Translations under genes and position numbers: made by a program
Shown: one piece after another, positions 1-64,000 of the stretch
Layout: every line of letters begins with the position of its first letter
How positions within the stretch are numbered: the stretch's first letter is position 1
From: Planctomycetota bacterium
GTDB lineage: Bacteria; Planctomycetota; JAJSAM01
NCBI GenBank assembly: GCA_024274785.1
Contig: JAJSAM010000071.1
Span: forward strand, 1 to 64,000
Length of the DNA stretch: 64,000 nucleotides
Reading direction: 5' to 3'
The notes under the pieces: model-generated
The model's input: the letters and a program-made list of their open reading frames with translations, nothing else
Database searches by the model: none
Told to the model about the DNA's origin: nothing

Positions 1-109
1 CCGGGGCGTTCGCGCTGGGCTGAGCGATTGGTAGTGAGCGGACGTGCCTTGAAGTGACCTGAAGTGCCTGTTCTTTGACAAGTGAAACTAAGAAATGAAG
101 TACGCCAGC

Positions 110-167
110 CGGCCCGTGGCGGGCGGGACGAGGGGGAGATCCCTCTGAACGCCCGCTTACCGGGCCG
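110..167. other. Nested three-tier hairpin, candidate structured RNA
   Basis: Three perfect stems sit inside one another. CGGCCCG (110-116) pairs with CGGGCCG (161-167), GCGGGCG (119-125) with CGCCCGC (150-156), and GAGGG (130-134) with CCCTC (141-145). They are separated by short internal loops. The structure lies about 60 nt downstream of the gspK stop and has no T-tract on either strand, so it is not a classical terminator. Function unknown. Nothing else recognisable was seen in 1-227. Confidence 0.45.
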
Positions 168-227
168 CGGATGGCGGGTGCAGCGGTGCTCTCGGTGCAA
201 CTGGCGCACCTATTCCCAGACGAGCCC

Positions 228-1358
228 TTACTCGTCCTCTTCCCTGGTGCCATTGAAGATCGGGTCGGTCCGCTGCTCGGCGAGGAGCGTTGTGAAACCC
301 CTGGGGTTCCTCCGGATGATCCAGCGCTCCTGGCGGGTCAGGCAGTTTGATGCTTTGGCGGTGATGTGGATCGAGAAGGTGTTGCTGCTCCCGGTGATGA
401 TGGCCTGGGTCAGGTTGTTGCGCTGCATGGCCTGCACATCGAAGCCCTCGATCTCCAGGAGGTCCTGCACCGTGCTCACCGCGTTGTTTTTCGGTTCGGC
501 GTCGATCGGAGCCTTGTCGTTCTGCTTCTCCGCCTCGGCCTGGCGCCACTCGACAATGCGGTCGGCCAGGTCGCTGTCCTGGCTCGCAAAAATGGCGTAG
601 AGCAGAGGCAATTCCGCGGTGTTGACGTTGATAGGGCCTTCCGACCAGAGCGTCAGGTAGCGGTAGAGTCCTGGGATCGCATCATCGTCCGCGTCTTCAC
701 CGGGCTGGTCGTAGAACATCTCCCGGGTGAAGCCCTTGATCATGAGAAGTTCGTCGGGGGTCACCAGTATTCGCTTGTCGTCGCCCGTGGCGGGAACCGG
801 GAAGTTGCGATCGCTGTCTTTTCGGGCAAACCAGCCCTTCAGGTTCTTCAAGAGCGATTCCGCGTTGCTGCGGGAGATGGAGAGCTTGCCACTGTCCTCG
901 CGGTAGAGGGTCAGGAGTCGAAGGAAGATCTCTTCCCACTGCGCCCGGAGGTCATCGTCATCGGTGACCAGGTTGTGGAGGTTGAACTTCCGGGCCTCAT
1001 CCTCGATGCGGCCATTGAGTTCCACTGCCTCACTGGTGACCGGCGCCTCTGGATCCCGCTCGTCGTCCTTGGCGGGGGCCTTCTGGAACTGGGTGAACTT
1101 GTCTTCGTTCCAGCGGTCGTCCAGGGCCTCGACGTCGTTCTCGGACTTGTCGTAGAGCAGGACCTGCTTGACCACCTCGAGCTGTCCGCGGATCGCCTGG
1201 CGCATGAGGAAGTCGTCGCGCTTGTTCTGGGCCAGGCGCATGTGCAGGGCGGCGGTAGCCTTGATCTCGAGAGCGAGCACCGCAACAAGCATGAACACGA
1301 TGAGGACGATGAGGAGGGCGATGCCCCGCTCGCTGCGATGTTTGCTGGTGTGGATCAT
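228..1358 (-). CDS. gspK: Type II secretion system minor pseudopilin GspK
   Basis: 376 residues. The N-terminus has a short basic leader and a prepilin peptidase site, ERG followed by IALLIVLIV, which starts a long hydrophobic helix. The Glu usual at mature position 5 is absent, as is typical of GspK. The middle has the GspK hallmark NGRIEDEARKFNLHNLV, and later the helix-hairpin-helix-like INVNTAELPLLYAIF. GspK caps the pseudopilus tip with GspI and GspJ in the inner membrane and periplasm. The ATG at 1358 is preceded by GGAGAGA. It lies 40 bp after the FG-GAP gene at 1399-2886 on the same strand and is probably co-transcribed with it. No other gsp gene is visible, so the rest of the system would lie to the left or elsewhere. 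Confidence 0.88.
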   Translation of the reverse strand: MIHTSKHRSERGIALLIVLIVFMLVAVLALEIKATAALHMRLAQNKRDDFLMRQAIRGQLEVVKQVLLYDKSENDVEALDDRWNEDKFTQFQKAPAKDDERDPEAPVTSEAVELNGRIEDEARKFNLHNLVTDDDDLRAQWEEIFLRLLTLYREDSGKLSISRSNAESLLKNLKGWFARKDSDRNFPVPATGDDKRILVTPDELLMIKGFTREMFYDQPGEDADDDAIPGLYRYLTLWSEGPINVNTAELPLLYAIFASQDSDLADRIVEWRQAEAEKQNDKAPIDAEPKNNAVSTVQDLLEIEGFDVQAMQRNNLTQAIITGSSNTFSIHITAKASNCLTRQERWIIRRNPRGFTTLLAEQRTDPIFNGTREEDE

Positions 1359-1398
1359 GGCTCTCTCCAGACCATCATAGGACGCAGAATGCCGGGGT

Positions 1399-2886
1399 CT
1401 ATTCCTGCTCTTCCGCTGTCGAGAGCAGGACGATCAGCGAATCCCCCTTGCGGTCCGTGCTCCGGCAGATGATCGAGAGGTCGAGCCGGCCGTCGCCGTT
1501 CAGGTCGCGCACTACCGTACCGAGGTTCTCGAACGCCTCCGTATCCGGGATCGTCACGACACGGGCGGCAGAGTCGGCGAACACCTCTTCCGCCTGGCCG
1601 GAAAAAAAAAGGATCTCTTCGCTGCCGGAGCGGTAGACGAGATCCTTGCGACCATCGCCGTTGAAGTCCCCCTGGACATCCACCAGCACCGAGTGCGCGG
1701 CGCGGATACTTCCAGTGAGATCCACGAAGAGCCGCATCTTCACCCGCAGATCCCGAGCCTCATCCGGCTCTTTCGCGAAGGGGCGATCGGCATTACCCGT
1801 GTTCAGGAAGATGTGATTGGTCACCGTCAGCGCGCCGGTCATCATCACCGACATTGCGGTCGATACCCCGATCTCCGGCGTGCAGGGCACGATCAGGTCG
1901 AGCTTCCGGTCGCCATTCAGGTCCGCCAGGTTCGGAGAGAATGCCCACCCCGGCAGCTTGATGCGAAGCGGCGGGTCGGCGAGGGGCTTCCCGAACAGGT
2001 GGATGTCCGTGATCCCCTCCTTGCGCCGCGTGATGAGGAAGTCCAGCAGGCCGTCGGCGTTCACGTCGGCGAGCTTGAACCGCGGGATCCTGCCGTCGGC
2101 CCCGGCGAGTTCGGTGAGATCGACGATGGGGTTGGGCTGCTCACTGAAGCCACGCTCTCCCATCGCCGCATGGATGAGGAAACTGCGACCATCAACGACG
2201 GCGAAGTCCGGGCGGCCGTCTCCGGTGAAGTCGCGGGCAATGTACTCCGGCACCCCGATGCGGCCTTCGAAGCCGCCGAGCACCCCCGGTTTCACGGTGA
2301 GCTTGCTGATCAGGCGAATGGGAATGACCTGGTCCGGCTCGGCGGGCCACTGCCCCGGTAGCCCCTTCGCGCTCTTTCGCTGGAAGTAGAGCGCAAAGCC
2401 GGAAACCGTCGGCAGCACGACATCGAAGAGTCCGTCCCCGTCGAGATCGTGGAGGAAGTCACGTCGCTTCAGGTTCTCCGTTTCAGGGCCGATGACGAGG
2501 CTCTTCGCGGGGATGATCAGCCGGCTCGTGGTTTCGAAGGTCTCCGGAAGGAATGTGACGGCGACGATCCCCTCCGGCGTCACCACCACGAGTTCGAGGG
2601 TTTTCGGGTCGGCGTCCACGCTGCCGAGATCGAAGAAGAGGGCTTCCTGCGGGAGGTTGACGATCACTGGTGCTGCCGGGGCGTAGCTGCCCTCTTCGGT
2701 CAGGGCGTAAAGCCGGATTCGATGGCCGGAGAAACGGAGAATCTCCACTTTTCCGTTGCCGGTCAGGTCCGCGAAGTCGGTCCGGGTGACGCGTCCCTGT
2801 GCGCCGAAATCGATCACCGCAAAAGGCCCGGGGTCACCTCCCGAGGCGAGCAGCAGGGGCAGCATGATCAGGAGCCGGAGCATCAT
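1399..2886 (-). CDS. Secreted FG-GAP/VCBS repeat protein (paralogue 1)
   Basis: 495 residues. A signal peptide (MMLRLLIMLPLLLASGG) is followed by about eight FG-GAP-like units with calcium-loop cores, such as DLDGDGLFD, DFTGDGRPD, DVNADGLLD, DFNGDGRKD and DLNGDGRLD. These are expected to form a seven- or eight-bladed integrin-alpha-like beta-propeller. The ATG at 2886 overlaps the stop of the preceding gene as ATGA, which fixes the start; the frame stays open further upstream but that part lies inside the neighbour. It is one of four consecutive paralogues of similar size and design. No enzymatic motif is visible. A surface or periplasmic calcium-dependent binding role is inferred only from the fold. 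Confidence 0.8.
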   Translation of the reverse strand: MMLRLLIMLPLLLASGGDPGPFAVIDFGAQGRVTRTDFADLTGNGKVEILRFSGHRIRLYALTEEGSYAPAAPVIVNLPQEALFFDLGSVDADPKTLELVVVTPEGIVAVTFLPETFETTSRLIIPAKSLVIGPETENLKRRDFLHDLDGDGLFDVVLPTVSGFALYFQRKSAKGLPGQWPAEPDQVIPIRLISKLTVKPGVLGGFEGRIGVPEYIARDFTGDGRPDFAVVDGRSFLIHAAMGERGFSEQPNPIVDLTELAGADGRIPRFKLADVNADGLLDFLITRRKEGITDIHLFGKPLADPPLRIKLPGWAFSPNLADLNGDRKLDLIVPCTPEIGVSTAMSVMMTGALTVTNHIFLNTGNADRPFAKEPDEARDLRVKMRLFVDLTGSIRAAHSVLVDVQGDFNGDGRKDLVYRSGSEEILFFSGQAEEVFADSAARVVTIPDTEAFENLGTVVRDLNGDGRLDLSIICRSTDRKGDSLIVLLSTAEEQE

Positions 2887-4367
2887 CGCCGGCACCTGAC
2901 GAGATAGATCCTGCTCTGGTCGTGCGCCACCAGGTCCGAGGTGCCGTCGCCGTCGAGGTCCTGGATCACCACGTCGTTCTTCACCGTGGCGCGGGCCTTG
3001 AACAGGGAGTCGTTGAAAGCGTACCGGGCGCTGCTGAAGAGTCCGGTGTCCGTGGTGCCCTTCAGGATGGAGAGGTGCCCCTGGTCGGCGATGTCGAGCA
3101 GATCCTTCTTTCCGTCGCCATCGAAATCCCCCGAGAAGAAGCAGACCGGCGCGGTGGAGTTTCGCTCGAGTTGATCCATGGGGAACGGTCGGGTTACCTT
3201 GAACCAGGGGTCGTGCTCGAATCTCCGTTGCTTCTTGTCGAAACGGAAGAGCAGGTAGTCCGCCTCGACGCTCTTGCGGATCCTCGATTTCATGTCGAGC
3301 CCGAGGGAAGTCACGAGGAGGTCCAGGTCGCCGTCGCCGTCGTAGTCCGAGAGCAGGGGGTTGATGCTGATCCCTTCGGTCTTGACGAGGTCGGTGGGCG
3401 TGGCCAGCCTTCCCGGTGTCTCCGCTCCCACGATGTGCGGCGAGAGGAAGAGCAGTTGCCGCGAGGTGAACCGTTCGAACAGGCCGACGCTCGATGGGCT
3501 CAGCGTAAGGAGCAGGTCCGCCCGGCCGTCGCGGTCCACGTCGCCGAAGAGAGGCGTCGCGCGTGGTGCCCCGGTGGGGCCCGGCTTGAGGGCGTTCACC
3601 GGGCGAGAGACCTGGAAGAACGACCCGTCCTTCCGCTGAAGCTGGAGGACGAGCACTCCCCGACGCACCGCCGCCAGATCCTTGCGGCCGTCTCCGTCCC
3701 AATCGAGCATGACCGGTCGCGGCACCGTGGTGCTGAGTGTCATGAACCGGTGCGCCGGGGTGTCGAGCACCTGCGTGACCCCCGTGGCGAGCGTGGTCGA
3801 TCCCGCTTTCGCGCGAAGGACGATGTGTACGTTTCCTGAGGGCAGGACGAGTTCATCGATCCCGTCGCCATCGAGGTCCATGGCGGTATCGAGGACCGGA
3901 AAACCGTTCTCCTCCGGGAAGAAGGGGAGTTCCGGGGCCGGGCCGAGCAGTCTCTTTGCAGAGAACCTCGGTGCGCCGGCGCCGGCGGTTCCGGGGACCA
4001 GGTGAAAGGCCATGACACCCTGCTTCCGGTCCACCAGCACGAGCTCTGTTCCGCCGGTCTCGGTCAGGCGCGCCAGGCTCGCGAAGTAGATGTCGCGAAG
4101 ACCGGAATCCGCCGGGCGGAGGATCGCCAGGGGAGGATACGGCCCGGGGCCTTTCGGGCGCGCGTCGAAGATCTGCACCCCCGGTCCGGCGTCGCCCGAG
4201 GTGAAGGCGATAATCTCCGCGATCCCGTCTCCGGTCAGGTCCGCCACGCGAACCTCACGGATCCGGTCTTCGCCGGTCGTGAAGAGGGCGGTCACCAGTT
4301 CCGCGCCGGACGCCGCGGCGTCGGAGAGGAAGAGGACCAGGAAGAGGGCCAACAGCCTTGTGGTCAT
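2883..4367 (-). CDS. Secreted FG-GAP/VCBS repeat protein (paralogue 2)
   Basis: 494 residues from the ATG at 4367, which begins a clear signal peptide (MTTRLLALFLVLFLSDAAAS). The frame is open another 93 codons upstream, but that part has no secretory or repeat features and lies in the intergenic stretch. Seven or more FG-GAP cores follow: DLTGDGIAE, DLDGDGIDE, DWDGDGRKD, DVDRDGRAD, DYDGDGDLD, DFDGDGKKD and DLDGDGTSD. The stop overlaps the start of the next paralogue (ATGA), so the two are translationally coupled. A 565-bp stretch with a repeat copy separates it from paralogue 3, so it may start a second transcript with paralogue 1 and gspK. No Shine-Dalgarno is seen before the ATG. Confidence 0.8.
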   Translation of the reverse strand: MTTRLLALFLVLFLSDAAASGAELVTALFTTGEDRIREVRVADLTGDGIAEIIAFTSGDAGPGVQIFDARPKGPGPYPPLAILRPADSGLRDIYFASLARLTETGGTELVLVDRKQGVMAFHLVPGTAGAGAPRFSAKRLLGPAPELPFFPEENGFPVLDTAMDLDGDGIDELVLPSGNVHIVLRAKAGSTTLATGVTQVLDTPAHRFMTLSTTVPRPVMLDWDGDGRKDLAAVRRGVLVLQLQRKDGSFFQVSRPVNALKPGPTGAPRATPLFGDVDRDGRADLLLTLSPSSVGLFERFTSRQLLFLSPHIVGAETPGRLATPTDLVKTEGISINPLLSDYDGDGDLDLLVTSLGLDMKSRIRKSVEADYLLFRFDKKQRRFEHDPWFKVTRPFPMDQLERNSTAPVCFFSGDFDGDGKKDLLDIADQGHLSILKGTTDTGLFSSARYAFNDSLFKARATVKNDVVIQDLDGDGTSDLVAHDQSRIYLVRCRR

Positions 4368-4780
4368 CCGGATCTGGTATCGGAATAGGGTCGTGCTCGG
4401 GAAACCTGCCGCAGAGCATGATACGGGCGATGGACGTACAGGCAAACCCTCCCGGACCGCCCAAACCGGCGTCTCACTCCCCTTCGCCGGAAGTTCCGCC
4501 CCGGCCGGCGAACCGTCCGCCGGCACGATTGTCCGCAGGAGCCCTCGCCCGGAGGCCGGTCCGGGGCACACGAACGATCGACAACGTATGGAGGCAACTC
4601 TTGCCGAAGTCGCCGCTCCGGTCTTCCTCTCCGGCGGGAAGGGCATCCAGCGGGGCCCGGGATCAGTCCCGAACTTCGCCGCTCGCCAGAACCCGCTCGA
4701 AGGCCGGGATCACCCGGACAAGGCCTTGCTCACCTTCAATCGACTCCCGGGTCGGCAAGAGTGACGATGGCGCTCTCTGC
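4368..4780. other. Intergenic stretch without a recognised gene
   Basis: About 410 bp between the signal-peptide start of FG-GAP paralogue 2 and repeat copy A. Frames are open on both strands, as expected at this GC content, but none has a ribosome binding site, a signal peptide or a recognisable family. It probably holds the promoter of the 4367-228 transcript. A TATTCC / TACCAG stretch lies close before the ATG, but no convincing -35/-10 pair was found. Confidence 0.4.
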
Positions 4781-4889
4781 AGGACTGACGGGCGCGAGGA
4801 GGGCGCACCTGCTGGTTTCAACCGACGAGCAACAAAGCGCAGCGGGATGCAGCGATCCTGGAATGCAGCAGCTCTTTCCAGGCGGGCCC
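4781..4889 (+). repeat. Dispersed inverted-end element, copy A (5' end missing)
   Basis: Shares GGTTTCAACCGACGAGCAAC with copies B and C, followed by the conserved CGGGATGCAGC block and a degenerate right end (GCAGCAGCTCTTTCCAGGCGGGCCC) that resembles the right end of copy C. The left inverted terminus is missing. It lies 43 bp after the stop of FG-GAP paralogue 3. Confidence 0.75.
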
Positions 4890-4932
4890 TCAGCATCCAC
4901 CCGGCGATCGAGATGGCCGGGAGGGGCACTCT

Positions 4933-6627
4933 TCAGCGGGGCGAGTGCAGGTCGAGCACCACGGAGCCCTTCGCCTCCCTGTCTTTGTAGATCACCAGGA
5001 TTTCATCGCGGCCGTCATCGTCGAGATCGCCTGACTCCACCGAGACCACGTCGAAGCGAGATGGGTCACGGAGGGGGATGGTGATATCCGGAGGGCGCCC
5101 GCCGGTCAGACGGTCCACGCGGCGCTTGGCGATGTCACCGAGCCACTCAAGGACGCGGTCGAGCGACCACTCCCGATCCTTCGAATCGAAGAAGAGAGAT
5201 CCCAGTCCGGACGAATCGAGAGCGGCGCGACGCTCGCCGCGGACCTTCCACAGATCCACGCGCATGCCGTCTTCGGAGAGGATGGCCACATCCTCGGATC
5301 CGTCCCCGTCGAAGTCGCCGTCCACCGCCGACCGGAACTTGTTCGTCGTCTCCTCCCACCTCGAGAGCAGCGCTTGCGGGTTCTTCAGCACCTCGCTGAT
5401 GGCCGGCAGCACGATGGCCAGTTCGCCTTTCCACTGCGGGCTGCGCGTGAACTTCGGACCCGGGCGGCCGGCGTAGCCGACTGCGGAGATGACCACTTCG
5501 AACTCGGCAAAGAAGCCCTTGAGAAGTGCCGCCACGTCCGGCACCTCGACGCGAAGCAGGAGCAGGTCCGGGCGGCCATCGCTGTCGAGTGGCAGGACCA
5601 GGAGCGCGGATACATCCTCGGATGTTTTCAGGATGTCGCTCGGTTTCGTGAAAAGAGGACCATCCCGCGTGCCCTTGAAGACCCAGATCTTGCGCCGGTG
5701 GGAAATGACGTAGTCGGGGATGCCGTCCGCGTCGAGATCCTGCATCGAGAGCTTCGCGTGCTTGCTCGAGGCGAGCGTTCGACCCGGGCGAATGTCAGCT
5801 TCGGCGGTCGTATCCCGAAAAAGGTCGAGATCGAGAACGCGATCCGGGTCCCGTGGGAGAGTACCGTCTTCCCGCTGCAGGTGGAAAGCGCGGCCGTCGC
5901 CATCGGCCACGATGAGGTCCACGCGATCATCGCCGTTCACGTCCTCGAAGTGGAGCTTGGGGATACGGAACCGGCTCTCGAGCTGATCGGAGAGGGCCTT
6001 GCCCGCGGTGACCTGGGTGCGTTTGATGTCGGTCCGCACGACGGCTGCTTTCACGAAGTGCGGGAGGCCGGTCTGCTCGTCCTTTCCCTGGTTCAACCAG
6101 AGTTCGAACTCCTCGGCGTGGGGGACGAGCAGGTCCGCCCGGCCGTCGCCGTTCAGGTCGTCTAGGATGTCGGCGAACTGCGGGTGGCCCAAGCGCAGGC
6201 GGAACTTCGGCGCCCGCTTCCGGATGACCGGCCGGCCCTCCGCGACGAAGCCGCCTCCTGGAGCGGGGAGGTAGATCTTCGGCCCGTCGGGGGAGAGGAC
6301 CATGAGCTGGGGGGGACCACCGTCGCCGATGACATCGCCTACCGCCAGCAGCGTGCGATCGGCGTTTCTCAGGTTGAGCGCGCCGGTCAGTTCTCCGGCC
6401 ATCGTTCCCTTTTCGTCCCCGCGGCTCCACACTCGCACCCGGCCTTCTCGATCCACGAAGAGCAGTTCGGCGGTGCCGTCCCCGTCGAGATCGAGGACCC
6501 GGTGCGCGCCGTAGGACAGTCCCGGGGAGAGGGAGACGGTCCCGGTCGCATCCTGGGCCTGCGCGACATTCGTCACCGGGGTCGCGATACACACGAGCAG
6601 CAGCATGAGGCTTCGGATGCTCTTCAT
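4933..6627 (-). CDS. Secreted FG-GAP/VCBS repeat protein (paralogue 3)
   Basis: 564 residues. Signal peptide (MKSIRSLMLLLVCIATPVT, cleavage likely after AQA), then about eight FG-GAP units: DLDGDGTAE, DVIGDGGPP, DLNGDGRAD, DVNGDDRVD, DLDADGIPD, DSDGRPD, DFDGDGSED and DLDDDGRDE. Some loops keep every calcium ligand and others are degenerate. The ATG at 6627 overlaps the upstream paralogue's stop as ATGA. It is the last gene of the tightly coupled block that begins with the ABC exporters at 12.9 kb, and its stop is followed by repeat copy A. Ligand and partner are unknown. Confidence 0.8.
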   Translation of the reverse strand: MKSIRSLMLLLVCIATPVTNVAQAQDATGTVSLSPGLSYGAHRVLDLDGDGTAELLFVDREGRVRVWSRGDEKGTMAGELTGALNLRNADRTLLAVGDVIGDGGPPQLMVLSPDGPKIYLPAPGGGFVAEGRPVIRKRAPKFRLRLGHPQFADILDDLNGDGRADLLVPHAEEFELWLNQGKDEQTGLPHFVKAAVVRTDIKRTQVTAGKALSDQLESRFRIPKLHFEDVNGDDRVDLIVADGDGRAFHLQREDGTLPRDPDRVLDLDLFRDTTAEADIRPGRTLASSKHAKLSMQDLDADGIPDYVISHRRKIWVFKGTRDGPLFTKPSDILKTSEDVSALLVLPLDSDGRPDLLLLRVEVPDVAALLKGFFAEFEVVISAVGYAGRPGPKFTRSPQWKGELAIVLPAISEVLKNPQALLSRWEETTNKFRSAVDGDFDGDGSEDVAILSEDGMRVDLWKVRGERRAALDSSGLGSLFFDSKDREWSLDRVLEWLGDIAKRRVDRLTGGRPPDITIPLRDPSRFDVVSVESGDLDDDGRDEILVIYKDREAKGSVVLDLHSPR

Positions 6628-8219
6628 CGCGCGAACCTCACGTGGTGGACCTCGGCGTTCTCGAGGATCAGCAATTCCGGCCCCCGATCTCCCTTTGCAA
6701 CGAGGACATCGGCACGCTTCGTGACGCGCATTTCAAAGTACGGATCCGAACGGACCATCAGGCCCCGGCTGGTGCGGCGCACGGCGTGGATCCGCACCGT
6801 GGTGGGGTCGTTCCGGAGCAGCAGGTCCGGGTGGCCATCGCCGGTGATGTCACCGATGAATTGGCCCAGATTGCGCTTCTCGGTGTCGCGGAGTCCCTTC
6901 GCCGGGACGTCCAGGTCCATGGCGAGGTCGGGCTGCTTCGAGAACCGGCCCTGGTTGTTCAGATGGACGCGGAGGGACACCGCGAGCTTGCCGCCGCCCG
7001 TCGCGGCCCGGACGGTGTCGATGGCGTCGAGGTCGAAGGTGCGGAAAGTGAGGTCGAGATCCCCGTCCCCGTCCACGTCCACCAGGGCGCCCTTTCCGGC
7101 AAAGCCCTTTACCAGCAGCACCTGGTCCGGCCGGCCCTTCGCGGCAAACAGCGCACCGCGGGTCTGGCGGTAGACCAGGATCTGGGTGCGAATGTCCCGG
7201 GAACGCCGGTCCCCGGCAAAGACGACGCAGTCCACGCGACCGTCGCCGTCGAGGTCTCCGGCGTGTGTGCCGAATGAGAGGTCGAGCCGGCGGCCCTGGT
7301 CTACGGTGACCGGGAACCTGAGCCGCACCGCGGGCACGGAGTTGAAGGTGCCGCTGCCGCTTTGCGGCCAGACGGAGAGCTCGTCGCCGGAGAGCGCCAG
7401 GATGTCGGTTCGACCGTCCGCGTCGTAGTCCTCGAGAACCGGGTACGGTACGGCTTCGGCGACCGAGATCAGCGATTGGTTGCCGAGCTTCTCCGCGCCA
7501 CCCAGAGAGATGGAAAGCTCCAGTTTCCGGAACCGTTCCCGCGCCTGCATGCGCTGGCCGGAACGGGAGGCCGCCACCACCTGGTCGCTCGCGCCCGGGA
7601 GGGAGAGGTTCATCACCCGTCCGAAACCGCGGGTCCCGTCCTCCGCCCTCGTCTGCATCGCCACGCTGTACCCGTTCGGACCAGGCAGGACCAGGTCGGG
7701 CAGGCCGTCGTTGTTCAGATCCGCCACCGCGTCGGTATAGGTGTAGATCTCCCGGGGATGCGGAAGCTGCCACAGGAGCTCGGCCAGGAGAATAGACTCG
7801 GGCGGTTTCTCACCGGCGCCTGCCACCGGGCCGGCGAAGACCTCCCGCGCTCCCATGAAGAGAATCTCCTCGCCCGCCGCACTCGCGACATCAGCGGCGG
7901 CGAAGGCCACATCGCCGGGATCGAACGCGATCTCGGCGGCGGGCTCCGAGCCGAAGCACACCGCGGCATCTCGACGGAGGTGGACCCGGAGTCGGCGGTC
8001 GTAGTTTTTGAAGTAGTTCTGGGAGGCGATGAGCAGATCTCGTTTCCCATCACCGTTCACGTCGGAGAGGATTGCGCCGCGGACGACCAGACCCCGCGGA
8101 ACCTGCACCGTCGTGATAAGGGCCTGCTTCGGGGCGGCGGGCGCGGGGCCGGAGGGCAGCAGGAGCAGGCTGAGCAGGCTGAGCAGGCTGAACAGAAGCG
8201 CGGGAATGATACGTTTCAC
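6624..8219 (-). CDS. Secreted FG-GAP/VCBS repeat protein (paralogue 4)
   Basis: 531 residues from a GTG at 8219 that overlaps the stop of the PDZ lipoprotein gene as GTGA. The frame continues 23 codons upstream, but only the GTG start puts the signal peptide (KRIIPALLFSLLSLLSLLL) at the N-terminus. The leucine stretch is encoded by a short direct repeat (gctgagcag units, 8168-8190). FG-GAP cores include DVNGDGKRD, DLNNDGLPD, DYDADGRTD, DLDGDGRVD, DVDGDGDLD and DITGDGHPD. It overlaps paralogue 3 by ATGA at its 3' end. Confidence 0.8.
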   Translation of the reverse strand: MKRIIPALLFSLLSLLSLLLLPSGPAPAAPKQALITTVQVPRGLVVRGAILSDVNGDGKRDLLIASQNYFKNYDRRLRVHLRRDAAVCFGSEPAAEIAFDPGDVAFAAADVASAAGEEILFMGAREVFAGPVAGAGEKPPESILLAELLWQLPHPREIYTYTDAVADLNNDGLPDLVLPGPNGYSVAMQTRAEDGTRGFGRVMNLSLPGASDQVVAASRSGQRMQARERFRKLELSISLGGAEKLGNQSLISVAEAVPYPVLEDYDADGRTDILALSGDELSVWPQSGSGTFNSVPAVRLRFPVTVDQGRRLDLSFGTHAGDLDGDGRVDCVVFAGDRRSRDIRTQILVYRQTRGALFAAKGRPDQVLLVKGFAGKGALVDVDGDGDLDLTFRTFDLDAIDTVRAATGGGKLAVSLRVHLNNQGRFSKQPDLAMDLDVPAKGLRDTEKRNLGQFIGDITGDGHPDLLLRNDPTTVRIHAVRRTSRGLMVRSDPYFEMRVTKRADVLVAKGDRGPELLILENAEVHHVRFAR

Positions 8220-9199
8220 GGTGCATCCACCTCCTCGAGAAGATCCGCGTCGCCGCCGCCGAAGTGGATCAGCCAGAGCAACTGCCACTGGTATGCGGCG
8301 GGGGTGCTCTCATAGCCGAGCAGGCCGAGCAGCACCGCCCACTCGGTGTCTCCACGGTCCCGTTCGTAGCTGAACAGCACCGGGATGCTGATGCGATGCA
8401 GTTCGCGCTCGCGTTCGGATCGCGCGGTCGTGACCACTCTGGTTTCCCCCCGTCTGAAGTAGGTCACTTCCATGGTGTCGTCCCCTTCGCGCACGGCGTC
8501 GAGGATCACCTGGGGATGAGAGACGGTGGCTCCATTCAGGCGAACGATCAGGTCGCCGAAGAGCAGCCCCGCCTGTCGCCAGGGGCTTCGCTCCGACATT
8601 CCGATCAGGACCGCCCCGGCCCCGGGGCCCATGCCCGCGGAGCGAGCCTCCGCTTCGGTGGCGGTGCGCAGGATCACGCCGATATGGTCCGCTTCCCGAT
8701 AGCGCTCCACCTTCCGGCGCCTGCGAGGATGCACCCGGGGGACGGGCGCGATGCGTGTCTCACCTTCGAGTCCGGCGCGGTCGTAGATGACGTGGATTTC
8801 GGTGCCGGGTTTCGTCTCGATCTCGAGTTCATTCCATTGGCTCGGGTAGAAGATCTCCTCCTCGGTTCCATCTGCCCTGACCACCGCGATCAGGATGTCG
8901 TCGGCGGCGATGCCCGCGGCGTCGGCGGGGGAGTTCTCGACCACACCGGTTACCGGTAGTCCGGGTTCCGGTTCCTCACCCCGGCGTCGGCGGGGCGGTG
9001 ATCCGAGGTCGATGCCGGTGAAGACGCCGTAGTCGAGGGCGAGCCGGGCTTCCTCGTCCATCGGCTCCTCGGCGTCGGCGAGTGAGATCTCCATGTCGGC
9101 GAGCGGCGGCGCCTCATCCGGCAGGCTACGGGGGACGAGGGAGTTGCACCCCCCGGCGAGGAGCAGCAGGCAGATCGGCAGCAGACGGCTTCGGATCAT
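8216..9199 (-). CDS. Lipoprotein with two PDZ domains
   Basis: 327 residues from the ATG at 9199, which overlaps the ABC gene's stop (ATGA). The N-terminus is a lipoprotein signal with lipobox LLAGGC (Cys18), then an acidic linker. Two PDZ-like domains follow: about residues 80-150 (VVENSPADAAGIAADDILIAV) and 165-265 (ERSPWRQAGLLFGDLIVRLNG). No protease domain is attached, so this is probably a peptide-binding scaffold anchored to the inner or outer membrane. Position +2 after the Cys is Asn, not Asp, so outer-membrane sorting is possible. Its place between an exporter and the FG-GAP proteins suggests a shared envelope function. Confidence 0.72.
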   Translation of the reverse strand: MIRSRLLPICLLLLAGGCNSLVPRSLPDEAPPLADMEISLADAEEPMDEEARLALDYGVFTGIDLGSPPRRRRGEEPEPGLPVTGVVENSPADAAGIAADDILIAVVRADGTEEEIFYPSQWNELEIETKPGTEIHVIYDRAGLEGETRIAPVPRVHPRRRRKVERYREADHIGVILRTATEAEARSAGMGPGAGAVLIGMSERSPWRQAGLLFGDLIVRLNGATVSHPQVILDAVREGDDTMEVTYFRRGETRVVTTARSERERELHRISIPVLFSYERDRGDTEWAVLLGLLGYESTPAAYQWQLLWLIHFGGGDADLLEEVDAP

Positions 9200-11037
9200 G
9201 GGACCGACCTCCTCTTCAGCAGCATCGTAGCGAACACCGCGGCCAGGACGAGCCAGACCGCGGGAACGAGGATGGACCCGTCGAGCATCCCTCCCGGCGG
9301 GCTGTTCGGGGCGCGGATCAGGTCGAGAACGTGGGCGACGCGCGAGGTGTCTCCGAGTGGAGAGGGAGCGTAGCAGGAAAGCAGTCCGCCCTCGAAGCCG
9401 AACGAGCGGCCGGCAACGCGGAAGATGTCGAGGAAGACGACGGAGCCCGCCGCGAGGGCGAGTGCGGTGACGCCGCGTTTCACCAGCGCGCCCGCCAGAA
9501 AGCCGACGGCGGTGTAAGCGAGCAACGGCAGGATCATGGCCGAGAGCATCGAGGAAAACGGTGACCAGAGCGCCGCCGCCTCGGTGATGACCCACGGATC
9601 GGCGTTGTCGGTCTCGAGAATTTCCACCACATCGGTGAAGTCGAAGGCCATTCCGGAGACCACGACCGCGACCGTGGCCAGCAGCAGGTAGCAGACGATC
9701 GCCGCCGAGAGCACGCCGAGGAGTTTCCCGATGGCCAGGCCGGCCCGGCCCACCGGACGCAGCAGCAGATTGCGAAGCGTCCCGCGGGAGAACTCACCGG
9801 CCAGACTCTGGCTGGCGAGACCCGCCAGGATCAGCGCCGCCACGGGGAGGGCATCGCCAAGGCCCACCGTGGTTCCTTCGAAGGCGGTGACGAGCGTGTG
9901 GCTGAAAACGTCGCCGGCCGAGACGTCTTCGATGTGCCCCCGGGCTTCGCTCCACAACCGCAGCACCGAGAGCCCGGCGACCAGGGCCGGGATGGCGATG
10001 GCGATCGCCGCGGAAGGGTGGGAGAGGAGCCGGCGGACCTCCGAGGCGTACGCCTTCAGCACCGGTCGAGGCGGTGCCCGCTTTTCCGCCGGAGCAGGGA
10101 GAACTTCGATCGGCGCCGTCTCCCGTTTCGTGGCGTTTTCCCCCCGGGAGTACCGGAGGTAGATCTCCTCCAGGCTCGTGGTGCGCGGAGACAGTTCGAG
10201 GATGGTGAGATCGTTGCCGGTGACGAGTCGGGAGAGCTCTCGCGTGTCGGTCGTCGCGACGACCACGCCTCCGGCCGGTTCCTCGTGCGCGTCGAGCCCG
10301 GCGTCCGCCATGAGTAAAAGCGCGCGGGGGTTGTCGTCTGTTCGGAGCAACACCCGGCCTCCGCCCTCCTCGAGGAGTTCGGTTGTCTCCGCTTCCACGA
10401 GCATCCGGCCCTGCTTGAGGATGCCGATTCGGTTGCACACCCCGGCGACTTCGTGCAACTGGTGGCTCGAGAGGATCACGGTGCGGCCCTCTTCCCGGGT
10501 CAGGGTGAGGAGCATCCGCCGGAACTCCTCGATGCCCTCGGGGTCCAGGCCGTTCGCCGGCTCGTCGAGCAGAACGCAGGCCGGATCGCCGAGGAGCGCC
10601 TGTGCGATCCCGAGGCGCTGGCGCATGCCCTGGGAGTAGCCGGCGACCTTGCGCGTGGCGGCGTGGGTGAGTCCCACCAGTTCGAGCAGGCGGTCGCATT
10701 CCTTCTGCGTCGCCTTTCGGCTCTGCCCCCCGAGTCGCCCCAGGAGATAGAGGTTCCGGCGGCCGGAGAGCCAGCCATAGAAGCCGGGTCGCTCGATCAG
10801 GCCCCCCTGCCGGGCGCGCGCCTCCCGGGGATGGCGGGCCTGGTCGAAACCATCCACCAGCACGCGGCCGGAGTCGGCTCGGATCAGGCCGAGGGCGATA
10901 CGGAGGGCGGTGGTCTTCCCGGCGCCGTTGTGGCCGAGAAAGCCGTAGCAATCCCCGGGGCGGACGTGCAGGGACACCCCGTCGAGGGCCGTGTGCGAAC
11001 CGTACCGGCGTGTGATGCTCTCCAGTCTGAGTGCCAC
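9196..11037 (-). CDS. Fused ABC-2 exporter: ATPase plus permease in one chain
   Basis: 613 residues. Residues 1 to about 310 are an ABC ATPase: Walker A GHNGAGKTT, signature YSQGMRQRLGIA, Walker B CVLLDEP, and a switch histidine in SSHQLHE. Residues from about 330 to 613 form a hydrophobic ABC-2-type permease with about six membrane segments, beginning VRRLLSHPSAAIAIAIP. The GTG at 11037 is chosen because AGGAG lies 6 nt before it and the family's usual start follows directly; the open frame continues upstream without such support. It lies 38 bp after the split ABC pair. It may export a lipid, drug or peptide, but the substrate cannot be told. Confidence 0.82.
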   Translation of the reverse strand: MALRLESITRRYGSHTALDGVSLHVRPGDCYGFLGHNGAGKTTALRIALGLIRADSGRVLVDGFDQARHPREARARQGGLIERPGFYGWLSGRRNLYLLGRLGGQSRKATQKECDRLLELVGLTHAATRKVAGYSQGMRQRLGIAQALLGDPACVLLDEPANGLDPEGIEEFRRMLLTLTREEGRTVILSSHQLHEVAGVCNRIGILKQGRMLVEAETTELLEEGGGRVLLRTDDNPRALLLMADAGLDAHEEPAGGVVVATTDTRELSRLVTGNDLTILELSPRTTSLEEIYLRYSRGENATKRETAPIEVLPAPAEKRAPPRPVLKAYASEVRRLLSHPSAAIAIAIPALVAGLSVLRLWSEARGHIEDVSAGDVFSHTLVTAFEGTTVGLGDALPVAALILAGLASQSLAGEFSRGTLRNLLLRPVGRAGLAIGKLLGVLSAAIVCYLLLATVAVVVSGMAFDFTDVVEILETDNADPWVITEAAALWSPFSSMLSAMILPLLAYTAVGFLAGALVKRGVTALALAAGSVVFLDIFRVAGRSFGFEGGLLSCYAPSPLGDTSRVAHVLDLIRAPNSPPGGMLDGSILVPAVWLVLAAVFATMLLKRRSVP

Positions 11038-11075
11038 CCCTGTCTCCTGCCTGCGTACACGCACGTCCACAGTCT

Positions 11076-11999
11076 CTACGAGTGAATGTCCCTGCGCCGG
11101 AAGACGAATCCCGCGGCGATCAGGAACAACAAAGCCGTGCCGACGGGCACCACGATCGCGGGAAGAACCCAGTCCAGGCGGAGGCCGAAGTCGGAGTGGC
11201 CGAGTGCCAGCGACTCGAGCACCCTTACCGGGCGGTCCACCCACGAGAGGAAGTTGAGCGCGGAGGCCTGGCCGATCAGGACGAGATCCAGGAAGAACAG
11301 AACCAGCCCGAGCAGCACCGCCGACGTCACCGCGGTGGCGGAATTGTCACAGAGCACCGAGAGGAAGAGCCCGAAGCACGCGATCGCGAAGAGCGCGAGC
11401 GGTGCGACCGCCAGCACGAGCAGGCTGACCTTCGTCAGTTGGCCGGCGGTGTAGTCGATCGTGCCGTATTCCGCGTCGAGTACGTCCCCGTAGCCGCCGG
11501 TGAGCAGTCCCGCGAGCCAGCCGGTGATCGCGACGACCAGCACGAGCACGATGGAGGTCAGCAGCAGCGTCGCGGCCCGGCCGATCAGCAGGTCGGTCCT
11601 CGAGAGGGGCCTCGTGAGCAGTAGTCGCAACGTGCCGCCGGTAGCCTCGCCGGAGATCCCCACCGCGGAGAAGGTGAGTAGCAGGATCGCCGCCAGGATC
11701 AGTCCGGCCCGGCCCGAGGAGGCCAGGACGAAGTACCCGTTGACGCCGCGCTCTTCCGTGGCGACGGGACTGGGCGCGGGCTCTTCGCCGAAGGTGTGTG
11801 TGACCGTGGCCGGGGCCGTCGGGCTCTGGCTCTCGCGCTCGGTTGCGTAGTCGAGTGGACCGACCAGCGCCGCGGCGAGCACCAGCAGGACGATGTAGGT
11901 GAGCAGGATCGGGCGCCGGCTGGCTTTCCGCATCTCCGATCGCATCGCCCGGACGAGCCGGGTGCCGCGCGAGGGGACGGGGTGCGGATCAGCGCCCAA
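11076..11999 (-). CDS. ABC-2 type transporter permease
   Basis: 307 residues with an N-terminal basic segment (RSEMRKASRRP), a first membrane helix, a periplasmic loop (about residues 55-90), and then four or five more helices. It includes the ABC-2 signature-like region GISGEATGGTLRLLLTRPLSR. The TTG at 11999 is supported by AAGGAGG ending 6 nt upstream, inside the end of the ATPase gene, with which it overlaps by 11 bp. An ATG at 11945 is the alternative. It should pair with the ATPase at 11989-12909. The adjacent fused exporter looks like a duplicated, joined version of the same system. Confidence 0.8.
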   Translation of the reverse strand: MGADPHPVPSRGTRLVRAMRSEMRKASRRPILLTYIVLLVLAAALVGPLDYATERESQSPTAPATVTHTFGEEPAPSPVATEERGVNGYFVLASSGRAGLILAAILLLTFSAVGISGEATGGTLRLLLTRPLSRTDLLIGRAATLLLTSIVLVLVVAITGWLAGLLTGGYGDVLDAEYGTIDYTAGQLTKVSLLVLAVAPLALFAIACFGLFLSVLCDNSATAVTSAVLLGLVLFFLDLVLIGQASALNFLSWVDRPVRVLESLALGHSDFGLRLDWVLPAIVVPVGTALLFLIAAGFVFRRRDIHS

Positions 12000-12909
12000 G
12001 ATCGGCCTCCTTCTCGCTCGTGATCTGGAGGAACCACTCGTTCAGGCTCCGGCGGACCGGAATGATCTCGTGGACGGCGACCTCCGCGGCGAGTAGTTCA
12101 GCGAGCAGGCCGGGGATCTCGCCGGTTCCGGCCCGGATCCGGAGCCTCTTGCCCTGCTCGTCCGTCACGCGATCGCCGAGCACGGCGCGCGCCGTCTCCC
12201 GGTCCGCCACCAGGAGCAGGTGATGGGTGACCTCGCCGGCCACGATCTCTTCGATCGGCCCGGCGGTGAGCAGCCGCCCCCGGCGCAGGATGGCCACGTG
12301 GTCGGCGATGCTCTCCAGTTCGTCGAGTTGGTGGGAGAGGATGAGAAACGTCGTGCCGCGTTCGCGGTTGAACCTGCGGATCATCGAAAGCACTTCCCGC
12401 ACGCCGTGAGGATCGAGCCCGTTGGTCGGTTCGTCGAGGATCACCAGGTCCGGCTCACCGAGCAGCGCCTGTGCGATCCCCAGGCGTTGGCGCATGCCCT
12501 GCGACCAGCCCCGGACGGGTTCATCCGCCGGCTCCGCCAGGCCTACCGCGTCGAGAGCGGCGTCGATCCGGTCCGGATCGTCCATACCGGAGAGAGTCCC
12601 GAGTACCCGCAGATTGCCGCGGCCGGAGAGGTGGGGGTAGAACCGCGGGATCTCGACCATCGCGCCGATGCGGCTCCGCGCGGCGATGGCGCCCCCGGGC
12701 ATCGACAGCCCGAACAGGCGGACCGAACCCGCGGTGGCTCGGATCAGTCCGAGGGCGATCCGGACGAGCGTGGTCTTGCCGGCGCCGTTCGGCCCGAGCA
12801 GCCCGTAGATGCTCCCCGCGGTAACGGAGAAGCTGACCGCGTCGAGCGCGTTTCTTCTTCCGTAACGACGGGTCAGGCCGGAAACCTCGAGTATCTCCGC
12901 GGCAGGCAT
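11989..12909 (-). CDS. ABC-2 transporter ATP-binding protein
   Basis: 306 residues. Walker A GPNGAGKTT, signature WSQGMRQRLGIA, Walker B LVILDEP, then NGLDPHG and LSHQLDE, as in ABC-A-type exporters (CcmA/NatA-like). The last 80 residues form a C-terminal regulatory region. ATG at 12909; the frame is open 14 codons further, but no ribosome binding site supports that. There is no Shine-Dalgarno before 12909 either; instead TACAAT lies 6 nt upstream. This is the first gene of a block running to 4933 (exporter, permease, fused exporter, PDZ lipoprotein and two FG-GAP proteins). Confidence 0.85.
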   Translation of the reverse strand: MPAAEILEVSGLTRRYGRRNALDAVSFSVTAGSIYGLLGPNGAGKTTLVRIALGLIRATAGSVRLFGLSMPGGAIAARSRIGAMVEIPRFYPHLSGRGNLRVLGTLSGMDDPDRIDAALDAVGLAEPADEPVRGWSQGMRQRLGIAQALLGEPDLVILDEPTNGLDPHGVREVLSMIRRFNRERGTTFLILSHQLDELESIADHVAILRRGRLLTAGPIEEIVAGEVTHHLLLVADRETARAVLGDRVTDEQGKRLRIRAGTGEIPGLLAELLAAEVAVHEIIPVRRSLNEWFLQITSEKEADLGR

Positions 12910-12915
12910 CTGAGG

Positions 12916-12921
12916 ATTGTA
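12916..12921 (-). promoter_or_regulatory. Candidate -10 box (leaderless) of the ABC/FG-GAP block
   Basis: TACAAT on the minus strand, separated from the ATG at 12909 by 6 nt, which would place the transcription start at the A of the ATG. No good -35 lies at 17 nt; a TTGACC is present but at a 24-nt spacing. Confidence 0.4.
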
Positions 12922-13004
12922 GCCGCCCCGACAGATTTCCCTAGGGGTCAAGGGGTTTCGTCTTCTTCAATCGGATTCGCGACATGTGGTGTGAGGGACC
13001 CGCT

Positions 13005-13577
13005 TTGAACCTTCCCAATATCCTGACGATGGCTCGTCTCGCCCTGGCGCCCGTGTTCGTGTTCTTCTTCACGCAGGGGTCTCCGGAGTCGAGGTGGGGG
13101 TACGCCGGCGCGCTCGTCGTCGCTCTCGTGTCCGAGTTTACCGATTTCTTCGACGGCATCATCGCGCGGCGCACCGGGCAGGTCACCGACTTCGGGAAGT
13201 TTGTCGATCCGCTGGCGGACTCCGTTTCCCGGTTCACGGTGTTCCTCTGCCTGCTCCACCTCTACCCTTCCCTGATCTGGGCGGTGGTGATCCTGTTCTG
13301 GCGGGACAGCCTGGTCTCCACGCTCCGGATCATGGGCGCGACCAAGGGGATCATCATCAGCGCCCGCTGGTCGGGGAAGATCAAGGCCTGGGTGCAGGCG
13401 ATCGCGGCGATCACGATCATCGTCTTCCTGGTCTGGCCGAATCTCTTCGGGCTGGGGGAGGAGAACATCGAGATCGTGGCGCAGATCCTGATGGGCATCA
13501 CCGCCGTCTACACCGCCTACAGCCTGGTCGATTACCTCTGGGGCAACCGCAAGCTCATCGCTTCGCTGGATCGGTGA
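13005..13577 (+). CDS. pgsA: CDP-alcohol phosphatidyltransferase, probably phosphatidylglycerophosphate synthase
   Basis: 190 residues with six predicted membrane helices. The full CDP-alcohol phosphotransferase motif D-x2-DG-x2-AR-x8-G-x3-D-x3-D is intact (DFFDGIIARR through KFVDPLADS, around residues 45-70). The start NLPNILTMARLALAP is typical of PgsA, which makes phosphatidylglycerophosphate from CDP-diacylglycerol and glycerol-3-phosphate in the inner membrane. A TTG at 13005 with GAGGG 7 nt upstream is preferred. An ATG at 12984 would add seven residues without a ribosome binding site. Other enzymes of the superfamily (phosphatidylserine or phosphoinositol synthases) share the motif, so the substrate is inferred. 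Its 3' end overlaps the convergent glycosyltransferase by 23 bp. Confidence 0.8.
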   Translation: MNLPNILTMARLALAPVFVFFFTQGSPESRWGYAGALVVALVSEFTDFFDGIIARRTGQVTDFGKFVDPLADSVSRFTVFLCLLHLYPSLIWAVVILFWRDSLVSTLRIMGATKGIIISARWSGKIKAWVQAIAAITIIVFLVWPNLFGLGEENIEIVAQILMGITAVYTAYSLVDYLWGNRKLIASLDR

Positions 13578-14967
13578 GCCGGAACGCCGCGGCATTGTTC
13601 AGCACGTAGCTTCCGGTGATGCGCAGGGCCTTCTTCGCCAGGTCGAGTGTCCTGGCGTCCTCCTGGTCGCAGGTGCGGATGACCAGCCAGAAGGAACGGG
13701 GTTCCCGGCCAAGGCGCTCCCGGATCAGGGCGGGCAAGTCCTCCACCGTCTCACGGGAAGGGAGCAGGACGATAGCCGCGTCCCGGACGGCCGGACGGGT
13801 GTATCCGTAGTGCCTGACTGCGTTGCGGTGGAACGGATCCACCACGATGGGTTCCCCGGGCTCGATCTTCGCGGCCAGGTACCCGATGGCACCACGCCAG
13901 TCTTCCTTCTGCTTCTCGACGTGCAGCCACAACGAACCGGGAAGCATGGTGGCGATCAACACGGCGGCGGCGAGTTTCGGGCGGGGAAGGGCCGTGGCGC
14001 CCCTTGCCCCGAGCAGCAGGATCGGGGGGATGATGGGGATCAGCGTCCGGGCGAGAAAGAGCGGCCGCACCGTGCTGATCGCCAGTTCGGCCACGACCGG
14101 CACGGCGAGCAGCAGCAGGCAGATCCGGACCGCCGGGCGATCCCGGGATCGCATCGCCCCGAAGGCCACGGCCGAGACCAAGATCACTCCCAGCACCACC
14201 GCCGGCACGATCGGCCACGACCACGGATATCGTCCGAGCACCGTGAGTCCACCGAGGGCCGCGGCGACGGAGGTCCAGGTGGGAGGGTGGATCCAGTAGT
14301 TGCCCATCACATGGTCGAAACCCGCCCGCGCGGCGAGGATCCAGGGCAGGAACATCGCGAAAGCGATCGCACCGGCCAGGATCGCACCGCGCCGCACCGC
14401 GCCGCCTTCGAGAAAGGCGGCGAGCAGAAGGGCGGCGACGAAGAGGCCGCCCATGTACTGGGTGTAGAGCATTCCGGAGAGAGCCAGACCGAAGACGATG
14501 GCTCGCGCGCGGGAGGGACGGCTGCGCAGTCCGAGGAACGCGAGCGTGGCGAGGAGCGACAGGAAGAGCAGGAGCGAGTAGTACCGCGCGTCCCGTGAGG
14601 CGTGAACGGCGAAGGGGGACATCGCGAGCAGCGCCGCCGCGACGAGGCCGACCCGTTCATCGAAGAGCCGGCGGCCGACGGCGAAGATCAGCGGGATCGA
14701 GAGGATGCCGAAGATGGCCGAGGGCGCCCGCAGCCCCCCATCGATGGAGAACACCCTCGGGAACGGCCACTGCAGCAAGTGGAACAGTGGAGGGTGGTTG
14801 TCCTCGGCGATCAGGCGGCGGATCACGTCCGCCGGTGAACCGGAAACGAGGTAGCTGCTCCAGATCTCGTCGATCCAGAGGCTCTCGAAGGAGAGGTCGA
14901 CCAGGCGCAGCAGAGCCCCCGCGATCGTCGCGGCACCAAGCGCCAGTGCGACGATGCGGGGGCTCAA
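13555..14967 (-). CDS. GT39/ArnT-like membrane glycosyltransferase
   Basis: 470 residues with about ten membrane helices. The first periplasmic loop has the acidic pair expected for polyprenyl-phosphate-sugar-dependent transferases (LWIDEIWSSYL), followed by NHPPLFHLLQWPF, close to the HPPL motif of the GT39/PMT_2 family. The C-terminal 100 residues are a soluble tail. Such enzymes move sugars from a lipid carrier to proteins or lipids on the periplasmic face. The TTG start at 14967 is supported by GGAGG 5 nt upstream. It lies 20 bp after the beta-barrel gene and is probably co-transcribed. Acceptor unknown. Confidence 0.78.
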   Translation of the reverse strand: MSPRIVALALGAATIAGALLRLVDLSFESLWIDEIWSSYLVSGSPADVIRRLIAEDNHPPLFHLLQWPFPRVFSIDGGLRAPSAIFGILSIPLIFAVGRRLFDERVGLVAAALLAMSPFAVHASRDARYYSLLLFLSLLATLAFLGLRSRPSRARAIVFGLALSGMLYTQYMGGLFVAALLLAAFLEGGAVRRGAILAGAIAFAMFLPWILAARAGFDHVMGNYWIHPPTWTSVAAALGGLTVLGRYPWSWPIVPAVVLGVILVSAVAFGAMRSRDRPAVRICLLLLAVPVVAELAISTVRPLFLARTLIPIIPPILLLGARGATALPRPKLAAAVLIATMLPGSLWLHVEKQKEDWRGAIGYLAAKIEPGEPIVVDPFHRNAVRHYGYTRPAVRDAAIVLLPSRETVEDLPALIRERLGREPRSFWLVIRTCDQEDARTLDLAKKALRITGSYVLNNAAAFRLTDPAKR

Positions 14968-14987
14968 GACGACCTCCGGACTTCGCG

Positions 14988-16052
14988 CTAGAACTTGATC
15001 GCGAGGGTGACGAGGAGATTCGTGTCCGTCTCTTTCGTCGGGGCGACCACGGTGGTGTCGTAGTTGACCAGGAACGAGATCCTGAGGAACAGCGACTCGC
15101 TCAGCGGCTGCTCGAGCACGGTCTCCGAGACGATGCGGCCGTCCGGGGAGTTCGTGATCGAGGGGTACCAGAAGATGTTCTGGATCAGCCTGGCCTCATC
15201 GAAGACCTGCACTTCGGCCTTGACCGCGACGAAGAGCTCGAAGGTCCACTCGTTGTCGGCGTTGTCCCAGCTCGTGTACGTCAGCGTGGGACCGGCTTCG
15301 GCGCGCAGCTTCCACGCGTCGTCGTCATTGACGATATAGCCGATACCGGGGGTCATCGCACCGCGGAAGTTGATGTCCTTGAACTCGTCCCGCGAGAGGA
15401 CGGCCAATCCGAAGAAGTACCACTTGGGGGAGAACTTGATGTCGTGCTGGACGGCCAGGATCTGTCGGTTCGCCGACCGGACCTTGTCATCCTCGGTGTA
15501 GATGATGCCAAGGCGCAGCCCGGTCCTGGTGTAGTCGGTCTCGCGGTCGAGGGTCAGGCCGAAGACGAGGCCCAGGCGTTCGGTGTTGCCGGTCTGCCAG
15601 TTGAATCCGAGCTCCGCCTGGCCTTCCCAGAGGGGCTCCACGACTTCGTCGATGGCGGTGTCGACCGCATCCGGAGCCTGTACCGGGATCTCCGGGTAGG
15701 CGAGGTCACGCGGGGCCGGGAGCATGCCGTGGACATCCGCCAGCGGTGCGCTGACCGTGCCGGCGTCGTTCGTGATCTTCAGGTTGCCCTTGCCATCGGT
15801 CTTCACTTCTCCGGTGACCCGGTCCCCGGAGGCGAGGACGACCGTGAACACCCCATCGGTCTCGATCGAGGTTACGGCCGAGAGCGGAACGCGGACGACG
15901 CCGATGAGTTCGTTCCGGATGACGAGCAGCTTGCCCTCGGTGCGGAGGATGTCGCCACTGACCTGGTCCCCGTTCTCGAGGACGACGGTTGCCGCGGACG
16001 CCGCGCCGGCGAAGAGAATCAGGAGCGCAGCGATGCTGATTGCGAGTCTCAT
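14988..16052 (-). CDS. DUF481-like outer-membrane beta-barrel protein
   Basis: 354 residues. Signal peptide ending AGAASA, then a domain of about 100 residues with two copies of a small beta unit (VVLENGDQVSGDIL and VVLASGDRVTGEVK). Residues from about 135 to the end resemble DUF481/YdiY: alternating amphipathic strands (ELGFNWQTGNTERLGLVFGL), ending in Phe as outer-membrane barrels do. GAGAGGG precedes the ATG at 16052. A transport or stress role is possible but not shown. It is the first gene of a pair with the GT39-like enzyme. Confidence 0.75.
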   Translation of the reverse strand: MRLAISIAALLILFAGAASAATVVLENGDQVSGDILRTEGKLLVIRNELIGVVRVPLSAVTSIETDGVFTVVLASGDRVTGEVKTDGKGNLKITNDAGTVSAPLADVHGMLPAPRDLAYPEIPVQAPDAVDTAIDEVVEPLWEGQAELGFNWQTGNTERLGLVFGLTLDRETDYTRTGLRLGIIYTEDDKVRSANRQILAVQHDIKFSPKWYFFGLAVLSRDEFKDINFRGAMTPGIGYIVNDDDAWKLRAEAGPTLTYTSWDNADNEWTFELFVAVKAEVQVFDEARLIQNIFWYPSITNSPDGRIVSETVLEQPLSESLFLRISFLVNYDTTVVAPTKETDTNLLVTLAIKF

Positions 16053-16267
16053 TGGATTTGCCCTCTCTACAAGTGTGACCGGGCATTCTGGATGGGAGCG
16101 GAGCTGTGGTCAAGATCCGCTTCAGATGCAGGTGGCTCACTGCTCGGCGATGGGCTTGAGCCCGCTTCTCTCGCCGGGGCGCGCTGCGCTTTCGTTGCTC
16201 CGATCAGCCTGCGGAGGGGGTGTGGCGTTCTGACGCCGCGATCGTCAGCCAGAAACCCGACCCGCCC
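16053..16267. other. Intergenic stretch with an inverted relic of the dispersed repeat
   Basis: At 16182-16200 the minus strand reads GAGCAACGAAAGCGCAGCG, matching the interior of repeat copy A (GAGCAACAAAGCGCAGCG) with one inserted base, in inverted orientation to copy B next to it. A small palindrome GGGCTTGAGCCC lies at 16152-16163. Upstream control of the DUF481-like gene probably lies next to 16052. No gene was recognised. Confidence 0.4.
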
Positions 16268-16354
16268 GCAACCTTACTGGTTTCAACCGACGAGCAACGC
16301 AGCTTAAGGGGATGCAGCAGCCCTCGAATCCCGAAGTTATTCTTGCGCGGGGCC
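16268..16354 (+). repeat. Dispersed inverted-end element, copy B (right half)
   Basis: Contains GGTTTCAACCGACGAGCAAC, then GGGATGCAGCAGCCCTCGAA and the right terminus CGAAGTTATTCTTGCGCGG. It ends exactly at the TAA stop of the winged-helix regulator (plus-strand TTA at 16355-16357). Confidence 0.8.
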
Positions 16355-16762
16355 TTATGCCGGCGACCAGCCATCCGGCCAGGGCTCGGCGGCTTCCTCT
16401 CCCGCGTCGGAACGCTCCATGGCGTCCGAGACCACTCGCTCGAGTTCCGCGATGTACTCCGTGAATCGCACCCGACCGGTCGCGGTGATCTTCACCAGGG
16501 ACTGCGGCCGCCCGCCGGAACTCCCCCGAAGCACCAGAACCAGGCCGGCCTCTTTCAGAGCCGCGAGGTGACGGCTCAGGTTTCCGTCCGTCAACGCGCA
16601 GAGTTTCCGGAGGTCGATGAAGAACAGGCCCGCGGGATTCGTGGCCAGGCTGGTGAGGATCCCCAAACGCGCCCTCTCGTGGATGACGCGCAAGAGGCCG
16701 TGATACGCGAATCGGCCGCCGGGATCCGGTTCCGGTCCGGTGCTCTCAGGGCTCCGGGTCAT
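16355..16762 (-). CDS. Winged-helix transcriptional regulator (HTH_34/MarR-like)
   Basis: 135 residues. The winged helix spans about residues 20-105: a dimerisation-like first helix (YHGLLRVIHERARLGILTSL), recognition helix DGNLSRHLAALKEAGLV, and a wing ending at KITATGRVRFTEYI. This pattern fits small one-domain repressors of the HTH_34 (PF13601-like) class, usually encoded beside a small membrane protein. Here the upstream neighbour is such a protein in decayed form, overlapping by ATGA. The gene ends exactly where repeat copy B begins. The inverted repeat at 17018-17032 is a candidate operator for autoregulation. Confidence 0.75.
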   Translation of the reverse strand: MTRSPESTGPEPDPGGRFAYHGLLRVIHERARLGILTSLATNPAGLFFIDLRKLCALTDGNLSRHLAALKEAGLVLVLRGSSGGRPQSLVKITATGRVRFTEYIAELERVVSDAMERSDAGEEAAEPWPDGWSPA

Positions 16763-17007
16763 GGTTCCGTTCCCACGTGAAGCAAAACACCGCCGCTGCG
16801 GATAACTGCCCGATGCCGAAGGTCAGGCTCATCGCCGGGGGGGGAGGCGCAGGCGTCCCGGGCCAGGGCGAGCGTAACCAGGCCGGCGCCGACGGCAATC
16901 AGGCCCGAAAGGGCGATGGGGAGGGCGCGGTATCCGCGGAACACCTCCGTTCTGGCCAAGTGCTCACGGATCCCGGTAATCCGGGTCGGTGCGTCGTGCA
17001 GTTCCAG
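16746..17007 (-). pseudogene. Decayed membrane protein, partner of the winged-helix regulator
   Basis: The readable frame starts at a CTG (17007) with AAGGAG 7 nt upstream and gives ELHDAPTRITGIREHLARTEVF, then one membrane helix (LIAVGAGLVTLALA). It then enters a run of eight G (plus strand) and continues with non-membrane residues to a stop at 16759. Shifting frame at that run gives SLTFGIGQLSAAAVFCF and WERNHDPEP, ending at 16746, which looks like the C-terminal helix and tail of a membrane protein. From recollection, relatives beside HTH_34 regulators are about 200 residues with four or more helices, so both an internal deletion and a frameshift are inferred. Confidence 0.6.
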
Positions 17008-17017
17008 GGGAGAACTC

Positions 17018-17058
17018 CTTTGCGATGCAAAGTTTACCCCTTCGGGTGGCCGGGTCAA
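17018..17058 (-). promoter_or_regulatory. Promoter with palindromic candidate operator
   Basis: On the minus strand, TTGACC (17053-17058), a 16-nt spacer and TAAACT (17031-17036) form a sigma70-like promoter. A perfect inverted repeat, CTTTGC-GAT-GCAAAG (17018-17032), covers the expected transcription start and touches the Shine-Dalgarno AAGGAG (17015-17020). A repressor bound there would block both steps. The winged-helix protein encoded downstream is the obvious candidate. Confidence 0.5.
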
Positions 17059-17064
17059 TACAAT
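17059..17064 (+). promoter_or_regulatory. Candidate -10 box (leaderless) of the GNAT gene
   Basis: TACAAT ends 6 nt before the ATG at 17071 and no Shine-Dalgarno is present, the same arrangement as at 12916. It is divergent from, and overlaps, the minus-strand promoter of the regulator pair. Confidence 0.4.
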
Positions 17065-17070
17065 CCCGGG

Positions 17071-17529
17071 ATGAAGATCACCGTGAGACCGGCAAACCGG
17101 GAAGACGCGACGACCATCACCGACTTCAACCTCGCCATGGCCGCGGAGACCGAGGACAAGGGGCTCTCCGCGGACGTTCTCCAGGCCGGCGTCGAAGGCG
17201 TCTTCGATTTCCCCGAGCGGGCGGTCTACCGCGTGGCGGAGAGCGAAGGCGAGATCGTCGGTTCCCTCATGGTCACCACGGAGTGGAGCGACTGGCGCAA
17301 CGGCATCTTATGGTGGATCCAGAGCGTCTACGTTCGCCCGGAGTTTCGCCGGCGGGGCGTCTATCGGGCGCTGCACGAGGACGTTTGCGATGCCGCGATG
17401 GCGACCGAGGGCGTGTGCGGCGTGCGGCTGTACGTGTAGAGGGAGAATCGTTCCGCGCGGGCGGTTTACGAGGCGATGGGGATGTCCGCTACGAGCTATC
17501 GGCTGTACGAGGTCGAGTTCGGCGGCTGA
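17071..17529 (+). pseudogene. GNAT-family N-acetyltransferase interrupted by one TAG codon
   Basis: Begins KITVRPANREDATTITDFNL and keeps the acetyl-CoA-binding region SVYVRPEFRRRGVYRALHED (R-R-x-G-x-x-R/K-like). Codon 123 (17437-17439) is TAG. Beyond it the same frame continues REN, then RSARAVYEAMGMSATSYRLY, and ends naturally at TGA 17527-17529 after 152 codons. The usual GNAT sequence here is xxERENxxAxxVYExxGM, so the TAG replaces a GAG glutamate codon by one substitution. The truncated 122-residue product would lack the last strand and helix of the fold. A sequencing error or stop-codon readthrough cannot be excluded. Confidence 0.75.
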
Positions 17530-17545
17530 TCGACCCGGTCTGGCC

Positions 17546-19456
17546 CTACTCCTCCTCGAGTCGCACCTTCAGATCCGCCAATGCCTTCCGGACATATGCC
17601 GCGTAAGGATCCAGGTCGATCTTCCGCTCGTACGCTTCGATCGCGCCCTTCACGTCGCCCGCGATCTGCCGGGCGGCGCCCAACCGGAACCACCGCGTGT
17701 CCTCGAGGGGTACGGCCAGAGCCTCCGCCTCGAGCACCGGGAGGATGGCGGCGAGCAACTCCCTGTTCTCCCGCACCCGCGACCAGCCGGAGAGCGCGGC
17801 CCGCGCCGCCTCACCACGCACCGCGAAAGACTCGTCCTCAAGCGCCATCAGCAGCGCCAGATCCGCATCCGGATGCCGGATTCCGGCGAGCCCAGCCGCT
17901 GCGGAGCGCCGCACCAGGCTGTCCTCGTCCTCGAGGAAGCTCATGAGGTAGGACAGGCTCTTCTCCGGGTAGAGGGCGAGAAGCTTCACTGCGGAAGCCC
18001 GGATCAGCTTCGGATCGCTGCTCCGGCCCGCCACCTCGATCAGGTCGTAGAAGCCCTCCGGGTCGCGGTCGCGGCCCCTGGCCATCGCACCAACCCAGGA
18101 CGGACGGAACTTCGCGCCCGGATACCAATTCCCGTAGGCCTGGCGGATCGTCTTCCCGTCGAGTAGCGGGGCATCCTGCGGGGCACCGCGTCCCCGGGTG
18201 TGGCACCAGGTGCAGGCGTCCTTCGCCACGCGCTCGCCGAAGAGGTCCGGCATGGGGCTGCCGATGGTGTGGTCGCGGACGTGGCCATGGCCCCGCTCGA
18301 TCGTCAGGTACGGCATGTGGCAGGAAACGCAGCGGCCTCCGGAGTCATCCATGTCGTGGTGGGTGTGGGCCTTCGCATTGGCGGCGATGTCGAGGTGGCA
18401 GCCGGTGCAGAGGGTGAAAGTCCGCTCCGGTGGGACGATCAGGTCCGCGATCCTGCCGCTGCCGTGGGAGTCGTGGCAGGTCATGCAGGTCAGCCCGCCC
18501 TCCTCGGCGCAGCGGCTGAACAGGAACGGCAGGCCATCGTACACGAGTTCGAGGGGGCGACCGGCCGGGTCGATCCGCTCGATGCTGTCGAGCAGCGTCG
18601 GCGTCAGGAACTCGAACACGTCGTCGCCCGGACGCCAGTCCCGGTTCACCACCTCCGCTTCCATGTGGCACCAGAGGCAGACGGCCTGCGCGCGTTCGCG
18701 GGTGAGCTTGCCGAGGGAGAGGATCGGGTCCTCGACGTGCGTCTCCGGCGGATTCCGCCAGAAGTTCACGTGCGCAAGGGACGGACCGTGGCAGGACTCG
18801 CAGTCGACCTGAAGCGGCGACCACGTCTCCCGGAAACCTTCACCGTCCGTACGGGCGACCTCCGCCCGCCGACCGCTCGTGTGGCACCGTCCGCAGGTTC
18901 GGTCGAATGACCGCGTCGCTCCCGTCCAGAACGATGGCTCCCCGGGGCGGACGTAGGGTGGTGTCTCGTATGGCAGCCCCGGCACGCCGAAGATCAGGTG
19001 GGTGTAGTCGAACCAGGTGTCGGTGGTGATGTCGTGCATCCCCGGGAGAACCCGAAGCTTGTCGTTTTCGAGTCGTGTCAGGAAAAAGCTCATCCGATGC
19101 GGCCCCACCACATGGGTGATGGGGTATTCGCCCGGCTTCCCGTCCGGGCCCAGGGTCGTGACGTAGAACTTATCGCCATCACGGCGGAACTTGCTCGTGA
19201 GCGGGGGATGGCTCGCCGCTCCCCCGGAGACCATGACCTCGGGGAGGTTCTCGGCGGTGGCTTCTCTGGTCGTCAGGGCGTGGGCGGAGGCGGCCCAGTG
19301 GTCGTAGAGTTCAGTGTGGCAGGAACGACAGGATCCGTGGTTGGCATAGCCCGGGGCGGCGGGAGCTTCGACAGCGCCTCCACCGTCGTCTTCCGCGGCG
19401 CCGGCCAGGAGTACGGCAACCAGGATCGGCAGGAGGATCAGCGCGGCTCTCTTCAT
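17546..19456 (-). CDS. Octaheme cytochrome c with C-terminal HEAT-like repeats
   Basis: 636 residues. Signal peptide, then eight CXXCH heme sites at about residues 43, 188, 219, 260, 324, 350, 376 and 415 (CRSCH, CGRCH, CESCH, CLWCH, CMTCH, CTGCH, CVSCH, CTWCH). Residues from about 455 to 580 are helical HEAT-like repeats (DEDSLVRRSAAAGLAGIRHPD), and the end resembles one TPR (GDVKGAIEAYERKIDLDPYA). It is predicted to act in the periplasm as an electron carrier or redox enzyme, with the repeats as a docking surface. The ATG at 19456 overlaps the stop of the preceding heme lipoprotein (ATGA), so the two are probably made together. Substrate unknown. Confidence 0.82.
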   Translation of the reverse strand: MKRAALILLPILVAVLLAGAAEDDGGGAVEAPAAPGYANHGSCRSCHTELYDHWAASAHALTTREATAENLPEVMVSGGAASHPPLTSKFRRDGDKFYVTTLGPDGKPGEYPITHVVGPHRMSFFLTRLENDKLRVLPGMHDITTDTWFDYTHLIFGVPGLPYETPPYVRPGEPSFWTGATRSFDRTCGRCHTSGRRAEVARTDGEGFRETWSPLQVDCESCHGPSLAHVNFWRNPPETHVEDPILSLGKLTRERAQAVCLWCHMEAEVVNRDWRPGDDVFEFLTPTLLDSIERIDPAGRPLELVYDGLPFLFSRCAEEGGLTCMTCHDSHGSGRIADLIVPPERTFTLCTGCHLDIAANAKAHTHHDMDDSGGRCVSCHMPYLTIERGHGHVRDHTIGSPMPDLFGERVAKDACTWCHTRGRGAPQDAPLLDGKTIRQAYGNWYPGAKFRPSWVGAMARGRDRDPEGFYDLIEVAGRSSDPKLIRASAVKLLALYPEKSLSYLMSFLEDEDSLVRRSAAAGLAGIRHPDADLALLMALEDESFAVRGEAARAALSGWSRVRENRELLAAILPVLEAEALAVPLEDTRWFRLGAARQIAGDVKGAIEAYERKIDLDPYAAYVRKALADLKVRLEEE

Positions 19457-20598
19457 TTGCCCGCCTCCCGCCGCTCCGCCTCGGCCCGGACCCGGCGGTC
19501 GATGTCGCGGAGCAGATCGAGCGAGGTCTTCAGAGCGTCGTTGAACTCCCAGACCACCCGCTCCGGGTCGTTGTGGTAGGCGCCGCGCCAGAGCGCCGGA
19601 TAGAGGTGAAACCGCATGTCATAGTAGATACGTTCCGGAAGCGAGGCGTCCACGTCGTAGATCTGCGCGCCGCCGAGGCGGAGTTTCGCGCCGAGGGCGG
19701 GGTTCGGAATGCGATTCTCCGGGGCGTGAGGGAGGAGGTCGTCGGCATCCAGCTTTGTGACGAGATCGGCGGCGGCCTGCACCAGGATCGCGCCGCGGCG
19801 ACGCCAGAGATCGGCCCTGGCGAGGGCCTCGCGCGCAAATCGCTTCCCATGGCAGGGCGCGCAGCGCTCGAGCATGATCTTCCGCGCCGCCTGGAACTCC
19901 TCCATCCCCATGGTGGGTATGAAGAGCGGCGGGTCGATCTTCGTCACCGGGGAGAGCCCGTGGGTCATTCCCGCGGAGACGTCGTGTGTGTCGTGGCACT
20001 CCACGCAGTCCGCGATGGGGCCGGGCTTGCTCGGTGAAGCCAGGCTGTGCGCCGAGCGCTGCCACATCTCGTACTCCTGGTTGTCGTGGCCGGCATGGCA
20101 CGTCAGGCAGATTCGCGGGTTTCGCGCCTCGTGGTTGCTGAACGAGTGCGTGGGGTGGCAGGATCCGCACTTCCCGACGGCACCGTCCGGGTACTTCTGC
20201 TGGATCGAATGGCAACCGGTGGTGACGCTGCATCCACCCACCGAGACGTAATGCTCCCGAAGCATCGGGTCGATCTTCCCTTCCTTCAGATACCGCCCGT
20301 GCCGGCTGCGGCTGAACTCCTCCCACTCCTTTTCGTGGCACTTCGCGCAGACCAGCGGGGACACGGCACCCTTCACCGCGAAGATGATGTCGTGGTCGTC
20401 GCCATGGCACTCGTCGCAGGTCACCGGCACCCGCTCGTGCGGGCTCGACTCGAGGTCGGCGATCAGCCGGGGATGGAGCAATCGGTGGCAGTCCCGGCAG
20501 GACTCCGAGGACGCCGGCGATTTCGCTTCGGCAGCATCTCCGCAGCCCATGGCTGCGATCAGCAGGATGAGGGTGGGGAAGGCAAGCAGTCTCGACAT
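19453..20598 (-). CDS. Octaheme c-type lipoprotein, HAO-like, with an unusual CX5CH site
   Basis: 381 residues. The N-terminal signal ends AAMGC (Cys19), a plausible lipobox. Seven CXXCH sites lie at about residues 34, 61, 84, 144, 164, 198 and 246. A further site, CSVTTGCH at 123-130, is CX5CH and is fourth in order. The C-terminal 120 residues lack heme sites and are helical, with conserved aromatics (ERIYYDMRFHLYPALWRGAY). The layout resembles the hydroxylamine oxidoreductase (HAO) superfamily, in which the fourth heme is catalytic; assignment to that fold is inferred. GGGAAGA precedes the ATG. It is the first gene of a two-gene operon. Confidence 0.75.
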   Translation of the reverse strand: MSRLLAFPTLILLIAAMGCGDAAEAKSPASSESCRDCHRLLHPRLIADLESSPHERVPVTCDECHGDDHDIIFAVKGAVSPLVCAKCHEKEWEEFSRSRHGRYLKEGKIDPMLREHYVSVGGCSVTTGCHSIQQKYPDGAVGKCGSCHPTHSFSNHEARNPRICLTCHAGHDNQEYEMWQRSAHSLASPSKPGPIADCVECHDTHDVSAGMTHGLSPVTKIDPPLFIPTMGMEEFQAARKIMLERCAPCHGKRFAREALARADLWRRRGAILVQAAADLVTKLDADDLLPHAPENRIPNPALGAKLRLGGAQIYDVDASLPERIYYDMRFHLYPALWRGAYHNDPERVVWEFNDALKTSLDLLRDIDRRVRAEAERREAGK

Positions 20599-20634
20599 TT
20601 CAGTCTTCCCGATGGGGCAAATGCGCGCGGATGG

Positions 20635-20640
20635 ATTCTA
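20635..20640 (-). promoter_or_regulatory. Candidate -10 box of the cytochrome operon
   Basis: TAGAAT on the minus strand, 36 nt before the ATG at 20598. Unlike the leaderless sites, this leaves a leader of about 30 nt that contains a Shine-Dalgarno (GGGAAGA). Confidence 0.35.
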
Positions 20641-20704
20641 CGCTGATCCGTCACATCGCCGTGAAGGAGAATCAGCCCTCCGGTCCGAATCACAATTCGC
20701 CGTG

Positions 20705-20797
20705 GGAGGGTCGACCGTGCTGGCAGTCCGGGAGCGTCAGGCGGAATCTGCGAGTGCTGCGAAGCTTGTGAACGTCAGGACTACAGGCGGGACTGCC
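20705..20797. repeat. Second dispersed repeat family, copy 1
   Basis: Begins GAGGGTCGACC and contains a stem GGCAGTCC (20722-20729) / GGACTGCC (20790-20797). Between the arms it shares TGCGAG, GCTGCGAAG, GAACGTCAG and ACTACAG blocks, in the same order, with 55332-55433. It lies about 90 bp after the DinB-family gene's stop. Confidence 0.6.
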
Positions 20798-20888
20798 GGG
20801 AACGATGCTGCGTTGCGATGGGTCGAGACGGACTCGACCCTCCACCGTGGTGCGAAGGCGAAAGGGAGGATTCCGGTCCCTCGGCGCC

Positions 20889-21356
20889 TCAGGTGTACAG
20901 GTGCTCCACGTCCACCTTGACGTTCAGCATCCTGAGGTATGCATAGAACTGGCCGCGGTGGTGGTAGATGTGGCCGAGCATCTCGAGGAGCCAGATGGAC
21001 TGCTCGTTCGCCATGCCGTAGTGGGCGCGGGACATTCTCGTTTCGAAATCCTCTTCGCTCATCCGCTCGAAAAACTCCGCGACCGCGCGGGCGCCGCGCT
21101 CGAAGATCTCGATCCAGTCCACCGGGCCGGCGCCGTGCAGTGTGTCCTCGATGGTCTCGACCACCTGGTGGGAGTTGCTCTGCAGGATGGCCAGGTCGAC
21201 CAGCGGGACGGCGGCGAAGTGGTTGCCGAGTTCGAGCAGGGAGCGCACGCCCGGCGCCGGCCGGGAATCCAGCTTGTGGATCGGCGTCAGGTGAAACAGG
21301 TCGGTTACGCTCTGCGTCACCGCCGACAGTTGGTGCAGAAGCTGCTCGCGCTTCAT
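20889..21356 (-). CDS. DinB-superfamily protein
   Basis: 155 residues predicted as a four-helix bundle. A histidine in LGNHFAAVPLVD (about residue 47) and the pair in HIYHHRGQFYAYL (about 128-133) match the three-His metal site of DinB/YfiT-like proteins. These include thiol-dependent transferases (bacillithiol, mycothiol) and proteins of unknown role. The ATG at 21356 overlaps the preceding gene's stop (ATGA). It is last in a four-gene run after hutU and hutI, so co-expression with histidine catabolism is likely, but a functional link is unproven. Confidence 0.75.
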   Translation of the reverse strand: MKREQLLHQLSAVTQSVTDLFHLTPIHKLDSRPAPGVRSLLELGNHFAAVPLVDLAILQSNSHQVVETIEDTLHGAGPVDWIEIFERGARAVAEFFERMSEEDFETRMSRAHYGMANEQSIWLLEMLGHIYHHRGQFYAYLRMLNVKVDVEHLYT

Positions 21357-22105
21357 CGCGGTTCCTTCATCCTGGTAACGCCATACCGAAGCGGCATGAG
21401 ATCGGACTTCCGAAGGTAGATCGTGCTCCGATCGTCGCCCTTCGTCCTGGTGAGGATACGGCAGGGGACCTCAACTCCCGAAATCTCCATCTTCCCGACT
21501 CCCAGAGCCTTGAACTTCACTGGTTGCCGAAGGATACGGCCACGCTCCACGGTGAGAATCGCAAGCGCGGATGCCTCGGAAGCTGCTTCCTCCCCGGCGG
21601 TGGCGAGTCCGGCACAGAACGGTTCGAGGAGATCGAGCGCGAAGCTCGCCGGCAACTTCGGGCGGCTCTTCGTGACGCGCGCCTCCCCGCCCTCCCGATA
21701 CCTGAACCTCTCGTGCCTCCATTTCCCGGGCCGATCGGGATCGGGTGCGAGTCTGGCGAGCAGGTGGAAGACCTCGGGGTCGCTGCCGCCGACCTCCCAG
21801 GTGAACGACGTGAACCGCCTGGTCTTCGCGTCGAGCAGGGCCTTCAGGCGATAGCGGAACGTCAGTGGCCCGACGTCCGCGGTGGTGAAGTCGGTGCAAA
21901 CCCACACCGTGTTCGCGGCTCCTCCGGCTTCGACTCGATAGGCAAGTGTTCCCTTGAGCCGGCCCTCGACGGGCCCCTGGGTGAAGGTGCCGCTCGCGCC
22001 GGGCTTCAGGCAGCCCGGGAGCTTGTCGATCGCGCTCGGAGGGGCCTCCTCCTCCGCACCCGCCAACGCCGCCAGGAGGAACAGGATCAGCAGCATCCGC
22101 CTCAC
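21353..22105 (-). CDS. Secreted protein of unknown function
   Basis: 250 residues. Signal peptide ([16 protein letters not shown]), then a mostly beta-rich soluble domain with no transmembrane helix. The region VEVPCRILTRTKGDDRSTIYLRK near the end resembles the final strands of a DUF3108-like lipid-binding or lipoprotein-carrier fold, but the resemblance is weak. It overlaps hutI (upstream) and the DinB gene (downstream) by ATGA each, so it is part of one transcript. I do not recognise the family with confidence. Confidence 0.6.
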   Translation of the reverse strand: MRRMLLILFLLAALAGAEEEAPPSAIDKLPGCLKPGASGTFTQGPVEGRLKGTLAYRVEAGGAANTVWVCTDFTTADVGPLTFRYRLKALLDAKTRRFTSFTWEVGGSDPEVFHLLARLAPDPDRPGKWRHERFRYREGGEARVTKSRPKLPASFALDLLEPFCAGLATAGEEAASEASALAILTVERGRILRQPVKFKALGVGKMEISGVEVPCRILTRTKGDDRSTIYLRKSDLMPLRYGVTRMKEPR

Positions 22106-23349
22106 GTCACCACCTCGCCGTGGTGCACCACGGTCCGGACGTGATTCACGCTGTGATGGTAGGTGAGCCTTCGGTAGTTCGTGACGTCGAGCACGAGCAC
22201 GTCGGCTCGCTTCCCTCGAACCAGAGAGCCGACTTCGTCACCGAGCCCCACCGCAAACGCCGCATTGCGCGTGGCGGCCGTGATCGCCTCGGCGGCCGTG
22301 AAGCCATAGCCCAGGCAGGCGGTCGTCATCACGAACTGCATGTTCTCGGTCATCGATGATCCCGGATTGCAGTCGGTGGCGAGGGCGACCGGAACGCCGC
22401 CGTCGATCATCTTCCGACCGGGAGCGAAGTGCTTCATGCCGAGGAAATAGGACGTCCCCGGAAGCAGGACGGCCACGACCCCGGCCTCCGCCATCGCGGC
22501 GATGCCGGCCGAAGACACCCGGATCAGGTGATCGGCGGAGACGGCTCCGAGTTCCGCGGCCAGTTCCGCTCCCCCGGTGGGATGGAGCTCGTCGGCGTGG
22601 AGTTTCGCGCCGAGTCCCGCGGCTATCCCCGCTTCGAGAATGCGCCTCGATTCTGCAATGGTGAAAACGGCTTCCTCGCAGAATACGTCGCAGAAGCTCG
22701 CCAGGTTTCGCTCGGCGACCACCGGGATCATCTCCTCGATGACGAGCCGGATGTATTCCTCCCGGTTCTTACGATACTCGTCCGGCACCTCGTGGGCGCC
22801 GAGGAAGGTCCGGACCACGTCGCCGCGGTCGTCGATGTCCCGGGCGACTTCGAGGGCACGGATTTCGGCTTCGGTTTCCAGACCGTAGCCGGACTTGATC
22901 TCCACCGTCGTAGTGCCGTGGAGCAGCGCCGAGCGACGAAGCCGCCGCGCCGCCACGTGCAGCTCCTTCATGCCGATTGCGCGCATCTTCCTGGCGCTGT
23001 TCCGGATGCCGCCTCCCGCCGCGGCGATCTCCTCGTAGGACTTGCCAAGACAACGCATCTCGAATTCGTCCTCGCGGGTGGCCGGGAAGACGAGGTGGGT
23101 GTGGGGGTCCACGATGCCGGGCATGACCACGTGACCCTCGGCATCGATGGTGCGCTCGGCCGGGTATCTCGCTTCGATCACCGAACTGCGGCCGACGGCG
23201 AGGATCCGGCCGTCGCTGATCGCGATCGCGCCGCCCTCGACGATCCCGAGGTTTCGCATTGCCGCGCCGGTGGCCGGGCCGTCCTCGTCATCGTCGAGAG
23301 TCAGAAGTTCTCCGGCGTTGGTGATGACGAGGTCGGCTCGTTCGCTCAT
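22102..23349 (-). CDS. hutI: Imidazolonepropionase
   Basis: 415 residues. It hydrolyses 4-imidazolone-5-propanoate to N-formimino-L-glutamate, the third step of histidine breakdown, in the cytoplasm. Amidohydrolase-fold motifs are intact: [16 protein letters not shown] (metal and substrate), KSGYGL, KLHADE, SADHL, and TDCNPG with the catalytic Asp. Length is normal for the family (400-420). The ATG at 23349 overlaps hutU's stop (ATGA) and the stop overlaps the next gene. No hutH, hutF or hutG is in the window, so the first and last steps are encoded elsewhere. Confidence 0.95.
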
Positions 23350-25004
23350 GTTTCCAGCATCGGGACGCGCACGCCCCGCTCCTTTGCAAAGTCGATCGCC
23401 TGCTCATAGCCCGCATCGGCGTGGCGGATGACGCCCATCCCCGGATCACAGGTCAGGACGCGGTCGAGCCGCTCCTCCATCTCCTTCGTGCCGTAGGCGC
23501 AGATCACCAGGCCGGCGTGGATGGCGTAACCGATACCGACTCCACCGCCGTGGTGGACCGAGACCCAGGTCGCGCCGGAAGCGGTGTTCAGCAGCGCGTT
23601 CAGCACCGGCCAGTCGGCCACCGCGTCGGTGCCGTCCTTCATCGCCTCGGTCTCCCGGTTGGGGGAGGCGACGGAACCGCAGTCGAGGTGGTCGCGGCCG
23701 ATCACCACCGGAGCCCGGAGGTCGCCGCGCGCCACCATGTCGTTCAACTCCCTGCCGAACCGGGCGCGCTGGCCGTATCCGAGCCAACAGATCCGCGAAG
23801 GCAGCCCCTGGAACTTCACCTTCTCCCGGGCCATCCGGATCCAGGTGCAGAGCACTTCGTCGTCCGGGAAGAGCCGGAGCACCGCCTCGTCGGTCTTGTA
23901 GATGTCCTCCGGATCGCCGGAGAGCGCCGCCCAGCGGAAAGGCCCGCGCCCCTCGCAGAACAGCGGCCGGACATACGCCGGCACGAAGCCCGGGTAGTCG
24001 AAAGCGTTCTCGACACCGGCCTCGAGCGCCTGGCCGCGCAGGTTGTTGCCGTAGTCGCAGCAGATGACACCGCGCTCCATCAGCTCGAGATTCAGCCGGA
24101 CATGCTCGGCCATGGATGCCATGGCGCGCTTCACGTACTCGTCGGGGTTCTCCCGGCGGAGGTCGAGGGCGGCCTCGAGGGACATCCCGTGGGGAACGTA
24201 GCCGTTCAACGCATCGTGGGCCGAGGTCTGGTCGGTGAGGAAGTCGGGGTTGACTCCACGCTCGAGCAGCCTCGCGAGCAGGTCCACCACGTTGCAGTGA
24301 ACGCCGATGGAGACCACCTCGCCGTGTTCCTTCGCGGAAAGCGCTCGGTCGATCGCGGCATCGATTCCGTCCACCATCTCGTCGAGGTACTCGTGGTCGA
24401 TGCGGCGCACGATCCGGTCGCGGTCCACCTCCGCGGAGAGCGACGTGAACCCGGCGAAGCTCGCCGCCAGCGGCTGCGCGCCGCCCATGCCCCCGAGCCC
24501 GGCGGTCACGAGTAACCGCCCCTTCGCGCTGCCGCCGAAGTGGATCCGGGCCGCCGCGGCGAAGGTCTCGTAGGTGCCTTGCAGAATCCCCTGGGTGCCG
24601 ATGTAGATCCACGAACCCGCGGTCATCTGGCCGAACATCATCAGGCCCTTGTTCTCGAGGTCCCGGAAGTGCTCCCAGGTGGCCCATTTGGGGACGAGGA
24701 GGGAATTGGCGATCAGCACGCGCGGCGCGTAGGGATGGGTGCGGAAGACGCCGACCGGCTTGCCCGACTGCACCAGCATGGTCTCGTCGAGCTTCAGGGT
24801 CGTAAGGGTCCGGAGGATGGCGTGATAGGCATCCCAGGAGCGGGCCGCCTTTCCGGAGCCACCGTAGACGACGAGGTGCTCCGGATCCTCCGCGACCTCG
24901 GGATCGAGGTTGTTCTGGATCATGCGGAAGGGGGCTTCGGTCTGCCACCCCAGGCACGAAAGCTCGGTGCCTCTCGGGGCGTGGATAGGCTGGTAACCGG
25001 ACAC
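23346..25004 (-). CDS. hutU: Urocanate hydratase
   Basis: 552 residues, the family's usual length. It converts urocanate to 4-imidazolone-5-propanoate with tightly bound NAD+. Conserved segments include [48 protein letters not shown] and HHGGGVGIG, and the C-terminal [16 protein letters not shown]; the family's active-site Cys (in CCDYGNN or thereabouts) is present. The start is a GTG at 25004 with GAGGTGA just upstream. First gene of hutU-hutI-secreted protein-DinB. A leader of about 30 nt follows an extended -10 at 25043. Confidence 0.95.
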
Positions 25005-25042
25005 GTTTCACCTCGCAGAAAGCAAAGTCATCGCAGTTCCGA

Positions 25043-25088
25043 AAACTAGCATGGGATCCCAACGATTGCGAAAACGATTGAGCGATTG
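25043..25088 (-). promoter_or_regulatory. hutU promoter region with three CGATTG repeats
   Basis: On the minus strand TGC-TAGTTT (TAGTTT at 25043-25048) is an extended -10. Upstream of it, CGATTG occurs three times on the plus strand (25063-25068, 25075-25080, 25083-25088), 8-12 nt apart, in the place where an activator or repressor would bind. No clear -35 is seen. The same gap serves the divergent glycosyltransferase. Confidence 0.35.
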
Positions 25089-25110
25089 TGGAATAGACGC
25101 AGCCCCACGG

Positions 25111-25116
25111 TAGTCT
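25111..25116 (+). promoter_or_regulatory. Candidate -10 box of the glycosyltransferase pair
   Basis: TAGTCT ends 11 nt before the ATG at 25128, leaving a leader of only about 4 nt. No Shine-Dalgarno is present. Confidence 0.3.
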
Positions 25117-25127
25117 CAGGATTCTCC

Positions 25128-26219
25128 ATGGAACGGATTGGACTCGACGTCAGCATTCTGGAAGAGGCTCGCTGGACCGGCGTGGAGCGCGCGGCGGTGG
25201 GGCTGGTGCGCGCCCTCGGCGAGGTTTCCGGGGGACTCGAGGTCCTGCTCTACAGCCGCAAACCGGTGCTCTGGCCGTTTCCGCTCGGCTCGAACCTGAT
25301 CGAGCGGCCGGTCGGGGGACCCGGCGCCGTTGCACTCTGGCGCGAAATCGCCCTCCCCGGCGCGCTTGTTCGCGACGAAGTGCGTGTCCTGCACTCCCCG
25401 GTCGCCGCGATCCCCTTGTTGACGCGCATCCCCCGCATCGCCACGGTGCATGAAATGCCGTGGCTGCGGCACCCCGGGATCGAAGGGCGACGGCGGGAGC
25501 TGATCTACCGGACCCGGATCCGTATCGCCGCCCGGGTGGCAATGCGGTTGTTCGTCCCGAGTGAGACCGTGGCCCGGGATCTCCTCTCGCTCGCCCCGGC
25601 CGCGGCCGGGAAAGTGGATGTGCTCTCCTTTGGCGTCGAGGAGATCTTCAAGCCGCTGCCCGACGATCCCTGGCGGATACGGATGCGGCGGCGGTTGGCG
25701 CTTCCCGATGATCCGGTGGTGCTCTTCGTCGGCAAGGCCCGCCGCCGCAAGAACCTTCCCGTGCTGATCGAGGCGGTGCGGATGTTGCGCGACCACATGC
25801 GTCCGGCACCGGCTCTCGTGCTGGCCGGCGTGGATGCCGCCGAGGTGCCCGCGTCCCCCGGGGTGGTGCCCCTCGGCTACGTCCCCGATCGGGATCTCGT
25901 GCATCTCTACAACCTGGCACGGGTTCTCGCCTATCCCTCGATCTCGGAGGGCTTCGGCTTCCCGCCGCTCGAGGCGATGGCGTGCGGAACACCCGTCGTC
26001 GCGGGTCGCGCCGGCGCCCTTCCCGAAGTTTCCGGGAGCGCCGCCCTGCTCGTCGACCCCGCCTCGCCTTCGGACCTCGCCGCGGCCCTGCGCTCAGCCA
26101 TCGAGGACCAGGGGTTGCGCCGCGACCTCTCCGACCGCGGACACTCCCTCGTTCGCGCGTACCGCTGGCCGGGCGTCGCCGAGCGGGCCCTCGGCCTGTT
26201 CGGGGTGGTGGCCGCTTGA
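25128..26219 (+). CDS. Glycosyltransferase family 4
   Basis: 363 residues, GT-B fold. The N-terminal domain starts ERIGLDVSILEEARWTGVER. The C-terminal nucleotide-sugar domain (from about residue 195) has VVLFVGKARRRKNLPVLIEAV, then YPSISEGFGFPPLEAMACGTPVV, the E-x7-E retaining motif. Start at ATG 25128; 14 open codons upstream lack support. The stop overlaps the next glycosyltransferase (TTGA). Probably cytoplasmic, adding a sugar in polysaccharide or glycan assembly. Donor and acceptor are unknown. Confidence 0.85.
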   Translation: MERIGLDVSILEEARWTGVERAAVGLVRALGEVSGGLEVLLYSRKPVLWPFPLGSNLIERPVGGPGAVALWREIALPGALVRDEVRVLHSPVAAIPLLTRIPRIATVHEMPWLRHPGIEGRRRELIYRTRIRIAARVAMRLFVPSETVARDLLSLAPAAAGKVDVLSFGVEEIFKPLPDDPWRIRMRRRLALPDDPVVLFVGKARRRKNLPVLIEAVRMLRDHMRPAPALVLAGVDAAEVPASPGVVPLGYVPDRDLVHLYNLARVLAYPSISEGFGFPPLEAMACGTPVVAGRAGALPEVSGSAALLVDPASPSDLAAALRSAIEDQGLRRDLSDRGHSLVRAYRWPGVAERALGLFGVVAA

Positions 26220-27352
26220 TCATCGCCCTGAACGGGACGGCCTACGACGAACTCTCGAGCGGCGCCCGGGACCGATTCCTCCATCTCTATGCCGAGGCCG
26301 GGAAACTGTCCGAAGGAGAGGACCGACACCGGTTCATCATCTACTCGCCGCGAGAGTTCTCCCTCGAGGCGGCGTTTCGCGGGCCGCTTGAGAAGGGAGG
26401 GCGGACTCCGTTTTCGCCCGATCGTCCGCTGGCGCGTTTCTTGTGGAGCCGGGGCTGGTTCAGGAGGCGTCTTTGCGCCGACCGGGCCGATCTCTTCATC
26501 ACCGACCACTTTCCGGTCATTCGACCGCCCCGGGGACCTGAGTTTGGAACCCTGCTCACCATCCACGACCTCCGCTACCTGGCCCTCGACGATGCGGGAA
26601 GCCTGCTCCGGCGGGCGTGGTTCCGGGCGCGATACGCCAGCGTCGCCGGAAACGCGCGAGCGGTGGTGACCGTCTCGAACACCATGCGTGCTGAAATCCT
26701 CACGAGGCTGCGACTGCCTGAAGAACGCGTGCACGTGGTGCCGAACGGCGTTCCGAACGGCTTTCGTCGTGCCGCTTCGGAAGAGATCGAGAGCGTGCGG
26801 AGGCGGTGGCGGCTGCCGTCGGAGCACCTGCTCTGCGTCGGTGTACTCGAACGCCGGAAGAACCTCGACCTCCTGCTCGATCTCTATGGGATCGACGCTG
26901 GGGGGAAGCGCGAACTGCCCCCTCTGGTGATCGCCGGAAGGGGGGGGCCGGAAGAAGCCCATCTGCGAAACCGGGTCGCCTCGGAGGGCCTGGGTAACCG
27001 GGTCCGCTTCGTCGGATATGTACCTGAATCGGACCTGGCGGCGCTCTTTTCCAGCGCGTCCGCGCTCCTCATGCCGTCGATCTACGAGGGCTTCGGCATC
27101 CCGATCCTGCAAGCCTTCGCCTGCGGGACGCCGGTCGTCTGCTCCGATCGGGGCGCGATCCGGGAAGTGGCCGGCGACGCGGCCCTGCTTGGCGATCCGG
27201 GTGATCCCGGGGCGTGGCACGATGCGGTCCTCTCGATTCTGGGGGATGGAGATCTTCGGTCCCGGCTCGCCACCGCGGGCCGCGCACGCGCCGACCGCTA
27301 CTCCTGGACCGCCGCCGCGAGGGCGCTGCTCGGCGTTCTGGATACGCTCTAG
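26216..27352 (+). CDS. Glycosyltransferase family 4
   Basis: 378 residues from a TTG at 26216 that overlaps the previous stop as TTGA; GGGGTGG lies upstream. It has the same architecture as its neighbour: an N-terminal acceptor domain (IIALNGTAYDELSSGARDRF), TIHDLRYLAL, VSNTMRAEIL, then GVLERRKNLDLLLDLY and MPSIYEGFGIPILQAFACGT with the paired glutamates of retaining GT4 enzymes. The two genes diverged from one another and probably act in the same glycan pathway. A longer frame to 25982 exists only in the neighbour's alternative frame. Confidence 0.83.
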   Translation: MIIALNGTAYDELSSGARDRFLHLYAEAGKLSEGEDRHRFIIYSPREFSLEAAFRGPLEKGGRTPFSPDRPLARFLWSRGWFRRRLCADRADLFITDHFPVIRPPRGPEFGTLLTIHDLRYLALDDAGSLLRRAWFRARYASVAGNARAVVTVSNTMRAEILTRLRLPEERVHVVPNGVPNGFRRAASEEIESVRRRWRLPSEHLLCVGVLERRKNLDLLLDLYGIDAGGKRELPPLVIAGRGGPEEAHLRNRVASEGLGNRVRFVGYVPESDLAALFSSASALLMPSIYEGFGIPILQAFACGTPVVCSDRGAIREVAGDAALLGDPGDPGAWHDAVLSILGDGDLRSRLATAGRARADRYSWTAAARALLGVLDTL

Positions 27353-27354
27353 AT

Positions 27355-27426
27355 ATCAGCGCGCCATCGGGATCACGCGTTCCCTGCAAATCATCCCGTC
27401 CGCCCGACGGCCTGCGCGCTGATTTT
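27355..27426 (+). terminator. Three-way-junction structure ending in a T run
   Basis: ATCAGCGCG (27355-27363) pairs with CGCGCTGAT (27415-27423), followed by TTT. Inside are two small hairpins, GGGA/TCCC (27369-27372 / 27381-27384) and CCGTC/GACGG (27396-27400 / 27406-27410). It starts 3 nt after the glycosyltransferase stop. The final stem followed by T residues suggests an intrinsic terminator; the branching is unusual. Confidence 0.45.
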
Positions 27427-27439
27427 CTCGACCTTCGCG

Positions 27440-27445
27440 TACACT
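27440..27445 (+). promoter_or_regulatory. Candidate -10 box (leaderless) of the alanyl-tRNA editing gene
   Basis: TACACT ends 6 nt before the ATG at 27452, with no Shine-Dalgarno between. Confidence 0.4.
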
Positions 27446-27451
27446 GTTCCG

Positions 27452-28627
27452 ATGGTGGATCAGCGGCTGTACCTCGAAGATCCCGCACGCGAGAGCGCCG
27501 AGACCGAAATCGTCTCGTCGGGCACGTCGGAGGGCACGCCCTACGTCGTCCTGCGCGAGACGGTCTTTTATCCGGAAGGCGGCGGTCAACCCGCGGATCG
27601 GGGAGCGATCAACGGCGTCGGCGTGATCGATGTGCAGACCGTCGGAGACGATATCCGCCACTTCCTCGCGTCGCCTCTCGAGCCCGGGCCGGCGCTGGCG
27701 ACGATCGATGGCGCCCGCCGCTTCGACTTCCGCCAGCAGCACTCCGGCCAGCACCTGCTCACCGCCGTACTCTCCAACCGGCACGGCCTCGCCACGACCA
27801 GCTTTCACCTCGGAGAGTCCTACGTGGCGATCGAGGTTGCCGGGCCCGCTCCGGACCCGGCGATGCTGGCCGGCTTCGAGGCCGAAGTGAACCGGGAAAT
27901 CCGGGCCGACCGCCCGGTGCGGACCCGGTGGGTGAAGCCGTCGGAACTCGACGCCCTCGGAGTTCGCTCGCGGGGACTTCCGGCGGATCAGCGGGGAGAT
28001 GTGCGCCTGGTGGAAATCGAGGGCATCGACCTCAATACCTGCGGCGGCACGCACGTCTCCCACCTCGCGGAACTCCAGGCGATCCACCTGATCGATGCTC
28101 ACCCGGCGCGAGGCGGAACCCGGATCAGATTCGTGGCCGGGCAGCGGATCTTCCGGATGCTCCACGCCGACCACGAGCGAAACGCCCGGTTGAAACGGAT
28201 GCTGGGGGCGGGACCCGGGGATTTCAGCGGGATCATCGAGGGCTGGGTCGAAGATCGCAAGGCCACCGCGAAGCGGATCAAGTCGCTCGAGGGGGAACTC
28301 GCGATCCATCTCGGCCGGGAGCTCGCCGCCGCGGGGGGAGCTGAGATCCAGGGGCCCGAGATCCAGGGGCATGTCGGATCCGGTGGGCCGGCTTTCCTGA
28401 AAGCGGTGGCTTCTGAAGTGCTTCTGCTTCGTCCGGATGCGGTGGCCGTTCTCACCGCCGAGGATCCCGCGACCAGCTCGATTTGCTTCCTGGTGCAGGC
28501 CGGTCCGGACGGTCCCTCCGATGTGAGCCGGATCGGCGCTCGCCTCCGCGACCGTCTGGAGGCCCGGGGGGGAGGCCGGGGCCGCGTTTTTCAGGGGACC
28601 GGTGGGGTTCGGAATGGCATGAAATAG
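27452..28627 (+). CDS. alaX: Alanyl-tRNA editing protein, AlaX type with C-terminal extension
   Basis: 391 residues. It hydrolyses Ser-tRNA(Ala) (and possibly Gly-tRNA) in trans. The zinc-binding editing site is complete: HSGQH (about residue 98) and CGGTHVSH (about 195). The N-terminal beta-barrel has ETVFYPEGGGQPADRG, as in the AlaRS editing domain. Residues from about 250 to 391 form a coiled-coil then a DHHA1-like domain ending GGGRGRVFQGTGG, so this is the long AlaX form. It sits alone downstream of a candidate terminator. Confidence 0.88.
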   Translation: MVDQRLYLEDPARESAETEIVSSGTSEGTPYVVLRETVFYPEGGGQPADRGAINGVGVIDVQTVGDDIRHFLASPLEPGPALATIDGARRFDFRQQHSGQHLLTAVLSNRHGLATTSFHLGESYVAIEVAGPAPDPAMLAGFEAEVNREIRADRPVRTRWVKPSELDALGVRSRGLPADQRGDVRLVEIEGIDLNTCGGTHVSHLAELQAIHLIDAHPARGGTRIRFVAGQRIFRMLHADHERNARLKRMLGAGPGDFSGIIEGWVEDRKATAKRIKSLEGELAIHLGRELAAAGGAEIQGPEIQGHVGSGGPAFLKAVASEVLLLRPDAVAVLTAEDPATSSICFLVQAGPDGPSDVSRIGARLRDRLEARGGGRGRVFQGTGGVRNGMK

Positions 28628-28689
28628 CAGCCGGAGAGCGACCGATCACGGTAGGCTCGGAGTTTCGTGCATGGCAGCGGGAGAGCGAC

Positions 28690-29835
28690 ATGAGTGAGAC
28701 GAAGAGGACCTTCGCGGACTGGATCTGGTCGCTGGTGGGCGTTGCCGGGATCGTCTTCATCCTCGTGGCCATCTACATGCTCGTGGCACCCCGGTTCTCT
28801 TCCGACCCGGCCCGGGAAGCGTTGGAGAATCCGACCGGCGCGGCCCAGAAGCTCTGGAAGGGCGCCAGGGGCAAACTCGCCATGGGCGACATCGAGGGGG
28901 GGCTGCGTGACCTGAAGCAGGCGGTCGCCCTGGTGGAGGGGCGTCATCCGGTCTACCTGAACGACCTCGGAGAAGCCCTGGTCATGGCCGGTCTGTCGGA
29001 CCAGGCTCCACCCAACTGGCTGGCGGCGATCGGCCTGCGACCCTTCTACGCGCAACCCTACCTGAACCTCGGGAAGTGGCGCGACGCCCGGGGGGAGTAC
29101 GGACACGCCCTCGCCCGCTACCGCGCCGCCCTCGCTTTGCACCCCGAGCCCGTTCCCGAGGATCTCGTGGAGCGCGTCGCCCTGCTGCTTGGCCAGTTCA
29201 AGGAGCGCCGTGAGGAAGAGCTGGCGAAGATCCGGAAGAACCTGCGCGCAAACCCGGCCGACTTTCAGGCTCTGAGCCTCCTCGTCACCGCGGAACTGAC
29301 CATACTGCGCGCAGACGAGGATGCCGATCCCACCGCCGGTCTGCGCCTGGCTTTCCAGAGGATCGGCGAGTCCCTCGGCAACCTGGACGAACTGGTGCGG
29401 CGCCAGGAGTCCGGCGTGGCGGACCGCCCGGATTCGGTGGTCGACCGGGCCGGTCTCGGAGTGGCGCTGCTGCTTGGGGGCCACCACGAACGCGCCCTCG
29501 AAGTCTTTACCACCGCGCTCGAACTGTCCGAGAATGATCGGATCAGCAACCTCGGCGCCTCCTTCGCCGCCGTCCTCAACGGCAAGGTGGAGGACGAGCG
29601 AATAGCCAGCGTGGCCAAGGGCTTTCGCGTGAACGTGGCGGCGTGGCTCTCGTACGGCGCGGCGCTGCTCGAACGCGGCGAAACGGTGGAAGCGAGGAAG
29701 GTGTTGCTCACCGCGCTCCAACTCAATCCGTCACTGCCGGAGACCTACCGACTCCTCGCCAGGACCTTCACCGGCGAGGATGAAACGGAGGACCGGGCGG
29801 CGGCGCTGCGCGGTTACAAACGCCTCGGGGAGTAG
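28690..29835 (+). CDS. Membrane-anchored TPR protein
   Basis: 381 residues. One N-terminal membrane helix (about residues 14-36, GVAGIVFILVAIYMLVA), then a periplasmic or cytoplasmic array of TPR-like helix pairs (GDIEGGLRDLKQAVALVEG, GEYGHALARYRAALALHPEP, GHHERALEVFTTALELSEND, GETVEARKVLLTALQLNPS). ATG at 28690 with GGGAGAG 6 nt upstream. A candidate -10, TAGGCT, lies at 28652-28657. The stop TAG abuts the convergent FHA gene's stop with no spacer. Likely a scaffold; partner unknown. Confidence 0.75.
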   Translation: MSETKRTFADWIWSLVGVAGIVFILVAIYMLVAPRFSSDPAREALENPTGAAQKLWKGARGKLAMGDIEGGLRDLKQAVALVEGRHPVYLNDLGEALVMAGLSDQAPPNWLAAIGLRPFYAQPYLNLGKWRDARGEYGHALARYRAALALHPEPVPEDLVERVALLLGQFKERREEELAKIRKNLRANPADFQALSLLVTAELTILRADEDADPTAGLRLAFQRIGESLGNLDELVRRQESGVADRPDSVVDRAGLGVALLLGGHHERALEVFTTALELSENDRISNLGASFAAVLNGKVEDERIASVAKGFRVNVAAWLSYGAALLERGETVEARKVLLTALQLNPSLPETYRLLARTFTGEDETEDRAAALRGYKRLGE

Positions 29836-30432
29836 CTACTTTCCGCCGACGACACCCGCCAGGTAGAGGCCGAGGAAGAGGCAGAGCCCGCCCACCGCGA
29901 TCGCCACCAGGATCATCAGCAACTGGTGCACGAATGGACTCTGGCTCAGGTCGTCGAGGAGCACGTTCGGGTTCCTGCGGCCCTTCTTCTTCGAGAACTG
30001 GAGCGCACGGTCCTTGATTACGATCTGGTCCGCGTCGATCGAGCCCGCCGGGCCCGGGGGCGACATCGGCCTTGCGGAAACGTTGAGGTCCTCGACCTGG
30101 CGGAACGCCGGTGCCCTGACCTCGGGTTCCGGAGGGGCCACGACGGCCTCCGGATGATCGAAGCGCAGCCGCGTGGACCCCAGCAGGATCTCGTCACCGT
30201 GGTGCAGGACGCGGCGGGTGATCGGCGCATCGTTCACGAGCGTACCGTTCCGGCTGTTCAGATCGACGATGACGTACTCTTCGCCCTGGCGGAAGACCTT
30301 GGAGTGCTCGCGGGAGATCTTTCCGTCCGGAGGGCGGATGGCCAGGCCTTCACCCCGGCCGATGATGATCGGCTTGACGATTTCGTATTCTCTTCCGGAG
30401 AGCTTGCCTGCGATCACCACCAGCTTCGCCAT
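29836..30432 (-). CDS. FHA-domain protein with C-terminal membrane anchor
   Basis: 198 residues. The FHA domain (residues 1-95) keeps the phosphothreonine-binding residues: GRGEGLAIRPPDGKISREHS and DLNSRNGTLVN. A proline-rich linker follows, then a basic stretch (FSKKKGRRNP) and one C-terminal helix (LMILVAIAVGGLCLFLGLYLAG), so the FHA domain probably faces the cytoplasm at the membrane. FHA proteins bind phosphothreonine made by Ser/Thr kinases; no such kinase is in the window. Its stop lies directly against the TPR gene's stop. Confidence 0.85.
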   Translation of the reverse strand: MAKLVVIAGKLSGREYEIVKPIIIGRGEGLAIRPPDGKISREHSKVFRQGEEYVIVDLNSRNGTLVNDAPITRRVLHHGDEILLGSTRLRFDHPEAVVAPPEPEVRAPAFRQVEDLNVSARPMSPPGPAGSIDADQIVIKDRALQFSKKKGRRNPNVLLDDLSQSPFVHQLLMILVAIAVGGLCLFLGLYLAGVVGGK

Positions 30433-30546
30433 GCGTTCACCGTTTCTTCAGCCAGAAATCATGAGCCGGAAATCGTGAGCCGGATACCGGCGCCGGGGAC
30501 ACCGGGTACTCCGGGAACTCCATTATGCCGTCCGTGGACCGGGGCG

Positions 30547-31539
30547 CTACGAACAAGCCCGCGCCAGCTTCTCCTGGTTCTCCGCGTGACCCATCGTGAT
30601 CAGAACGTCATCCGGGGAGATCACGGTCTGGTGGCTCGGATTGAAGCTCATTCGACCGTCGGGCTTGCGGATCGCCACGATGATCAGCCCGAAACCCCGG
30701 CGTATGCCCGAGTCCGCCAGGGTCTTGCCGGAGAACGGACTCGAGGCCTGGATGCGGATCTCCTCCATGTCGATTTCCGATCCCGAAGTCGTCGCCGCCT
30801 CGATGAAGTCGATGACGCTCGGTTTCAGGATCGCGTGCGCCATGCGGATCCCACCGATCTCGTAGGGCGAGATCACCCGGGACGCCCCGGCCCGGGCCAG
30901 CTTTCTCGCGGTGCGCTCCTCCTCGCCACGGGCCACGATCTGGAGGCGGCGGTTCAAATCCCGGGCGGACATGGTGACGTAGACATTGTCCGCGTCCGAT
31001 GCCAGCACACTGACCAGTCCGCGCGCCCGCAGAATGCCGGCCTTCGTCAGGTCGTCATCGTCCGTGGCATCCCCCCGGTGGCACAGGTAGCCTTCCTCGG
31101 TGGCGCGGTGGGCGGTGTTGTCGTCCAGTTCCACCACCACGAACGGGACCCCGCTCCGGTGAAACTCGCGGCAGACGATCATTCCGATCCGACCGAATCC
31201 GCACACGATGTAATGGTCCGAAAGCCCGGCAATGTCCTTCTCCATCCTGATTCTCCCGAAGATCCGCCGGACCTGGCCCTCCACCAGCAACTCCGTCAGC
31301 GATCCGATCACCACACCAAAGAAGAGCAGACCCAGCGCGATGATGGAGAGGGACACGACCTGCCCCTCGGTCGTCACCGGGACCACGTCTCCGTAGCCGA
31401 CGGTGGTGAGGGTTACGAACGTGAAGTAGAAGGACGTGAAGAGTCCCTTTCCTTCAGCGTGATCGAATCCGAATGTGCCTGCGATGAGGATCGCGGCCAG
31501 CCCGATGATTCCGATTCGGATTCTGCGCATCGATGACAT
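30547..31539 (-). CDS. Two-helix potassium channel with RCK (TrkA) domain
   Basis: 330 residues. TM1 (IRIGIIGLAAILIAGTFGF), a pore loop with the K+ selectivity filter TTVGYGD (about residues 45-51), TM2 (LSIIALGLLFFGVVIGSL), then a cytoplasmic TrkA_N domain with nucleotide-binding VCGFGRIG and a TrkA_C domain from about residue 240. This is the MthK/Kch type of ligand-gated K+ channel. ATG at 31539; TACAAT lies 11 nt upstream and there is no Shine-Dalgarno. A partly repeated GAAATCRTGAGCCGGA sequence lies in the gap between this gene and the FHA gene. Confidence 0.9.
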   Translation of the reverse strand: MSSMRRIRIGIIGLAAILIAGTFGFDHAEGKGLFTSFYFTFVTLTTVGYGDVVPVTTEGQVVSLSIIALGLLFFGVVIGSLTELLVEGQVRRIFGRIRMEKDIAGLSDHYIVCGFGRIGMIVCREFHRSGVPFVVVELDDNTAHRATEEGYLCHRGDATDDDDLTKAGILRARGLVSVLASDADNVYVTMSARDLNRRLQIVARGEEERTARKLARAGASRVISPYEIGGIRMAHAILKPSVIDFIEAATTSGSEIDMEEIRIQASSPFSGKTLADSGIRRGFGLIIVAIRKPDGRMSFNPSHQTVISPDDVLITMGHAENQEKLARACS

Positions 31540-31550
31540 GGAGATGGCGC

Positions 31551-31556
31551 ATTGTA
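31551..31556 (-). promoter_or_regulatory. Candidate -10 box of the K+ channel gene
   Basis: TACAAT on the minus strand, 11 nt before the ATG at 31539, implying a leader of only a few nucleotides. Confidence 0.35.
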
Positions 31557-31602
31557 GGGACTGGTTCGCGTGCTTGGAACCCGGAAGATCCCGGCCGGTT
31601 TC

Positions 31603-31863
31603 TCAGTCCTCGTCCGGGAGCGCGAACTTGCCGCTCCTGAGCTCCCCGATCGCCGCCTCGATGTCCGGCGCGTCATCGTTCCTCGCCAGGAGCCGCACCC
31701 AGAGAGGGGATGAGCCAGTGGCGACGGGGTCGGTGACCTTCATGTTCTCGTCCTCCATGAAGGTATCGAAACCAGACGCCTCGAGCGCGGACCGGAGGAT
31801 CGTGGCTTCGCTCAGGGAACCGTGAAAGACGACCGTCAGGTTCGGGTATTCGGCCTCACTCAT
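31603..31863 (-). CDS. DUF2007-family small protein
   Basis: 86 residues. The region YPNLTVVFHGSLSEATILRS and the rest (ALEASGFDTFMEDENM) match the DUF2007 ferredoxin-like domain often annotated as a putative signal-transducing protein. The C-terminus is acidic. ATG at 31863 with TAGAAT 6 nt upstream. Single-gene unit, divergent from the pseudouridine synthase. Biochemical role unknown. Confidence 0.7.
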   Translation of the reverse strand: MSEAEYPNLTVVFHGSLSEATILRSALEASGFDTFMEDENMKVTDPVATGSSPLWVRLLARNDDAPDIEAAIGELRSGKFALPDED

Positions 31864-31869
31864 GCCGGT

Positions 31870-31875
31870 ATTCTA
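31870..31875 (-). promoter_or_regulatory. Candidate -10 box (leaderless) of the DUF2007 gene
   Basis: TAGAAT on the minus strand, 6 nt before the ATG at 31863. It forms part of the palindrome CCGGTAgaaTACCGG-like sequence at 31865-31879. Confidence 0.4.
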
Positions 31876-31921
31876 CCGGCCAGCGGTGCGGAGTGCGCCC
31901 CCGGAGATTGATCCATCATGC

Positions 31922-31927
31922 TATCCT
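31922..31927 (+). promoter_or_regulatory. Candidate extended -10 box of the pseudouridine synthase gene
   Basis: TGC-TATCCT, with TATCCT ending 7 nt before the ATG at 31935. No Shine-Dalgarno. Confidence 0.4.
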
Positions 31928-31934
31928 TCCGCCG

Positions 31935-32906
31935 ATGGAGGAGATCCGCATTCTGAAGGACGACGCCGGGCAACGTCTCGACCGCTTCATCAGGAAGTAC
32001 CTGAAAGGCGCGGCCCTGCCCACCATCTACAAGCTGATCCGCACGCGGCAGGTGACGCTGAACGGCAGGAAGTCCCGTCCCGAAAAGCGGCTGGCCGTGG
32101 GCGATCTCGTCCATCTCCACTTCGCCGATCGCCGCCTGGCCGAACTTCGCGGCCCGGAGGAAAAGCCATCCACCCGCCGCCCCCCCGCTTCGGTCCGGGT
32201 GCTCTACGAGGACGACGATCTCCTCGCCCTGTCGAAACCGCCCTTCGTGCTTGTGCATCCCGGTCAGGTGAAAGACGAACCGACGTTGCTCGACTTCATC
32301 GCCGCGCATTGTCCGCCCTCCGGCGCACGGACCTTCAAGCCCGCGTTGGCTCATCGTCTGGACCGCCTCACCTCCGGGGTAGTGCTGGTCGGAAAGAGCG
32401 CCGAAGCCCTCCGGAACCTGACCCAGGCGATTCGCCGGAACAAAATCAGGAAGACCTACCTGGCCCTGGGGTCGGGGACGCTCCCGGAGGCGAGGGGCGA
32501 GATCCGCGCTCCGCTCCGAAGGGACGACACCGGGGGAGAGGATCGCCCGAAAGTGCGCGTGGACCAGAAGAACGGCAAGCGAGCGGTGACCCGCTATGAG
32601 GTTCTGGCCGAATGCCGCGGCCTCTCGCTCCTGTCGCTTCGCCTGATCACCGGACGAACCCACCAGATCCGGGCTCATCTTCGCTACGCCGGCTGTCCCG
32701 TGGTGGGAGATCCGACCTACGGCAACCGGGAGATGAACCGCCTCATGCAGGGTCGGTACGGCCTGTGGAGGCAATGGCTGCACGCGCTCGAAGTCGCACT
32801 GCGCCATCCGATCACCGGCGAGGACGTGCGGGTCCGGGCGCCGGTGCCCCAGGATCTGCGGCGGGTGCTGCTGGGAGAAGGGTTTGATGCGCAGGATCTT
32901 CCCTGA
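31935..32906 (+). CDS. RluC/RluD-family RNA pseudouridine synthase
   Basis: 323 residues. N-terminal S4 RNA-binding domain (QRLDRFIRKYLKGAALPTIY, about residues 12-60), then the RluA-type catalytic domain with HRLDRLTSGVVLVGKS, where the Asp of HRLD is the nucleophile. KTYLALGSG, ITGRTHQIRAHLRYAGCPVV and GDPTYG follow. It isomerises specific uridines in 23S rRNA; which positions (RluC or RluD type) cannot be read from sequence alone. ATG at 31935; 14 open upstream codons are not supported. Confidence 0.88.
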   Translation: MEEIRILKDDAGQRLDRFIRKYLKGAALPTIYKLIRTRQVTLNGRKSRPEKRLAVGDLVHLHFADRRLAELRGPEEKPSTRRPPASVRVLYEDDDLLALSKPPFVLVHPGQVKDEPTLLDFIAAHCPPSGARTFKPALAHRLDRLTSGVVLVGKSAEALRNLTQAIRRNKIRKTYLALGSGTLPEARGEIRAPLRRDDTGGEDRPKVRVDQKNGKRAVTRYEVLAECRGLSLLSLRLITGRTHQIRAHLRYAGCPVVGDPTYGNREMNRLMQGRYGLWRQWLHALEVALRHPITGEDVRVRAPVPQDLRRVLLGEGFDAQDLP

Positions 32907-32926
32907 TGGCTCTACGAGGTTGCGGG

Positions 32927-32932
32927 TAGCCT
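32927..32932 (+). promoter_or_regulatory. Candidate -10 box (leaderless) of the IscU/NifU-like gene
   Basis: TAGCCT ends 6 nt before the ATG at 32939, with no Shine-Dalgarno in between. Confidence 0.35.
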
Positions 32933-32938
32933 GCTGAC

Positions 32939-33304
32939 ATGGAACCGGTTTCCATCATGGATCACTTCGAGGCGCCGCGGAACGTCGGCGAGATCGAGTC
33001 CCCGGATGCGGAGTACCGGGCCGTAAACCCGGTCTGCGGAGACGAGGTTCACGTCACGTTCCGGCTCCGGGACAAAGGGATCGAGGAGGTGCGCTTCAAG
33101 GCCTTCGGTTGCCACGCCTCCATCGCCGCGATCAGCCTGTTGACCGAGCGGATCACCGGCGGCTCCGTGGCCGAGGCATTGATGGTGGACCCTGCTATGC
33201 TGGCCGGCTGGTTTGCGGATCTGCCCGTGGGGCGGCGACATGCCGTGGAACTGGCGGTGGATGCGGTGCGTGGGGCGCTCGGCGGGCCGGGAGACAGACG
33301 ATGA
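32939..33304 (+). CDS. IscU/NifU-N-like protein lacking the third cysteine
   Basis: 121 residues of the Fe-S scaffold fold. MDHFEAPRNVGEI, NPVCGDEVHVTF (Cys33, Asp35) and KAFGCHASIAAISLL (Cys58) match IscU/NifU. The third site, normally HC[SA] or KC near residue 101, reads RRHAVELA: the His remains (101) but the Cys is Ala (102). Without that Cys a normal 2Fe-2S cluster or persulfide transfer is doubtful. It may be a divergent carrier or regulator. The stop overlaps the next gene (ATGA). Confidence 0.75.
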   Translation: MEPVSIMDHFEAPRNVGEIESPDAEYRAVNPVCGDEVHVTFRLRDKGIEEVRFKAFGCHASIAAISLLTERITGGSVAEALMVDPAMLAGWFADLPVGRRHAVELAVDAVRGALGGPGDRR

Positions 33305-34641
33305 GAATGTCGGGTGCGGAAAAGGCCGGACTGTTCGGTGGAGTTCTGTTGGCCGCGGCGGTCGTGGCCTCCGCGGTCATTCTGCTTCGGCCGGAACCTT
33401 CCCCGATACTCCCGGCGGACCTGGATGTTGCGGCGGCCACCGGCACCGCCGCAATATCCACACCGGAAGTGGACGTGGTCGACCGCCCCGGGGAACCCGA
33501 TCCGGCCGGCATGCGCGAGACACCGGAGGGTGAGGCGGACCTCCATCGGGAACTATCCCGCCTGCGCAAGATCATCGAGGCCAACGGCGCCGAGATCGAC
33601 CGCCTGCGGTCGCTCCTGCGAAAGGCGGAAATCGCCTTTGAAGAGAAGGAGAAGCAGCCTGAGGTCGTGGCCCGCGAGACGATCGAGGAGCTTCAGCGCT
33701 GCGGCCCGGAGACCGATGCCACCCAGATCGAGGATCTCGTGCAACGGCTCGTCGAAGCCGGAGCGCCGGCAGTGACCGAGATCCAGGGCTATCTGGACAA
33801 CGGGATGGACGTTAAATTCACCGACACGTGGACCGTGTTGAGCGGCCGACTGCTCGGATACCCGGGGCTGAGGCTGGCGCTCATCGACGCCCTCGCACAG
33901 ATCGGCGGTATCTCCGGGGATTCCGCCCTGATCACCGTCCTGCGCGGCAACGAGGCCCCCCTCGAGATCTGCCTGCTGATCGCATACCTCGAGAGAGTGC
34001 GCAACGTCCCCGCCGTGCAGGAAGCCCGCCGCGATGCGGCAATGCGCTACCTCGATCTCGAACCACACCGGCAGGAACGCCAGGTGATCATCCCCCTGCT
34101 TGGCGTGCTGGCGGAGCTTCAGCCGCCCGAGGAGGCCGCGAACGCCCTGCTTCGCTTCATCCGCACGGATGAGCGAAACCCCGCCCAGACCGTGGGCGCC
34201 ATCCATCTCCTCGACGAGTTGCCGGAGGCAACCGCCATCGCCGCGCTGACCGCACTGGCCGTGGATCGGAACATCGGCAAGAAAGCCGAGGAGGCCGCGG
34301 AGATGCTGATCATGCGGGACGGCGCCGCGCTGAGCAGCATCCCCGACGTCCTCGCGAAGGGACACTCGCGGGTCCGCAGCGTGATCTACCGGTATCTCAC
34401 GCGACCGGTACAGGCGAACCTGCAGGAAGCCAAGTCCCGCAGTGTACGCTCCGGCCTCGAAGCCATCACTCTCCTCGACGACCTCGACCGGTCCATCGCC
34501 GCACGCCGGGCCATCGCCGACGAGTGGAGGGAGAAGGAGCGGGAGACTAACCTGACCAATCAACTCCTCTCCGCGCGAAGCCGTCTGAACAAGCTCACCG
34601 AAGAGTCCGCCGCCCTGAGGAAGCGCTTGACCGTCGAGTAA
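33301..34641 (+). CDS. Membrane-anchored coiled-coil and HEAT-like repeat protein
   Basis: 446 residues. One N-terminal membrane helix (KAGLFGGVLLAAAVVASAVIL), an acidic/proline linker, a coiled coil (about residues 80-125, LHRELSRLRKIIEANGAEI), then HEAT-like helical repeats (GISGDSALITVLRGNEAPLE, PEEAANALLRFIRTDERNP) and a second coiled coil at the C-terminus (TNQLLSARSRLNKLTEESAA). The ATG at 33301 overlaps the IscU-like stop (ATGA). Repeat copy C begins in the base after its TAA. Function unknown. Confidence 0.7.
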   Translation: MRMSGAEKAGLFGGVLLAAAVVASAVILLRPEPSPILPADLDVAAATGTAAISTPEVDVVDRPGEPDPAGMRETPEGEADLHRELSRLRKIIEANGAEIDRLRSLLRKAEIAFEEKEKQPEVVARETIEELQRCGPETDATQIEDLVQRLVEAGAPAVTEIQGYLDNGMDVKFTDTWTVLSGRLLGYPGLRLALIDALAQIGGISGDSALITVLRGNEAPLEICLLIAYLERVRNVPAVQEARRDAAMRYLDLEPHRQERQVIIPLLGVLAELQPPEEAANALLRFIRTDERNPAQTVGAIHLLDELPEATAIAALTALAVDRNIGKKAEEAAEMLIMRDGAALSSIPDVLAKGHSRVRSVIYRYLTRPVQANLQEAKSRSVRSGLEAITLLDDLDRSIAARRAIADEWREKERETNLTNQLLSARSRLNKLTEESAALRKRLTVE

Positions 34642-34801
34642 GGGGCCGCGCAAGAACAACTTCGCAGGACGGAGAGCGCTGATGCGCCCGAGAAAGCGAG
34701 GCGCGAGGAGGGCGCAACCTTGCTGGTTTCAACCGACGAGCAACGCCGCTTTGCGGGATGCAGCGGCCCTCGAATGCAGCAGGTATTTCCAGACGGGCCC
34801 C
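34642..34801 (+). repeat. Dispersed inverted-end element, copy C (full length, 160 bp)
   Basis: Starts GGGGCCGCGCAAGAACAA directly after the TAA of the preceding gene. It shares TTCGCAGGAC, GAGAGCGCTGATGCGCCCG and GCGCGAGG blocks with copy E, and GGTTTCAACCGACGAGCAAC and GGGATGCAGC with A and B. It ends in a degenerate right terminus at GACGGGCCCC. Confidence 0.82.
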
Positions 34802-35424
34802 AATCGGCGAGCGAACCGGGAGAGATCGTTACCGCACGGAAAAGGCGCTACCCGGCGGTAACCGGTCCCGACGGCACGACTGCCTGAACCTCCCTGAAAT
34901 GCTGACTCGCAGGTCCGGCACGCTCCTTGCCGATACTTCCCCCGGACCCTCGGAGGGTCCACACATCTTTGGACCGTGGAGCCCCCCGGTTCCGCGGGCT
35001 TTCCGGAGGTCGGGTTCGCGCGCTGCCGGCCCCGGAAGAACGCTTGGGGGGGGCTCCGCACCGCCCTGCGGTCGCTGGGCGACCTTCGGGGCGGCACGCG
35101 GCTTCGCCGGGTGCCGTGTTCGGATCCCCCGCCGCGCTTCTCATTCGTCGAAGTGCGGCGGGGGATCCTCACCGGTGCATCTTTTCAGGGGACCGTGGTC
35201 CCCTGCGGCTCGTGCTCGCTCCGCTCCGCGCGCGCCTACCCCTACACGCTGACGCCGGATGCGGGAGGGGAGCGAAGGTGCTTCGCGGGGTGCCGGACGC
35301 CTCGAATCTCGCTTCGCTCGATTCTCGGGGGAGGGGGCGGGGTTTGGGTTTTCGGGAGCGGGGCGGGGCCCGGCGGGCTGAAACCGGCAGGTTTTGGCCT
35401 GACTCCCTATCACACTGGCGCACA
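34802..35424. other. Hairpin-dense intergenic region, no recognised gene
   Basis: About 620 bp with an unusual number of inverted repeats, including GGACCCTCGGAGGGTCC (34944-34960), a long hairpin (35122-35168) and CAGGGGACCGTGGTCCCCTG (35186-35205). Frames are open on both strands, but no start with a ribosome binding site and no family was seen. The upstream frame of the sulfatase gene stays open through part of it without secretory features. It could hold non-coding RNA, nested relics of small repeats, or a long leader. Confidence 0.5.
35122..35168. other. Long hairpin, 19-bp stem
   Basis: GGATCCCCCGCCGC (35122-35135) pairs perfectly with 35155-35168. The stem continues over a G-T wobble and four more pairs to a 9-nt loop. 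A T run does not follow directly (TCACCGGTGCATCTTTT comes after). It is the most stable of several hairpins in this gap. Confidence 0.55.
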
Positions 35425-36789
35425 ATGGGGGGCGTGCGAAGAATCCTTGTGGCCATCCTCGGGTTGACCGCCATCGCTTGCGGTGCGGGTTCTGCGGGGA
35501 ATCCGCGGACCGTTCTGCTGATCACCGTCGACACCCTGCGGGCGGACCATGTCTCGGCCTTCGGATACTCGCTTCCGACGACGCCCTGCCTCGATGCGGT
35601 GGCGCTGCGAGGGGCCCGGTTTTCCCGTTGCATTTCTCAACACCCGGAGACCGGCCCCTCCATCACCTCCATGCATACTTCGCGATATCCGCGCGAGACC
35701 GGGGTGCGGGAGAACGGGGATCTCCTCGATGCCGAAGTTCCAACGCTGGCCGAGCGGTTTCAGGAGGCGGGGTATGCGACCGGTGGGTTCGTCTCCACGT
35801 ACCTCCTGAAGCCCCGGGCCTGCGGGCTCGACCGCGGGTTCGACCAGTACGACCACGAGATGACCTCGCCGAACTTCGGCCACGAAGACTTCGAGCGGCC
35901 CGCCTCCGAGACGGTGGACCGGGCGCTCGCCTGGTTCGAGGAGCACGAGGGGCGAAACCGCTTCCTCTTCGTCCATCTCTACGATCCACACGGGCCCTAC
36001 GATCCCGGCGACGCGATCGCGGATCGCTTCCGGCGGGACTCCGGCCGTCCACCTCTTGCGCCGGAACAGATCGTCAGGTACCAGAGGCACGATGGCAGCC
36101 TCGATCCCGATGATTACTTCGCCCGGTACGACGGTGAGATCTTTCGCGCCGATCGCGAAGTCGGCCGGCTGCTCCAGGCCCTGCCGGAAGATGCCATCGT
36201 GGCGTTCACCGCCGACCACGGGGAGGGGCTCGGGGAAAGCGACTACTGGTTCCGGCACGGCTCGCTCCTCGATGAAGCGAGCCTCCACGTGCCGCTGCTC
36301 TTTTTCGGACCCGGCGTGCGGGAAGCCCTCACCGTCAACGAACCCGTCGCCAACCTCGACGTGGCGCCCACGTTGCTCGATCTCGCCGGACTCGCTCCGC
36401 TCCCCGGGGCACGGGGCCGGAGCCTTCGCTGCTGGATGCGATCCCGGGATCCCGAAACGGTTCCGGTCTACTCCGAAGCGAGGCGTCGCGAGACCGTCTC
36501 CGACCGCACCGGCATCGATACCAGGTACAAGGTCTCCGTCACGACGAGCCGCCACCGCGCGTTGCTCTGGCCGGAAACCGGCGAGACCATGCTCGTGGAA
36601 CCTCGCGACGATCCGGACCAGGCGGCGGACCTCACCGGGAAGTACCCCCTGGTGGCCGAACGATGGACCGCCGCCCTGCGACGCTTTCTGCTCATCGGGG
36701 ATCGCCTGAGCGCCGACGATCCTCCCCCTGACGTGGACGATGCCCTGCGCGGGCTTGGCTACTTCCGAAAAGGTGGTGAACGCAGATGA
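35425..36789 (+). CDS. Sulfatase/alkaline-phosphatase-superfamily lipoprotein with Thr in the catalytic position
   Basis: 454 residues. Signal with lipobox LTAIAC (Cys19). Metal-binding ITVDTLRADH (Asp36). The catalytic segment, normally C/S-x-P-S-R, reads T-G-P-S-I (Thr76-Gly-Pro-Ser), so no formylglycine can form. The second metal site, TADHGEGLGESD, is intact. A threonine nucleophile is known in lipoteichoic acid synthases and phosphoethanolamine transferases of this superfamily, so a phospho- or other ester transferase or hydrolase is as likely as a sulfatase. ATG at 35425. The stop overlaps the next gene (ATGA). Cell location: membrane-anchored, periplasm or surface. Confidence 0.8.
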   Translation: MGGVRRILVAILGLTAIACGAGSAGNPRTVLLITVDTLRADHVSAFGYSLPTTPCLDAVALRGARFSRCISQHPETGPSITSMHTSRYPRETGVRENGDLLDAEVPTLAERFQEAGYATGGFVSTYLLKPRACGLDRGFDQYDHEMTSPNFGHEDFERPASETVDRALAWFEEHEGRNRFLFVHLYDPHGPYDPGDAIADRFRRDSGRPPLAPEQIVRYQRHDGSLDPDDYFARYDGEIFRADREVGRLLQALPEDAIVAFTADHGEGLGESDYWFRHGSLLDEASLHVPLLFFGPGVREALTVNEPVANLDVAPTLLDLAGLAPLPGARGRSLRCWMRSRDPETVPVYSEARRRETVSDRTGIDTRYKVSVTTSRHRALLWPETGETMLVEPRDDPDQAADLTGKYPLVAERWTAALRRFLLIGDRLSADDPPPDVDDALRGLGYFRKGGERR

Positions 36790-38021
36790 TCAAGAGCTCC
36801 CATGCCGTCTTCGCATTCCTGGTCGCCGTTCTCGGTGTATCGTTGCTCGGAGAGACCGCGCCGGCCGCGGACGGGGACCTGACCCGAAATGCGAAGAAGC
36901 TCTACGACACCGCGCTTCGATCGGCGAAGGCCAGAGCGATCAAGGACCAGCAGAAGCGACTCCTGGTGAAGGCCTGGAAGAAGGTGGAAACCACCGATCT
37001 GGGCCGGGTGATTGCCCGATTGCGGAAGGTGGAGAAACCTCCTCGCTCCTTCCCGGTCGTCCTCGCGCTGCTGGTGGGGGAGCACCTGCAACGGCTCTTC
37101 GGTGATGAACCGATCCGTGAGATCGAGGGGCTGGTGGACCTGCTCGCCGACGACAAGCCGGAGGTTCGGGAGACGCTCCTCGTCGAGAGCATGGGGCTTG
37201 CGGACCTGCGTTTCGCGCGACACCTTGCGGGGAAGGAGGCCCGGGCGAAAGAGCCGGCACTCCGGCGCCGGGCCGCTCTCTGCCTCGGCGACCTGGTGAA
37301 CTACGGCGCGGATGACGGCAACGAAAGCGGCTCGCTCGTGGCGCTGCTCGACGACCCGGATGCCGGGGTGCGCGCCGTGGCCGCGCGTCGCGCCTTCGAG
37401 GCGCGCCTCGATGCGGTCTTCGACTGGGCCCTCCTGAATCTGGGCGACAGGGACAAAGCGACCATTCAACTCCGGGGTGAGGAGGTGACGGTCATTCCGG
37501 GAGAGGAAGCGCTCCGAGGCCTGGCCACCCTGACGCGGATACAGGACGATCTCCTCTACCGCCAGTACCTGAAGATGACGATGCAGCAAAAGTCCACCGC
37601 CCTCGAACTCTACCGGGCCTGGTGGCGCAAGCACGGCGAGACCTTTCCTCCACCCGGCTTCCGGGAGGCCGATTTCCGCCGCCGCCCGAGCAGGAAAAAG
37701 ACCATCGTCATCGAGGCCGACGGAGAGGCCGGCGCATTTCAGTTCTGGTCCTCGCTCGACCGGACGAAGATCAGGATCGTGGCGGACGAATTGGAGCTCC
37801 GCGCCCGAAGCATGCTCGACTTCGAGGTGAACTTTCACGTCCGCTACATGGCGCAGGGTATGCGATCCGACGACGGCGAAGGTTACCGTCGCAATCTTGC
37901 GGTGGGTGAGAGGTACATTCTGGCTCGCAAGGCAATAGGTTGCTACGTTCTCGTCTTCCAGCGGATGACCGGTGACAGACTGGCCGTGCATCTGCGGTTT
38001 CACGACCTGAAGAGCCTGTAG
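36786..38021 (+). CDS. Secreted HEAT-like repeat protein
   Basis: 411 residues. Signal peptide (SSHAVFAFLVAVLGVSLLG, cleavage near APA), then helical repeats through about residue 280 (VEKPPRSFPVVLALLVGEHL, DPDAGVRAVAARRAFEARLD), and a segment YRAWWRKHGETF also found in HEAT-VWA proteins of this genome (compare WERWWKEHGEDF in 57802-60594). The last 110 residues are beta-rich. Coupled by ATGA to the sulfatase relative. No catalytic motif seen. Confidence 0.68.
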   Translation: MIKSSHAVFAFLVAVLGVSLLGETAPAADGDLTRNAKKLYDTALRSAKARAIKDQQKRLLVKAWKKVETTDLGRVIARLRKVEKPPRSFPVVLALLVGEHLQRLFGDEPIREIEGLVDLLADDKPEVRETLLVESMGLADLRFARHLAGKEARAKEPALRRRAALCLGDLVNYGADDGNESGSLVALLDDPDAGVRAVAARRAFEARLDAVFDWALLNLGDRDKATIQLRGEEVTVIPGEEALRGLATLTRIQDDLLYRQYLKMTMQQKSTALELYRAWWRKHGETFPPPGFREADFRRRPSRKKTIVIEADGEAGAFQFWSSLDRTKIRIVADELELRARSMLDFEVNFHVRYMAQGMRSDDGEGYRRNLAVGERYILARKAIGCYVLVFQRMTGDRLAVHLRFHDLKSL

Positions 38022-38044
38022 GCGGCAAGAAGCGGGGGGACATC

Positions 38045-39364
38045 ATGGGCAAGCTCATCAAGTGGCTGATCGTCATCATCATCCTGGTGGGGGTGGGCGT
38101 CTGGTTCGGCGTGCCGGCGCTCCTCGGCACCGGGTTCGCGCAGGAGAAGATCCGGAAGGCGATGGCCGATGGCACCGGAAGAGAGGTCGAACTCGGTGAC
38201 ATCTCCTTCGGTTGGACCAGCGGACTCACCGTCAGCGACGTCGTCGTCAAACAGAAGGCCGGAGACTTCGCCGAGGAGGGGCCTCTCTTCAAGCTGAAGG
38301 GGCTGAGCCTGGACCTCGGGTGGAAGCAGATCCTCGACCAGAAGATCGAGGTGAGCGATCTCACCATCGACGGTCCCTCGATCGTGATCGTCCGGGATCG
38401 AAATGGGAACTTCAACTTCGACGACCTCATCGAGAAGACCGCCGACGAGTCGGCGCCGGAGCCGTCACCGGGAAAGAAGGCACCCCCGGTCACCGTGAAC
38501 CTCTTCATCAACGCCGGCCGCGTGCTCTTCATCGATCAGAAGGCCGGCACCCGCATCGAAATGAAGGACATCGATGCCAAAGCCCAGTGGATGGAGGGAC
38601 GCCTCGTCATCGACTCCGAGTTCGACCTGAACGGGGGAGGCGTGAGACTCGTCGCCAACGCGGATCTGTCGAAGCAGCCGTCGCCTTTCGAGGTGAAGGA
38701 ATTCGTGATCGACGGCTCGACGTTCAGTGCCAACGGCGTTCACCTCGCCTCGTTCATTCCGCTGATGGGGGACAAGCCGCAGAATGCGTCCGGGACCCTG
38801 GGATTCCGGATCGAGGGATTGAAAGCGGACGGGCTCGACATGGAATCCCTCAAGCGCTCGCTCACCGGGTCAGGGGATCTCTCGCTCGCGGCGGGGACGA
38901 TGGCCAGCGGTCCGGTCACCCAGATCTACGCCGCGCTGCGCGCCATCGGCGCACGGGACCTCGGTGCCCTGGCCGCGGGTGGCGAAGGGGGAGAGGCGCT
39001 CTCGTTCGATCTCCTGCAGTCCACGTTTTCCATTCACGACGGCCGCATCTTCACCGACGACCTCTCCTTGAAGGGGGCGGGACTGAACCTCGAGATCGCC
39101 GGTTCCACGGGACTGGATGGCACGGTGGACTACACGATGATCGCGGCGGGACTGGATGAACTCATCGCCAGGAACAAGAACCTCGAGAAGGTCCTCGGTG
39201 ACTCCGGTACGATCCCGTTCGGCTTCAAGGGATCACTCAGCTCGCCGAAAATCACGGTGGACGCGGAAGGGGCACTGAAGAACGCCGCGGAGCGTCTCAT
39301 CGACGATCAACTCGGGGACAAGGTGCCCGGCGGACTGAGGGGCCTGCTTCCCGGCGGAAAGTAG
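38045..39364 (+). CDS. AsmA-family protein
   Basis: 439 residues. One N-terminal membrane helix (LIKWLIVIIILVGVGVWFG), then GTGREVELGDISFGWTSGL, the typical AsmA N-terminal domain, and beta-rich repeats. A C-terminal AsmA-like part contains GRIFTDDLSLKGAGLNLEIA and IPFGFKGSLSSPKITVD. AsmA-like proteins span the periplasm and are linked to lipid transfer and outer-membrane homeostasis. GGGGGGA precedes the ATG. 23 bp after the HEAT-like gene, probably same transcript. Confidence 0.82.
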   Translation: MGKLIKWLIVIIILVGVGVWFGVPALLGTGFAQEKIRKAMADGTGREVELGDISFGWTSGLTVSDVVVKQKAGDFAEEGPLFKLKGLSLDLGWKQILDQKIEVSDLTIDGPSIVIVRDRNGNFNFDDLIEKTADESAPEPSPGKKAPPVTVNLFINAGRVLFIDQKAGTRIEMKDIDAKAQWMEGRLVIDSEFDLNGGGVRLVANADLSKQPSPFEVKEFVIDGSTFSANGVHLASFIPLMGDKPQNASGTLGFRIEGLKADGLDMESLKRSLTGSGDLSLAAGTMASGPVTQIYAALRAIGARDLGALAAGGEGGEALSFDLLQSTFSIHDGRIFTDDLSLKGAGLNLEIAGSTGLDGTVDYTMIAAGLDELIARNKNLEKVLGDSGTIPFGFKGSLSSPKITVDAEGALKNAAERLIDDQLGDKVPGGLRGLLPGGK

Positions 39365-39374
39365 AGGGGACATC

Positions 39375-40109
39375 TTGAGCGAGTTGCTCTACACCGAACT
39401 CTCGGACTGGTGGCCGGTCATGAGCGATCCCGCCCACTACGACGAGGAGGCGGATATCTTTCGCGACGCCATCGAGCAGACCACCACCATCCCGGTGCGG
39501 GAGGTCCTCGAACTCGGTTGCGGCGGAGGCAACAACGCCAGCCACCTGAAAGACCATTGGAAGCTGACTCTCGTGGACCTCTCCCCGGGAATGCTCGAGG
39601 TCAGCGCCGAGTTGAATCCCGAGTGTGAACATGTGGAGGGGGACATGCGCACCTTGAGGATGGGCCGGCAGTTCGATGCCGTGTTTGTTCACGATGCGAT
39701 CGTCTACATGACCACCGAAGCGGACCTGCTCGCGGCGATGACCACCGCGTTTCAGCACACCCGGCCCGGAGGCGTGGCCCTCTTCGTTCCCGACTACACG
39801 GTCGAGAGCTTCGCACCCTTCACGAGCAACGGCGGACACGATCGAGGGAATCGCTCGATGCGATACCTGGAGTGGGCCTACGATCCGGACCCCTCCGACC
39901 ACACCTACACCATGTCGTTCTCCTACATGCTCCGTGAGCCCGGGAAACCGCTTCGTTGCGAGTTCGAAGAGCACGTGATGGGGCTCTTTCCCCGGAAGAA
40001 CTGGCTCGATCTCATCGCCCGCGCCGGATTCGAAGCCACCACCCTGCCCTACGACCACAGCAGTTTCGGGCCCAGCCTGAACTCCGAGCTGTTTCTCGGC
40101 GTGCGGTAG
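39375..40109 (+). CDS. Class I SAM-dependent methyltransferase
   Basis: 244 residues. Motif I VLELGCGGGNNASHL (about residues 42-56), motif II LTLVDLSPGML, acidic GDMRTLRMG, and FDAVFVHDAIVYMT as post-motif segments of the Methyltransf_25-like fold. The TTG at 39375 follows GAGGGG by 5 nt and lies 10 bp after the AsmA gene. Substrate unknown. A bidirectional terminator-like hairpin follows at 40135. Confidence 0.82.
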   Translation: MSELLYTELSDWWPVMSDPAHYDEEADIFRDAIEQTTTIPVREVLELGCGGGNNASHLKDHWKLTLVDLSPGMLEVSAELNPECEHVEGDMRTLRMGRQFDAVFVHDAIVYMTTEADLLAAMTTAFQHTRPGGVALFVPDYTVESFAPFTSNGGHDRGNRSMRYLEWAYDPDPSDHTYTMSFSYMLREPGKPLRCEFEEHVMGLFPRKNWLDLIARAGFEATTLPYDHSSFGPSLNSELFLGVR

Positions 40110-40134
40110 CGCGGAAGAGGTGCGGAATCAAGCA

Positions 40135-40154
40135 CGCCGATCCAGGGATCGGCG
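40135..40154. terminator. Bidirectional terminator-like hairpin between convergent genes
   Basis: CGCCGATCC (40135-40143), a 2-nt AG loop, and GGATCGGCG (40146-40154). The plus strand continues CGCTTTCG, so the T-tract is weak. It lies between the methyltransferase and the last roadblock gene, which converge. Confidence 0.55.
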
Positions 40155-40205
40155 CGCTTTCGTTCGGGAATTCAACAAGCCCCAACCAATCAGAAGCCCC
40201 AATAA

Positions 40206-40682
40206 CTAGAAGCCCAGCACGTCATCCAGCGCAGTCTGCGCGGAAGAGGAGAAGTCTTCGCTGATCTCCTCGTCCGCTTCACGTGGCTTATCCGAGTTCT
40301 TCGCCTCCGTGAATACTTCTTCCAGCCTTCTGGCGGTTTCGCTCGCATAGAGGCGGACCATTCCGATCGTCGTCGCCTCATCGAAGATCACCGTCAACAA
40401 CGTGCGGTCTCCGATCAGAGAGAGCTGAATGTTGTCGCGGAGCCCCTGGTGGAACATGACCGAGAACTCTTCCTCACCAAGAACCCGGGCCATTTCCTTC
40501 GTGGCGGCGAACGAGCCCGCCACCAACGCGGAGATGGTGTCCGAGTCGAACGATTGCGTGCTTCCGCGCTTGGTGATCATGTGACCGCCCTTGTCCACGA
40601 GAAGCGCAGCACGGGCATTCGAGAGCCTGAGGAACTCCGACAGGATGTTGTCGATGACCGCCATGTCGTCCCGGTAGAACAC
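40206..40682 (-). CDS. Roadblock/LC7 protein, partner of the MglA-like GTPase
   Basis: 158 residues. The roadblock fold covers residues 1-115: AVIDNILSEFLRLSNARAAL, LVDKGGHMITKRG, and ALVAGSFAATKEMARVLGEE. An acidic tail of about 35 residues follows. This resembles MglB-type proteins that act on MglA GTPases. Start taken at the GTG (40682). The same frame is open back to the GTPase stop codon at 40758, with no ATG in between, so the exact start is uncertain (a CTG or readthrough are options). Last gene of the GTPase cluster. Confidence 0.8.
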   Translation of the reverse strand: MFYRDDMAVIDNILSEFLRLSNARAALLVDKGGHMITKRGSTQSFDSDTISALVAGSFAATKEMARVLGEEEFSVMFHQGLRDNIQLSLIGDRTLLTVIFDEATTIGMVRLYASETARRLEEVFTEAKNSDKPREADEEISEDFSSSAQTALDDVLGF

Positions 40683-40757
40683 CAGGCGATTCTCACGGAT
40701 AGAGGCATCGTCGCGCAGGAGGGGCTTTTCATCAGCCTGGTTGTTTTGGCGTTCATT

Positions 40758-41924
40758 TCAGAGCACCCCGAACGAATTGAGGATGAGGCCGAGGGCGCCG
40801 AAGACGACGATGCCCAAGGCGACCAGTGTGAGTATCTTGCCCCGGTTGTTACCGATGGACGCATTCTGGAGCAGCACTTTGCCGGTGCGCTTCGCAGGTG
40901 CGCTGATCCTCGGCACCTGGTGCTTCTTCCCGGCGTTCTTCTTCTTCTTCTTCTTCTTCTTTTGCTGCGGTGATGCGTACTTCCTTCTTGCGGGCACCTG
41001 GGCAACCGATGGGCCCGCATCGGGAACCTGCCCGGCAGCTCTTGCCGGAGGGGCATCCGATGGGGGGGCACACTCGCCTCGTGAGGGCACGGCGGCCCGG
41101 GATGGGGCACCTTGGTTCGGCATCCCGCCCTGCTGCTGCGGCGGCGATGCGGGCGGAGGCCCAGCAGGAGCCACCCGGGGAGCCGGAGCCACCTGGGCGG
41201 CCGGTGCCACCTGGGGAGCCGGTGCCACCTGGGGAGCCGGTGCCACCTGGGGAGCCGGTGCCACCTGGGGAGCCGGTGCCACCGAAGCGGCTGCAACTGG
41301 TGCCTCTGCCTTGGCTACCGGCCTGGCACTCGTCGCGGTCCGCTGCTTGCTCAGGTTCTCGAGCACCAGCGAGGACAGCGCCTTCAATGTGGGGAAGACC
41401 CCCTCCCCGGTATTGGCAACCGCCTCGAAGGTCGGCAGGCCGCGGGGATTGAGTTTCCGGTTCAGGGTTTCAATGTCGAGGGCTCCCGGGAGATCGCGCT
41501 TGTTGAACTGGATCAGCATGGGGAGCTGTTCGAGCACCTTTCCGGCCTCGAGCAGGTTGTTTCGCAGGTTCTCCAGGGACTCCAGGTTCTCCTCGAGCTT
41601 GTCGGCCTGGGAGTCCGCCACAAAGATGATCCCGTCGACTCCCTGCAACACGAGCTTGCGGGTCGAGTTGTAGTAGACCTGGCCCGGCACGGTGTACAGC
41701 TGGAACTTCGTCCTCATCCCCGCGATGTTTCCCAGATCGAGGGGCATGTAGTCGAAGAACAACGTCCGATCACCCTCCGTCGCGATCGACGTCAGCTCAC
41801 CCTTGTTGGACTCCGGAGCTTTGAGATGCACCACCTCGATGTTCGTGGTCTTGCCGCTCAAGCCAGGACCGTAGTAGACGATCTTGCAGTTCACTTCACG
41901 GAGGGCGAAGTTGATCTGAACCAT
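40758..41924 (-). CDS. MglA-like small GTPase with repeat linker, lysine run and C-terminal membrane helix
   Basis: 388 residues, twice the usual MglA length (about 195). Residues 1-195 are the GTPase: P-loop GPGLSGKTT (19-27), G3 TVPGQVYYN (78-86), GIIFVADSQ, and NKRD (141-144). Residues 213-255 are a VAPAPQ repeat encoded by an 18-bp tandem repeat. Then comes a Pro/Gly-rich region, eight lysines (322-329, encoded by a TTC-type microsatellite on the plus strand) and a hydrophobic helix (363-383, ILTLVALGIVVFGALGLIL). The tail would tether the enzyme to the membrane. 26 bp after a roadblock gene and followed by another. Confidence 0.85.
   Translation of the reverse strand: MVQINFALREVNCKIVYYGPGLSGKTTNIEVVHLKAPESNKGELTSIATEGDRTLFFDYMPLDLGNIAGMRTKFQLYTVPGQVYYNSTRKLVLQGVDGIIFVADSQADKLEENLESLENLRNNLLEAGKVLEQLPMLIQFNKRDLPGALDIETLNRKLNPRGLPTFEAVANTGEGVFPTLKALSSLVLENLSKQRTATSARPVAKAEAPVAAASVAPAPQVAPAPQVAPAPQVAPAPQVAPAAQVAPAPRVAPAGPPPASPPQQQGGMPNQGAPSRAAVPSRGECAPPSDAPPARAAGQVPDAGPSVAQVPARRKYASPQQKKKKKKKKNAGKKHQVPRISAPAKRTGKVLLQNASIGNNRGKILTLVALGIVVFGALGLILNSFGVL
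41167..41283. repeat. 18-bp tandem repeat coding for the GTPase linker
   Basis: Four perfect units of GGTGCCACCTGGGGAGCC (41203-41274), two degenerate units before (41167-41202) and a half unit after. On the minus strand each unit encodes six residues of the APAPQV type. The near-identity of the units implies recent expansion or contraction. Confidence 0.9.
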
Positions 41925-41950
41925 GCCTCAGCCCTTTCCATCCAATGACT

Positions 41951-42307
41951 TCATGCGATGTGTATCTCCCCGAGAGCGCCGATCCGGCGCGCCGTACTGC
42001 GAATCTCGAGTTCTGCCTGTCCGAGATCGATGCCTCGGTCCATCACAACCACGAGGTATGCTTCCCCGGTGGCTTCGAAAACCATCTCGCCGTCGGATGA
42101 CGTGAGGCTCAGCCGTGAAAAGGGGCCGAGTCCCCGGTCAGCGAGGGCGCGGCCGGTGCGCAACACCACGTTCGAGGCCATGGCCGCAACCCGGTCCTGA
42201 TCGAGGCTTCCGCTCAGCCGGGAAGAGATGACCATGCCGTCCCGACTCACCACCAGCGAACCGCTGATGCCGATGAGCTCGTTCAGGTCTTCGAGTACGC
42301 TTTGCAT
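41951..42307 (-). CDS. Roadblock/LC7 protein (minimal domain)
   Basis: 118 residues. SVLEDLNELIGISGSLVVSR, DGMVISSRL and a C-terminal helix form a complete small roadblock domain. The ATG at 42307 lies 2 nt after the stop of the TPR-roadblock gene, whose end supplies the GGAGGGA ribosome binding site. The frame is open 54 codons further upstream only inside that gene. 26 bp before the GTPase gene. Predicted to form homo- or heterodimers with the other roadblock proteins and to bind the GTPase. Confidence 0.78.
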   Translation of the reverse strand: MQSVLEDLNELIGISGSLVVSRDGMVISSRLSGSLDQDRVAAMASNVVLRTGRALADRGLGPFSRLSLTSSDGEMVFEATGEAYLVVVMDRGIDLGQAELEIRSTARRIGALGEIHIA

Positions 42308-42309
42308 GC

Positions 42310-43467
42310 CTATCCCTCCCCCTCCGCAGAGAGACTTCGGGCGGCAAACTCGCCGACCAATCGTCGCGCGGGACCGACCTTGAGGGGACGACCGAAGCTT
42401 GCGGCCAGTGCCACCCCCTTCAGTTGGTTGACTGTTATTCCCCCGAAATCGCCCTCGATCGTGCACCAATCGAGGGCGCCGAATTCCATCTTCCGCGTTG
42501 CGTCTGAGGCGGTGTCCAGTATCTCGGCGGCCAGGGCAGCGAACTCTTCACAGGAGAGCTGGCTCGTGCCGCCGGCCATGTTCACCGGCCGTCCGTCGGG
42601 CCCGAGTGCCATGACGTTCGTGATTCCCTGGTGGCTCGCCAACTCGATCACGGTGTCGGAAATGCGCGCCTTGTCGATATGCGCTTCCGTGCAGATGCAA
42701 CTGCTGGGATCGGTGAGTGCGCTCAGTGGGAATCTGCCGGGGTGATGGACGAACCTCCTGTTCGCCTCGGCCGCTCGGCAACGCTCAGCAGTGGATGGCC
42801 CCGGTGTCGATGAGGGATCCTCTTCCGCGGGAACCTCCATCGCCGTGCGGAAGATCATCAGGTCCTCGTAATCAGGTGAGAGCCTGCGGATCTCAGCCAG
42901 CTCGGCGTCGAAGTGATCCAGTGCGCCGATGGCGTAGTAGAGCTGGGCCAGGATCAGGCGCGCTTTCAGGTTCTGTGCGTTGAGCCGGAGCGCTCTTCGG
43001 AGCAGTGCTTCGCCCTCGATGCCGTCGTTGGCGAGGATATGCTGGAAGAACTTCTCTGCGTGTACCTCGCCGGCCACGAGGTAGGGCTTCTCATTCAGCG
43101 GATAGCGGCTGGCACATTCATCACAGATCGCGAGGGTCCGCTCGTGATCTCCGAGTTCAAGATAGCAATGGGCCAGGCTGTTGAAAACCGCCGGGGCGGG
43201 GTGCGTGGCCGCCTGTTTCTTCAGGCGGGAGATCTCGCCCTTCAGCCCGTCCTTGCGGAGGTATGTGCTGATGGATGCCAACCGTTCCGAACTCGGGAAC
43301 AAGGCGAGTCCGCGCTTGGCGATCCTGCTGGCGTCGCGAATCTTGCCGAGCGATATGTACCGCTCCGCAAGGTCGGCGAAGGCCGCCGGCGTGGGGGCGC
43401 GTTTGACCGCTCCCCTCAAACGATGCAGGTCGCTCATCTTTCTCAGCTTTTCAAGTACACTCGTCAC
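42310..43467 (-). CDS. TPR protein with C-terminal roadblock domain
   Basis: 385 residues. TPR-like repeats span about residues 25-215 (AFADLAERYISLGKIRDASR, VFNSLAHCYLELGDHERTLA, LKARLILAQLYYAIGALDHF). After a variable linker, residues from about 265 to 380 form a roadblock domain (ARISDTVIELASHQGITNVM, EFGALDWCTIEGDFGGITVN). Start at GTG 43467; an ATG at 43437 is an alternative. First of the small-protein genes that lead into the GTPase; 82 bp after the 1107-residue protein's stop. Confidence 0.75.
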   Translation of the reverse strand: MTSVLEKLRKMSDLHRLRGAVKRAPTPAAFADLAERYISLGKIRDASRIAKRGLALFPSSERLASISTYLRKDGLKGEISRLKKQAATHPAPAVFNSLAHCYLELGDHERTLAICDECASRYPLNEKPYLVAGEVHAEKFFQHILANDGIEGEALLRRALRLNAQNLKARLILAQLYYAIGALDHFDAELAEIRRLSPDYEDLMIFRTAMEVPAEEDPSSTPGPSTAERCRAAEANRRFVHHPGRFPLSALTDPSSCICTEAHIDKARISDTVIELASHQGITNVMALGPDGRPVNMAGGTSQLSCEEFAALAAEILDTASDATRKMEFGALDWCTIEGDFGGITVNQLKGVALAASFGRPLKVGPARRLVGEFAARSLSAEGEG

Positions 43468-43549
43468 GAGTTCGTTCCGTTCCTGTGTTGTCCGATGGTT
43501 CCCTATCGACCATTCGGTGCATCGGGATAAAGCTGTTCCCGTGCGCCAC

Positions 43550-46500
43550 TCACTTCCTCAACACGAAAATCTGACCATCTTCTGAAGCAACCAGGATCCG
43601 GTCGCCCACGGCGGTTGCCGGGACGAGGATCCGATTCACATCCTCACCGAGTTCCAATCGCCACACCATGTGGAAACGATCGTCCTTGAAGTCCATGGCG
43701 GTCAGCAATCCGTCGTCACCGGCAAAGAACAGGCGGTTTCCTGAGTGAGCGGGCGCGGTCCTCAAGGGCCTCTTCAACTCGAAGGAGTCCACCATCGCTC
43801 CGTCGCGGAGGGCGTAAACCCGACCATTGGAGGTGGCGACGATGACCATTCGTCCAAAGCTCGTGGGGGTGGTCTTGATCTCCGCCCCGGTGGCGTAGTT
43901 CCAGAGTTCCCGTCCGCTTTCGAGGTCGAATGCGTGAACGGTTCCGGTGGTGCTCACGAGGTGGAGTCTGGACCCGCTGATGCTGGGGCCGCCGAGGATG
44001 GAGCCCGCGGCACCGCGAGGCATCACGTCGAACTCCTTTCGTCCCCGGGCAACGCTCAACCCATAGCAGTGGCCATCCTCACCCGTCACGTACACGCGTC
44101 CCTGGTGAACGACCGGATCTCCCCTTACCTCAGCCGGGAGCAAGGTCTGCCAGGCCTGTTTGCCGGTGACGGCGTCAAACGCGGTCACCCGGCGGGAGTC
44201 GTCGCAGACAATCACGAACTCGCCCGCGAGGACCACCCGTCGGTACACCGAACCGGGGACGCGCTTCGACCACGTCGGCAGGCGGGTCGCCAGGGAGATG
44301 CGCTGCACGCTTCCCTCGATCGTCGCCAGGTAGAGGTGGCCGTCGCGGACCGCCACCCCTGCCGCGATGCCGCTCAGGCTGTCCGCCCGGTACACCTCCT
44401 CGATGGCCCGCTGCTTCGGCTTGATCCGGTAGACCAGACTGCTGCGAGTGGCGAGGAACACGTGGTCCCCACTCACGGCCGGCAAACCCTCCACCGAGCC
44501 TTCGATCCCCTCCTGCCAATCGACCTCCTTCACCAGATCCACGACGATCTCTTCCTGCTCGGAGAGACGCAGGATCTCGGTCTCCCGTTGTTTCAGGTCG
44601 AGCCGCAGGACGGTTTTTCCGCTGCGGGCGAACCCGGAGTGGCGCAACTCGACAATCGCATCGGCTCCCGGGCGCCAGCGGATCCAGGACGGAGTCAACT
44701 TCCCGGTCGTCATTCCGTTCACGTGGATCTCCGCGCCGGCCGGCCAGGAATTCACCCGAAGAGGGACCCGGACGCGGTCGAGCACCTCCCGGAGGTAGTA
44801 ATCCCGGATGAGGGCGATCGCGATTTCTCGCGCATCTCCGAACCGGCCGTCGTCGAAGAGGTTGTCCATCTCCCGTATCCGGTCCGCCACCACAGTCAGG
44901 CTCTTCTTCAACTCCTCGATCTTCTGGGGAACATTCAGGTTCTGCAGGGGAGTGTGATCGATCGCCATGTCGGTGGCCCGCTGGTACTTGATCAGTGCCG
45001 CGCTCGGTTCGCCCTGCATGAGCAGTTTTTCGGCGTCGCCCACCAGTCTCACGCTGCATTCCTGGATCTCATCTCTGGCTGCGGCGACGGAACTCTCGAA
45101 CCTCTCCTTCAGAACATTGAGCTCTTCCTGCTTCCGGACCGAGTCCTTGTAGGCGGAGGTGTATCTGAACTTCTCCGCGACAGTCATCAACTCCTTGATG
45201 TCCTGGTCGATCTGAACACTGAACCGATCGAGCAGCGCTTCCGCTTCCCGGTAGGTGGCGACCAGGCTCACCACGTTCAGGTCGCCCTTGCTGAGCTCAT
45301 CCTGCAGTTGTGACAACCTGGCGCTGGCTTGGGCGATGTTCTTCGACATTTCGGCCAAAGCCTTGCCGGCGCGCTTCTCCTCCGCGGCGAGGGTCGCCTT
45401 GCCATCGAGTTCATAGGTGATGTAGGCGTAGCCGAATCCGCCGAGGACCAGGCAGACCAGGAACGCGATGGCGACCCGCTTCAGCCCCCTGCTCTTGTGC
45501 TCCTGGCGGGTCAGCAGGTGCTCCAGCCGCTGCCTCACATCCGCACGTGAACGATCGATGACGAGGATCTTCCGGAGGAGATTCGTCACCTGCGGCCAGT
45601 CCTTGCGCTGGGAATACCAGTCGACCATGGTCTGGTATTCGGCGACCGCTTCCACGGACATCTTGCCGGACAGGTAGACGCTCACCAGCAGGTGGCGCAG
45701 CGCGAATTCCTCCGGCGCCAGGCCGATGGCACGCTGAAGAACCTCGATGGCCTGTTCGGTCCGAGCGAGTTCCAGGCAGATTCCGGCGACCACTCTGGCG
45801 CGCTCGACGATCTCTTCAGTGCAATCTTCCAGGTCCCGCTGGTTCTCCGTGTAGATCCGGATCAGGCGGTCCGATGCCGCGAGATCGGTGGGGAGCATCG
45901 TTACGATCTTGCGACTGATGTCAAACGCTTCCTGGGCGTTTCCCGCGGCGAGATTCTGGTCCGTCAGGCGGCGATAAAGGTCGGCCGCGGCCTTGAATTC
46001 TCCGGCGCCTTCGTACGCCGCGGCCAGCGCGAGCTGCTGATCGGGGCTCTCGGCGCCGACTTCGGCAACACGCTCGAGAAACCTGATTCCCTGCTCGACG
46101 TCCCCACGCTCCAGCGCTGCCGTTCCCTCCCGCATGAGCTCGTCCGCGGGGAGGGGCTCCACCGCGCCGGCATCGACGAGAAGCGCCAGGATCTTCAGCA
46201 CCTCGAACTTGCTGACGTACGAGGAATCGATGATCTTCTCGATGTCGCTCCGGCCGTCAATTGCCGCCAGCACCCGGTCGCACCACGGTTCCTCGAAGAT
46301 GGGGTCCGTCAGGTCCATGTTGCGGCCGGTGTAGCGGAAGACCACACGCACGGAATCGACGCGACTCTGGATCATCTCCGACTCGTCGATCCGACGGGCG
46401 GCCTCCATGATCAGGCTGTTCACGTTGAAGGTCAGCCGGGAAAGATCCCCTTCGGCCGGGCCGCGATGATCAGTCGGGGCACCTTCAATGAACTCGAAGC

Positions 46501-46873
46501 TGGCATCCTTCCAGATGAAGAGATTGTAGATCTCCTCCTCGATTTCGAGCCGGAGAGCGTCCTGAATGACCTCTCGGGGCACCATCGCGGTCTCTTCCAG
46601 TACCGCCCAGAGAGGCTTGTTGTCCTGCTCCTGGAGGTTCCTGGCAGACTGGAGGTCCTCTTCCGTGATGCGCTGGAATCGCAGCAGGATTCGGCCGAGG
46701 GAATCCGAATCCGCAGAGCCTCGGGACAGCATGGAAACGCCGTCCTTCGAGAAGTAGATCGACTTGCGCGTATCGCCGTCGAAGATGTTCAGCGTGCCTT
46801 CCTTCCTATTGATGGAAAGCATCTGAAACACGTTCGCCAGATCTACGCTGTTGAGGTTGCCTTTGAGGGCCAT
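43550..46873 (-). CDS. DUF4388-TPR-TM-coiled coil-PEGA-beta-propeller protein
   Basis: 1107 residues. Residues 1-130 are a DUF4388/PATAN-like domain (LKGNLNSVDLANVFQMLS, NRKEGTLNIF). A DUF4388-linked winged-helix-like segment follows to about 240, then TPRs at 245-450. A membrane helix at about 466-487 (VAIAFLVCLVLGGFGYAYIT) separates these from a coiled-coil region (490-690), a PEGA domain (702-770, SWPAGAEIHVNGMTTGKLTP) and a PQQ-like beta-propeller (775-1107, DAVTGKQAWQTLL, DLESGRELWNYATG). So the N-terminal half is cytoplasmic and the propeller probably periplasmic. GAGGAG precedes the ATG. No kinase domain is present. Confidence 0.82.
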   Translation of the reverse strand: MALKGNLNSVDLANVFQMLSINRKEGTLNIFDGDTRKSIYFSKDGVSMLSRGSADSDSLGRILLRFQRITEEDLQSARNLQEQDNKPLWAVLEETAMVPREVIQDALRLEIEEEIYNLFIWKDASFEFIEGAPTDHRGPAEGDLSRLTFNVNSLIMEAARRIDESEMIQSRVDSVRVVFRYTGRNMDLTDPIFEEPWCDRVLAAIDGRSDIEKIIDSSYVSKFEVLKILALLVDAGAVEPLPADELMREGTAALERGDVEQGIRFLERVAEVGAESPDQQLALAAAYEGAGEFKAAADLYRRLTDQNLAAGNAQEAFDISRKIVTMLPTDLAASDRLIRIYTENQRDLEDCTEEIVERARVVAGICLELARTEQAIEVLQRAIGLAPEEFALRHLLVSVYLSGKMSVEAVAEYQTMVDWYSQRKDWPQVTNLLRKILVIDRSRADVRQRLEHLLTRQEHKSRGLKRVAIAFLVCLVLGGFGYAYITYELDGKATLAAEEKRAGKALAEMSKNIAQASARLSQLQDELSKGDLNVVSLVATYREAEALLDRFSVQIDQDIKELMTVAEKFRYTSAYKDSVRKQEELNVLKERFESSVAAARDEIQECSVRLVGDAEKLLMQGEPSAALIKYQRATDMAIDHTPLQNLNVPQKIEELKKSLTVVADRIREMDNLFDDGRFGDAREIAIALIRDYYLREVLDRVRVPLRVNSWPAGAEIHVNGMTTGKLTPSWIRWRPGADAIVELRHSGFARSGKTVLRLDLKQRETEILRLSEQEEIVVDLVKEVDWQEGIEGSVEGLPAVSGDHVFLATRSSLVYRIKPKQRAIEEVYRADSLSGIAAGVAVRDGHLYLATIEGSVQRISLATRLPTWSKRVPGSVYRRVVLAGEFVIVCDDSRRVTAFDAVTGKQAWQTLLPAEVRGDPVVHQGRVYVTGEDGHCYGLSVARGRKEFDVMPRGAAGSILGGPSISGSRLHLVSTTGTVHAFDLESGRELWNYATGAEIKTTPTSFGRMVIVATSNGRVYALRDGAMVDSFELKRPLRTAPAHSGNRLFFAGDDGLLTAMDFKDDRFHMVWRLELGEDVNRILVPATAVGDRILVASEDGQIFVLRK

Positions 46874-47118
46874 CTTGCTCCTCGGCCACCGGTTCCTCTA
46901 CCGGCGGCAGCCTCTCCTTTTCCTTTGTCAACCCCCTCCCCGCGACTACGATCGCCGCCGGAAAGAGGTTGGATCCGTGCCACCCCGAACGGTCTTCTCG
47001 GGAGCCGGGTCATGCCCCCTGAAAATCGCCGGGGCCAGGGCCGGCACCTGATCCGTCAGGTTCGCTATCGACCTTCTCCGTCTGGTCACTTGAGGGGGAA
47101 AGGGAGGGCGAAGGAGTC

Positions 47119-47685
47119 ATGAAGGGGCTCGCCATGCGAGTCAGGAACGTGTATCGGCGCTTTGCCGTGCTCCCATTCCTGTTGATTGCCGCCCGCTATC
47201 ACCGCTACCGCTCCGACCTCGGACAGGCCCGGGACCACCTGATCAGCGCGACCCGGCTCGTTCCTCGCTGCTTCAAAGCTCACCTGAGACTGGGCGCGCT
47301 CTATCTCGAAGAACATCGGTTCCAGCGGGCGAAACGCGAGTTCCTCCTGGCCCGGGAAATCAACCCCGGCAAGTTCCGGAGACTCTACCCGCTGATCACC
47401 GGTCGATCCGGGGACATCAACATCAACCTGTTCTACTTTCCGGGCTTCACCGATCTGGAGTCGGAACAGGCGCCGGAGGACTTCCTGCGGGAGTTCATCG
47501 GTGAACCGCTCGACGAACTCGGCGCGGGGGCCGGCGACGAAGGTGTGGTCTGGGGAGATTTCGCGTCTTACCGCGAGTTTCGGAAGTTCCAGGAGATGGG
47601 GCCGTTTCAGCCCGAGGAGACCGATCAGGTCGATTGGAACGAGATCTTGCGTCGCCTGCCTGACGAGGACGAGCCGACCGGATAG
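47119..47685 (+). CDS. Small TPR-containing protein
   Basis: 188 residues. A basic N-terminus is followed by two TPR-like units (DLGQARDHLISATRLVPRCF and HRFQRAKREFLLAREINPGK), then an acidic tail (DWNEILRRLPDEDEPTG). ATG at 47119 with GGAG 4-5 nt upstream; ATG 47134 is an alternative. Divergent from the DUF4388 protein and 12 bp before the phosphatase gene. The 245-bp gap upstream shows no convincing promoter. Function unknown. Confidence 0.65.
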   Translation: MKGLAMRVRNVYRRFAVLPFLLIAARYHRYRSDLGQARDHLISATRLVPRCFKAHLRLGALYLEEHRFQRAKREFLLAREINPGKFRRLYPLITGRSGDININLFYFPGFTDLESEQAPEDFLREFIGEPLDELGAGAGDEGVVWGDFASYREFRKFQEMGPFQPEETDQVDWNEILRRLPDEDEPTG

Positions 47686-47697
47686 GATGACCTGTCC

Positions 47698-49053
47698 ATG
47701 TGTGAGGGAAAGTCCGAGCAGAACCCCGACCGGGATCCGGATGGGAATCACGGCGGGGACCACGATGCCACAGAAACCGGCTGCTTCCGGCCCGGCGATA
47801 CCTTCGCCGGGTTCCTGACCGGGGACCGGGAGCGCGACCGGCGTAACGTGGACATTCTGCTGGACACGATCGCCGAGGTGAATCGCACCCGCGACCTCGA
47901 GACGCTGCTGGTCTCGGTGGTCGACCGCACTCTCCGGTTCACGATGGCCGAGCGCGGCATCCTGATGCTCTACGATTTCGCGGGCAAGCTCCACATCCAC
48001 GTGGCTCGCGACAACTGCGGCAACTTCCTCGACCACCATCTCGACTACAGCCGGCCCGTTCCGAACCAGGTCCTCGAGGACGGCAAGGCGGTCTGCATGA
48101 CCTCTACCGCCAGCGAGAACCGGATCTCCCTGACCCAGTCCAGCCAGCACCTCGGCCTGCTCACGGTGATGTGCGCTCCCCTCTCGGTCCAGGGCCGCGT
48201 CATCGGCGTCCTCTACGTGGACAGTTCGGCCCGCTCCCGCAAGTTCACCGACGGGGATTTCAGCCTCTTCAAGGCCCTCTCCTACCAGTTGGCCATCGCG
48301 ATCGAGAATGCCCGCATGGCCAGGAAAGAGAGCGGTCTCTCGCTCGCTCGCGATCTGCAGCGCAGCCTGATGCCGACGGAAGCCGTCGCTCTGCCCGGAT
48401 TCGACATCCATGGCCTCTCCCGGATGTGCGACGAGGTCGGCGGTGACTATTTCGACTACATCCGGCACAAGGAGGGGCGGCTCGGCCTGGTCGTCGGGGA
48501 CGTTTCCGGGCACGGATTCGTCGCCGCCCTGCTCATGGCCACCGGGCGGGCGCTCCTTCGGGCCTACGCTTCGACCGAATCGGACCCGGCGCGCGTGGTG
48601 ACCCTCCTGAACCGCGAACTCGCCCGGGACCTGGCGACGGACCAGTTCATGACGATCTTCTACGGAGACCTCGATCTTGAGCGGCGATCGATCCGTTACG
48701 CCACGGCGGGGCACTGTGATCCGATCCTGCTTCGCGGAACCTCGGGTAATATCGAGACCCTCGCCGGTCGTGGGATGGGGCTCGGCTTCGACCGGAACTA
48801 CACCTACTCGGACTTCGGGCCGGTCAGCCTTCGAAAGGGCGACGTTCTCCTGATCTACACCGACGGCATCCCCGAAGCTCGCAACCCCCAGGGTGGCTTC
48901 TTCGGCATGGAACGGGTCCACGAGATCCTGGCCGAGCGGCACGACACCGCCCGGGCTCTCGTGGAGCAACTCGTCAGCGAGGTTTCGGAGTTCTCAGGGG
49001 GAACCGGCTACGCGGACGATCTGACCGTGATCGCCGTGCGCGTCACGGAGTGA
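47698..49053 (+). CDS. GAF-SpoIIE (RsbU-type) serine phosphatase
   Basis: 451 residues. An acidic N-terminal stretch, a GAF domain at about 55-215 (DLETLLVSVVDRTLRFTMAE, APLSVQGRVIGVLYVD), then a PP2C-type SpoIIE domain (225-450) with GGDYFDYI, VVGDVSGHGFVAALLMATG, TAGHCDPIL and GYADDLTVIAV, which keep the metal-binding aspartates. Such phosphatases dephosphorylate STAS anti-anti-sigma proteins; no STAS or anti-sigma gene is in the window. Next to the GTPase/roadblock cluster, which suggests a shared signalling role. Cytoplasmic. Confidence 0.88.
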   Translation: MCEGKSEQNPDRDPDGNHGGDHDATETGCFRPGDTFAGFLTGDRERDRRNVDILLDTIAEVNRTRDLETLLVSVVDRTLRFTMAERGILMLYDFAGKLHIHVARDNCGNFLDHHLDYSRPVPNQVLEDGKAVCMTSTASENRISLTQSSQHLGLLTVMCAPLSVQGRVIGVLYVDSSARSRKFTDGDFSLFKALSYQLAIAIENARMARKESGLSLARDLQRSLMPTEAVALPGFDIHGLSRMCDEVGGDYFDYIRHKEGRLGLVVGDVSGHGFVAALLMATGRALLRAYASTESDPARVVTLLNRELARDLATDQFMTIFYGDLDLERRSIRYATAGHCDPILLRGTSGNIETLAGRGMGLGFDRNYTYSDFGPVSLRKGDVLLIYTDGIPEARNPQGGFFGMERVHEILAERHDTARALVEQLVSEVSEFSGGTGYADDLTVIAVRVTE

Positions 49054-49155
49054 GGTGGGCCGACCGCGTGCCGGCGCGGCACGAGCATCGCCACAAAGAG
49101 CCATGTCCGCCTGCACCCATTCGGGCCGCCGTCCCGTTCTCGACTCACCCGAACA

Positions 49156-49977
49156 TCACCTCCCCTGCCCCTGCTCCTCCTCCGCTTCCTCCGCCTCCCG
49201 CTCCTCGATCTGCTGCAGCACCCAGCGGATGTAGACGGCGAACGCCTTCAAGGACCGGAAGCGATGGTCGCCGCCGGTCATGCCCGAAAGCCACACCTCG
49301 GTGCGAGGGGGGAGTTCCACCGCCGGATGCCTTGCCTTGATGTCTCCGAGCAGCAGTTTCAGGTTCTCCCGGCTGGTGGGCCGCATCCGGGTCTTCAGGT
49401 AGTCGTAGGAGAAGTTCCCGGCGTCGATGGCGAAGGTCGGTTTCTCCTCGCCGAAGCCCACGATGGCCATCAGCAGCGGACTCCTGGATTTCCCCCGCGT
49501 GGTGGCCATGGCCGCGGAGCCGATGGTGTGGTCCGCTCCGCGAGTGGGCGTCGAGGATGCCTCTCCACCCTTCCAGGCTCCGTAGACCCGATCCTCTTCA
49601 CCGGCGGCCAGGGTCACCTCACCCACGGCCACCAGCTTGATCTCCTTCCAGGGCAGGAAGGGCGGAGATGGCGGCTCGGCCGCCCTGAGGAACAGCCCTT
49701 TCTGCATGGGGTCGGCCTGCCGGACGCGGAGCGCGGGGAGAAGCCGGGGCATGTGGATCTCGGGAATCGCTTTCGCCACGACCTCCGCCTTGCCGAGGGC
49801 CGCAAACACCGCGTCGAGGTGAGCGGCATCCACGGATTCGATCAGGATCCAGGGGTGTTCCCGCAAGGCGCGGGTCAGTGCACCGGTGGGACGATCGAGG
49901 ATCTCCGCGAGGTGCGCGGCGAGGGCCGGGGCGGGGACGTTCGACTCCGACTTCAGCAGGACTGCGTAGCTCTCCAT
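49156..49977 (-). CDS. Hypothetical protein
   Basis: 273 residues from the ATG at 49977. There is no signal peptide or membrane helix. The N-terminal 100 residues (SNVPAPALAAHLAEILDRPT, VDAAHLDAVFAALGKAEVV) look like a small alpha/beta domain, possibly ferredoxin-like as in ACT- or ribosomal-type modules. The C-terminus is strongly acidic and glutamate-rich (EEREAEEAEEEQGQ). I do not recognise the family. TAGAAT lies 8 nt before the ATG and no Shine-Dalgarno is present. Single-gene unit. Confidence 0.6.
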   Translation of the reverse strand: MESYAVLLKSESNVPAPALAAHLAEILDRPTGALTRALREHPWILIESVDAAHLDAVFAALGKAEVVAKAIPEIHMPRLLPALRVRQADPMQKGLFLRAAEPPSPPFLPWKEIKLVAVGEVTLAAGEEDRVYGAWKGGEASSTPTRGADHTIGSAAMATTRGKSRSPLLMAIVGFGEEKPTFAIDAGNFSYDYLKTRMRPTSRENLKLLLGDIKARHPAVELPPRTEVWLSGMTGGDHRFRSLKAFAVYIRWVLQQIEEREAEEAEEEQGQGR

Positions 49978-49985
49978 GACCGACC

Positions 49986-49991
49986 ATTCTA
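49986..49991 (-). promoter_or_regulatory. Candidate -10 box of the hypothetical gene 49156-49977
   Basis: TAGAAT on the minus strand, 8 nt before the ATG; no ribosome binding site. Confidence 0.35.
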
Positions 49992-50002
49992 GTCGCTGCG
50001 GC

Positions 50003-50737
50003 CTATCGCTTGAAGAGCCAGTCCTCCGTTGCGTACCGATCCGCGGCGAGCCTCCCGGCGGCCGCGGCCTCGTCGCGCGTCGGAGCACCGGGGATCATGC
50101 GGATCCCGAGGGCGCGTTCCGCCGCACGGGCCATGGCGCTCTCGAGATCTCCGCAGGTGACGTCAGCCACCGCGGCTTCGGGGGTGAAGGGGTTCGGAGC
50201 GATCGGGATGGAACCGTGCATCAGGAAGCCGCTTCCGGACCGGCGCTGGGCTGAACCCACCAGCTTGCGGTCGCCGAGGACCAGGTCGAAGGACGTGGAG
50301 TGATAGAAGCACCAGAACTCCCCGGGATCGCCCGTATCCGATCGCAGCGGGCGTTTCCGGCGCATCTCCACCGGAGCGCCGAGTTCTCCCATTGCTTCGC
50401 GGATAAACCCGTGTACGACACCGTACGCGCCTTCCGCCTCCCGGGGGAAACCGGGTTCGTCGAGCGGGCAGACCACCGCGTAGGTGAGCTCGGGGCCGTG
50501 AAAAATCGCCCCGCCGCCGGTGGGCCGCCGGGTGACCCCGAAGCCCTCATCCCGCACCATGGCCAGCCGGTTCGGGTCCGCCGTCTGGAAGTACCCGAGC
50601 GAGAGTGTCCACGGATCCCACGAGTAGGTTCGCAGCGTGGGGACGATGGGGTCCGCCCGCAGGAGCGCTTCGTCGAGCGCCATGTTCTCCGCGGATCCCA
50701 GTGGACCGGACCTGATCCATCGCCATTCCCGTAACAT
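50003..50737 (-). CDS. Lipoate-protein ligase / octanoyltransferase family protein
   Basis: 244 residues of the BPL/LPL fold. LRTYSWDPWTLSLGYFQ, the RRPTGGGAIFHGPELTYAVV motif (R-x-T-GGG for the lipoyl-adenylate site) and the lysine in DRKLVGSAQRR are all present. The C-terminal accessory domain of LplA is missing, as in LipM/LipL-type or two-part ligases. ATG at 50737; TATCCT lies 7 nt upstream. No lipoyl-dependent complex is nearby. The biotinyl operon next door uses a different ligase family, so this is probably for lipoate or octanoate. Confidence 0.8.
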   Translation of the reverse strand: MLREWRWIRSGPLGSAENMALDEALLRADPIVPTLRTYSWDPWTLSLGYFQTADPNRLAMVRDEGFGVTRRPTGGGAIFHGPELTYAVVCPLDEPGFPREAEGAYGVVHGFIREAMGELGAPVEMRRKRPLRSDTGDPGEFWCFYHSTSFDLVLGDRKLVGSAQRRSGSGFLMHGSIPIAPNPFTPEAAVADVTCGDLESAMARAAERALGIRMIPGAPTRDEAAAAGRLAADRYATEDWLFKR

Positions 50738-50744
50738 GGCGACG

Positions 50745-50750
50745 AGGATA
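50745..50750 (-). promoter_or_regulatory. Candidate -10 box (leaderless) of the lipoate ligase gene
   Basis: TATCCT on the minus strand, 7 nt before the ATG at 50737; no Shine-Dalgarno. Confidence 0.4.
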
Positions 50751-50788
50751 CCCCTCCGAAAGGGTGAGCCGTGTCGGGAAATGCAGGC

Positions 50789-50794
50789 TAAGAT
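50789..50794 (+). promoter_or_regulatory. Candidate -10 box of the CMD-family gene
   Basis: TAAGAT, 9 nt before the ATG at 50804; no Shine-Dalgarno. Confidence 0.35.
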
Positions 50795-50803
50795 TCCCGG
50801 TCC

Positions 50804-51505
50804 ATGAAACGATCGTGCAGCGCAAGGCAACCTCCGAAGTTCCGCGAACGGGCGAGGGTATGGTACGAGCGCCGGGGGCTGAAGAAGGGGATCCGTCATC
50901 TGGTCAACATCGGGGCGCTCACCCTGCTCGGACACTCGGATGACCTCACCGATGAGCTGGACTGGGCTCTCGAACGACGGGTCTCGGTCGATCTGATCCG
51001 GGAAGTGTTCCTCCAGACCATGCTCTGCGCGGGCTATCCCCGTGCTCTGCATGCGTTCGAGAGGCTCGATGATGTCCTTAAGTCCAGGAAGCTCAGGGTT
51101 GCTCCGAGGTGCGACCGGGTTCCGCATCGCGCCACGGCCGGGGTGTTCTATCGCCGCCGCGGGCGGGAACTGTTCGAGGAAATCTACCGCGACGACACCT
51201 CGCTGGTGATGGCGAGGATCTCCGGTTTCCATCCGGAGTTCATGGACTGGATCACGGAGGATGCCTACGGGAAGGTGCTTTCGCGGCCGTACCTCGACCT
51301 GATGACCCGCGAGATCCTCTCGTGCTGCCTGCTGGCGATTCTGAAACTCCCCCGCCAACTCACCCCCCACATTCGGGGTGCGCTCCGGGCGGGGGCGAAG
51401 GTCCGGGAGATCTCCGAGGCGATTTCGCAACTCGAACTGTTCATTCCCAGGCGCGCGGTGAAGGCGGCCCTGCTTCGCCTCGAGCGGGCGAGGACCACGC
51501 TCTGA
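50804..51505 (+). CDS. Carboxymuconolactone decarboxylase (CMD)-like protein
   Basis: 233 residues, all-helical, apparently with two CMD-like halves. The first (RHLVNIGALTLLGHSDDLTD, VSVDLIREVFLQTMLCAGYP) and the second (TREILSCCLLAILKLPRQLT, HIRGALRAGAKVREISEAIS) both match the CMD/AhpD core. The redox CxxC of AhpD is not seen (a CC pair is present instead), so peroxidase activity is doubtful. Upstream of the carboxylase operon, from which it is separated by a repeat terminus. Confidence 0.7.
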   Translation: MKRSCSARQPPKFRERARVWYERRGLKKGIRHLVNIGALTLLGHSDDLTDELDWALERRVSVDLIREVFLQTMLCAGYPRALHAFERLDDVLKSRKLRVAPRCDRVPHRATAGVFYRRRGRELFEEIYRDDTSLVMARISGFHPEFMDWITEDAYGKVLSRPYLDLMTREILSCCLLAILKLPRQLTPHIRGALRAGAKVREISEAISQLELFIPRRAVKAALLRLERARTTL

Positions 51506-51509
51506 CTGT

Positions 51510-51533
51510 GGGGCCGCGCAAGAATAACTTCGG
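51510..51533 (+). repeat. Dispersed inverted-end element, copy D (left terminus only)
   Basis: GGGGCCGCGCAAGAATAA followed by CTTCGG, identical to the element's left end, starting 5 nt after the CMD stop and ending 11 nt before the biotin carboxylase ATG. The ribosome binding site GGAGGA begins at its last bases. Confidence 0.75.
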
Positions 51534-51544
51534 AGGAACACCCC

Positions 51545-52903
51545 ATGTTTCGCTCGGTACTCGTAGCAAACCGCGGCGAGATCGCCCAACGGATCCTCAA
51601 AGCCTTGCAGGAACTCGGCATCCGATCGGTGGCCGTCTTCTCCGAGGCCGACCGGGATTCGCCGCATCTCGAGTGGGCGGACGACGCCATCTGCATCGGG
51701 GGATCACGGAGCGGGGAGAGCTACCTGAACATGGACGCGGTGATTCAGGCTGCGCTTCTCTCGGACTGCCAGGCGGTCCATCCGGGGTTCGGTTTCCTTG
51801 CCGAGAACGCGCTCTTCGCCGCCATGTGCGGACAGGCGAAGCTCACCTTCATCGGTCCCTCGCCCGCCGCCATCCGCGACATGGGCGTGAAAGCATCGGC
51901 GCGCGAGACGATGCGCGCGGTGGGGCTGGAGCCGATTCCCGGTTCGAAGGGTATTGTCCGCACGCTCGCCGCCGCCCGCGAAGTGGCCGCATCGATGGGC
52001 TACCCGGTGTTGCTGAAGGCCAGCGCCGGCGGTGGGGGGCGGGGGATGCGCGTCGCGGAGGACGAGGCGGGTCTTTCGACGGCGTTTTCCCAGGCGAGGA
52101 TGGAATCCGAGAAGGCGTTCGGCAACGCGGATCTCTATCTCGAGAAGTTCATTCGGGGTGGTCGCCACATCGAGTTCCAGATCCTGGCCGATGTCTACGG
52201 CAACGCCGTTCACCTCGGGGAGCGCGAGTGCTCGGTCCAGCGTAACCACCAGAAGCTGGTGGAGGAGTCGCCTTCGCCGGTGGTTTCAGCGAAGCAGCGC
52301 GCGGAGGTGGGGGCCCGGGTTGCCGCGGCGGTGGCGAAGATCGGTTATACCAACGCCGGCACGGTGGAGTTCCTCCGGGACACCGACGGCACCCTCTACT
52401 TCATGGAGATGAACACCCGGCTGCAGGTGGAGCACCCGGTGACGGAGATGGTCACCGGCTTCGATATCGTGAAAGAGCAGATCGCCATCGCCGCGAACCG
52501 CAAGCTCTCCATTTCGCAGGACAACGTGAAGATGACCGGCCACGCGATCGAGGTGCGGATCAATGCGGAGGATCCGGCCGAGAACTTCCGGCCGACACCG
52601 GGAGAGATCCGGGTCTTTGCGCCGCCGGCGGAGGGCGATGGTGTCCGGGTCGATACGCACGTCAGGCCCGGCACCGTGGTGCCGCCCTTTTACGACTCCA
52701 TGATCGCCAAGCTGATCTGCCGCGGGCCGGACCGGGCCTCCACGATCGAGAAGACGGTCGAGGCCTTGCACGACTTCAGGATCGAGGGGGTCAAGTCCAC
52801 GATCCCGATCCACCTCGAGATCCTCGCTTCCGAGGAGTTTCGGAGTGGTGCATACGACACCCGGCTCGTGGCGAGCCTTCTTGAGAAGAACGGGGTGGAC
52901 TGA
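51545..52903 (+). CDS. accC: Biotin carboxylase subunit of an acyl-CoA carboxylase
   Basis: 452 residues, full family length. It carboxylates biotin on the carrier protein with ATP and bicarbonate. N-terminal [21 protein letters not shown]-grasp [25 protein letters not shown], and the catalytic [17 protein letters not shown] are intact. GGAGGA lies 7 nt before the ATG. Overlaps the carboxyltransferase gene by one base (TGATG). The three-gene set with a separate biotinyl protein points to an acyl-CoA (acetyl-, propionyl- or related) carboxylase; substrate not determined. Confidence 0.9.
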
Positions 52904-54627
52904 TGGCCAGGGTACTTCTGCAATCGATCGGTTCTCCCCTCGAGGAGATCATGACCGCGAAAGCAGCGAAAGCGAACCGAACGGCCATGGCCGGCTCGGC
53001 AGCCCCGGTGGTCGATGGCCGCGTCTTCGTGAAGGGCGGCTGGGGCGAGGAGTATGTCGCCCGCGTGCACAAGAAGGGCAAGCTCACCGCCTGGGAGCGG
53101 ATCGAGCGACTGAAGGATCCGGGCAGCAACGTGTTGCCGGTGAGCACGTTCGTCAATCACGGGGTGGAGTTCGAGGGCGGGAAGCAGTGTCCGGGCGCGG
53201 GAGTCGTCACCTGCTTCGTCAAGGTCCACGAGCGCTGGACGGTGGTGATCGCCAACGACAATACGGTGGCTTCCGGGGCGTGGTGGCCACTCACGCCGGA
53301 GAAGATCGAACGGGCCCAGGAGATCGCCAGGAGGCTCAGGCTGCCGGTGGTCTACCTCGTGGACTGCAGCGGTCTGTTTCTGCCGGAGCAGTCCCGCAGT
53401 TTTCCGGGCCCGGTGGGGGCGGGGCACATCTTCAAGATGAACAGCCTGCTCTCCGCGGAGCACGTGCCCCAGATTGCCGGCGTCTTCGGTGATTGCATCG
53501 CCGGCGGCGGGTACATGCCGATTATTTCCGACCGGGTGTACATGACCGAGCAGGCCTACATGGTCATCGCCGGCGCGGCTCTCATCAAGGGCGCCAAGTC
53601 GCAGAAGATCACATCGCTCATGATCGGCGGCCCCGACATCCACGTGCACCTCAGCAACTGCGCGGACTTCCGGGGCCCCGACGACGAAACCGTGCTCGAC
53701 ATGATTCGCCGGGACGTGTCGCTGCTACCCTCCACCGCGATCGAGTACTACAAGTACGGCGGCGACACCGCGGAACCGCTCTACCCGCCTGATGATCTCG
53801 ACAGCCTCTTTCCGGCCGACTACCGGATGCCCTACGACACGCGCCAGCTGATCGCGAGGCTCGTGGACTCGAGCCTCTTCTGGGAGCTGATGAGCCACCG
53901 CGGCGAGGAGATGATCACCGGGGTGGCCCGGGTGGGGGGCCTCTACGCCGGGTTCATTGCCAACAACCAGTTCCTGATCGACCACCCCGACCTGCCGGAC
54001 CAGAAGCGCCCCGGTGCGATCCTCTACAAGGAGGGGATCGCCAAGATCTCCCAGTTCTCCCGCGCTTGCGAATCCGACGGTATTCCGATCATCTGGCTGC
54101 AGGATATCTCCGGCTTCGACATCGGTGCGGAGGCGGAGAAGGAGGGGCTGCTCGGTTACGGCAGCAACCTGATCTACACGAACTCCACCAACCACGTGCC
54201 GATGATCACGGTGCTGTTGCGCAAGGCCTCCGGCGCCGGCTATTACGCCATGGCCGGGGCGCCCTACGATCCGGTGATCCAGCTTTCCACTCCGATCACC
54301 CGGCTCGCGGTGATGGAGGGTCGGACGCTCGCGATCGGTGCCTACCGAACCCGGCTCGACGACAACTTCGAGATCATCAGTGACGATCCCGAGGAGCGGG
54401 CGAAGGTCGAGGGGGGCATGAAGAAGGTGGAGGATCGCATCACCGCCGACATGAACCCCCTGCACTCCGCGGCGCTGATGGATACCGACGAGGTGGTGCT
54501 CATGGGCGAGTTGCGCGAGTACCTCCGGGCCATGGTGGAGATGTGCTACCAGGGCACCGGGTATCGCCGCGTGAAGAACCCCCGGATCTGGTCGATGCAT
54601 GATATTGCGGTGCTGACCGAGGATTGA
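52903..54627 (+). CDS. Acyl-CoA carboxylase carboxyltransferase (beta) subunit
   Basis: 574 residues of the PCCB/MCCB type, with two crotonase-like halves. The N-terminal half has [33 protein letters not shown] and FLPEQSRSF; the C-terminal half has [37 protein letters not shown] and RKASGAGYY, the oxyanion-hole glycines. FFPEQS-type and GSGYYA-type motifs favour the methylcrotonyl/geranyl-CoA carboxylase branch over acetyl-CoA carboxylase AccA/AccD, but this is tentative. Start at 52903 by overlap with accC; an ATG at 52951 is an alternative. Three bases before the biotinyl protein gene. Confidence 0.87.
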
Positions 54628-54630
54628 GCG

Positions 54631-55209
54631 ATGAAAGACACTATGGTTCTGATCCAGAGCGGAGACCACCTTCGGGCGCCCACCGTGGGCCGGTATCTTC
54701 ACGCTCCGCCGGTGGGCACCTACCTCTCCCCCGGCGCACCGGCGGGCAGTCTGAAAGTGCTCCAGCGCGTCTTCGACCTCGTGGTTCCCGCCGGCGGTGG
54801 AGGCATCGTCAAGGAGGTCCTGGTGTTCGGCCGGGCGGTGCCGGTGGAGTATCGCCAGCCGATCCTCAAGCTGACACGCGAAGCGGATCAGATCGACTTC
54901 GGCGTCACCTGGGACACGGGCGTCACCGACTCATCGGAGGAGGCCATCCCCGAAGGCATGTTCGCCCTGCGCGCTCCCACCGACGGCATCTTCTACCGCC
55001 GGCCGTCCCCGGACGAGCCCCTCTACGTCAACGAGGGCGACACGGTCACCCGTGGCCAGGTTCTCGGCCTGGTGGAGGTGATGAAGTGCTTCAACCAGAT
55101 CACGTACGGCGGCGACGGCCTGCCGGAGACGGCGAAGGTGCACCGCATCGTCTCCGAGGACTCCGGCGAGGTGAAGCTGAACCACCCGCTGTTCATTCTG
55201 AAACCGTAA
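54631..55209 (+). CDS. Biotinyl carrier protein with an extra degenerate biotinyl domain
   Basis: 192 residues. The C-terminal half is a biotin acceptor: RAPTDGIFYRRPSP, EGDTVTRGQVLGLVEVMKCF (Lys152, in the VMKC site), ending HPLFILKP. The N-terminal half repeats the fold (RAPTVGRYLHAPPVGTYLSP, VVPAGGGGIVKEVLVFGRAV, RQPILKL), but at the biotinylation site reads LQRVFDL, with no Lys. So the protein appears to be a tandem duplication with one dead domain. Three bases after the carboxyltransferase stop (TGAGCG ATG). Carries carboxybiotin between the two enzyme subunits. Confidence 0.83.
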   Translation: MKDTMVLIQSGDHLRAPTVGRYLHAPPVGTYLSPGAPAGSLKVLQRVFDLVVPAGGGGIVKEVLVFGRAVPVEYRQPILKLTREADQIDFGVTWDTGVTDSSEEAIPEGMFALRAPTDGIFYRRPSPDEPLYVNEGDTVTRGQVLGLVEVMKCFNQITYGGDGLPETAKVHRIVSEDSGEVKLNHPLFILKP

Positions 55210-55331
55210 GGGGAGGGGCCGGAAAGAGGGGGTGGAGCCCATTGACCTGCCGGTTGCGAACGCAGCGGTATGATGCGCGAAGCCGGCCACCACCATCCGC
55301 ATCCCTGATCACACCTCGGCCCAGCCGTAAT

Positions 55332-55433
55332 GGAGGGTCGACCTCCGGGCGACCGCGCCGGCTGTCCGGGAATGTCACGCGGGTGCTGCGAGCGCTGCGA
55401 AGAATTCGAACGTCAGTACTACAGCCCGGACAG
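55332..55433. repeat. Second dispersed repeat family, copy 2
   Basis: Starts GGAGGGTCGACCTCC. Stem CTGTCCGGG (55362-55370) / CCCGGACAG (55425-55433). Shares GCTGCGAAG, GAACGTCAG and ACTACAG with copy 1 at 20705-20797, in the same order. Its right arm covers the stop and last codons of the ICMT-like gene. Confidence 0.6.
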
Positions 55434-57122
55434 GAAGAACGCGAAGCGCTCCTCCAGATCGCGGCGCAGGCCGATCGAGGCGAAATCGGAGATGGAGTCC
55501 TCGGTAGAATCGACCGCAAAGTCCATGCTCGCGGTGAAGGCTCCGAGGATGCTGCGGCGTTCCCGGTCGAAGAGGGCATCGATCGAGGAGTCTCCGTCAT
55601 CCGATCGAACCAGCATCACGAAGAGCGTGAGCTTCGGCGTGCCGTGATGTTCCCGGTACCAGTTCTCCCCCGGTCGCGGGAAGACGAGCGGGACCACCTC
55701 GCCGCCCACCCCGAGCTTCCGCAGGTGTTCGGCGAGCCGGGGGGATGCCTTCAACCGATCGAGGATCTCCTGAGCGAAGGCCGGATCCCGGCGGGTGCGG
55801 TAGATCGGCGCCTTCACGAGCACGAGACGCGTCGAGGCGTTGGCGCCGGGAACCATCGGCACATCTGCCGCCGCACCACCTTCGGTCATCTGCTCGAGCA
55901 CCTGCCTCGTCACAAATGCGAAGCGGTCTTCGCCCGGGAACCTCGGGCCGGGCCGGATGAACTCGCCGGCCACGATCTCCTCGCCCTTCGGACGTCCGAG
56001 GTCCACCTGCGCCTGGCAGGCGCCCTGGATCCTGCGCTTCGCCGGATCGGCGACGGCGGCCTCGACCGATGCGCCGGCTACCCTGCTCATGCGGAAGAGG
56101 AAGAGGGTGGCGCGGTCCGTCCCGAAGGGGTCGGGAGCCGGGCCACGGTTTTGCTGTTCCCGCGCACCTGGATTCCCGGCCTTACGATCGAAGGGCAGCC
56201 CGAATACGACGGCCACGTCGGCACCGGGCTTCTCGAGGAACGCGAGAAACGGCGCGAGACGCGCGGAGTCGCGCAGCCGGAGAACGACGCGCTCGGCAAA
56301 GCCTGGTGCGGCGGCGGCGCGGTAGGGGCCTCGGATCGCGACGATGCGGCCATCGGTCACGTACGGCAATCCGCCGGCAGTTCCGGCCTGAAGATCGACA
56401 TCGGGCCGCGCCGGTTGATCGGCGAGTTCGAGTTCCGTATCGAGATACGGCACCACCAGCGTGGCCTTTTTCACCGCTCGGATCAGCCCCATCGATCCGA
56501 CACAGAGCGCCGCCGCGAGAACGACCGTTCCAACGAACCGCAACCACGCCGGGACTCCCACATCCCAGAGGCGCGCGGAGATACCGCGCAGGTGGCGATC
56601 ACCCGGAATGATGAACGAGGTGCGTGCCCGATAGAGTTCGTACTCCTCGCCGAAGAGAGCAATGCACTTGCGCTCTTCGAGTTTCGTCAGGTGGTAGTAG
56701 AGGAGCATCATCGCGAACGCCGCAACGAAGGCGATGGCGCGGCCCCAGGTGAGCAGGATGCCGAGGGAGAAGAAAGTCAGCGCGATGTACTGGGGGTGGC
56801 GGACGATCCGGTACAGCCCGGTTCTGACGAGTCCGGTCTTCCTGAATTTTGCCGTGTAGATCTGTGCCGCGCCCACGAAAAACAGCAGTAGGCCGATCAA
56901 CGAAAGCAATGGCCCGAACAGCCCGATGGTCATCACCGGGAAGACGAAGTGGGTGAGCCAGGCGGTGGACGGGTTCGCCGAGAGCGACTGGATGTTCAGC
57001 ACCGAACCGTAGAGGAAGCCCGCAAAGGGCAGCAGCATCCAGATCGGTTCGAGGATGAGAAAGGCGGCGAGGATCTTCAGGAGCACGCGTCCGAGCTTCT
57101 TCAACACCTCTGGCGCTTTCAT
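55419..57122 (-). CDS. ICMT/PEMT-like membrane methyltransferase with large C-terminal domain
   Basis: 567 residues. Residues 1-215 have six or so membrane helices and the isoprenylcysteine methyltransferase-like motif (LVRTGLYRIVRHPQYIAL, then EERKCIALFGEEYELYRART), which binds S-adenosylmethionine at the membrane. A further helix (about 228-250) is followed by a soluble region of about 320 residues of unknown fold, probably periplasmic. The ATG at 57122 overlaps the spermidine-synthase-like stop (ATGA). The stop is inside repeat copy 2. The fusion to a long soluble domain is not typical of the family. Confidence 0.75.
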   Translation of the reverse strand: MKAPEVLKKLGRVLLKILAAFLILEPIWMLLPFAGFLYGSVLNIQSLSANPSTAWLTHFVFPVMTIGLFGPLLSLIGLLLFFVGAAQIYTAKFRKTGLVRTGLYRIVRHPQYIALTFFSLGILLTWGRAIAFVAAFAMMLLYYHLTKLEERKCIALFGEEYELYRARTSFIIPGDRHLRGISARLWDVGVPAWLRFVGTVVLAAALCVGSMGLIRAVKKATLVVPYLDTELELADQPARPDVDLQAGTAGGLPYVTDGRIVAIRGPYRAAAAPGFAERVVLRLRDSARLAPFLAFLEKPGADVAVVFGLPFDRKAGNPGAREQQNRGPAPDPFGTDRATLFLFRMSRVAGASVEAAVADPAKRRIQGACQAQVDLGRPKGEEIVAGEFIRPGPRFPGEDRFAFVTRQVLEQMTEGGAAADVPMVPGANASTRLVLVKAPIYRTRRDPAFAQEILDRLKASPRLAEHLRKLGVGGEVVPLVFPRPGENWYREHHGTPKLTLFVMLVRSDDGDSSIDALFDRERRSILGAFTASMDFAVDSTEDSISDFASIGLRRDLEERFAFFLSGL

Positions 57123-57805
57123 CCGTTCGTCTCCGCTTTGGTCGCGATCCAGATCGTGTGGCGGGCCCCGCGTCGTCGTCGACCGGGACGAACCCTGGTG
57201 ATTTCGACGGTGAAACCCTCTGTTTCGAGGCGCGCGGTGAACTCCTCGTCGGGGGTCGCGGACCACACCGCGAGGATCCCGCCGGGCCGGAGTGCGTTCC
57301 GGGTCGCGGCCAGGCCATTCCGGGAGTACAGGCGGTCGTTCGGTTTCCTGGTGAGCCCCTCGGGCCCGTTATCGACATCCAGTAGAATCGCGTCGAAGGA
57401 TGTTCCGGCCCGGCCAATCACGTGAGCGACATCCGCGATGGTGACGGTGACTCTCGGGTCGTCGAGCGGCCGCCCGGCCACCGGGGCAAGATACTCCCGG
57501 TGCCAATCGACGACGACGGAAATCAACTCCACCACGTCGATGGATCCGTCCGGTGGGAGGTCGGCCAGCGCGGCGGCCACGGTGAACCCGATACCGAGGC
57601 CGCCGACCAGAACCCTCGCCGCCGGTCGGCCGGAGATCTTCTCCATGGCGAGGTGCGCCAGCTCGTCCTCGGAGCCATGGACGCGGCTGTTCATCAACTC
57701 GAAGCCCGCCACCCGGATCGAGTACTCGGCGTCTCGCCGGAAGAGGCGGATCTCGCCGCCGCTTCCGGGAATCCGGGCGGTATCGATCAACTCCCAGGGT
57801 TTCAT
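57119..57805 (-). CDS. Spermidine-synthase-like Rossmann-fold protein
   Basis: 228 residues. VLVGGLGIGFTVAAAL (motif I, about residue 65), DVVELISVVVDWHREYLAP, and FDAILLDVDNGPEGL (catalytic-loop equivalent) match spermidine-synthase-like methyltransferase folds common in Planctomycetota-type genomes. The decarboxylated-SAM pocket cannot be judged, so polyamine synthesis is uncertain. ATG at 57805 chosen for the ATGA overlap with the HEAT-VWA gene; a GTG at 57814 would add three residues. Overlaps the ICMT-like gene by ATGA. Confidence 0.75.
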   Translation of the reverse strand: MKPWELIDTARIPGSGGEIRLFRRDAEYSIRVAGFELMNSRVHGSEDELAHLAMEKISGRPAARVLVGGLGIGFTVAAALADLPPDGSIDVVELISVVVDWHREYLAPVAGRPLDDPRVTVTIADVAHVIGRAGTSFDAILLDVDNGPEGLTRKPNDRLYSRNGLAATRNALRPGGILAVWSATPDEEFTARLETEGFTVEITRVRPGRRRRGARHTIWIATKAETNG

Positions 57806-60594
57806 TTCCGCCACACATACCGGCCGCTGTTCTGTGCGGCCAACTCCTTCATCAACGGTGAATCAAAGCCCACCGCGATGCAGTGGATGGCGATCCTTCT
57901 GGTGCGATTGATTTTTCTGACTTCCCGGAGGATGTCCTCCTGCTGCACAAACTTCCCGGAGCCCGGCGAGCCGTCGGAGAGGAGGTAGATCGTGTCCACG
58001 CCCCTGGTCAGCAGTGCCATCTCCAGTCCGTCGTAAAGGTTCGTCCCTCCCATGGGCCGCCTGGACAACAGGTGTTTCTTCAGCGCGCCGCGGGTGTTCG
58101 CATTCACTTTCACCAGTTGCTTTTGCCAGGGGTGGATCCTCGTCTCGAAGAGGATCACGTTGAGTCGGGCGTTCTTGCCGAGTGACCTGACGACCTTGAG
58201 GGTCTGCTCCACCGCGACCTGGAGGTTGGTCCTGCCTCCGGAGAGTGAACTCATCGAACCCGACTGGTCGATCACGAAGATCATCCGGTCGGTCTCCACC
58301 GGGACGCCGTAGAAGCTCGCCACGCTCCGGCCGCTGTGGTCGTCGGGCTTGATCTCCGGGATCTTTTCCGGGACCTCGAAGTCCTCCCCGTGTTCTTTCC
58401 ACCAACGCTCCCACAGCTCGACGATGTCGTAGAAGTTCCGGCCGGTGGTGCGAAACAGGGTGTTGGCGATCGCCGCGACGATCCGTGGAACCTCCTCCTT
58501 CGAAAGTCTCCTGATCAGCGGCAACACCGCTCGGCGGACGCGGACCTTTCCCAGTCCCTCCACCGCGGTCAGGCGGACCTGCCAGGCCTTGTCATCGATG
58601 TGATCGAGCAACAGGTCCGCGGCGACCTCGCCCCCGGCTTTCCCGGCTGCGGAGATCGCTACCACCCGCACCTCGAAGTCCCGCGAGCGGAGCGCCTTCT
58701 CGAAGAAGCGCCGCACTTTCGGGCTGTCCAGGCCGAAGGCCGCCAGGGCGTCGAGCGCCGCGGCGAAGGCGAGGGGATCGTCCTTTGTGCCTTCCGCCGC
58801 TTTCACGATCTTCGCGTCCGCTCCCGGAGGGCGATGCACGCCGAGCGCGCGAATGATCGCGGTGAGCACCTTCGTGTCCTTTTCCGACCGCAGGCGGGTG
58901 AGGAGAGCCCTGGTCGTCTGGTCGGTCCGGATCGTGGTGAGCACCTCCGCGGCCAGCGTGCGCTGCGGCGGGGTTCCCGTGGCGAGACGGTCGCAGAACA
59001 CGTTGATCGATGCCTGATTGCGGACCGGAGAGAGCAGCTTCACCGCCGCAAGGTGTTCGGTCGCGTCCAGGCCGGCCGCCGCGGCGAAGATCTCGACCAC
59101 CGCGGCGGGGTCGTTTTGCGTCGCGAGGAGCCGGACGGCAGCCAGCCGGACCTTGCCGTCGCGGTCCTTCAGGGCCGCCGCGCCGAGATCGATCGATTCC
59201 GGCAAGCCGAGCATCAGGGCATGCTGGAGCCCGAGGGCCCTCATCCGGGGATACGATGACACCGCCGCGCCGATGACCATCACCGCGGGTGGGGGACCGG
59301 TGCGATAGCGTGAGGCGATCTGGTAGGCCTGGTAGCGGAAGTTCTCCCGGGGGTCTTCGGTGGCGAATTCCTCGAGCAGGGCCAGGCCCTCTCTGCTCCC
59401 GAGGTAGGCCAGGTTCCGTCCGGCGTCCGCAAAGATCGATTCCTCACTGGTGCTCTTCAGGATCTGAAGCAGGAGCGCCTCGCGGTCCGGGGCGTCCATG
59501 CCGTGCAGGGCGGCAAACGCGGCCATGCGCACGGCGACGGGGCCGGATCCCCGGGCGAACTCGAAGATCGCCGCCGAGTACGGACGGTAGCAGAGGTATC
59601 CGGTGGCCCGGAGCGCGTTCGACCTGATGTTGATGTCGGGGTCGCTCTTCGCGAGGCCGACCAGGAACCGGAACGCCTCCCGCGTCCGGGTCTTGCCGAT
59701 GTCCGCGATGACCTTGTTGCGGCTCGTCGAGACGCCCGTCCCGGCGGCGCGGTCCTTGTCCTCCGCCTGCGCGTACTGCTTCTTCAACTCCGCGAACGTC
59801 GCGACATGGCCGGTGACTCTCCTCCCGGCGGCGACGGTGTTGATCCGGGGCCAGGACGCCTCATCGGGAGCCGGGGTCCGGGCGGCGGCCTCGAACGTGA
59901 CCTCTCCGTGTCTCGAGAGCCTGGCGATGAACCCGAAGTTGCCGAGGCGGAAAGGCTTGCCCGGCTCGATCATCTCGTGACCGGAACTCGAGGCCCGGAC
60001 CTCGGTGTCGCCGTCGAGATCGAGGTAGAGCCGGTCCTGCTCCGGGGTTTCGAACAACAGGTCGTGATCGCCGTCGCTGAGCACCACCTTGCGGATCCGC
60101 CCCGCGAGCACGACCTCGCCCTCCTTTCGCACCGGCACCGCGAGATGCAGACAGTGGCTCGTCTTGCTCCTGTGATGGACGAAGCGGAGGGTGATCTTTC
60201 GCGGGGCGCCCATCGGGTCGAGCGGGACTTCCACCTCGATGAGCGCCTCCCAGGCCGTCCCGGAGCCGACTTGCGTCAGGTAAAACGGCTCCTCGTTGGC
60301 CAGATCGCCGTCGAAATCGCGATCGACGCGGATCCATGCGGGCTCCGGGCGAAACCGGACCGCGAGCAGCAATTCCCGGCCCTCCCCGAAGTTGCGTTTG
60401 ACGAATCGGGCGTCCTCCATGCCCTCGGGAATGGTCAGCCCCTCGGGCGGCTCTTCTTCCGGGGAGATCGACACGAGAGGGTAGCGCGCCGGATCGCCGA
60501 TCTCGAAGGCTAGTTTCGCGGTGACTTCGTCGCCGGCGAAGACCGGGAATTGTGTGAGCCAGAGCGTCAGCAGCAGGATCGGAAGACTTCTCAT
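57802..60594 (-). CDS. Secreted HEAT-repeat protein with C-terminal VWA domain
   Basis: 930 residues. Signal peptide (RSLPILLLTLWLTQFPVFA). An N-terminal beta domain is followed by HEAT repeats (about residues 290-700; for example EGLALLEEFATEDPRENFRY and DKAWQVRLTAVEGLGKVRVR). The WERWWKEHGEDF linker leads to a VWA domain (750-930) with an intact MIDAS (FVIDQSGSMSS, then GTNLYDGLEMAL and YLLSDG), which binds a metal ion and a protein ligand. Start is ATG 60594. An open frame continues upstream into the repeat element but has no signal. First of a three-gene ATGA-coupled set. Confidence 0.82.
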   Translation of the reverse strand: MRSLPILLLTLWLTQFPVFAGDEVTAKLAFEIGDPARYPLVSISPEEEPPEGLTIPEGMEDARFVKRNFGEGRELLLAVRFRPEPAWIRVDRDFDGDLANEEPFYLTQVGSGTAWEALIEVEVPLDPMGAPRKITLRFVHHRSKTSHCLHLAVPVRKEGEVVLAGRIRKVVLSDGDHDLLFETPEQDRLYLDLDGDTEVRASSSGHEMIEPGKPFRLGNFGFIARLSRHGEVTFEAAARTPAPDEASWPRINTVAAGRRVTGHVATFAELKKQYAQAEDKDRAAGTGVSTSRNKVIADIGKTRTREAFRFLVGLAKSDPDINIRSNALRATGYLCYRPYSAAIFEFARGSGPVAVRMAAFAALHGMDAPDREALLLQILKSTSEESIFADAGRNLAYLGSREGLALLEEFATEDPRENFRYQAYQIASRYRTGPPPAVMVIGAAVSSYPRMRALGLQHALMLGLPESIDLGAAALKDRDGKVRLAAVRLLATQNDPAAVVEIFAAAAGLDATEHLAAVKLLSPVRNQASINVFCDRLATGTPPQRTLAAEVLTTIRTDQTTRALLTRLRSEKDTKVLTAIIRALGVHRPPGADAKIVKAAEGTKDDPLAFAAALDALAAFGLDSPKVRRFFEKALRSRDFEVRVVAISAAGKAGGEVAADLLLDHIDDKAWQVRLTAVEGLGKVRVRRAVLPLIRRLSKEEVPRIVAAIANTLFRTTGRNFYDIVELWERWWKEHGEDFEVPEKIPEIKPDDHSGRSVASFYGVPVETDRMIFVIDQSGSMSSLSGGRTNLQVAVEQTLKVVRSLGKNARLNVILFETRIHPWQKQLVKVNANTRGALKKHLLSRRPMGGTNLYDGLEMALLTRGVDTIYLLSDGSPGSGKFVQQEDILREVRKINRTRRIAIHCIAVGFDSPLMKELAAQNSGRYVWRK

Positions 60595-60673
60595 TCGCAA
60601 GCTCCATGCGGGTTCTGCATGGTAGTCGAGATGGTGGGATCGATCCATGGGGATGGGGGCATCTACCGGTTTA

Positions 60674-60805
60674 GGGCCCGCGCAAGAATAACTTCGGGAT
60701 CCGAGGGCTGCTGCATCCCGCCCAGCCGCGTTGCGCCGTCCTCGCGCCTTGCTGGGCGGGCGCATCAGCGCTCTCGGTCCTGCGAACTTATTCTTGCGCG
60801 GCCCC
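60674..60805. repeat. Dispersed inverted-end element, copy E (132 bp, complete ends)
   Basis: Left end GGGCCCGCGCAAGAATAACT (60674-60693) and right end TTATTCTTGCGCGGCCCC (60788-60805) form near-perfect inverted termini. TTA flanks both sides (60671-60673 and 60806-60808), a possible 3-bp target duplication. The interior has GAGGGCTGCTGCATCCCG and, on the minus strand, GAGAGCGCTGATGCGCCCG as in copy C. It contains the stop of the TMTC-like gene. Confidence 0.88.
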
Positions 60806-62561
60806 TTAGTCGCGCCAGGCCGGCGGCGGCCACAGCGTTCCTGGTCCGGTCGGGCAGGGCTTCCCACGATCTGCGGTAGTGCCCGACGGCGAGGGGAAGA
60901 TTCCCGATCGCCTCGGCCTCGGCCGCGGCCCGGTTCCAAAGTGTGGCGATCGCCGGCGTGAGATCGCCGCCACTCTCGTAGCCCACCTCCTTCGCCTTCG
61001 CCAGGTTCTTTGCGGCGGAGGCGTATTGGCCGAGTTCCTGGCAGGCGAGGGCGGCGTTGTACCAGGCCGACGGGGCGAGTTGCTCTTTGTCCGCGGAGAT
61101 CCGGAGCGCCTGGTCGGCGGCCTCGAGTGCCTCTTCGGGACGCCCGAGAAGCATCAGCGCATTCGCTTTCATCGACAGCGCACGGCTCCCGAGGAGGTCC
61201 GGCGGCATTCCGATCTCGTCCCGGTACAGCCCGATGAGTTGATCCGTCCGGCGGATCACCGCTTCGGCGTGCCGCCGCACCGCCGCGGCCTGTTCGCGTT
61301 TTCGGCCGAGGGGAGCCGACCGGAGCTTCTTCTGCGCCTCATGCGCGGCCAGCAAGTCCTTCGAAATGAGCTGGGACAGTCCCCGGGGGGTGGCGGCCCT
61401 GGCATTGGTGGCGCCCCAGAGCGCCTCCATGCTCCGCCAGTCGTAGCAGCGGTGAAACGTGAGCAGGAAGAAGCAGGCGAACACCACGGCGACCAGTCGG
61501 GGCTTGAGACGGGCCAACCACGGCGAGACGAGGATCATCACCCCGACGGCCGGGACGTAGAGGAACCGCTCGGCGGTGGGGATGCCCACCTTGATCATGA
61601 GGTTGCTGACCGGGAACAGGGCGATGAAGAAGAACGCCAGGGCGAGCCGCGAGCGTGCCCCTCCCCGGATGGCGGCGGCAAGGAGCGCAACCAGCACCGC
61701 GATCGACACCGCGCTCCCGACGTCGATTCCGCCCAGGGCCGGCACGTGGTAGTCGATCAGGAGATCAACCGGAAACAGCAGCCGGTGCAGGTAGAGCAGA
61801 TAGCCCTTCGACATGGTGAGCAGGTTCGCCCCGTAGCTGCCGCCCCACCATCTCGAGAGGTGCCCCGGCATCTGGATGAACTCCGGGGATGGCATGATGA
61901 GGTTCCACAGCACGACATAGCAAAGCGCGATCGCGGTGTAGACCCCGTACCATCCGTACCGGCGCTTCTCGCCACGATACAGATCGACGACCACCGCCAG
62001 ACCGACGAACACGACCGCCGACTCCTTGGAAAGGAGGGCGATCACCAGGATGATCGCGGCCGCGACCCGCTTTCCCCGGAGATGTGCGAGCAGGGCGAGC
62101 ATGAGGAAGACGAGGACCAGCACGTCCCCACGGCTGGTGATCCAGGCGACGGATTCCGTATGCACCGGATGGAGGGCGAAAAGCACGGCGCCCGGGAATC
62201 CCGCGCGAGTCGCAAAGGACTTGCCCCGCTGCGCGAACAGCTCCATCAGCACCAGCATCAGGAGTACCGAGCCGAGGGCGTGATAAAGGACGTTGCGCAA
62301 GTGGAAGAACCACGGCTTCCCGCCGGAGATCGCCCAGTCGATCGCGAAGTCGAGGGTTCGAAGTGGCCGGTAGATGCCCTTCCAGCCGACCGGGGCGAGG
62401 GTGGCCGGGTCGGTGAAGAAGGAGGCGATACTGCTCGGAGCCAGGCTCCGGATCGCTTCGTTGTCCTCGACGAAGCGGACGTCGTCATAGAGGAACTCGC
62501 CGGAGAGCGAGGGGTAGTAGGCGGCCAGGCAGAGGCCCAGGATCACCAACGCATGGCGCAC
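60765..62561 (-). CDS. TMTC-like membrane protein: GT39-type transferase core plus TPR
   Basis: 598 residues from a GTG at 62561. Residues 1 to about 390 form ten or more membrane helices, with the early acidic motif GEFLYDDVRFVEDN, YRPLRTLDFAIDW, and HPVHTESVAWITSRGDVL, as in TMTC/O-mannosyltransferase relatives. Residues from 440 to 600 hold TPRs (GRPEEALEAADQALRISADK, GQYASAAKNLAKAKEVGYES). The last 13 residues (RGRARISSQDRER) are encoded by repeat copy E. The start is uncertain: GTG 62612 is also possible and would overlap the hydratase gene by 25 bp. Predicted to glycosylate periplasmic proteins. Confidence 0.78.
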   Translation of the reverse strand: MRHALVILGLCLAAYYPSLSGEFLYDDVRFVEDNEAIRSLAPSSIASFFTDPATLAPVGWKGIYRPLRTLDFAIDWAISGGKPWFFHLRNVLYHALGSVLLMLVLMELFAQRGKSFATRAGFPGAVLFALHPVHTESVAWITSRGDVLVLVFLMLALLAHLRGKRVAAAIILVIALLSKESAVVFVGLAVVVDLYRGEKRRYGWYGVYTAIALCYVVLWNLIMPSPEFIQMPGHLSRWWGGSYGANLLTMSKGYLLYLHRLLFPVDLLIDYHVPALGGIDVGSAVSIAVLVALLAAAIRGGARSRLALAFFFIALFPVSNLMIKVGIPTAERFLYVPAVGVMILVSPWLARLKPRLVAVVFACFFLLTFHRCYDWRSMEALWGATNARAATPRGLSQLISKDLLAAHEAQKKLRSAPLGRKREQAAAVRRHAEAVIRRTDQLIGLYRDEIGMPPDLLGSRALSMKANALMLLGRPEEALEAADQALRISADKEQLAPSAWYNAALACQELGQYASAAKNLAKAKEVGYESGGDLTPAIATLWNRAAAEAEAIGNLPLAVGHYRRSWEALPDRTRNAVAAAGLARLRGRARISSQDRER

Positions 62562-62587
62562 GGTCCGACCCTGCTCGCGCGTCAGAC

Positions 62588-63385
62588 TCAGGCTTCCGGC
62601 CTTTCGGACCACTTCGGCCGCCGCTTCTCGAAGAACGCGGCCATGCCCTCCTGCGCTTCATCTCCGACCCGGAGTTCCGAGATCATCTTCGCGGTGTACG
62701 GCCCGGCTTCGTCGAGCGTCATCCCCGGAAGTTTCCCGATCAACTCCTTGGCGTAGCGGAGCGCGTCCGGCCCGCTCGTCAGGATGTCCCGGACGTATTC
62801 GTCGACTCTGCTCGAAAGCAGGCCCGCGGAGACGGCTTCGTTGACGAGCCCGAGTACCGCGGCCCGGTCCGCCGAAATCCGGCGCCCGGTCAGGAACAAC
62901 TCCCGCGCGGCGCGCTCGCCGATCCGCTTGATGACGAACGGTCCGATGCACGCCGGTACCAGGCCGATCTTCACTTCGGAAAGCGAGAACTCCGCGCGGT
63001 GGCTCGCCACGGCGATGTCGCAGGCGGCCACCAGGCCGTTGCCTCCGCCGATGGCCGCGCCGTTCACGGCGGCGATCGTGGGGATGGGGAGCAGATAAAG
63101 CCTGCGCATCAGGTCGGCCAGCGGGAGGGCGTCGGCGAGATTCTCTTCGAACGAGAACCCTCTCATCCGGCCCATCCATTTGAGGTCGGCCCCGGCGCAG
63201 AAGGACTTGCCGCGGCCGGTGAGGACCAGCACGCGGATGTCAGCGGACTCTTCGATCCGGCGGAGAGCGTCGTTCAGCTCTTCGATCAGGATTTCGTTGA
63301 ACGCGTTGCGGACTTCCGGCCGGGCGAGCGCAATACGCGCCACCCGACCGGAGAGGTCAGCCACGATGGTGGTGTAGCCGGCCAC
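62588..63385 (-). CDS. Enoyl-CoA hydratase, methylglutaconyl-CoA hydratase-like
   Basis: 265 residues, full-length crotonase fold. RPEVRNAFNEILIEELNDAL, the oxyanion-hole segments GKSFCAGADLKWM and AAVNGAAIGGGNGL, and the FSLSEVKIGLVPA helix are present. The ADLKWM signature and the Glu-rich active-site region fit methylglutaconyl-CoA hydratases of leucine or geranyl degradation, but straight-chain hydratases cannot be excluded. Start GTG at 63385, overlapping the DUF35 gene's TAG by one base (TAGTG). Followed 26 bp later by the TMTC-like gene. Confidence 0.85.
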   Translation of the reverse strand: MAGYTTIVADLSGRVARIALARPEVRNAFNEILIEELNDALRRIEESADIRVLVLTGRGKSFCAGADLKWMGRMRGFSFEENLADALPLADLMRRLYLLPIPTIAAVNGAAIGGGNGLVAACDIAVASHRAEFSLSEVKIGLVPACIGPFVIKRIGERAARELFLTGRRISADRAAVLGLVNEAVSAGLLSSRVDEYVRDILTSGPDALRYAKELIGKLPGMTLDEAGPYTAKMISELRVGDEAQEGMAAFFEKRRPKWSERPEA

Positions 63386-63780
63386 TACGCCGGCACCACC
63401 TTGTATCCGTAGAACAGGACTCCGTCCGCGCCGTCTTCCCTGATTCTCCGGAATTCGATCTTCACCGGGAGGCCCATCTCGATTTCATCCAGATCGACAT
63501 CCACGAGTTGACTCATGAGCCGCACGCCGTTTTCGAGTTCCACCAGGCAGACCGCGTACGGCGAGAGGTCGGTGAACTCGTCCGGCGCCACGCGGATCAC
63601 GGTCCAGGTGATGACCTTGCCGGTGTCCGGCAGGACGACGGTTTCGAACTTCTGCTTGCCGCACTTCATGCAGATGCGTCGCGGTGGGAAGTGGATCTCC
63701 CCGCAGGCCGTGCACTCGCCGGCCTCCATGCGGTAGCGCTGCGGAACTTCGCGCCAGTATCTGGCTGTGGTCAGTCCCAT
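63385..63780 (-). CDS. DUF35 zinc-ribbon/OB-fold acyl-CoA-associated protein
   Basis: 131 residues. An N-terminal zinc ribbon has four cysteines (CTACGEIHFPPRRICMKCG), then an OB-fold (TGKVITWTVIRVAPDEF and PYAVCLVELENGVRLMSQLV). DUF35 proteins are usually encoded beside thiolases of the SCP2 type and form complexes with them, as found here. The ATG at 63780 overlaps the thiolase stop (TGATG). Likely a cofactor-free partner that helps CoA-ester binding. Confidence 0.88.
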   Translation of the reverse strand: MGLTTARYWREVPQRYRMEAGECTACGEIHFPPRRICMKCGKQKFETVVLPDTGKVITWTVIRVAPDEFTDLSPYAVCLVELENGVRLMSQLVDVDLDEIEMGLPVKIEFRRIREDGADGVLFYGYKVVPA

Positions 63781-64000
63781 CAGATCACCTCCAGGATGTG
63801 CACGGTGGAGCTGGCGCCGGTGCCGCCCATGTTCTGGGCGAGACCGCGTTTGGCATCCTTGACCTGCCGCCCGCCGGCGTTGCCGCGAAGCTGGGTGACG
63901 ATCTCGTGGATCTGGGCGATGCCGGTGGCGCCCACCGGGTGCCCCTTGGACTTCAGCCCACCGCTCGTGTTGATCGGGATCCGGCCGTCGAGCGCGGTTT
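63780..64000 (-). CDS. Thiolase family protein (SCP2-like), C-terminal part only
   Basis: Only the last 72 codons are in the window; the gene runs off the right edge. [20 protein letters not shown] and [19 protein letters not shown] carry the C-terminal catalytic GHP motif of thiolases. It ends ...[18 protein letters not shown]. Together with DUF35 it resembles the SCP-x/acetyl-CoA acetyltransferase pairs of lipid or steroid breakdown. Same transcript as DUF35 and the enoyl-CoA hydratase by overlaps. Confidence 0.85.

Follow-up and report, generated by a model that had tools for sequence, protein, structure and literature searches.

When several secreted FG-GAP propeller proteins are encoded in a row with ABC exporter genes, a PDZ lipoprotein and a type II secretion system (T2SS) pseudopilin, does the row represent one system, and what could tie the propellers to the exporters and to secretion? 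Such a locus lies at the start of the window analysed here, a 64,000-nucleotide stretch of a Planctomycetota genome (GenBank assembly GCA_024274785.1, contig JAJSAM010000071.1, positions 1 to 64,000).

Gene content and layout of the locus

Nine co-directional genes run on the minus strand from position 12909 to 228, in the order atp1, perm1, ABCfus, PDZ, propA, propB, a 565-bp gap, propC, propD and gspK. All nine ORFs are open and have a coding-type codon composition (third-position GC 0.81-0.90). Pfam searches confirm the set named in the original prediction, namely four FG-GAP proteins, ABC exporter genes, a two-PDZ lipoprotein and GspK, and its coordinates hold. atp1 and perm1 overlap by 11 bp, perm1 lies 5 bp before ABCfus (38 bp if the later of two possible starts is used), each of the ABCfus/PDZ, PDZ/propA, propA/propB and propC/propD junctions is a 4-bp overlap, and 40 bp separate propD from gspK. 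The gap between the two transcription blocks (4368..4932, minus strand) contains one weak sigma-70-like site (4445-4418). Since positions 1-13100 hold two such sites vs 0.8 expected, the site is no evidence of a promoter; a terminator scan was likewise uninformative. The divergent neighbour, a pgsA-like gene (12984..13577, plus strand), lies outside the cassettes described below. It adjoins gspK in six loci of the source genome's own order (L042-L047), and is an old gspK partner in that order, not a cassette member. A glycosyltransferase gene also adjoins the cluster, both in the window and in the genomes of family f28 (family and genus labels of this kind are numbers from our analysis, not taxon names).

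The first exporter comprises the ATPase gene atp1 (11989..12909, minus strand, 306 aa, ATG start; PF00005, 99.4 bits) and the ABC-2 permease gene perm1 (11076..11999, minus strand, 307 aa, TTG start; PF12679, 54.9 bits). Phmmer matched atp1 to ABCA-type ATPases and NosF in the PDB (1.9e-44), and a sequence search of the PDB with perm1 gave no match. The second exporter that had been predicted is indeed present, in the refined form of one fused ATPase-permease of 624 aa, ABCfus (9196..11070, minus strand, GTG start at 11070 or 11037), with PF00005 at 89.3 bits plus ABC2_membrane families. Its AlphaFold model (pLDDT 90.1) aligns with the NosF structure over 294 of 299 residues (Z 29.6, 37% identity). 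NosF is among the nearest solved ATPases and is matched over its full length, a likeness that is common to many ABC ATPases (1vpl, 4yer, ABCA). NosY chains were absent among the best 50 structure matches listed for ABCfus, which is uninformative either way. GldA and, weakly, GldF of the gliding-motility ABC transporter are among the best-matching named families, but the cassette ABC genes fall far under both curated cut-offs (168 vs 402.6 bits for the GldA model; 22.3 vs 288.5 bits for perm1 against the GldF model TIGR03518).

The PDZ lipoprotein (8216..9199, minus strand, 327 aa) matches PF13180 in two stretches. A Cys follows the signal segment in each of the 8 aligned rows that include the N-terminus, and the C-terminal tail is conserved. 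Its relatives in the PDB are PDZ domains of the DegP/DegQ type that lack the protease part. The four propellers, all on the minus strand and all with signal peptides, exceed the FG-GAP_3 (PF13517) cut-off at 78-98 bits: propA (6624..8219, 531 aa, 77.8 bits, start refined to the GTG at 8219), propB (4933..6627, 564 aa, 87.9 bits), propC (2883..4367, 494 aa, 98 bits) and propD (1399..2886, 495 aa, 93.7 bits). propB, the one propeller modelled, has strands throughout (AlphaFold pLDDT 82.8); Foldseek returned known propeller proteins at E 1e-10 to 1e-7, but with TM 0.2-0.3 of the query, and PVL-type lectins and Bap1 were among the matches. The Pfam domain Neisseria_PilC, which we take to be PF05567, had no match at E<=0.01 in propA-D.

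The last gene, gspK (228..1358, minus strand, 376 aa), encodes a T2SS minor pseudopilin. Two T2SSK Pfam domains exceed their gathering scores (PF21687, 36.5 vs 26.2 bits; PF03934, 26.8 vs 24.2 bits), and the NCBIfam equivalog NF037980 falls short of its cut-off (103.7 vs 130 bits), so this GspK is divergent. It is the sole match in the source genome at E<=1e-5, and four secretin matches lie elsewhere in that genome. As read from the alignment, the protein lacks a Glu at +5, counted after the conserved Gly.

Two homologous exporter-propeller cassettes

A tree of 74 propellers, the first tree built, with module 1 rows thinned to 19 loci, splits by position, with propA grouping with propC and propB with propD (96/80). 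On this split we reject the reading in the original prediction of four tandem paralogues as one system. The locus instead holds two homologous cassettes, in each of which an ABC-2-type exporter precedes two secreted FG-GAP proteins that keep a fixed order; judged from the propeller sequences, both cassettes derive from one ancestral exporter-propeller-propeller unit. Module 1 is exporter-PDZ-propA-propB and module 2 is ATPase-permease-propC-propD-gspK, sometimes without the exporter. The source genome has module 1 nested inside module 2. Neither of the two sister genomes that were read showed this layout, and in one of them the modules lie apart; in most genomes the modules are apart or single. 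In an ATPase tree built by a quick method most module 1 rows group and most module 2 rows group, but the two groups are not firmly joined, which leaves a common origin of the exporters poorly supported. One row in that tree, L054, bears the label 'out' although it belongs to module 1 and has a gap in the locus. The window has what we propose as marks of a cassette family: an exporter, position-1 and position-2 propellers, and PDZ or gspK.

With 72 FG-GAP_3 repeat matches in the source genome, chance clustering of abundant FG-GAP genes had to be weighed. We regard it as very improbable and reject it, as it is contradicted both by the gene order, which is fixed across 12 families for module 1 and 7 for module 2, and by nine other FG-GAP_3 regions of the same genome, which have no adjacent profile match to ABC ATPase, permease or GspK. 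No ORF of these control regions scores above 28 bits with a cassette profile; one region (L153) has a weak PDZ match.

Conservation of the modules across the phylum

Of 392 genomes from the phylum, 32 in 12 families have the PDZ orthologue. A scan of genome contigs with the single PDZ sequence gave no match, and one with the alignment did. A gap in E-value from 9e-46 to 1.5e-32 sets these orthologues apart from generic PDZ proteins. Among the 42 planctomycete module 1 loci surveyed, the order PDZ-propA-propB is kept in all 34 with at least 3.6 kb downstream, and an ABC gene lies within 700 bp upstream of PDZ in 32 of the 36 with at least 2.5 kb upstream. In distant families the ATPase and permease are separate genes and the order is unchanged. 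Paralogues standing alone in relatives, the outcome named in advance as refuting the proposed coupling, are thus not what we found for module 1. gspK was never present in module 1 across the loci surveyed.

For module 2, surveyed within the phylum, 24 of 51 gspK neighbourhoods, from 7 families, have propellers immediately upstream of gspK. The coupling of propellers to ABC exporters and gspK that had been predicted is therefore borne out by a gene order conserved in many families; the gspK linkage is real, but it is confined to module 2, and 6 of the 8 other genomes of the source order lack it. These six are among the 27 neighbourhoods in which gspK has no propellers. Even without propellers, gspK retains its old neighbours pgsA, tpiA and yicC. 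The 24 include one locus (L114, genome G162) with one propeller by profile, 1.6 kb before gspK, and L124, at a contig edge, was entered as without propellers. The L114 propeller is labelled position 2 and was placed with position 1 in the tree. gspK was matched in 176 genomes in all; outside the order and f28, 40 of the 165 other matching genomes were read, chosen nearly by score, so weak gspK genes are not covered. The flanks of module 2 vary (tpiA, topoisomerase VI, HATPase, glycosyltransferase 9), and f28 genomes have propC-propD-gspK without ABC genes directly upstream. T2SS genes occur near module 2 in families f16 and f28: a secretin adjoins it in G033 and is near it in G021, and T2SSF-domain genes are near it in G021 and G134.

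Counting module co-occurrence by hand in the 51 genomes whose gspK neighbourhood was read gave 6 with both modules, 11 with module 1 only, 18 with module 2 only and 16 with neither. About 8 with both were expected, hence there is no clear exclusion, and mutual exclusion of the modules was dropped as an explanation.

With an order fixed in 12 and 7 families respectively, the cassettes are under selection as units. What they are selected for can be read in several ways. The ABC pair could form an FtsEX-like or MacB-like signalling machine, a mechanical switch for sensing or driving some envelope process; the propellers would then be Ca2+-dependent sensors, secretion would be unlinked and gspK a mere neighbour. 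The 27 of 51 gspK neighbourhoods without propellers, the old gspK neighbours kept without propellers and a module 1 that works without gspK all fit such a switch, but it does not account for a propD-gspK adjacency kept in 7 families with differing flanks or for the T2SS secretin and T2SSF-domain genes near module 2, and we consider it unlikely. Alternatively, propC and propD could be ordinary T2SS substrates, and the ABC exporters could move something else, such as a glycan or a lipid, within one shared process, for example surface coat assembly. Genes for T2SS cargo often lie close to gsp genes, all four propellers carry signal peptides, the fold matches include PVL-type lectins and Bap1, and a glycosyltransferase gene is close by. 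However, nothing requires cargo to be encoded as a conserved, ordered pair alongside an exporter, this pair recurs in module 1, where gspK is missing, in 34 of 34 loci, and GspK is a structural tip protein, no cargo gene; this explanation seems rather doubtful to us.

A possible ABC machine acting on propeller pairs

NosDFY is an ABC transporter with the periplasmic protein NosD, a beta-helix, and the lipoprotein NosL. The cassettes resemble it in their NosF-like full-length ATPase and in ABC genes adjoining secreted beta-structured proteins, with a lipoprotein also present in module 1, but they have two FG-GAP propellers in place of one NosD and, in module 1, a fused ATPase and permease; neither nosZ nor nosL was seen in the stretches read. 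A second likeness is to PilY1 with PilX, PilW and FimU. According to PMC7541494, the propeller protein PilY1 binds to the tip formed by PilX, and neither GspK nor PilX has a Glu at position 5 of the mature protein (Glu5). A secreted propeller encoded beside a Glu5-lacking tip pilin is common to both systems. The cassette propellers differ in being FG-GAP and not PilC-type, in being two and in being accompanied by an ABC exporter, and only one pilin-like gene is adjacent at this locus. With the T2SS the locus shares GspK, by Pfam, and secretins elsewhere in the source genome, but no other gsp genes are adjacent; to our knowledge, T2SS operons carry no ABC-2 exporters or FG-GAP pairs.

Our leading proposal, to which we give somewhat less than an even chance, is by analogy a NosDFY-like ABC machine with a periplasmic propeller pair, the module 2 pair serving the T2SS tip pseudopilin GspK much as PilY1 serves PilX. 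The two propellers would be obligate partners in the periplasm, where they would dock on the exporter or be handled by it. As in the proposed action of NosF-NosY on NosD, the exporter's ATP cycle may drive a conformational or hand-over step and not the transport of propellers already exported by Sec. In module 2 the pair would be tied through GspK to the pseudopilus tip, either as dedicated cargo or, in the way PilY1 acts on PilX, as a partner at the tip or in priming. For module 1, a PDZ lipoprotein would replace GspK as receiver and keep the propeller pair, or a client of the pair, at a membrane. The conserved module orders, the split by position, the NosF likeness, the Glu5-less GspK and the nearby T2SS genes support this model. 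Against it count the 27 of 51 gspK genes without propellers, module 1 without gspK, the unspecific NosF likeness, the missing PilY1 domain, the lack of a PDB match for perm1, the weak case for a joint origin of the exporters and f28 without ABC genes.

More broadly, the cassettes could represent planctomycete envelope machines of a class not yet described, with an ABC-2 motor acting on a fixed Ca2+-binding propeller heteropair and an early duplication leaving one copy to serve GspK and the other the PDZ lipoprotein; we put this forward tentatively, as a possibility well short of even. The literature searched contains no description of such a gene set, in keeping with the original prediction, and the dedicated envelope or secretion function proposed there is compatible with the sequence data. 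The named strain Pla86, whose complete genome carries module 1 (locus L070), makes the idea testable, given genetic handling of the strain. The planctomycete envelope is unusual, and little is known of the secretion machinery of these bacteria. A functional GspK link would make the ABC motor and the propeller pair new accessories of type II secretion; on the broader reading above, part of the planctomycete secretion apparatus would be powered or primed by an ABC machine.

Gene order around the PDZ lipoprotein

On re-reading of the sequence, the nine-gene cluster of the original prediction held in coordinates, strand and spacing. The cassette genes are open reading frames on the minus strand throughout, from 12909 to 228. 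All junctions from atp1, the ABC ATPase gene of module 2 (12909), to propB (4933) are overlapping or at most 38 bp, and propB is followed, after a gap of 565 bp, by propC, propD and the minor pseudopilin gene gspK. The region beyond gspK is out of sight because the window begins at base 1 of contig C60 (draft genome of 4.54 Mb in 83 contigs). Near the cluster, 13555-14967 codes for a membrane protein that resembles glycosyltransferases and weakly matches Agl23; genes similar to it are found just upstream of propC in both genomes of family f28.

FG-GAP proteins are too abundant to serve as a search tag, so module 1 (fused exporter ABCfus, PDZ lipoprotein, propA, propB) was traced by its PDZ lipoprotein. 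This protein had a match in 11 of 59 relatives. The order ABCfus-PDZ-propA-propB is kept, with differing flanks, in G004, G005, G006, G008 and G024, and the neighbourhoods of G001, G002 and G007 end at contig edges. When one genome from each of about 85,000 species was scanned, 56 loci came up. Planctomycete loci with strong matches (E up to 8e-24) account for 42, among them that of the G033 genome, titled 'bacterium isolate 3_bin.21', and one in a record titled 'Candidatus Kuenenia'. Among these 42, counting in each case only loci with enough sequence on the side concerned, propA lies within 700 bp after the PDZ gene at all 37, propA and propB both follow it at 34/34, and an ABC gene lies within 700 bp before it at 32 of 36. 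The four exceptions are L054, L055, L086 and L087; at L086 other ORFs separate the exporter position from the PDZ gene. L054 has a 2.9-kb gap after the exporter, and its contig is filed as Candidatus Kuenenia stuttgartiensis, a name that probably reflects an error in binning or labelling. Families f28, f53 and f73 have one gene for the ATPase and another for the permease, with the order unchanged. Across the phylum, 32 of the 392 genomes searched by profile, from 12 families, have the PDZ orthologue at E up to 1e-45; below these, scores fall to generic PDZ proteins at 1.5e-32. The C-terminus of the lipoprotein carries a conserved hydrophobic tail of the LLWLISFGGGDADRLEEV type, outside both PDZ domains (last 60 alignment columns).

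Propellers upstream of gspK

In the window, module 1 sits between the module 2 ABC genes and propC. The sister genome G001 has atp1-perm1-propC-propD-gspK with no gene between perm1 (the ABC-2 permease gene) and propC; module 1 of this genome is located on a separate contig, beside hutH. In the other sister, G002, aroF comes after propC-propD-gspK, and other genes follow the propB of module 1. Thus, the nesting of module 1 inside module 2 was found in neither sister. The remaining genomes of the order (G003-G008) have gspK beside pgsA, without propellers.

The gspK profile matched in 176 of the 392 genomes, and 51 neighbourhoods were examined: 9 from the order, 2 from f28 and 40 from outside both. 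Propellers immediately precede gspK in 24 of these (f60, 11/12; f16, 5/5; f1, 3/3; f28, 2/2; single loci of f6, f35 and f36), and in none of the remaining families among these neighbourhoods. Fifteen of the 24 also have an ABC ATPase or permease match upstream, namely the window, L041, L112, L115, L116, L118, L119, L125, L128, L129, L132, L134, L135, L137 and L140; several of the loci without one end at contig edges. The genes after gspK vary: tpiA (f1, f28, f36), topoisomerase VI (f60), a HATPase protein (f16) or glycosyltransferase 9 (f35). In the scanned f60 loci (within L112-L123), the topoisomerase VI B and A subunits directly follow gspK (Pfam on L115, L116, L119 and L123). A T2SS secretin is located upstream, two genes away, in G033 and near module 2 in G021, and both G021 and G134 carry T2SSF-domain genes adjoining the ABC genes.

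At L116 of f60, an extra HEAT-repeat-like gene (14563-15489) separates the permease from propC, and the corresponding gaps at L112 and L118 are similar in size. At four f25 loci (L138, L141, L143 and L144), a PDZ protein directly precedes gspK and propellers are absent; the one read, at L138, contains two PDZ repeats besides a signal peptide. This is possibly a third combination of the same parts.

The control consisted of nine further stretches of this genome, picked from its FG-GAP hits. In none of them did the ABC or GspK profiles find a match, and no ORF there exceeded 28 bits against the cassette propeller profiles. Exporter linkage is therefore a feature of the cassette propeller subfamily and not of FG-GAP genes generally. 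Elsewhere in this genome (L153, contig C56, 1065-5478), there is another PDZ-propeller pair, in which an ORF with a PDZ match directly abuts a 996-aa FG-GAP ORF; no ABC match accompanies it.

Common descent and predicted function

In an unrooted maximum-likelihood tree of 74 propellers, one branch (96/80) parts position-1 (propA/propC) from position-2 (propB/propD) propellers across both modules, except at L114, where one propeller only was found. Positions 1 (99/98) and 2 (100/99) of module 1 each form a single group; those of module 2 are resolved less well. The exporter tree fits a split of the exporters either together with the propellers or apart from them. The simplest reading is that one ancestral exporter-propeller-propeller unit was duplicated, after which the PDZ gene joined one copy and gspK the other. 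Gene order and descent are the established part of the model developed here.

The predicted structure of the fused exporter (pLDDT 90.1) has an ATPase followed by about six long helices of the membrane type. Its top full-length matches include NosF (294/299 residues, Z 29.6, 37% identity), which shares its rank with several other ABC ATPases; half-transporters of the ABCG and ABCA kinds align along the entire length. The propB model (pLDDT 82.8) has strands and two helical inserts, and its fold matches are established propeller proteins, namely ITFG2, PVL lectin, CRTAC1, Tc toxin B subunits and Bap1 (E 1e-10 to 1e-7); at TM scores of 0.2-0.3, these matches suggest a general propeller type more than a blade number or an exact fold. 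Among the invariant columns of the 29-row propB alignment, many hold the Asp and Gly residues of DxDGDG loops, which fit the expected pattern of Ca2+ sites and suggest that propB may bind Ca2+.

That the exporter carries the propellers across the inner membrane is unlikely, because they have signal peptides. ABC machines driving a periplasmic partner are known, namely NosDFY, FtsEX and MacB. The link of the module 2 propellers to GspK, which in this genome is without Glu5, resembles that of PilY1 to PilX. According to PMC7541494, PilY1 is a secreted propeller whose gene accompanies that of the tip pilin PilX; PilX is without Glu5, as is GspK, and the authors liken PilY1 to a T2SS substrate. 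Together, these points favor a model in which the exporter would drive the propeller pair, which may serve the pseudopilus tip in module 2 and the PDZ lipoprotein in module 1. The predicted elements of this model are docking, use of energy, calcium and a contact with GspK.

The open-access full-text literature searched yielded no description of an FG-GAP/ABC exporter/PDZ/pseudopilin cluster in planctomycetes, in agreement with the original prediction, whose author knew of no such system. Each cassette part resembles known machines and we infer how they work, so the cassettes are not categorically new. They form a genuine and conserved homologous pair, as yet undescribed, whose function is at present predicted.

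Follow-up and report, generated by a model that had tools for sequence, protein, structure and literature searches.

A probable membrane-tethered Mgl GTPase switch with three roadblock proteins and a transmembrane protein in Planctomycetota

Introduction

Known MglA proteins are soluble switches whose position in the cell is set by their partners. In the window analysed here, a stretch of 64,000 nucleotides from a planctomycete, an MglA-like GTPase is encoded next to three roadblock proteins and a receptor-like membrane protein. This arrangement raises the question of whether the five gene products act together as a signal-transducing switch at the membrane, and which cellular process such a switch might control. 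The gene order, domain architecture and conservation of the locus are described below and compared with known GTPase systems.

Gene order and composition of the locus

Five co-directional ORFs occupy positions 40206-46873 of the minus strand in the order D-T-R2-G-R1, the run of consecutive genes that had been read from this DNA in an earlier note. The successive intergenic gaps are 82, 2, 26 and 75 nt, a tight spacing as in an operon. Scans of the locus for sigma-70 and terminator signals gave results at chance level and are uninformative both ways. The host is a planctomycete MAG of 4.5 Mb, and its detected close relatives are likewise MAGs of Planctomycetota. A profile search of this 4.5-Mb genome detected three Robl_LC7 domains, all of them within the five-gene locus. 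These fall into three groups of the roadblock tree. The earlier reading of the locus as a GTPase gene with three roadblock genes and a membrane protein gene is confirmed.

The GTPase G and its membrane tail

G (40758..41924, minus strand) matches an Arf/Gtr1-type GTPase domain in Pfam and aligns without gaps to Myxococcus xanthus MglA (PDB 5ymx) over residues 3-193 (E 4e-73). It follows from this ungapped alignment that the MglA insertion between G1 and G2 is present in G. Group 1 MglA proteins are recognized by an Arg finger beside the G2 Thr, the G3 motif TVPGQ, a G4 motif [NT]KxD and a P-loop GxxxxGK[T/S] (PMC4316618). Among G and its 80 homologues, the Arg finger adjoining the G2 Thr (DRT), TVPGQ and the G4 motif NKRD were each found in 81 of 81 proteins, and GKTT occupies the P-loop in all of them. 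Given this invariance, G is classified by its motifs as a canonical Group 1 MglA with predicted GTPase activity, which upholds the earlier assignment of an MglA-like GTPase.

Beyond the GTPase domain, the C-terminus of G consists of an Ala/Pro-rich linker, a basic stretch and one hydrophobic helix close to the end, the predicted membrane anchor (residues 364-382, 40779..40835, minus strand; Kyte-Doolittle mean 2.81). This helix had gone unremarked in the earlier note. A tail helix of this kind occurs in 63 of the 64 homologues with a complete ORF; the sole exception is a paralogue that lacks the neighbours. Solved MglA chains comprise about 195-203 residues (PDB), and one MglA from Deinococcus, where the gene order is mglB-mglA and a single roadblock is present, has about 206 residues. 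These lengths leave no room for such a tail, so the proteins lack it. G thus departs from the usual, not strictly defining, trait of MglA, namely a single GTPase domain without a membrane anchor.

Three roadblock proteins

R1 (40206..40682, minus strand) carries a Robl_LC7 domain (Pfam E 8.7e-12) and matches the M. xanthus MglB structure in the PDB with an E-value of 6e-26. In the roadblock tree it forms a clade with MglB of M. xanthus and T. thermophilus (support 100/99). Against the NCBIfam equivalog NF052242, the name of which suggests the Thermus type, R1 scores 98.6 bits, below the cut-off of 200. By its sequence relationships R1 is an MglB, and this homology predicts that it acts as the GAP of G. 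Its start is uncertain; homology seems to reach a few codons 5' of the GTG at 40682.

R2 (41951..42307, minus strand) is a stand-alone roadblock of the Asgard RB/CvnB type with a Robl_LC7 E-value of 9.5e-12 (Pfam). Its most likely start is the ATG at 42307, which is preceded by GGAGG and lies 2 nt past the stop of T. The relatives of R2 in the PDB include CvnB5 and the Asgard roadblock 7yh1 (E 4.5e-11), with LAMTOR4 as a weak match. In the tree, R2 lies towards Asgard RB and CvnB5 with moderate support (84/82).

T (42310..43467, minus strand) combines a TPR array with a C-terminal roadblock, as had been suggested earlier. The Robl_LC7 match is weak by Pfam: hmmscan gave E 3.8e-4 and 20.6 bits, under the 23-bit cut-off, and the genome-wide search gave 23.6 bits. 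The AlphaFold model (pLDDT 91.5) shows the roadblock topology alpha-beta-beta-alpha-beta-beta-beta-alpha in the C-terminal domain (residues 266-380, 42328..42672, minus strand). In Foldseek this domain superposes on Asgard roadblocks with TM scores of 0.83-0.84, on MglB with about 0.75-0.82 and also on LAMTOR folds. By its modelled fold, the C-terminal domain of T is a roadblock.

T constitutes a third group in the tree, distinct from those of R1 and R2. Because neither T nor R2 resolves as a single clade and both have long branches, only the grouping of R1 with MglB is firm. The PDB sequence matches of R2 and T contained no chain named MglC. Phylogenetic placement indicates that R2 and T are roadblock lineages separate from R1.

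The membrane protein D

D (43550..46873, minus strand) is a receptor-like protein of 1107 aa, and nearly all of its 57 homologues have a length of about 1030-1130 aa. It begins with a PATAN/DUF4388 domain (residues 4-165, 46379..46864; Pfam E 5.8e-19, 68.7 bits against a curated cut-off of 25), followed by a TPR array (residues about 241-458, 45500..46153) that is matched by Pfam and visible as helical hairpins in the structural model. A single TM helix with an Arg-rich N side follows (residues 467-485, 45419..45475), and a coiled coil comes after it. The C-terminal part (residues 701-1107, 43553..44773) comprises a PEGA-like beta domain and a BamB-like propeller, which is detected as PQQ_2 by Pfam (E 5e-33) and is nearest to BamB in Foldseek (E 1e-21); all these features lie on the minus strand. 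The DUF4388, TPR, TM and propeller parts of the domain list given in the earlier note were confirmed, whereas its PEGA domain was recovered only below threshold (16.3 vs 20.8 bits). The AlphaFold model is confident (pLDDT 89.4) except in the TM region (<50).

A single TM segment near residues 467-485 exceeds the hydropathy threshold in 49 of 57 homologues, and the positive side of the flank is N-terminal in 49 of 51. This positive-inside orientation predicts a cytoplasmic location for the PATAN domain and TPR array and a periplasmic one for the PEGA-like domain and propeller. The same genome encodes, away from any GTPase, one DUF4388+TPR+propeller protein and one DUF4388+PEGA+propeller protein; PEGA scores above its cut-off in a D-like protein encoded elsewhere in this genome.

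Conservation across Planctomycetota

The five-gene order recurs in relatives. In 51 of the 58 loci with enough flank, G has exactly two roadblock genes on its upstream side and a single one downstream, and D stands beside G in 55 of 66 loci (53 upstream, 2 downstream). The earlier note had held that relatives keeping the GTPase without these neighbours would speak against a common module. Across the phylum, hardly any locus separates G from T, R2 and R1, which favours the module. D was not found beside G in the other 11 loci, those of strains Pla163 and Pla86 among them, and it is consequently regarded as an associated but not obligatory part. The suggestion of a signal-transducing GTPase module in which D links periplasm and cytoplasm therefore agrees with the predicted topology of D and with the conservation, except that D cannot be called a fixed member. 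Flanking ORFs were rejected as further members, the best cluster being present at only 21 of 80 loci; the recurrent flank genes are of housekeeping type by eye (MetRS-, glycine-cleavage-, lipoate-ligase- and acyl-CoA-dehydrogenase-like).

Across 196 genomes, MglA orthologues and Robl_LC7 domains were both present in 95, both absent in 90 and discordant in 11 (185/196 concordant; Fisher p 1e-41, without phylogenetic correction). The mean Kimura distance is 0.26 for G and 0.37 for R1, compared with 1.3-3.0 for the other parts, and the propeller of D diverges fastest. G, R1, PATAN and T have correlated distance trees, which shows co-inheritance; in a mirror-tree analysis of pairwise co-evolution controlled for G and R1, no specific pairing signal was left. 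We infer a conserved switch core (G and R1) whose adaptor and receptor partners diversify.

Comparison with known GTPase systems

The Mgl systems of M. xanthus and Thermus share with this locus a Group 1 MglA carrying identical G motifs and a cognate MglB clade, and M. xanthus also possesses an additional roadblock (MglC) and a TPR effector (SgmX) in a polarity module to which RomY and RomR-RomX belong as well. In contrast to these systems, MglA is tail-anchored here, the gene order is mglA-mglB (mglBA in Thermus), and three roadblock groups are combined with a transmembrane PATAN/TPR/propeller protein in one operon. The earlier statement that known Mgl systems have MglA plus one MglB-type roadblock overstated the case: some systems couple two MglBs (PMC4316618), MglC occurs beside MglB in M. 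xanthus (PMC7949163), and MglB is stimulated by RomY in the same organism (PMC9481161); extra roadblocks alone are hence not new.

Conservons (CvnABCD) likewise are operons of a GTPase, a roadblock and a membrane sensor, and R2 resembles CvnB5. However, G belongs to Group 1 (TVPGQ, Arg finger) while conservon GTPases belong to Group 2 (GTPGQ), and three roadblocks are present instead of one. Conservon membership was rejected on account of the G3 motif TVPGQ and because Pfam identified neither a kinase, such as the conservon histidine kinase CvnA, nor a CvnC among the five genes. In Ragulator-Rag and Asgard systems, several roadblocks are found near a small GTPase at a membrane, and R2 and T are similar to them in sequence and/or fold. 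In Ragulator, a membrane-anchored subunit encloses two roadblock heterodimers, and the complex binds a heterodimer of GTPases. Unlike Ragulator-Rag, the locus encodes a single MglA-type GTPase with its own tail anchor and no LAMTOR1-like wrap, and roadblock heterodimers are hypothetical here. Cyanobacterial regulators of the PixE/PatA type have the PATAN/DUF4388 domain in common with D, in which it is joined to TPRs, a TM helix and a periplasmic propeller rather than to a receiver domain.

No earlier account of the five-gene arrangement, or of three roadblock lineages within a single operon, was found in a literature search, the coverage of which excluded most subscription papers. Publications naming Planctomycetes together with MglA appeared unrelated as far as their titles and abstracts indicate, and Planctomycetes are not mentioned in the main text of PMC4316618. 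On its sequence features, the assembly is classed as a variant of the Mgl system for which no prior description was found, with predicted activities of G and R1.

Proposed mechanism and output

Taken together, the locus probably encodes a self-contained Mgl GTPase switch tethered to the membrane. Besides the GTPase it would supply a GAP, two additional roadblocks acting as adaptors and a transmembrane receptor/effector, and it might control type IV pili. The GTPase domain of G would be tethered to the inner membrane by the flexible linker and C-terminal helix, and owing to this tether it is proposed to work at the membrane whichever nucleotide it carries, with no cycle of recruitment and release. 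As the conserved MglB, R1 would serve as GAP on G. R2 and T probably form a scaffold or exchange platform, and the TPRs of T may couple the GTPase to D; R2, T and D would all bind G. Spanning the membrane once, D is predicted to join the periplasmic BamB-like propeller to the cytoplasmic TPR array and PATAN domain, and would for that reason be a receptor and/or effector.

The likeliest output would be local control of type IV pili, an assignment that stays tentative and is argued from published work on PATAN-PilB and MglA-SgmX-PilB. The extension ATPase PilB is bound by PATAN domains in Synechocystis, according to citing passages in PMC10519157 and PMC9090330. In Myxococcus, PilB is localised by SgmX, a TPR protein to which MglA-GTP binds and through which it acts on PilB (PMC7519303). 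SgmX and PATAN proteins co-occur (PMC11580455), and PATAN genes are now and then found near Group 1 mglA (PMC4316618). PilT was detected in 384 of 392 Planctomycetota genomes, and its presence was dropped as a pilus link because a near-universal gene is uninformative. Its copy number, with up to 5 PilT-family matches counted per genome, averages 4.28 in MglA-positive and 2.75 in MglA-negative genomes (family-level means 4.41 and 3.26, p 2e-6), a contrast that is confounded by phylogeny and genome size. In most families mixing MglA-positive and MglA-negative genomes the PilT counts are alike, and the copy number is suggestive only. No pilus genes are present at the locus. Elsewhere in the genome, one PATAN protein is encoded about 9 kb from a pilT-like gene, a weak link. 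FlhA is absent from this genome and from those relatives of its order that were searched, which makes a flagellar output improbable; it was rejected for this organism.

Alternatively, though with a rather low probability, the GTPase might govern a non-pilus process such as envelope or outer-membrane biogenesis, polar growth or division, with a structural propeller and D as an envelope anchor. The BamB structures that head the Foldseek matches of the D C-terminus and the rapid divergence of the propeller are compatible with such a role, as is the fact that many MglA clades are also flagellated, which leaves the type of motility unfixed. Nevertheless, no BAM partner is encoded at the locus, BamB-like folds are generic PQQ-type propellers, and both PATAN and MglA are tied to type IV pili in the literature (PMC10519157, PMC7519303).

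It is doubtful that an R2-T roadblock heterodimer, held at the membrane by D, forms a scaffold that loads G as a functional analogue of Ragulator-Rag. The three roadblock groups in the tree, the Asgard and weak LAMTOR4 relatives of R2 and the superposition of the T roadblock on Asgard, MglB and LAMTOR folds would suit it. Yet the co-evolution signal of R2 and T does not go beyond shared ancestry, the locus has one GTPase and not a heterodimer, and no p18-like wrap was identified. Least probable is a plain MglA/MglB polarity pair as in Myxococcus and Thermus, with functionally unrelated neighbours and the tail as a minor localisation feature: G and R1 evolve far more slowly than all other parts and D is dispensable in some clades, but T and R2 are kept with G in nearly every locus, as no other neighbour cluster is (best 21/80), and the tail of G is near-universal.

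Implications

The membrane-tethered switch proposed above could be extended to a more speculative and, at present, unlikely scheme, in which D would hold an R2-T heterodimer as exchange platform for a permanently anchored MglA. With the MglB GAP counteracting this platform, the local GTPase state would be set by a signal from the periplasm. If true, the D-held platform would be a bacterial counterpart of Ragulator logic, and D would be, to our knowledge, the first bacterial transmembrane receptor wired directly to a Ras-like GTPase and roadblocks without a kinase or chemosensory array. A phylum-wide, self-anchored MglA whose operon also encodes its predicted GAP, further roadblocks and a transmembrane protein would provide a compact test system for the way in which Ras-like GTPases of bacteria perceive signals from the envelope and for what multiple roadblocks do. 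It may also bear on the history of the roadblock scaffolds common to Asgard archaea and eukaryotes.

Variant loci and gene neighborhood

In one clade of relatives, the gene for the membrane protein D lies downstream of the MglB-type roadblock gene R1, as seen in three loci (L104, L107 and L112), and a long Pro/Ala-rich extension past the transmembrane helix of the GTPase G was found in the same clade (L104, L105, L107, L108 and L112). At another homologous locus (L088:6829–8676), a single stop-free frame spans G, its transmembrane helix and R1. R1 would be placed on the periplasmic side if the helix inserts, so either a misassembly or a recent gene fusion may account for this continuous frame. 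Beside the five-gene unit, a GAF-SpoIIE phosphatase gene is located at window positions 47698–49053 within a divergently transcribed neighborhood, and it is absent from the recurrent neighbors found in relatives.

PATAN domains

The helical insert of the D PATAN domain (residues 59–107; PATAN, window positions 46379–46864) gave a weak, below cut-off match (E 2e-4) to NCBIfam NF053729, an MshE-related c-di-GMP-binding motif. This insert is possibly akin to PilB/MshE N-domains. In addition, the source genome encodes a 250-residue FHA-DUF4388 protein (L122:7137–7886, contig C20), which suggests phospho-dependent PATAN signaling in this organism.

Other MglA domains and D-like proteins

Besides G, the source genome contains two more MglA domains, both being the N-terminal part of MglA-GAF-histidine-kinase fusions (L114:4627–6807, contig C42, and L115:4994–7330, contig C18). 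The Arg finger is replaced by Lys in the latter (GDKTLFFDF). Two D-like proteins besides D, one DUF4388-TPR-propeller and one DUF4388-PEGA-propeller, are encoded at L120:5346–9122 (contig C12) and L118:9294–12413 (contig C18). Since the MglA search of this genome found no GTPase adjoining either of them, the receptor-type architecture of D is a small family in its own right.
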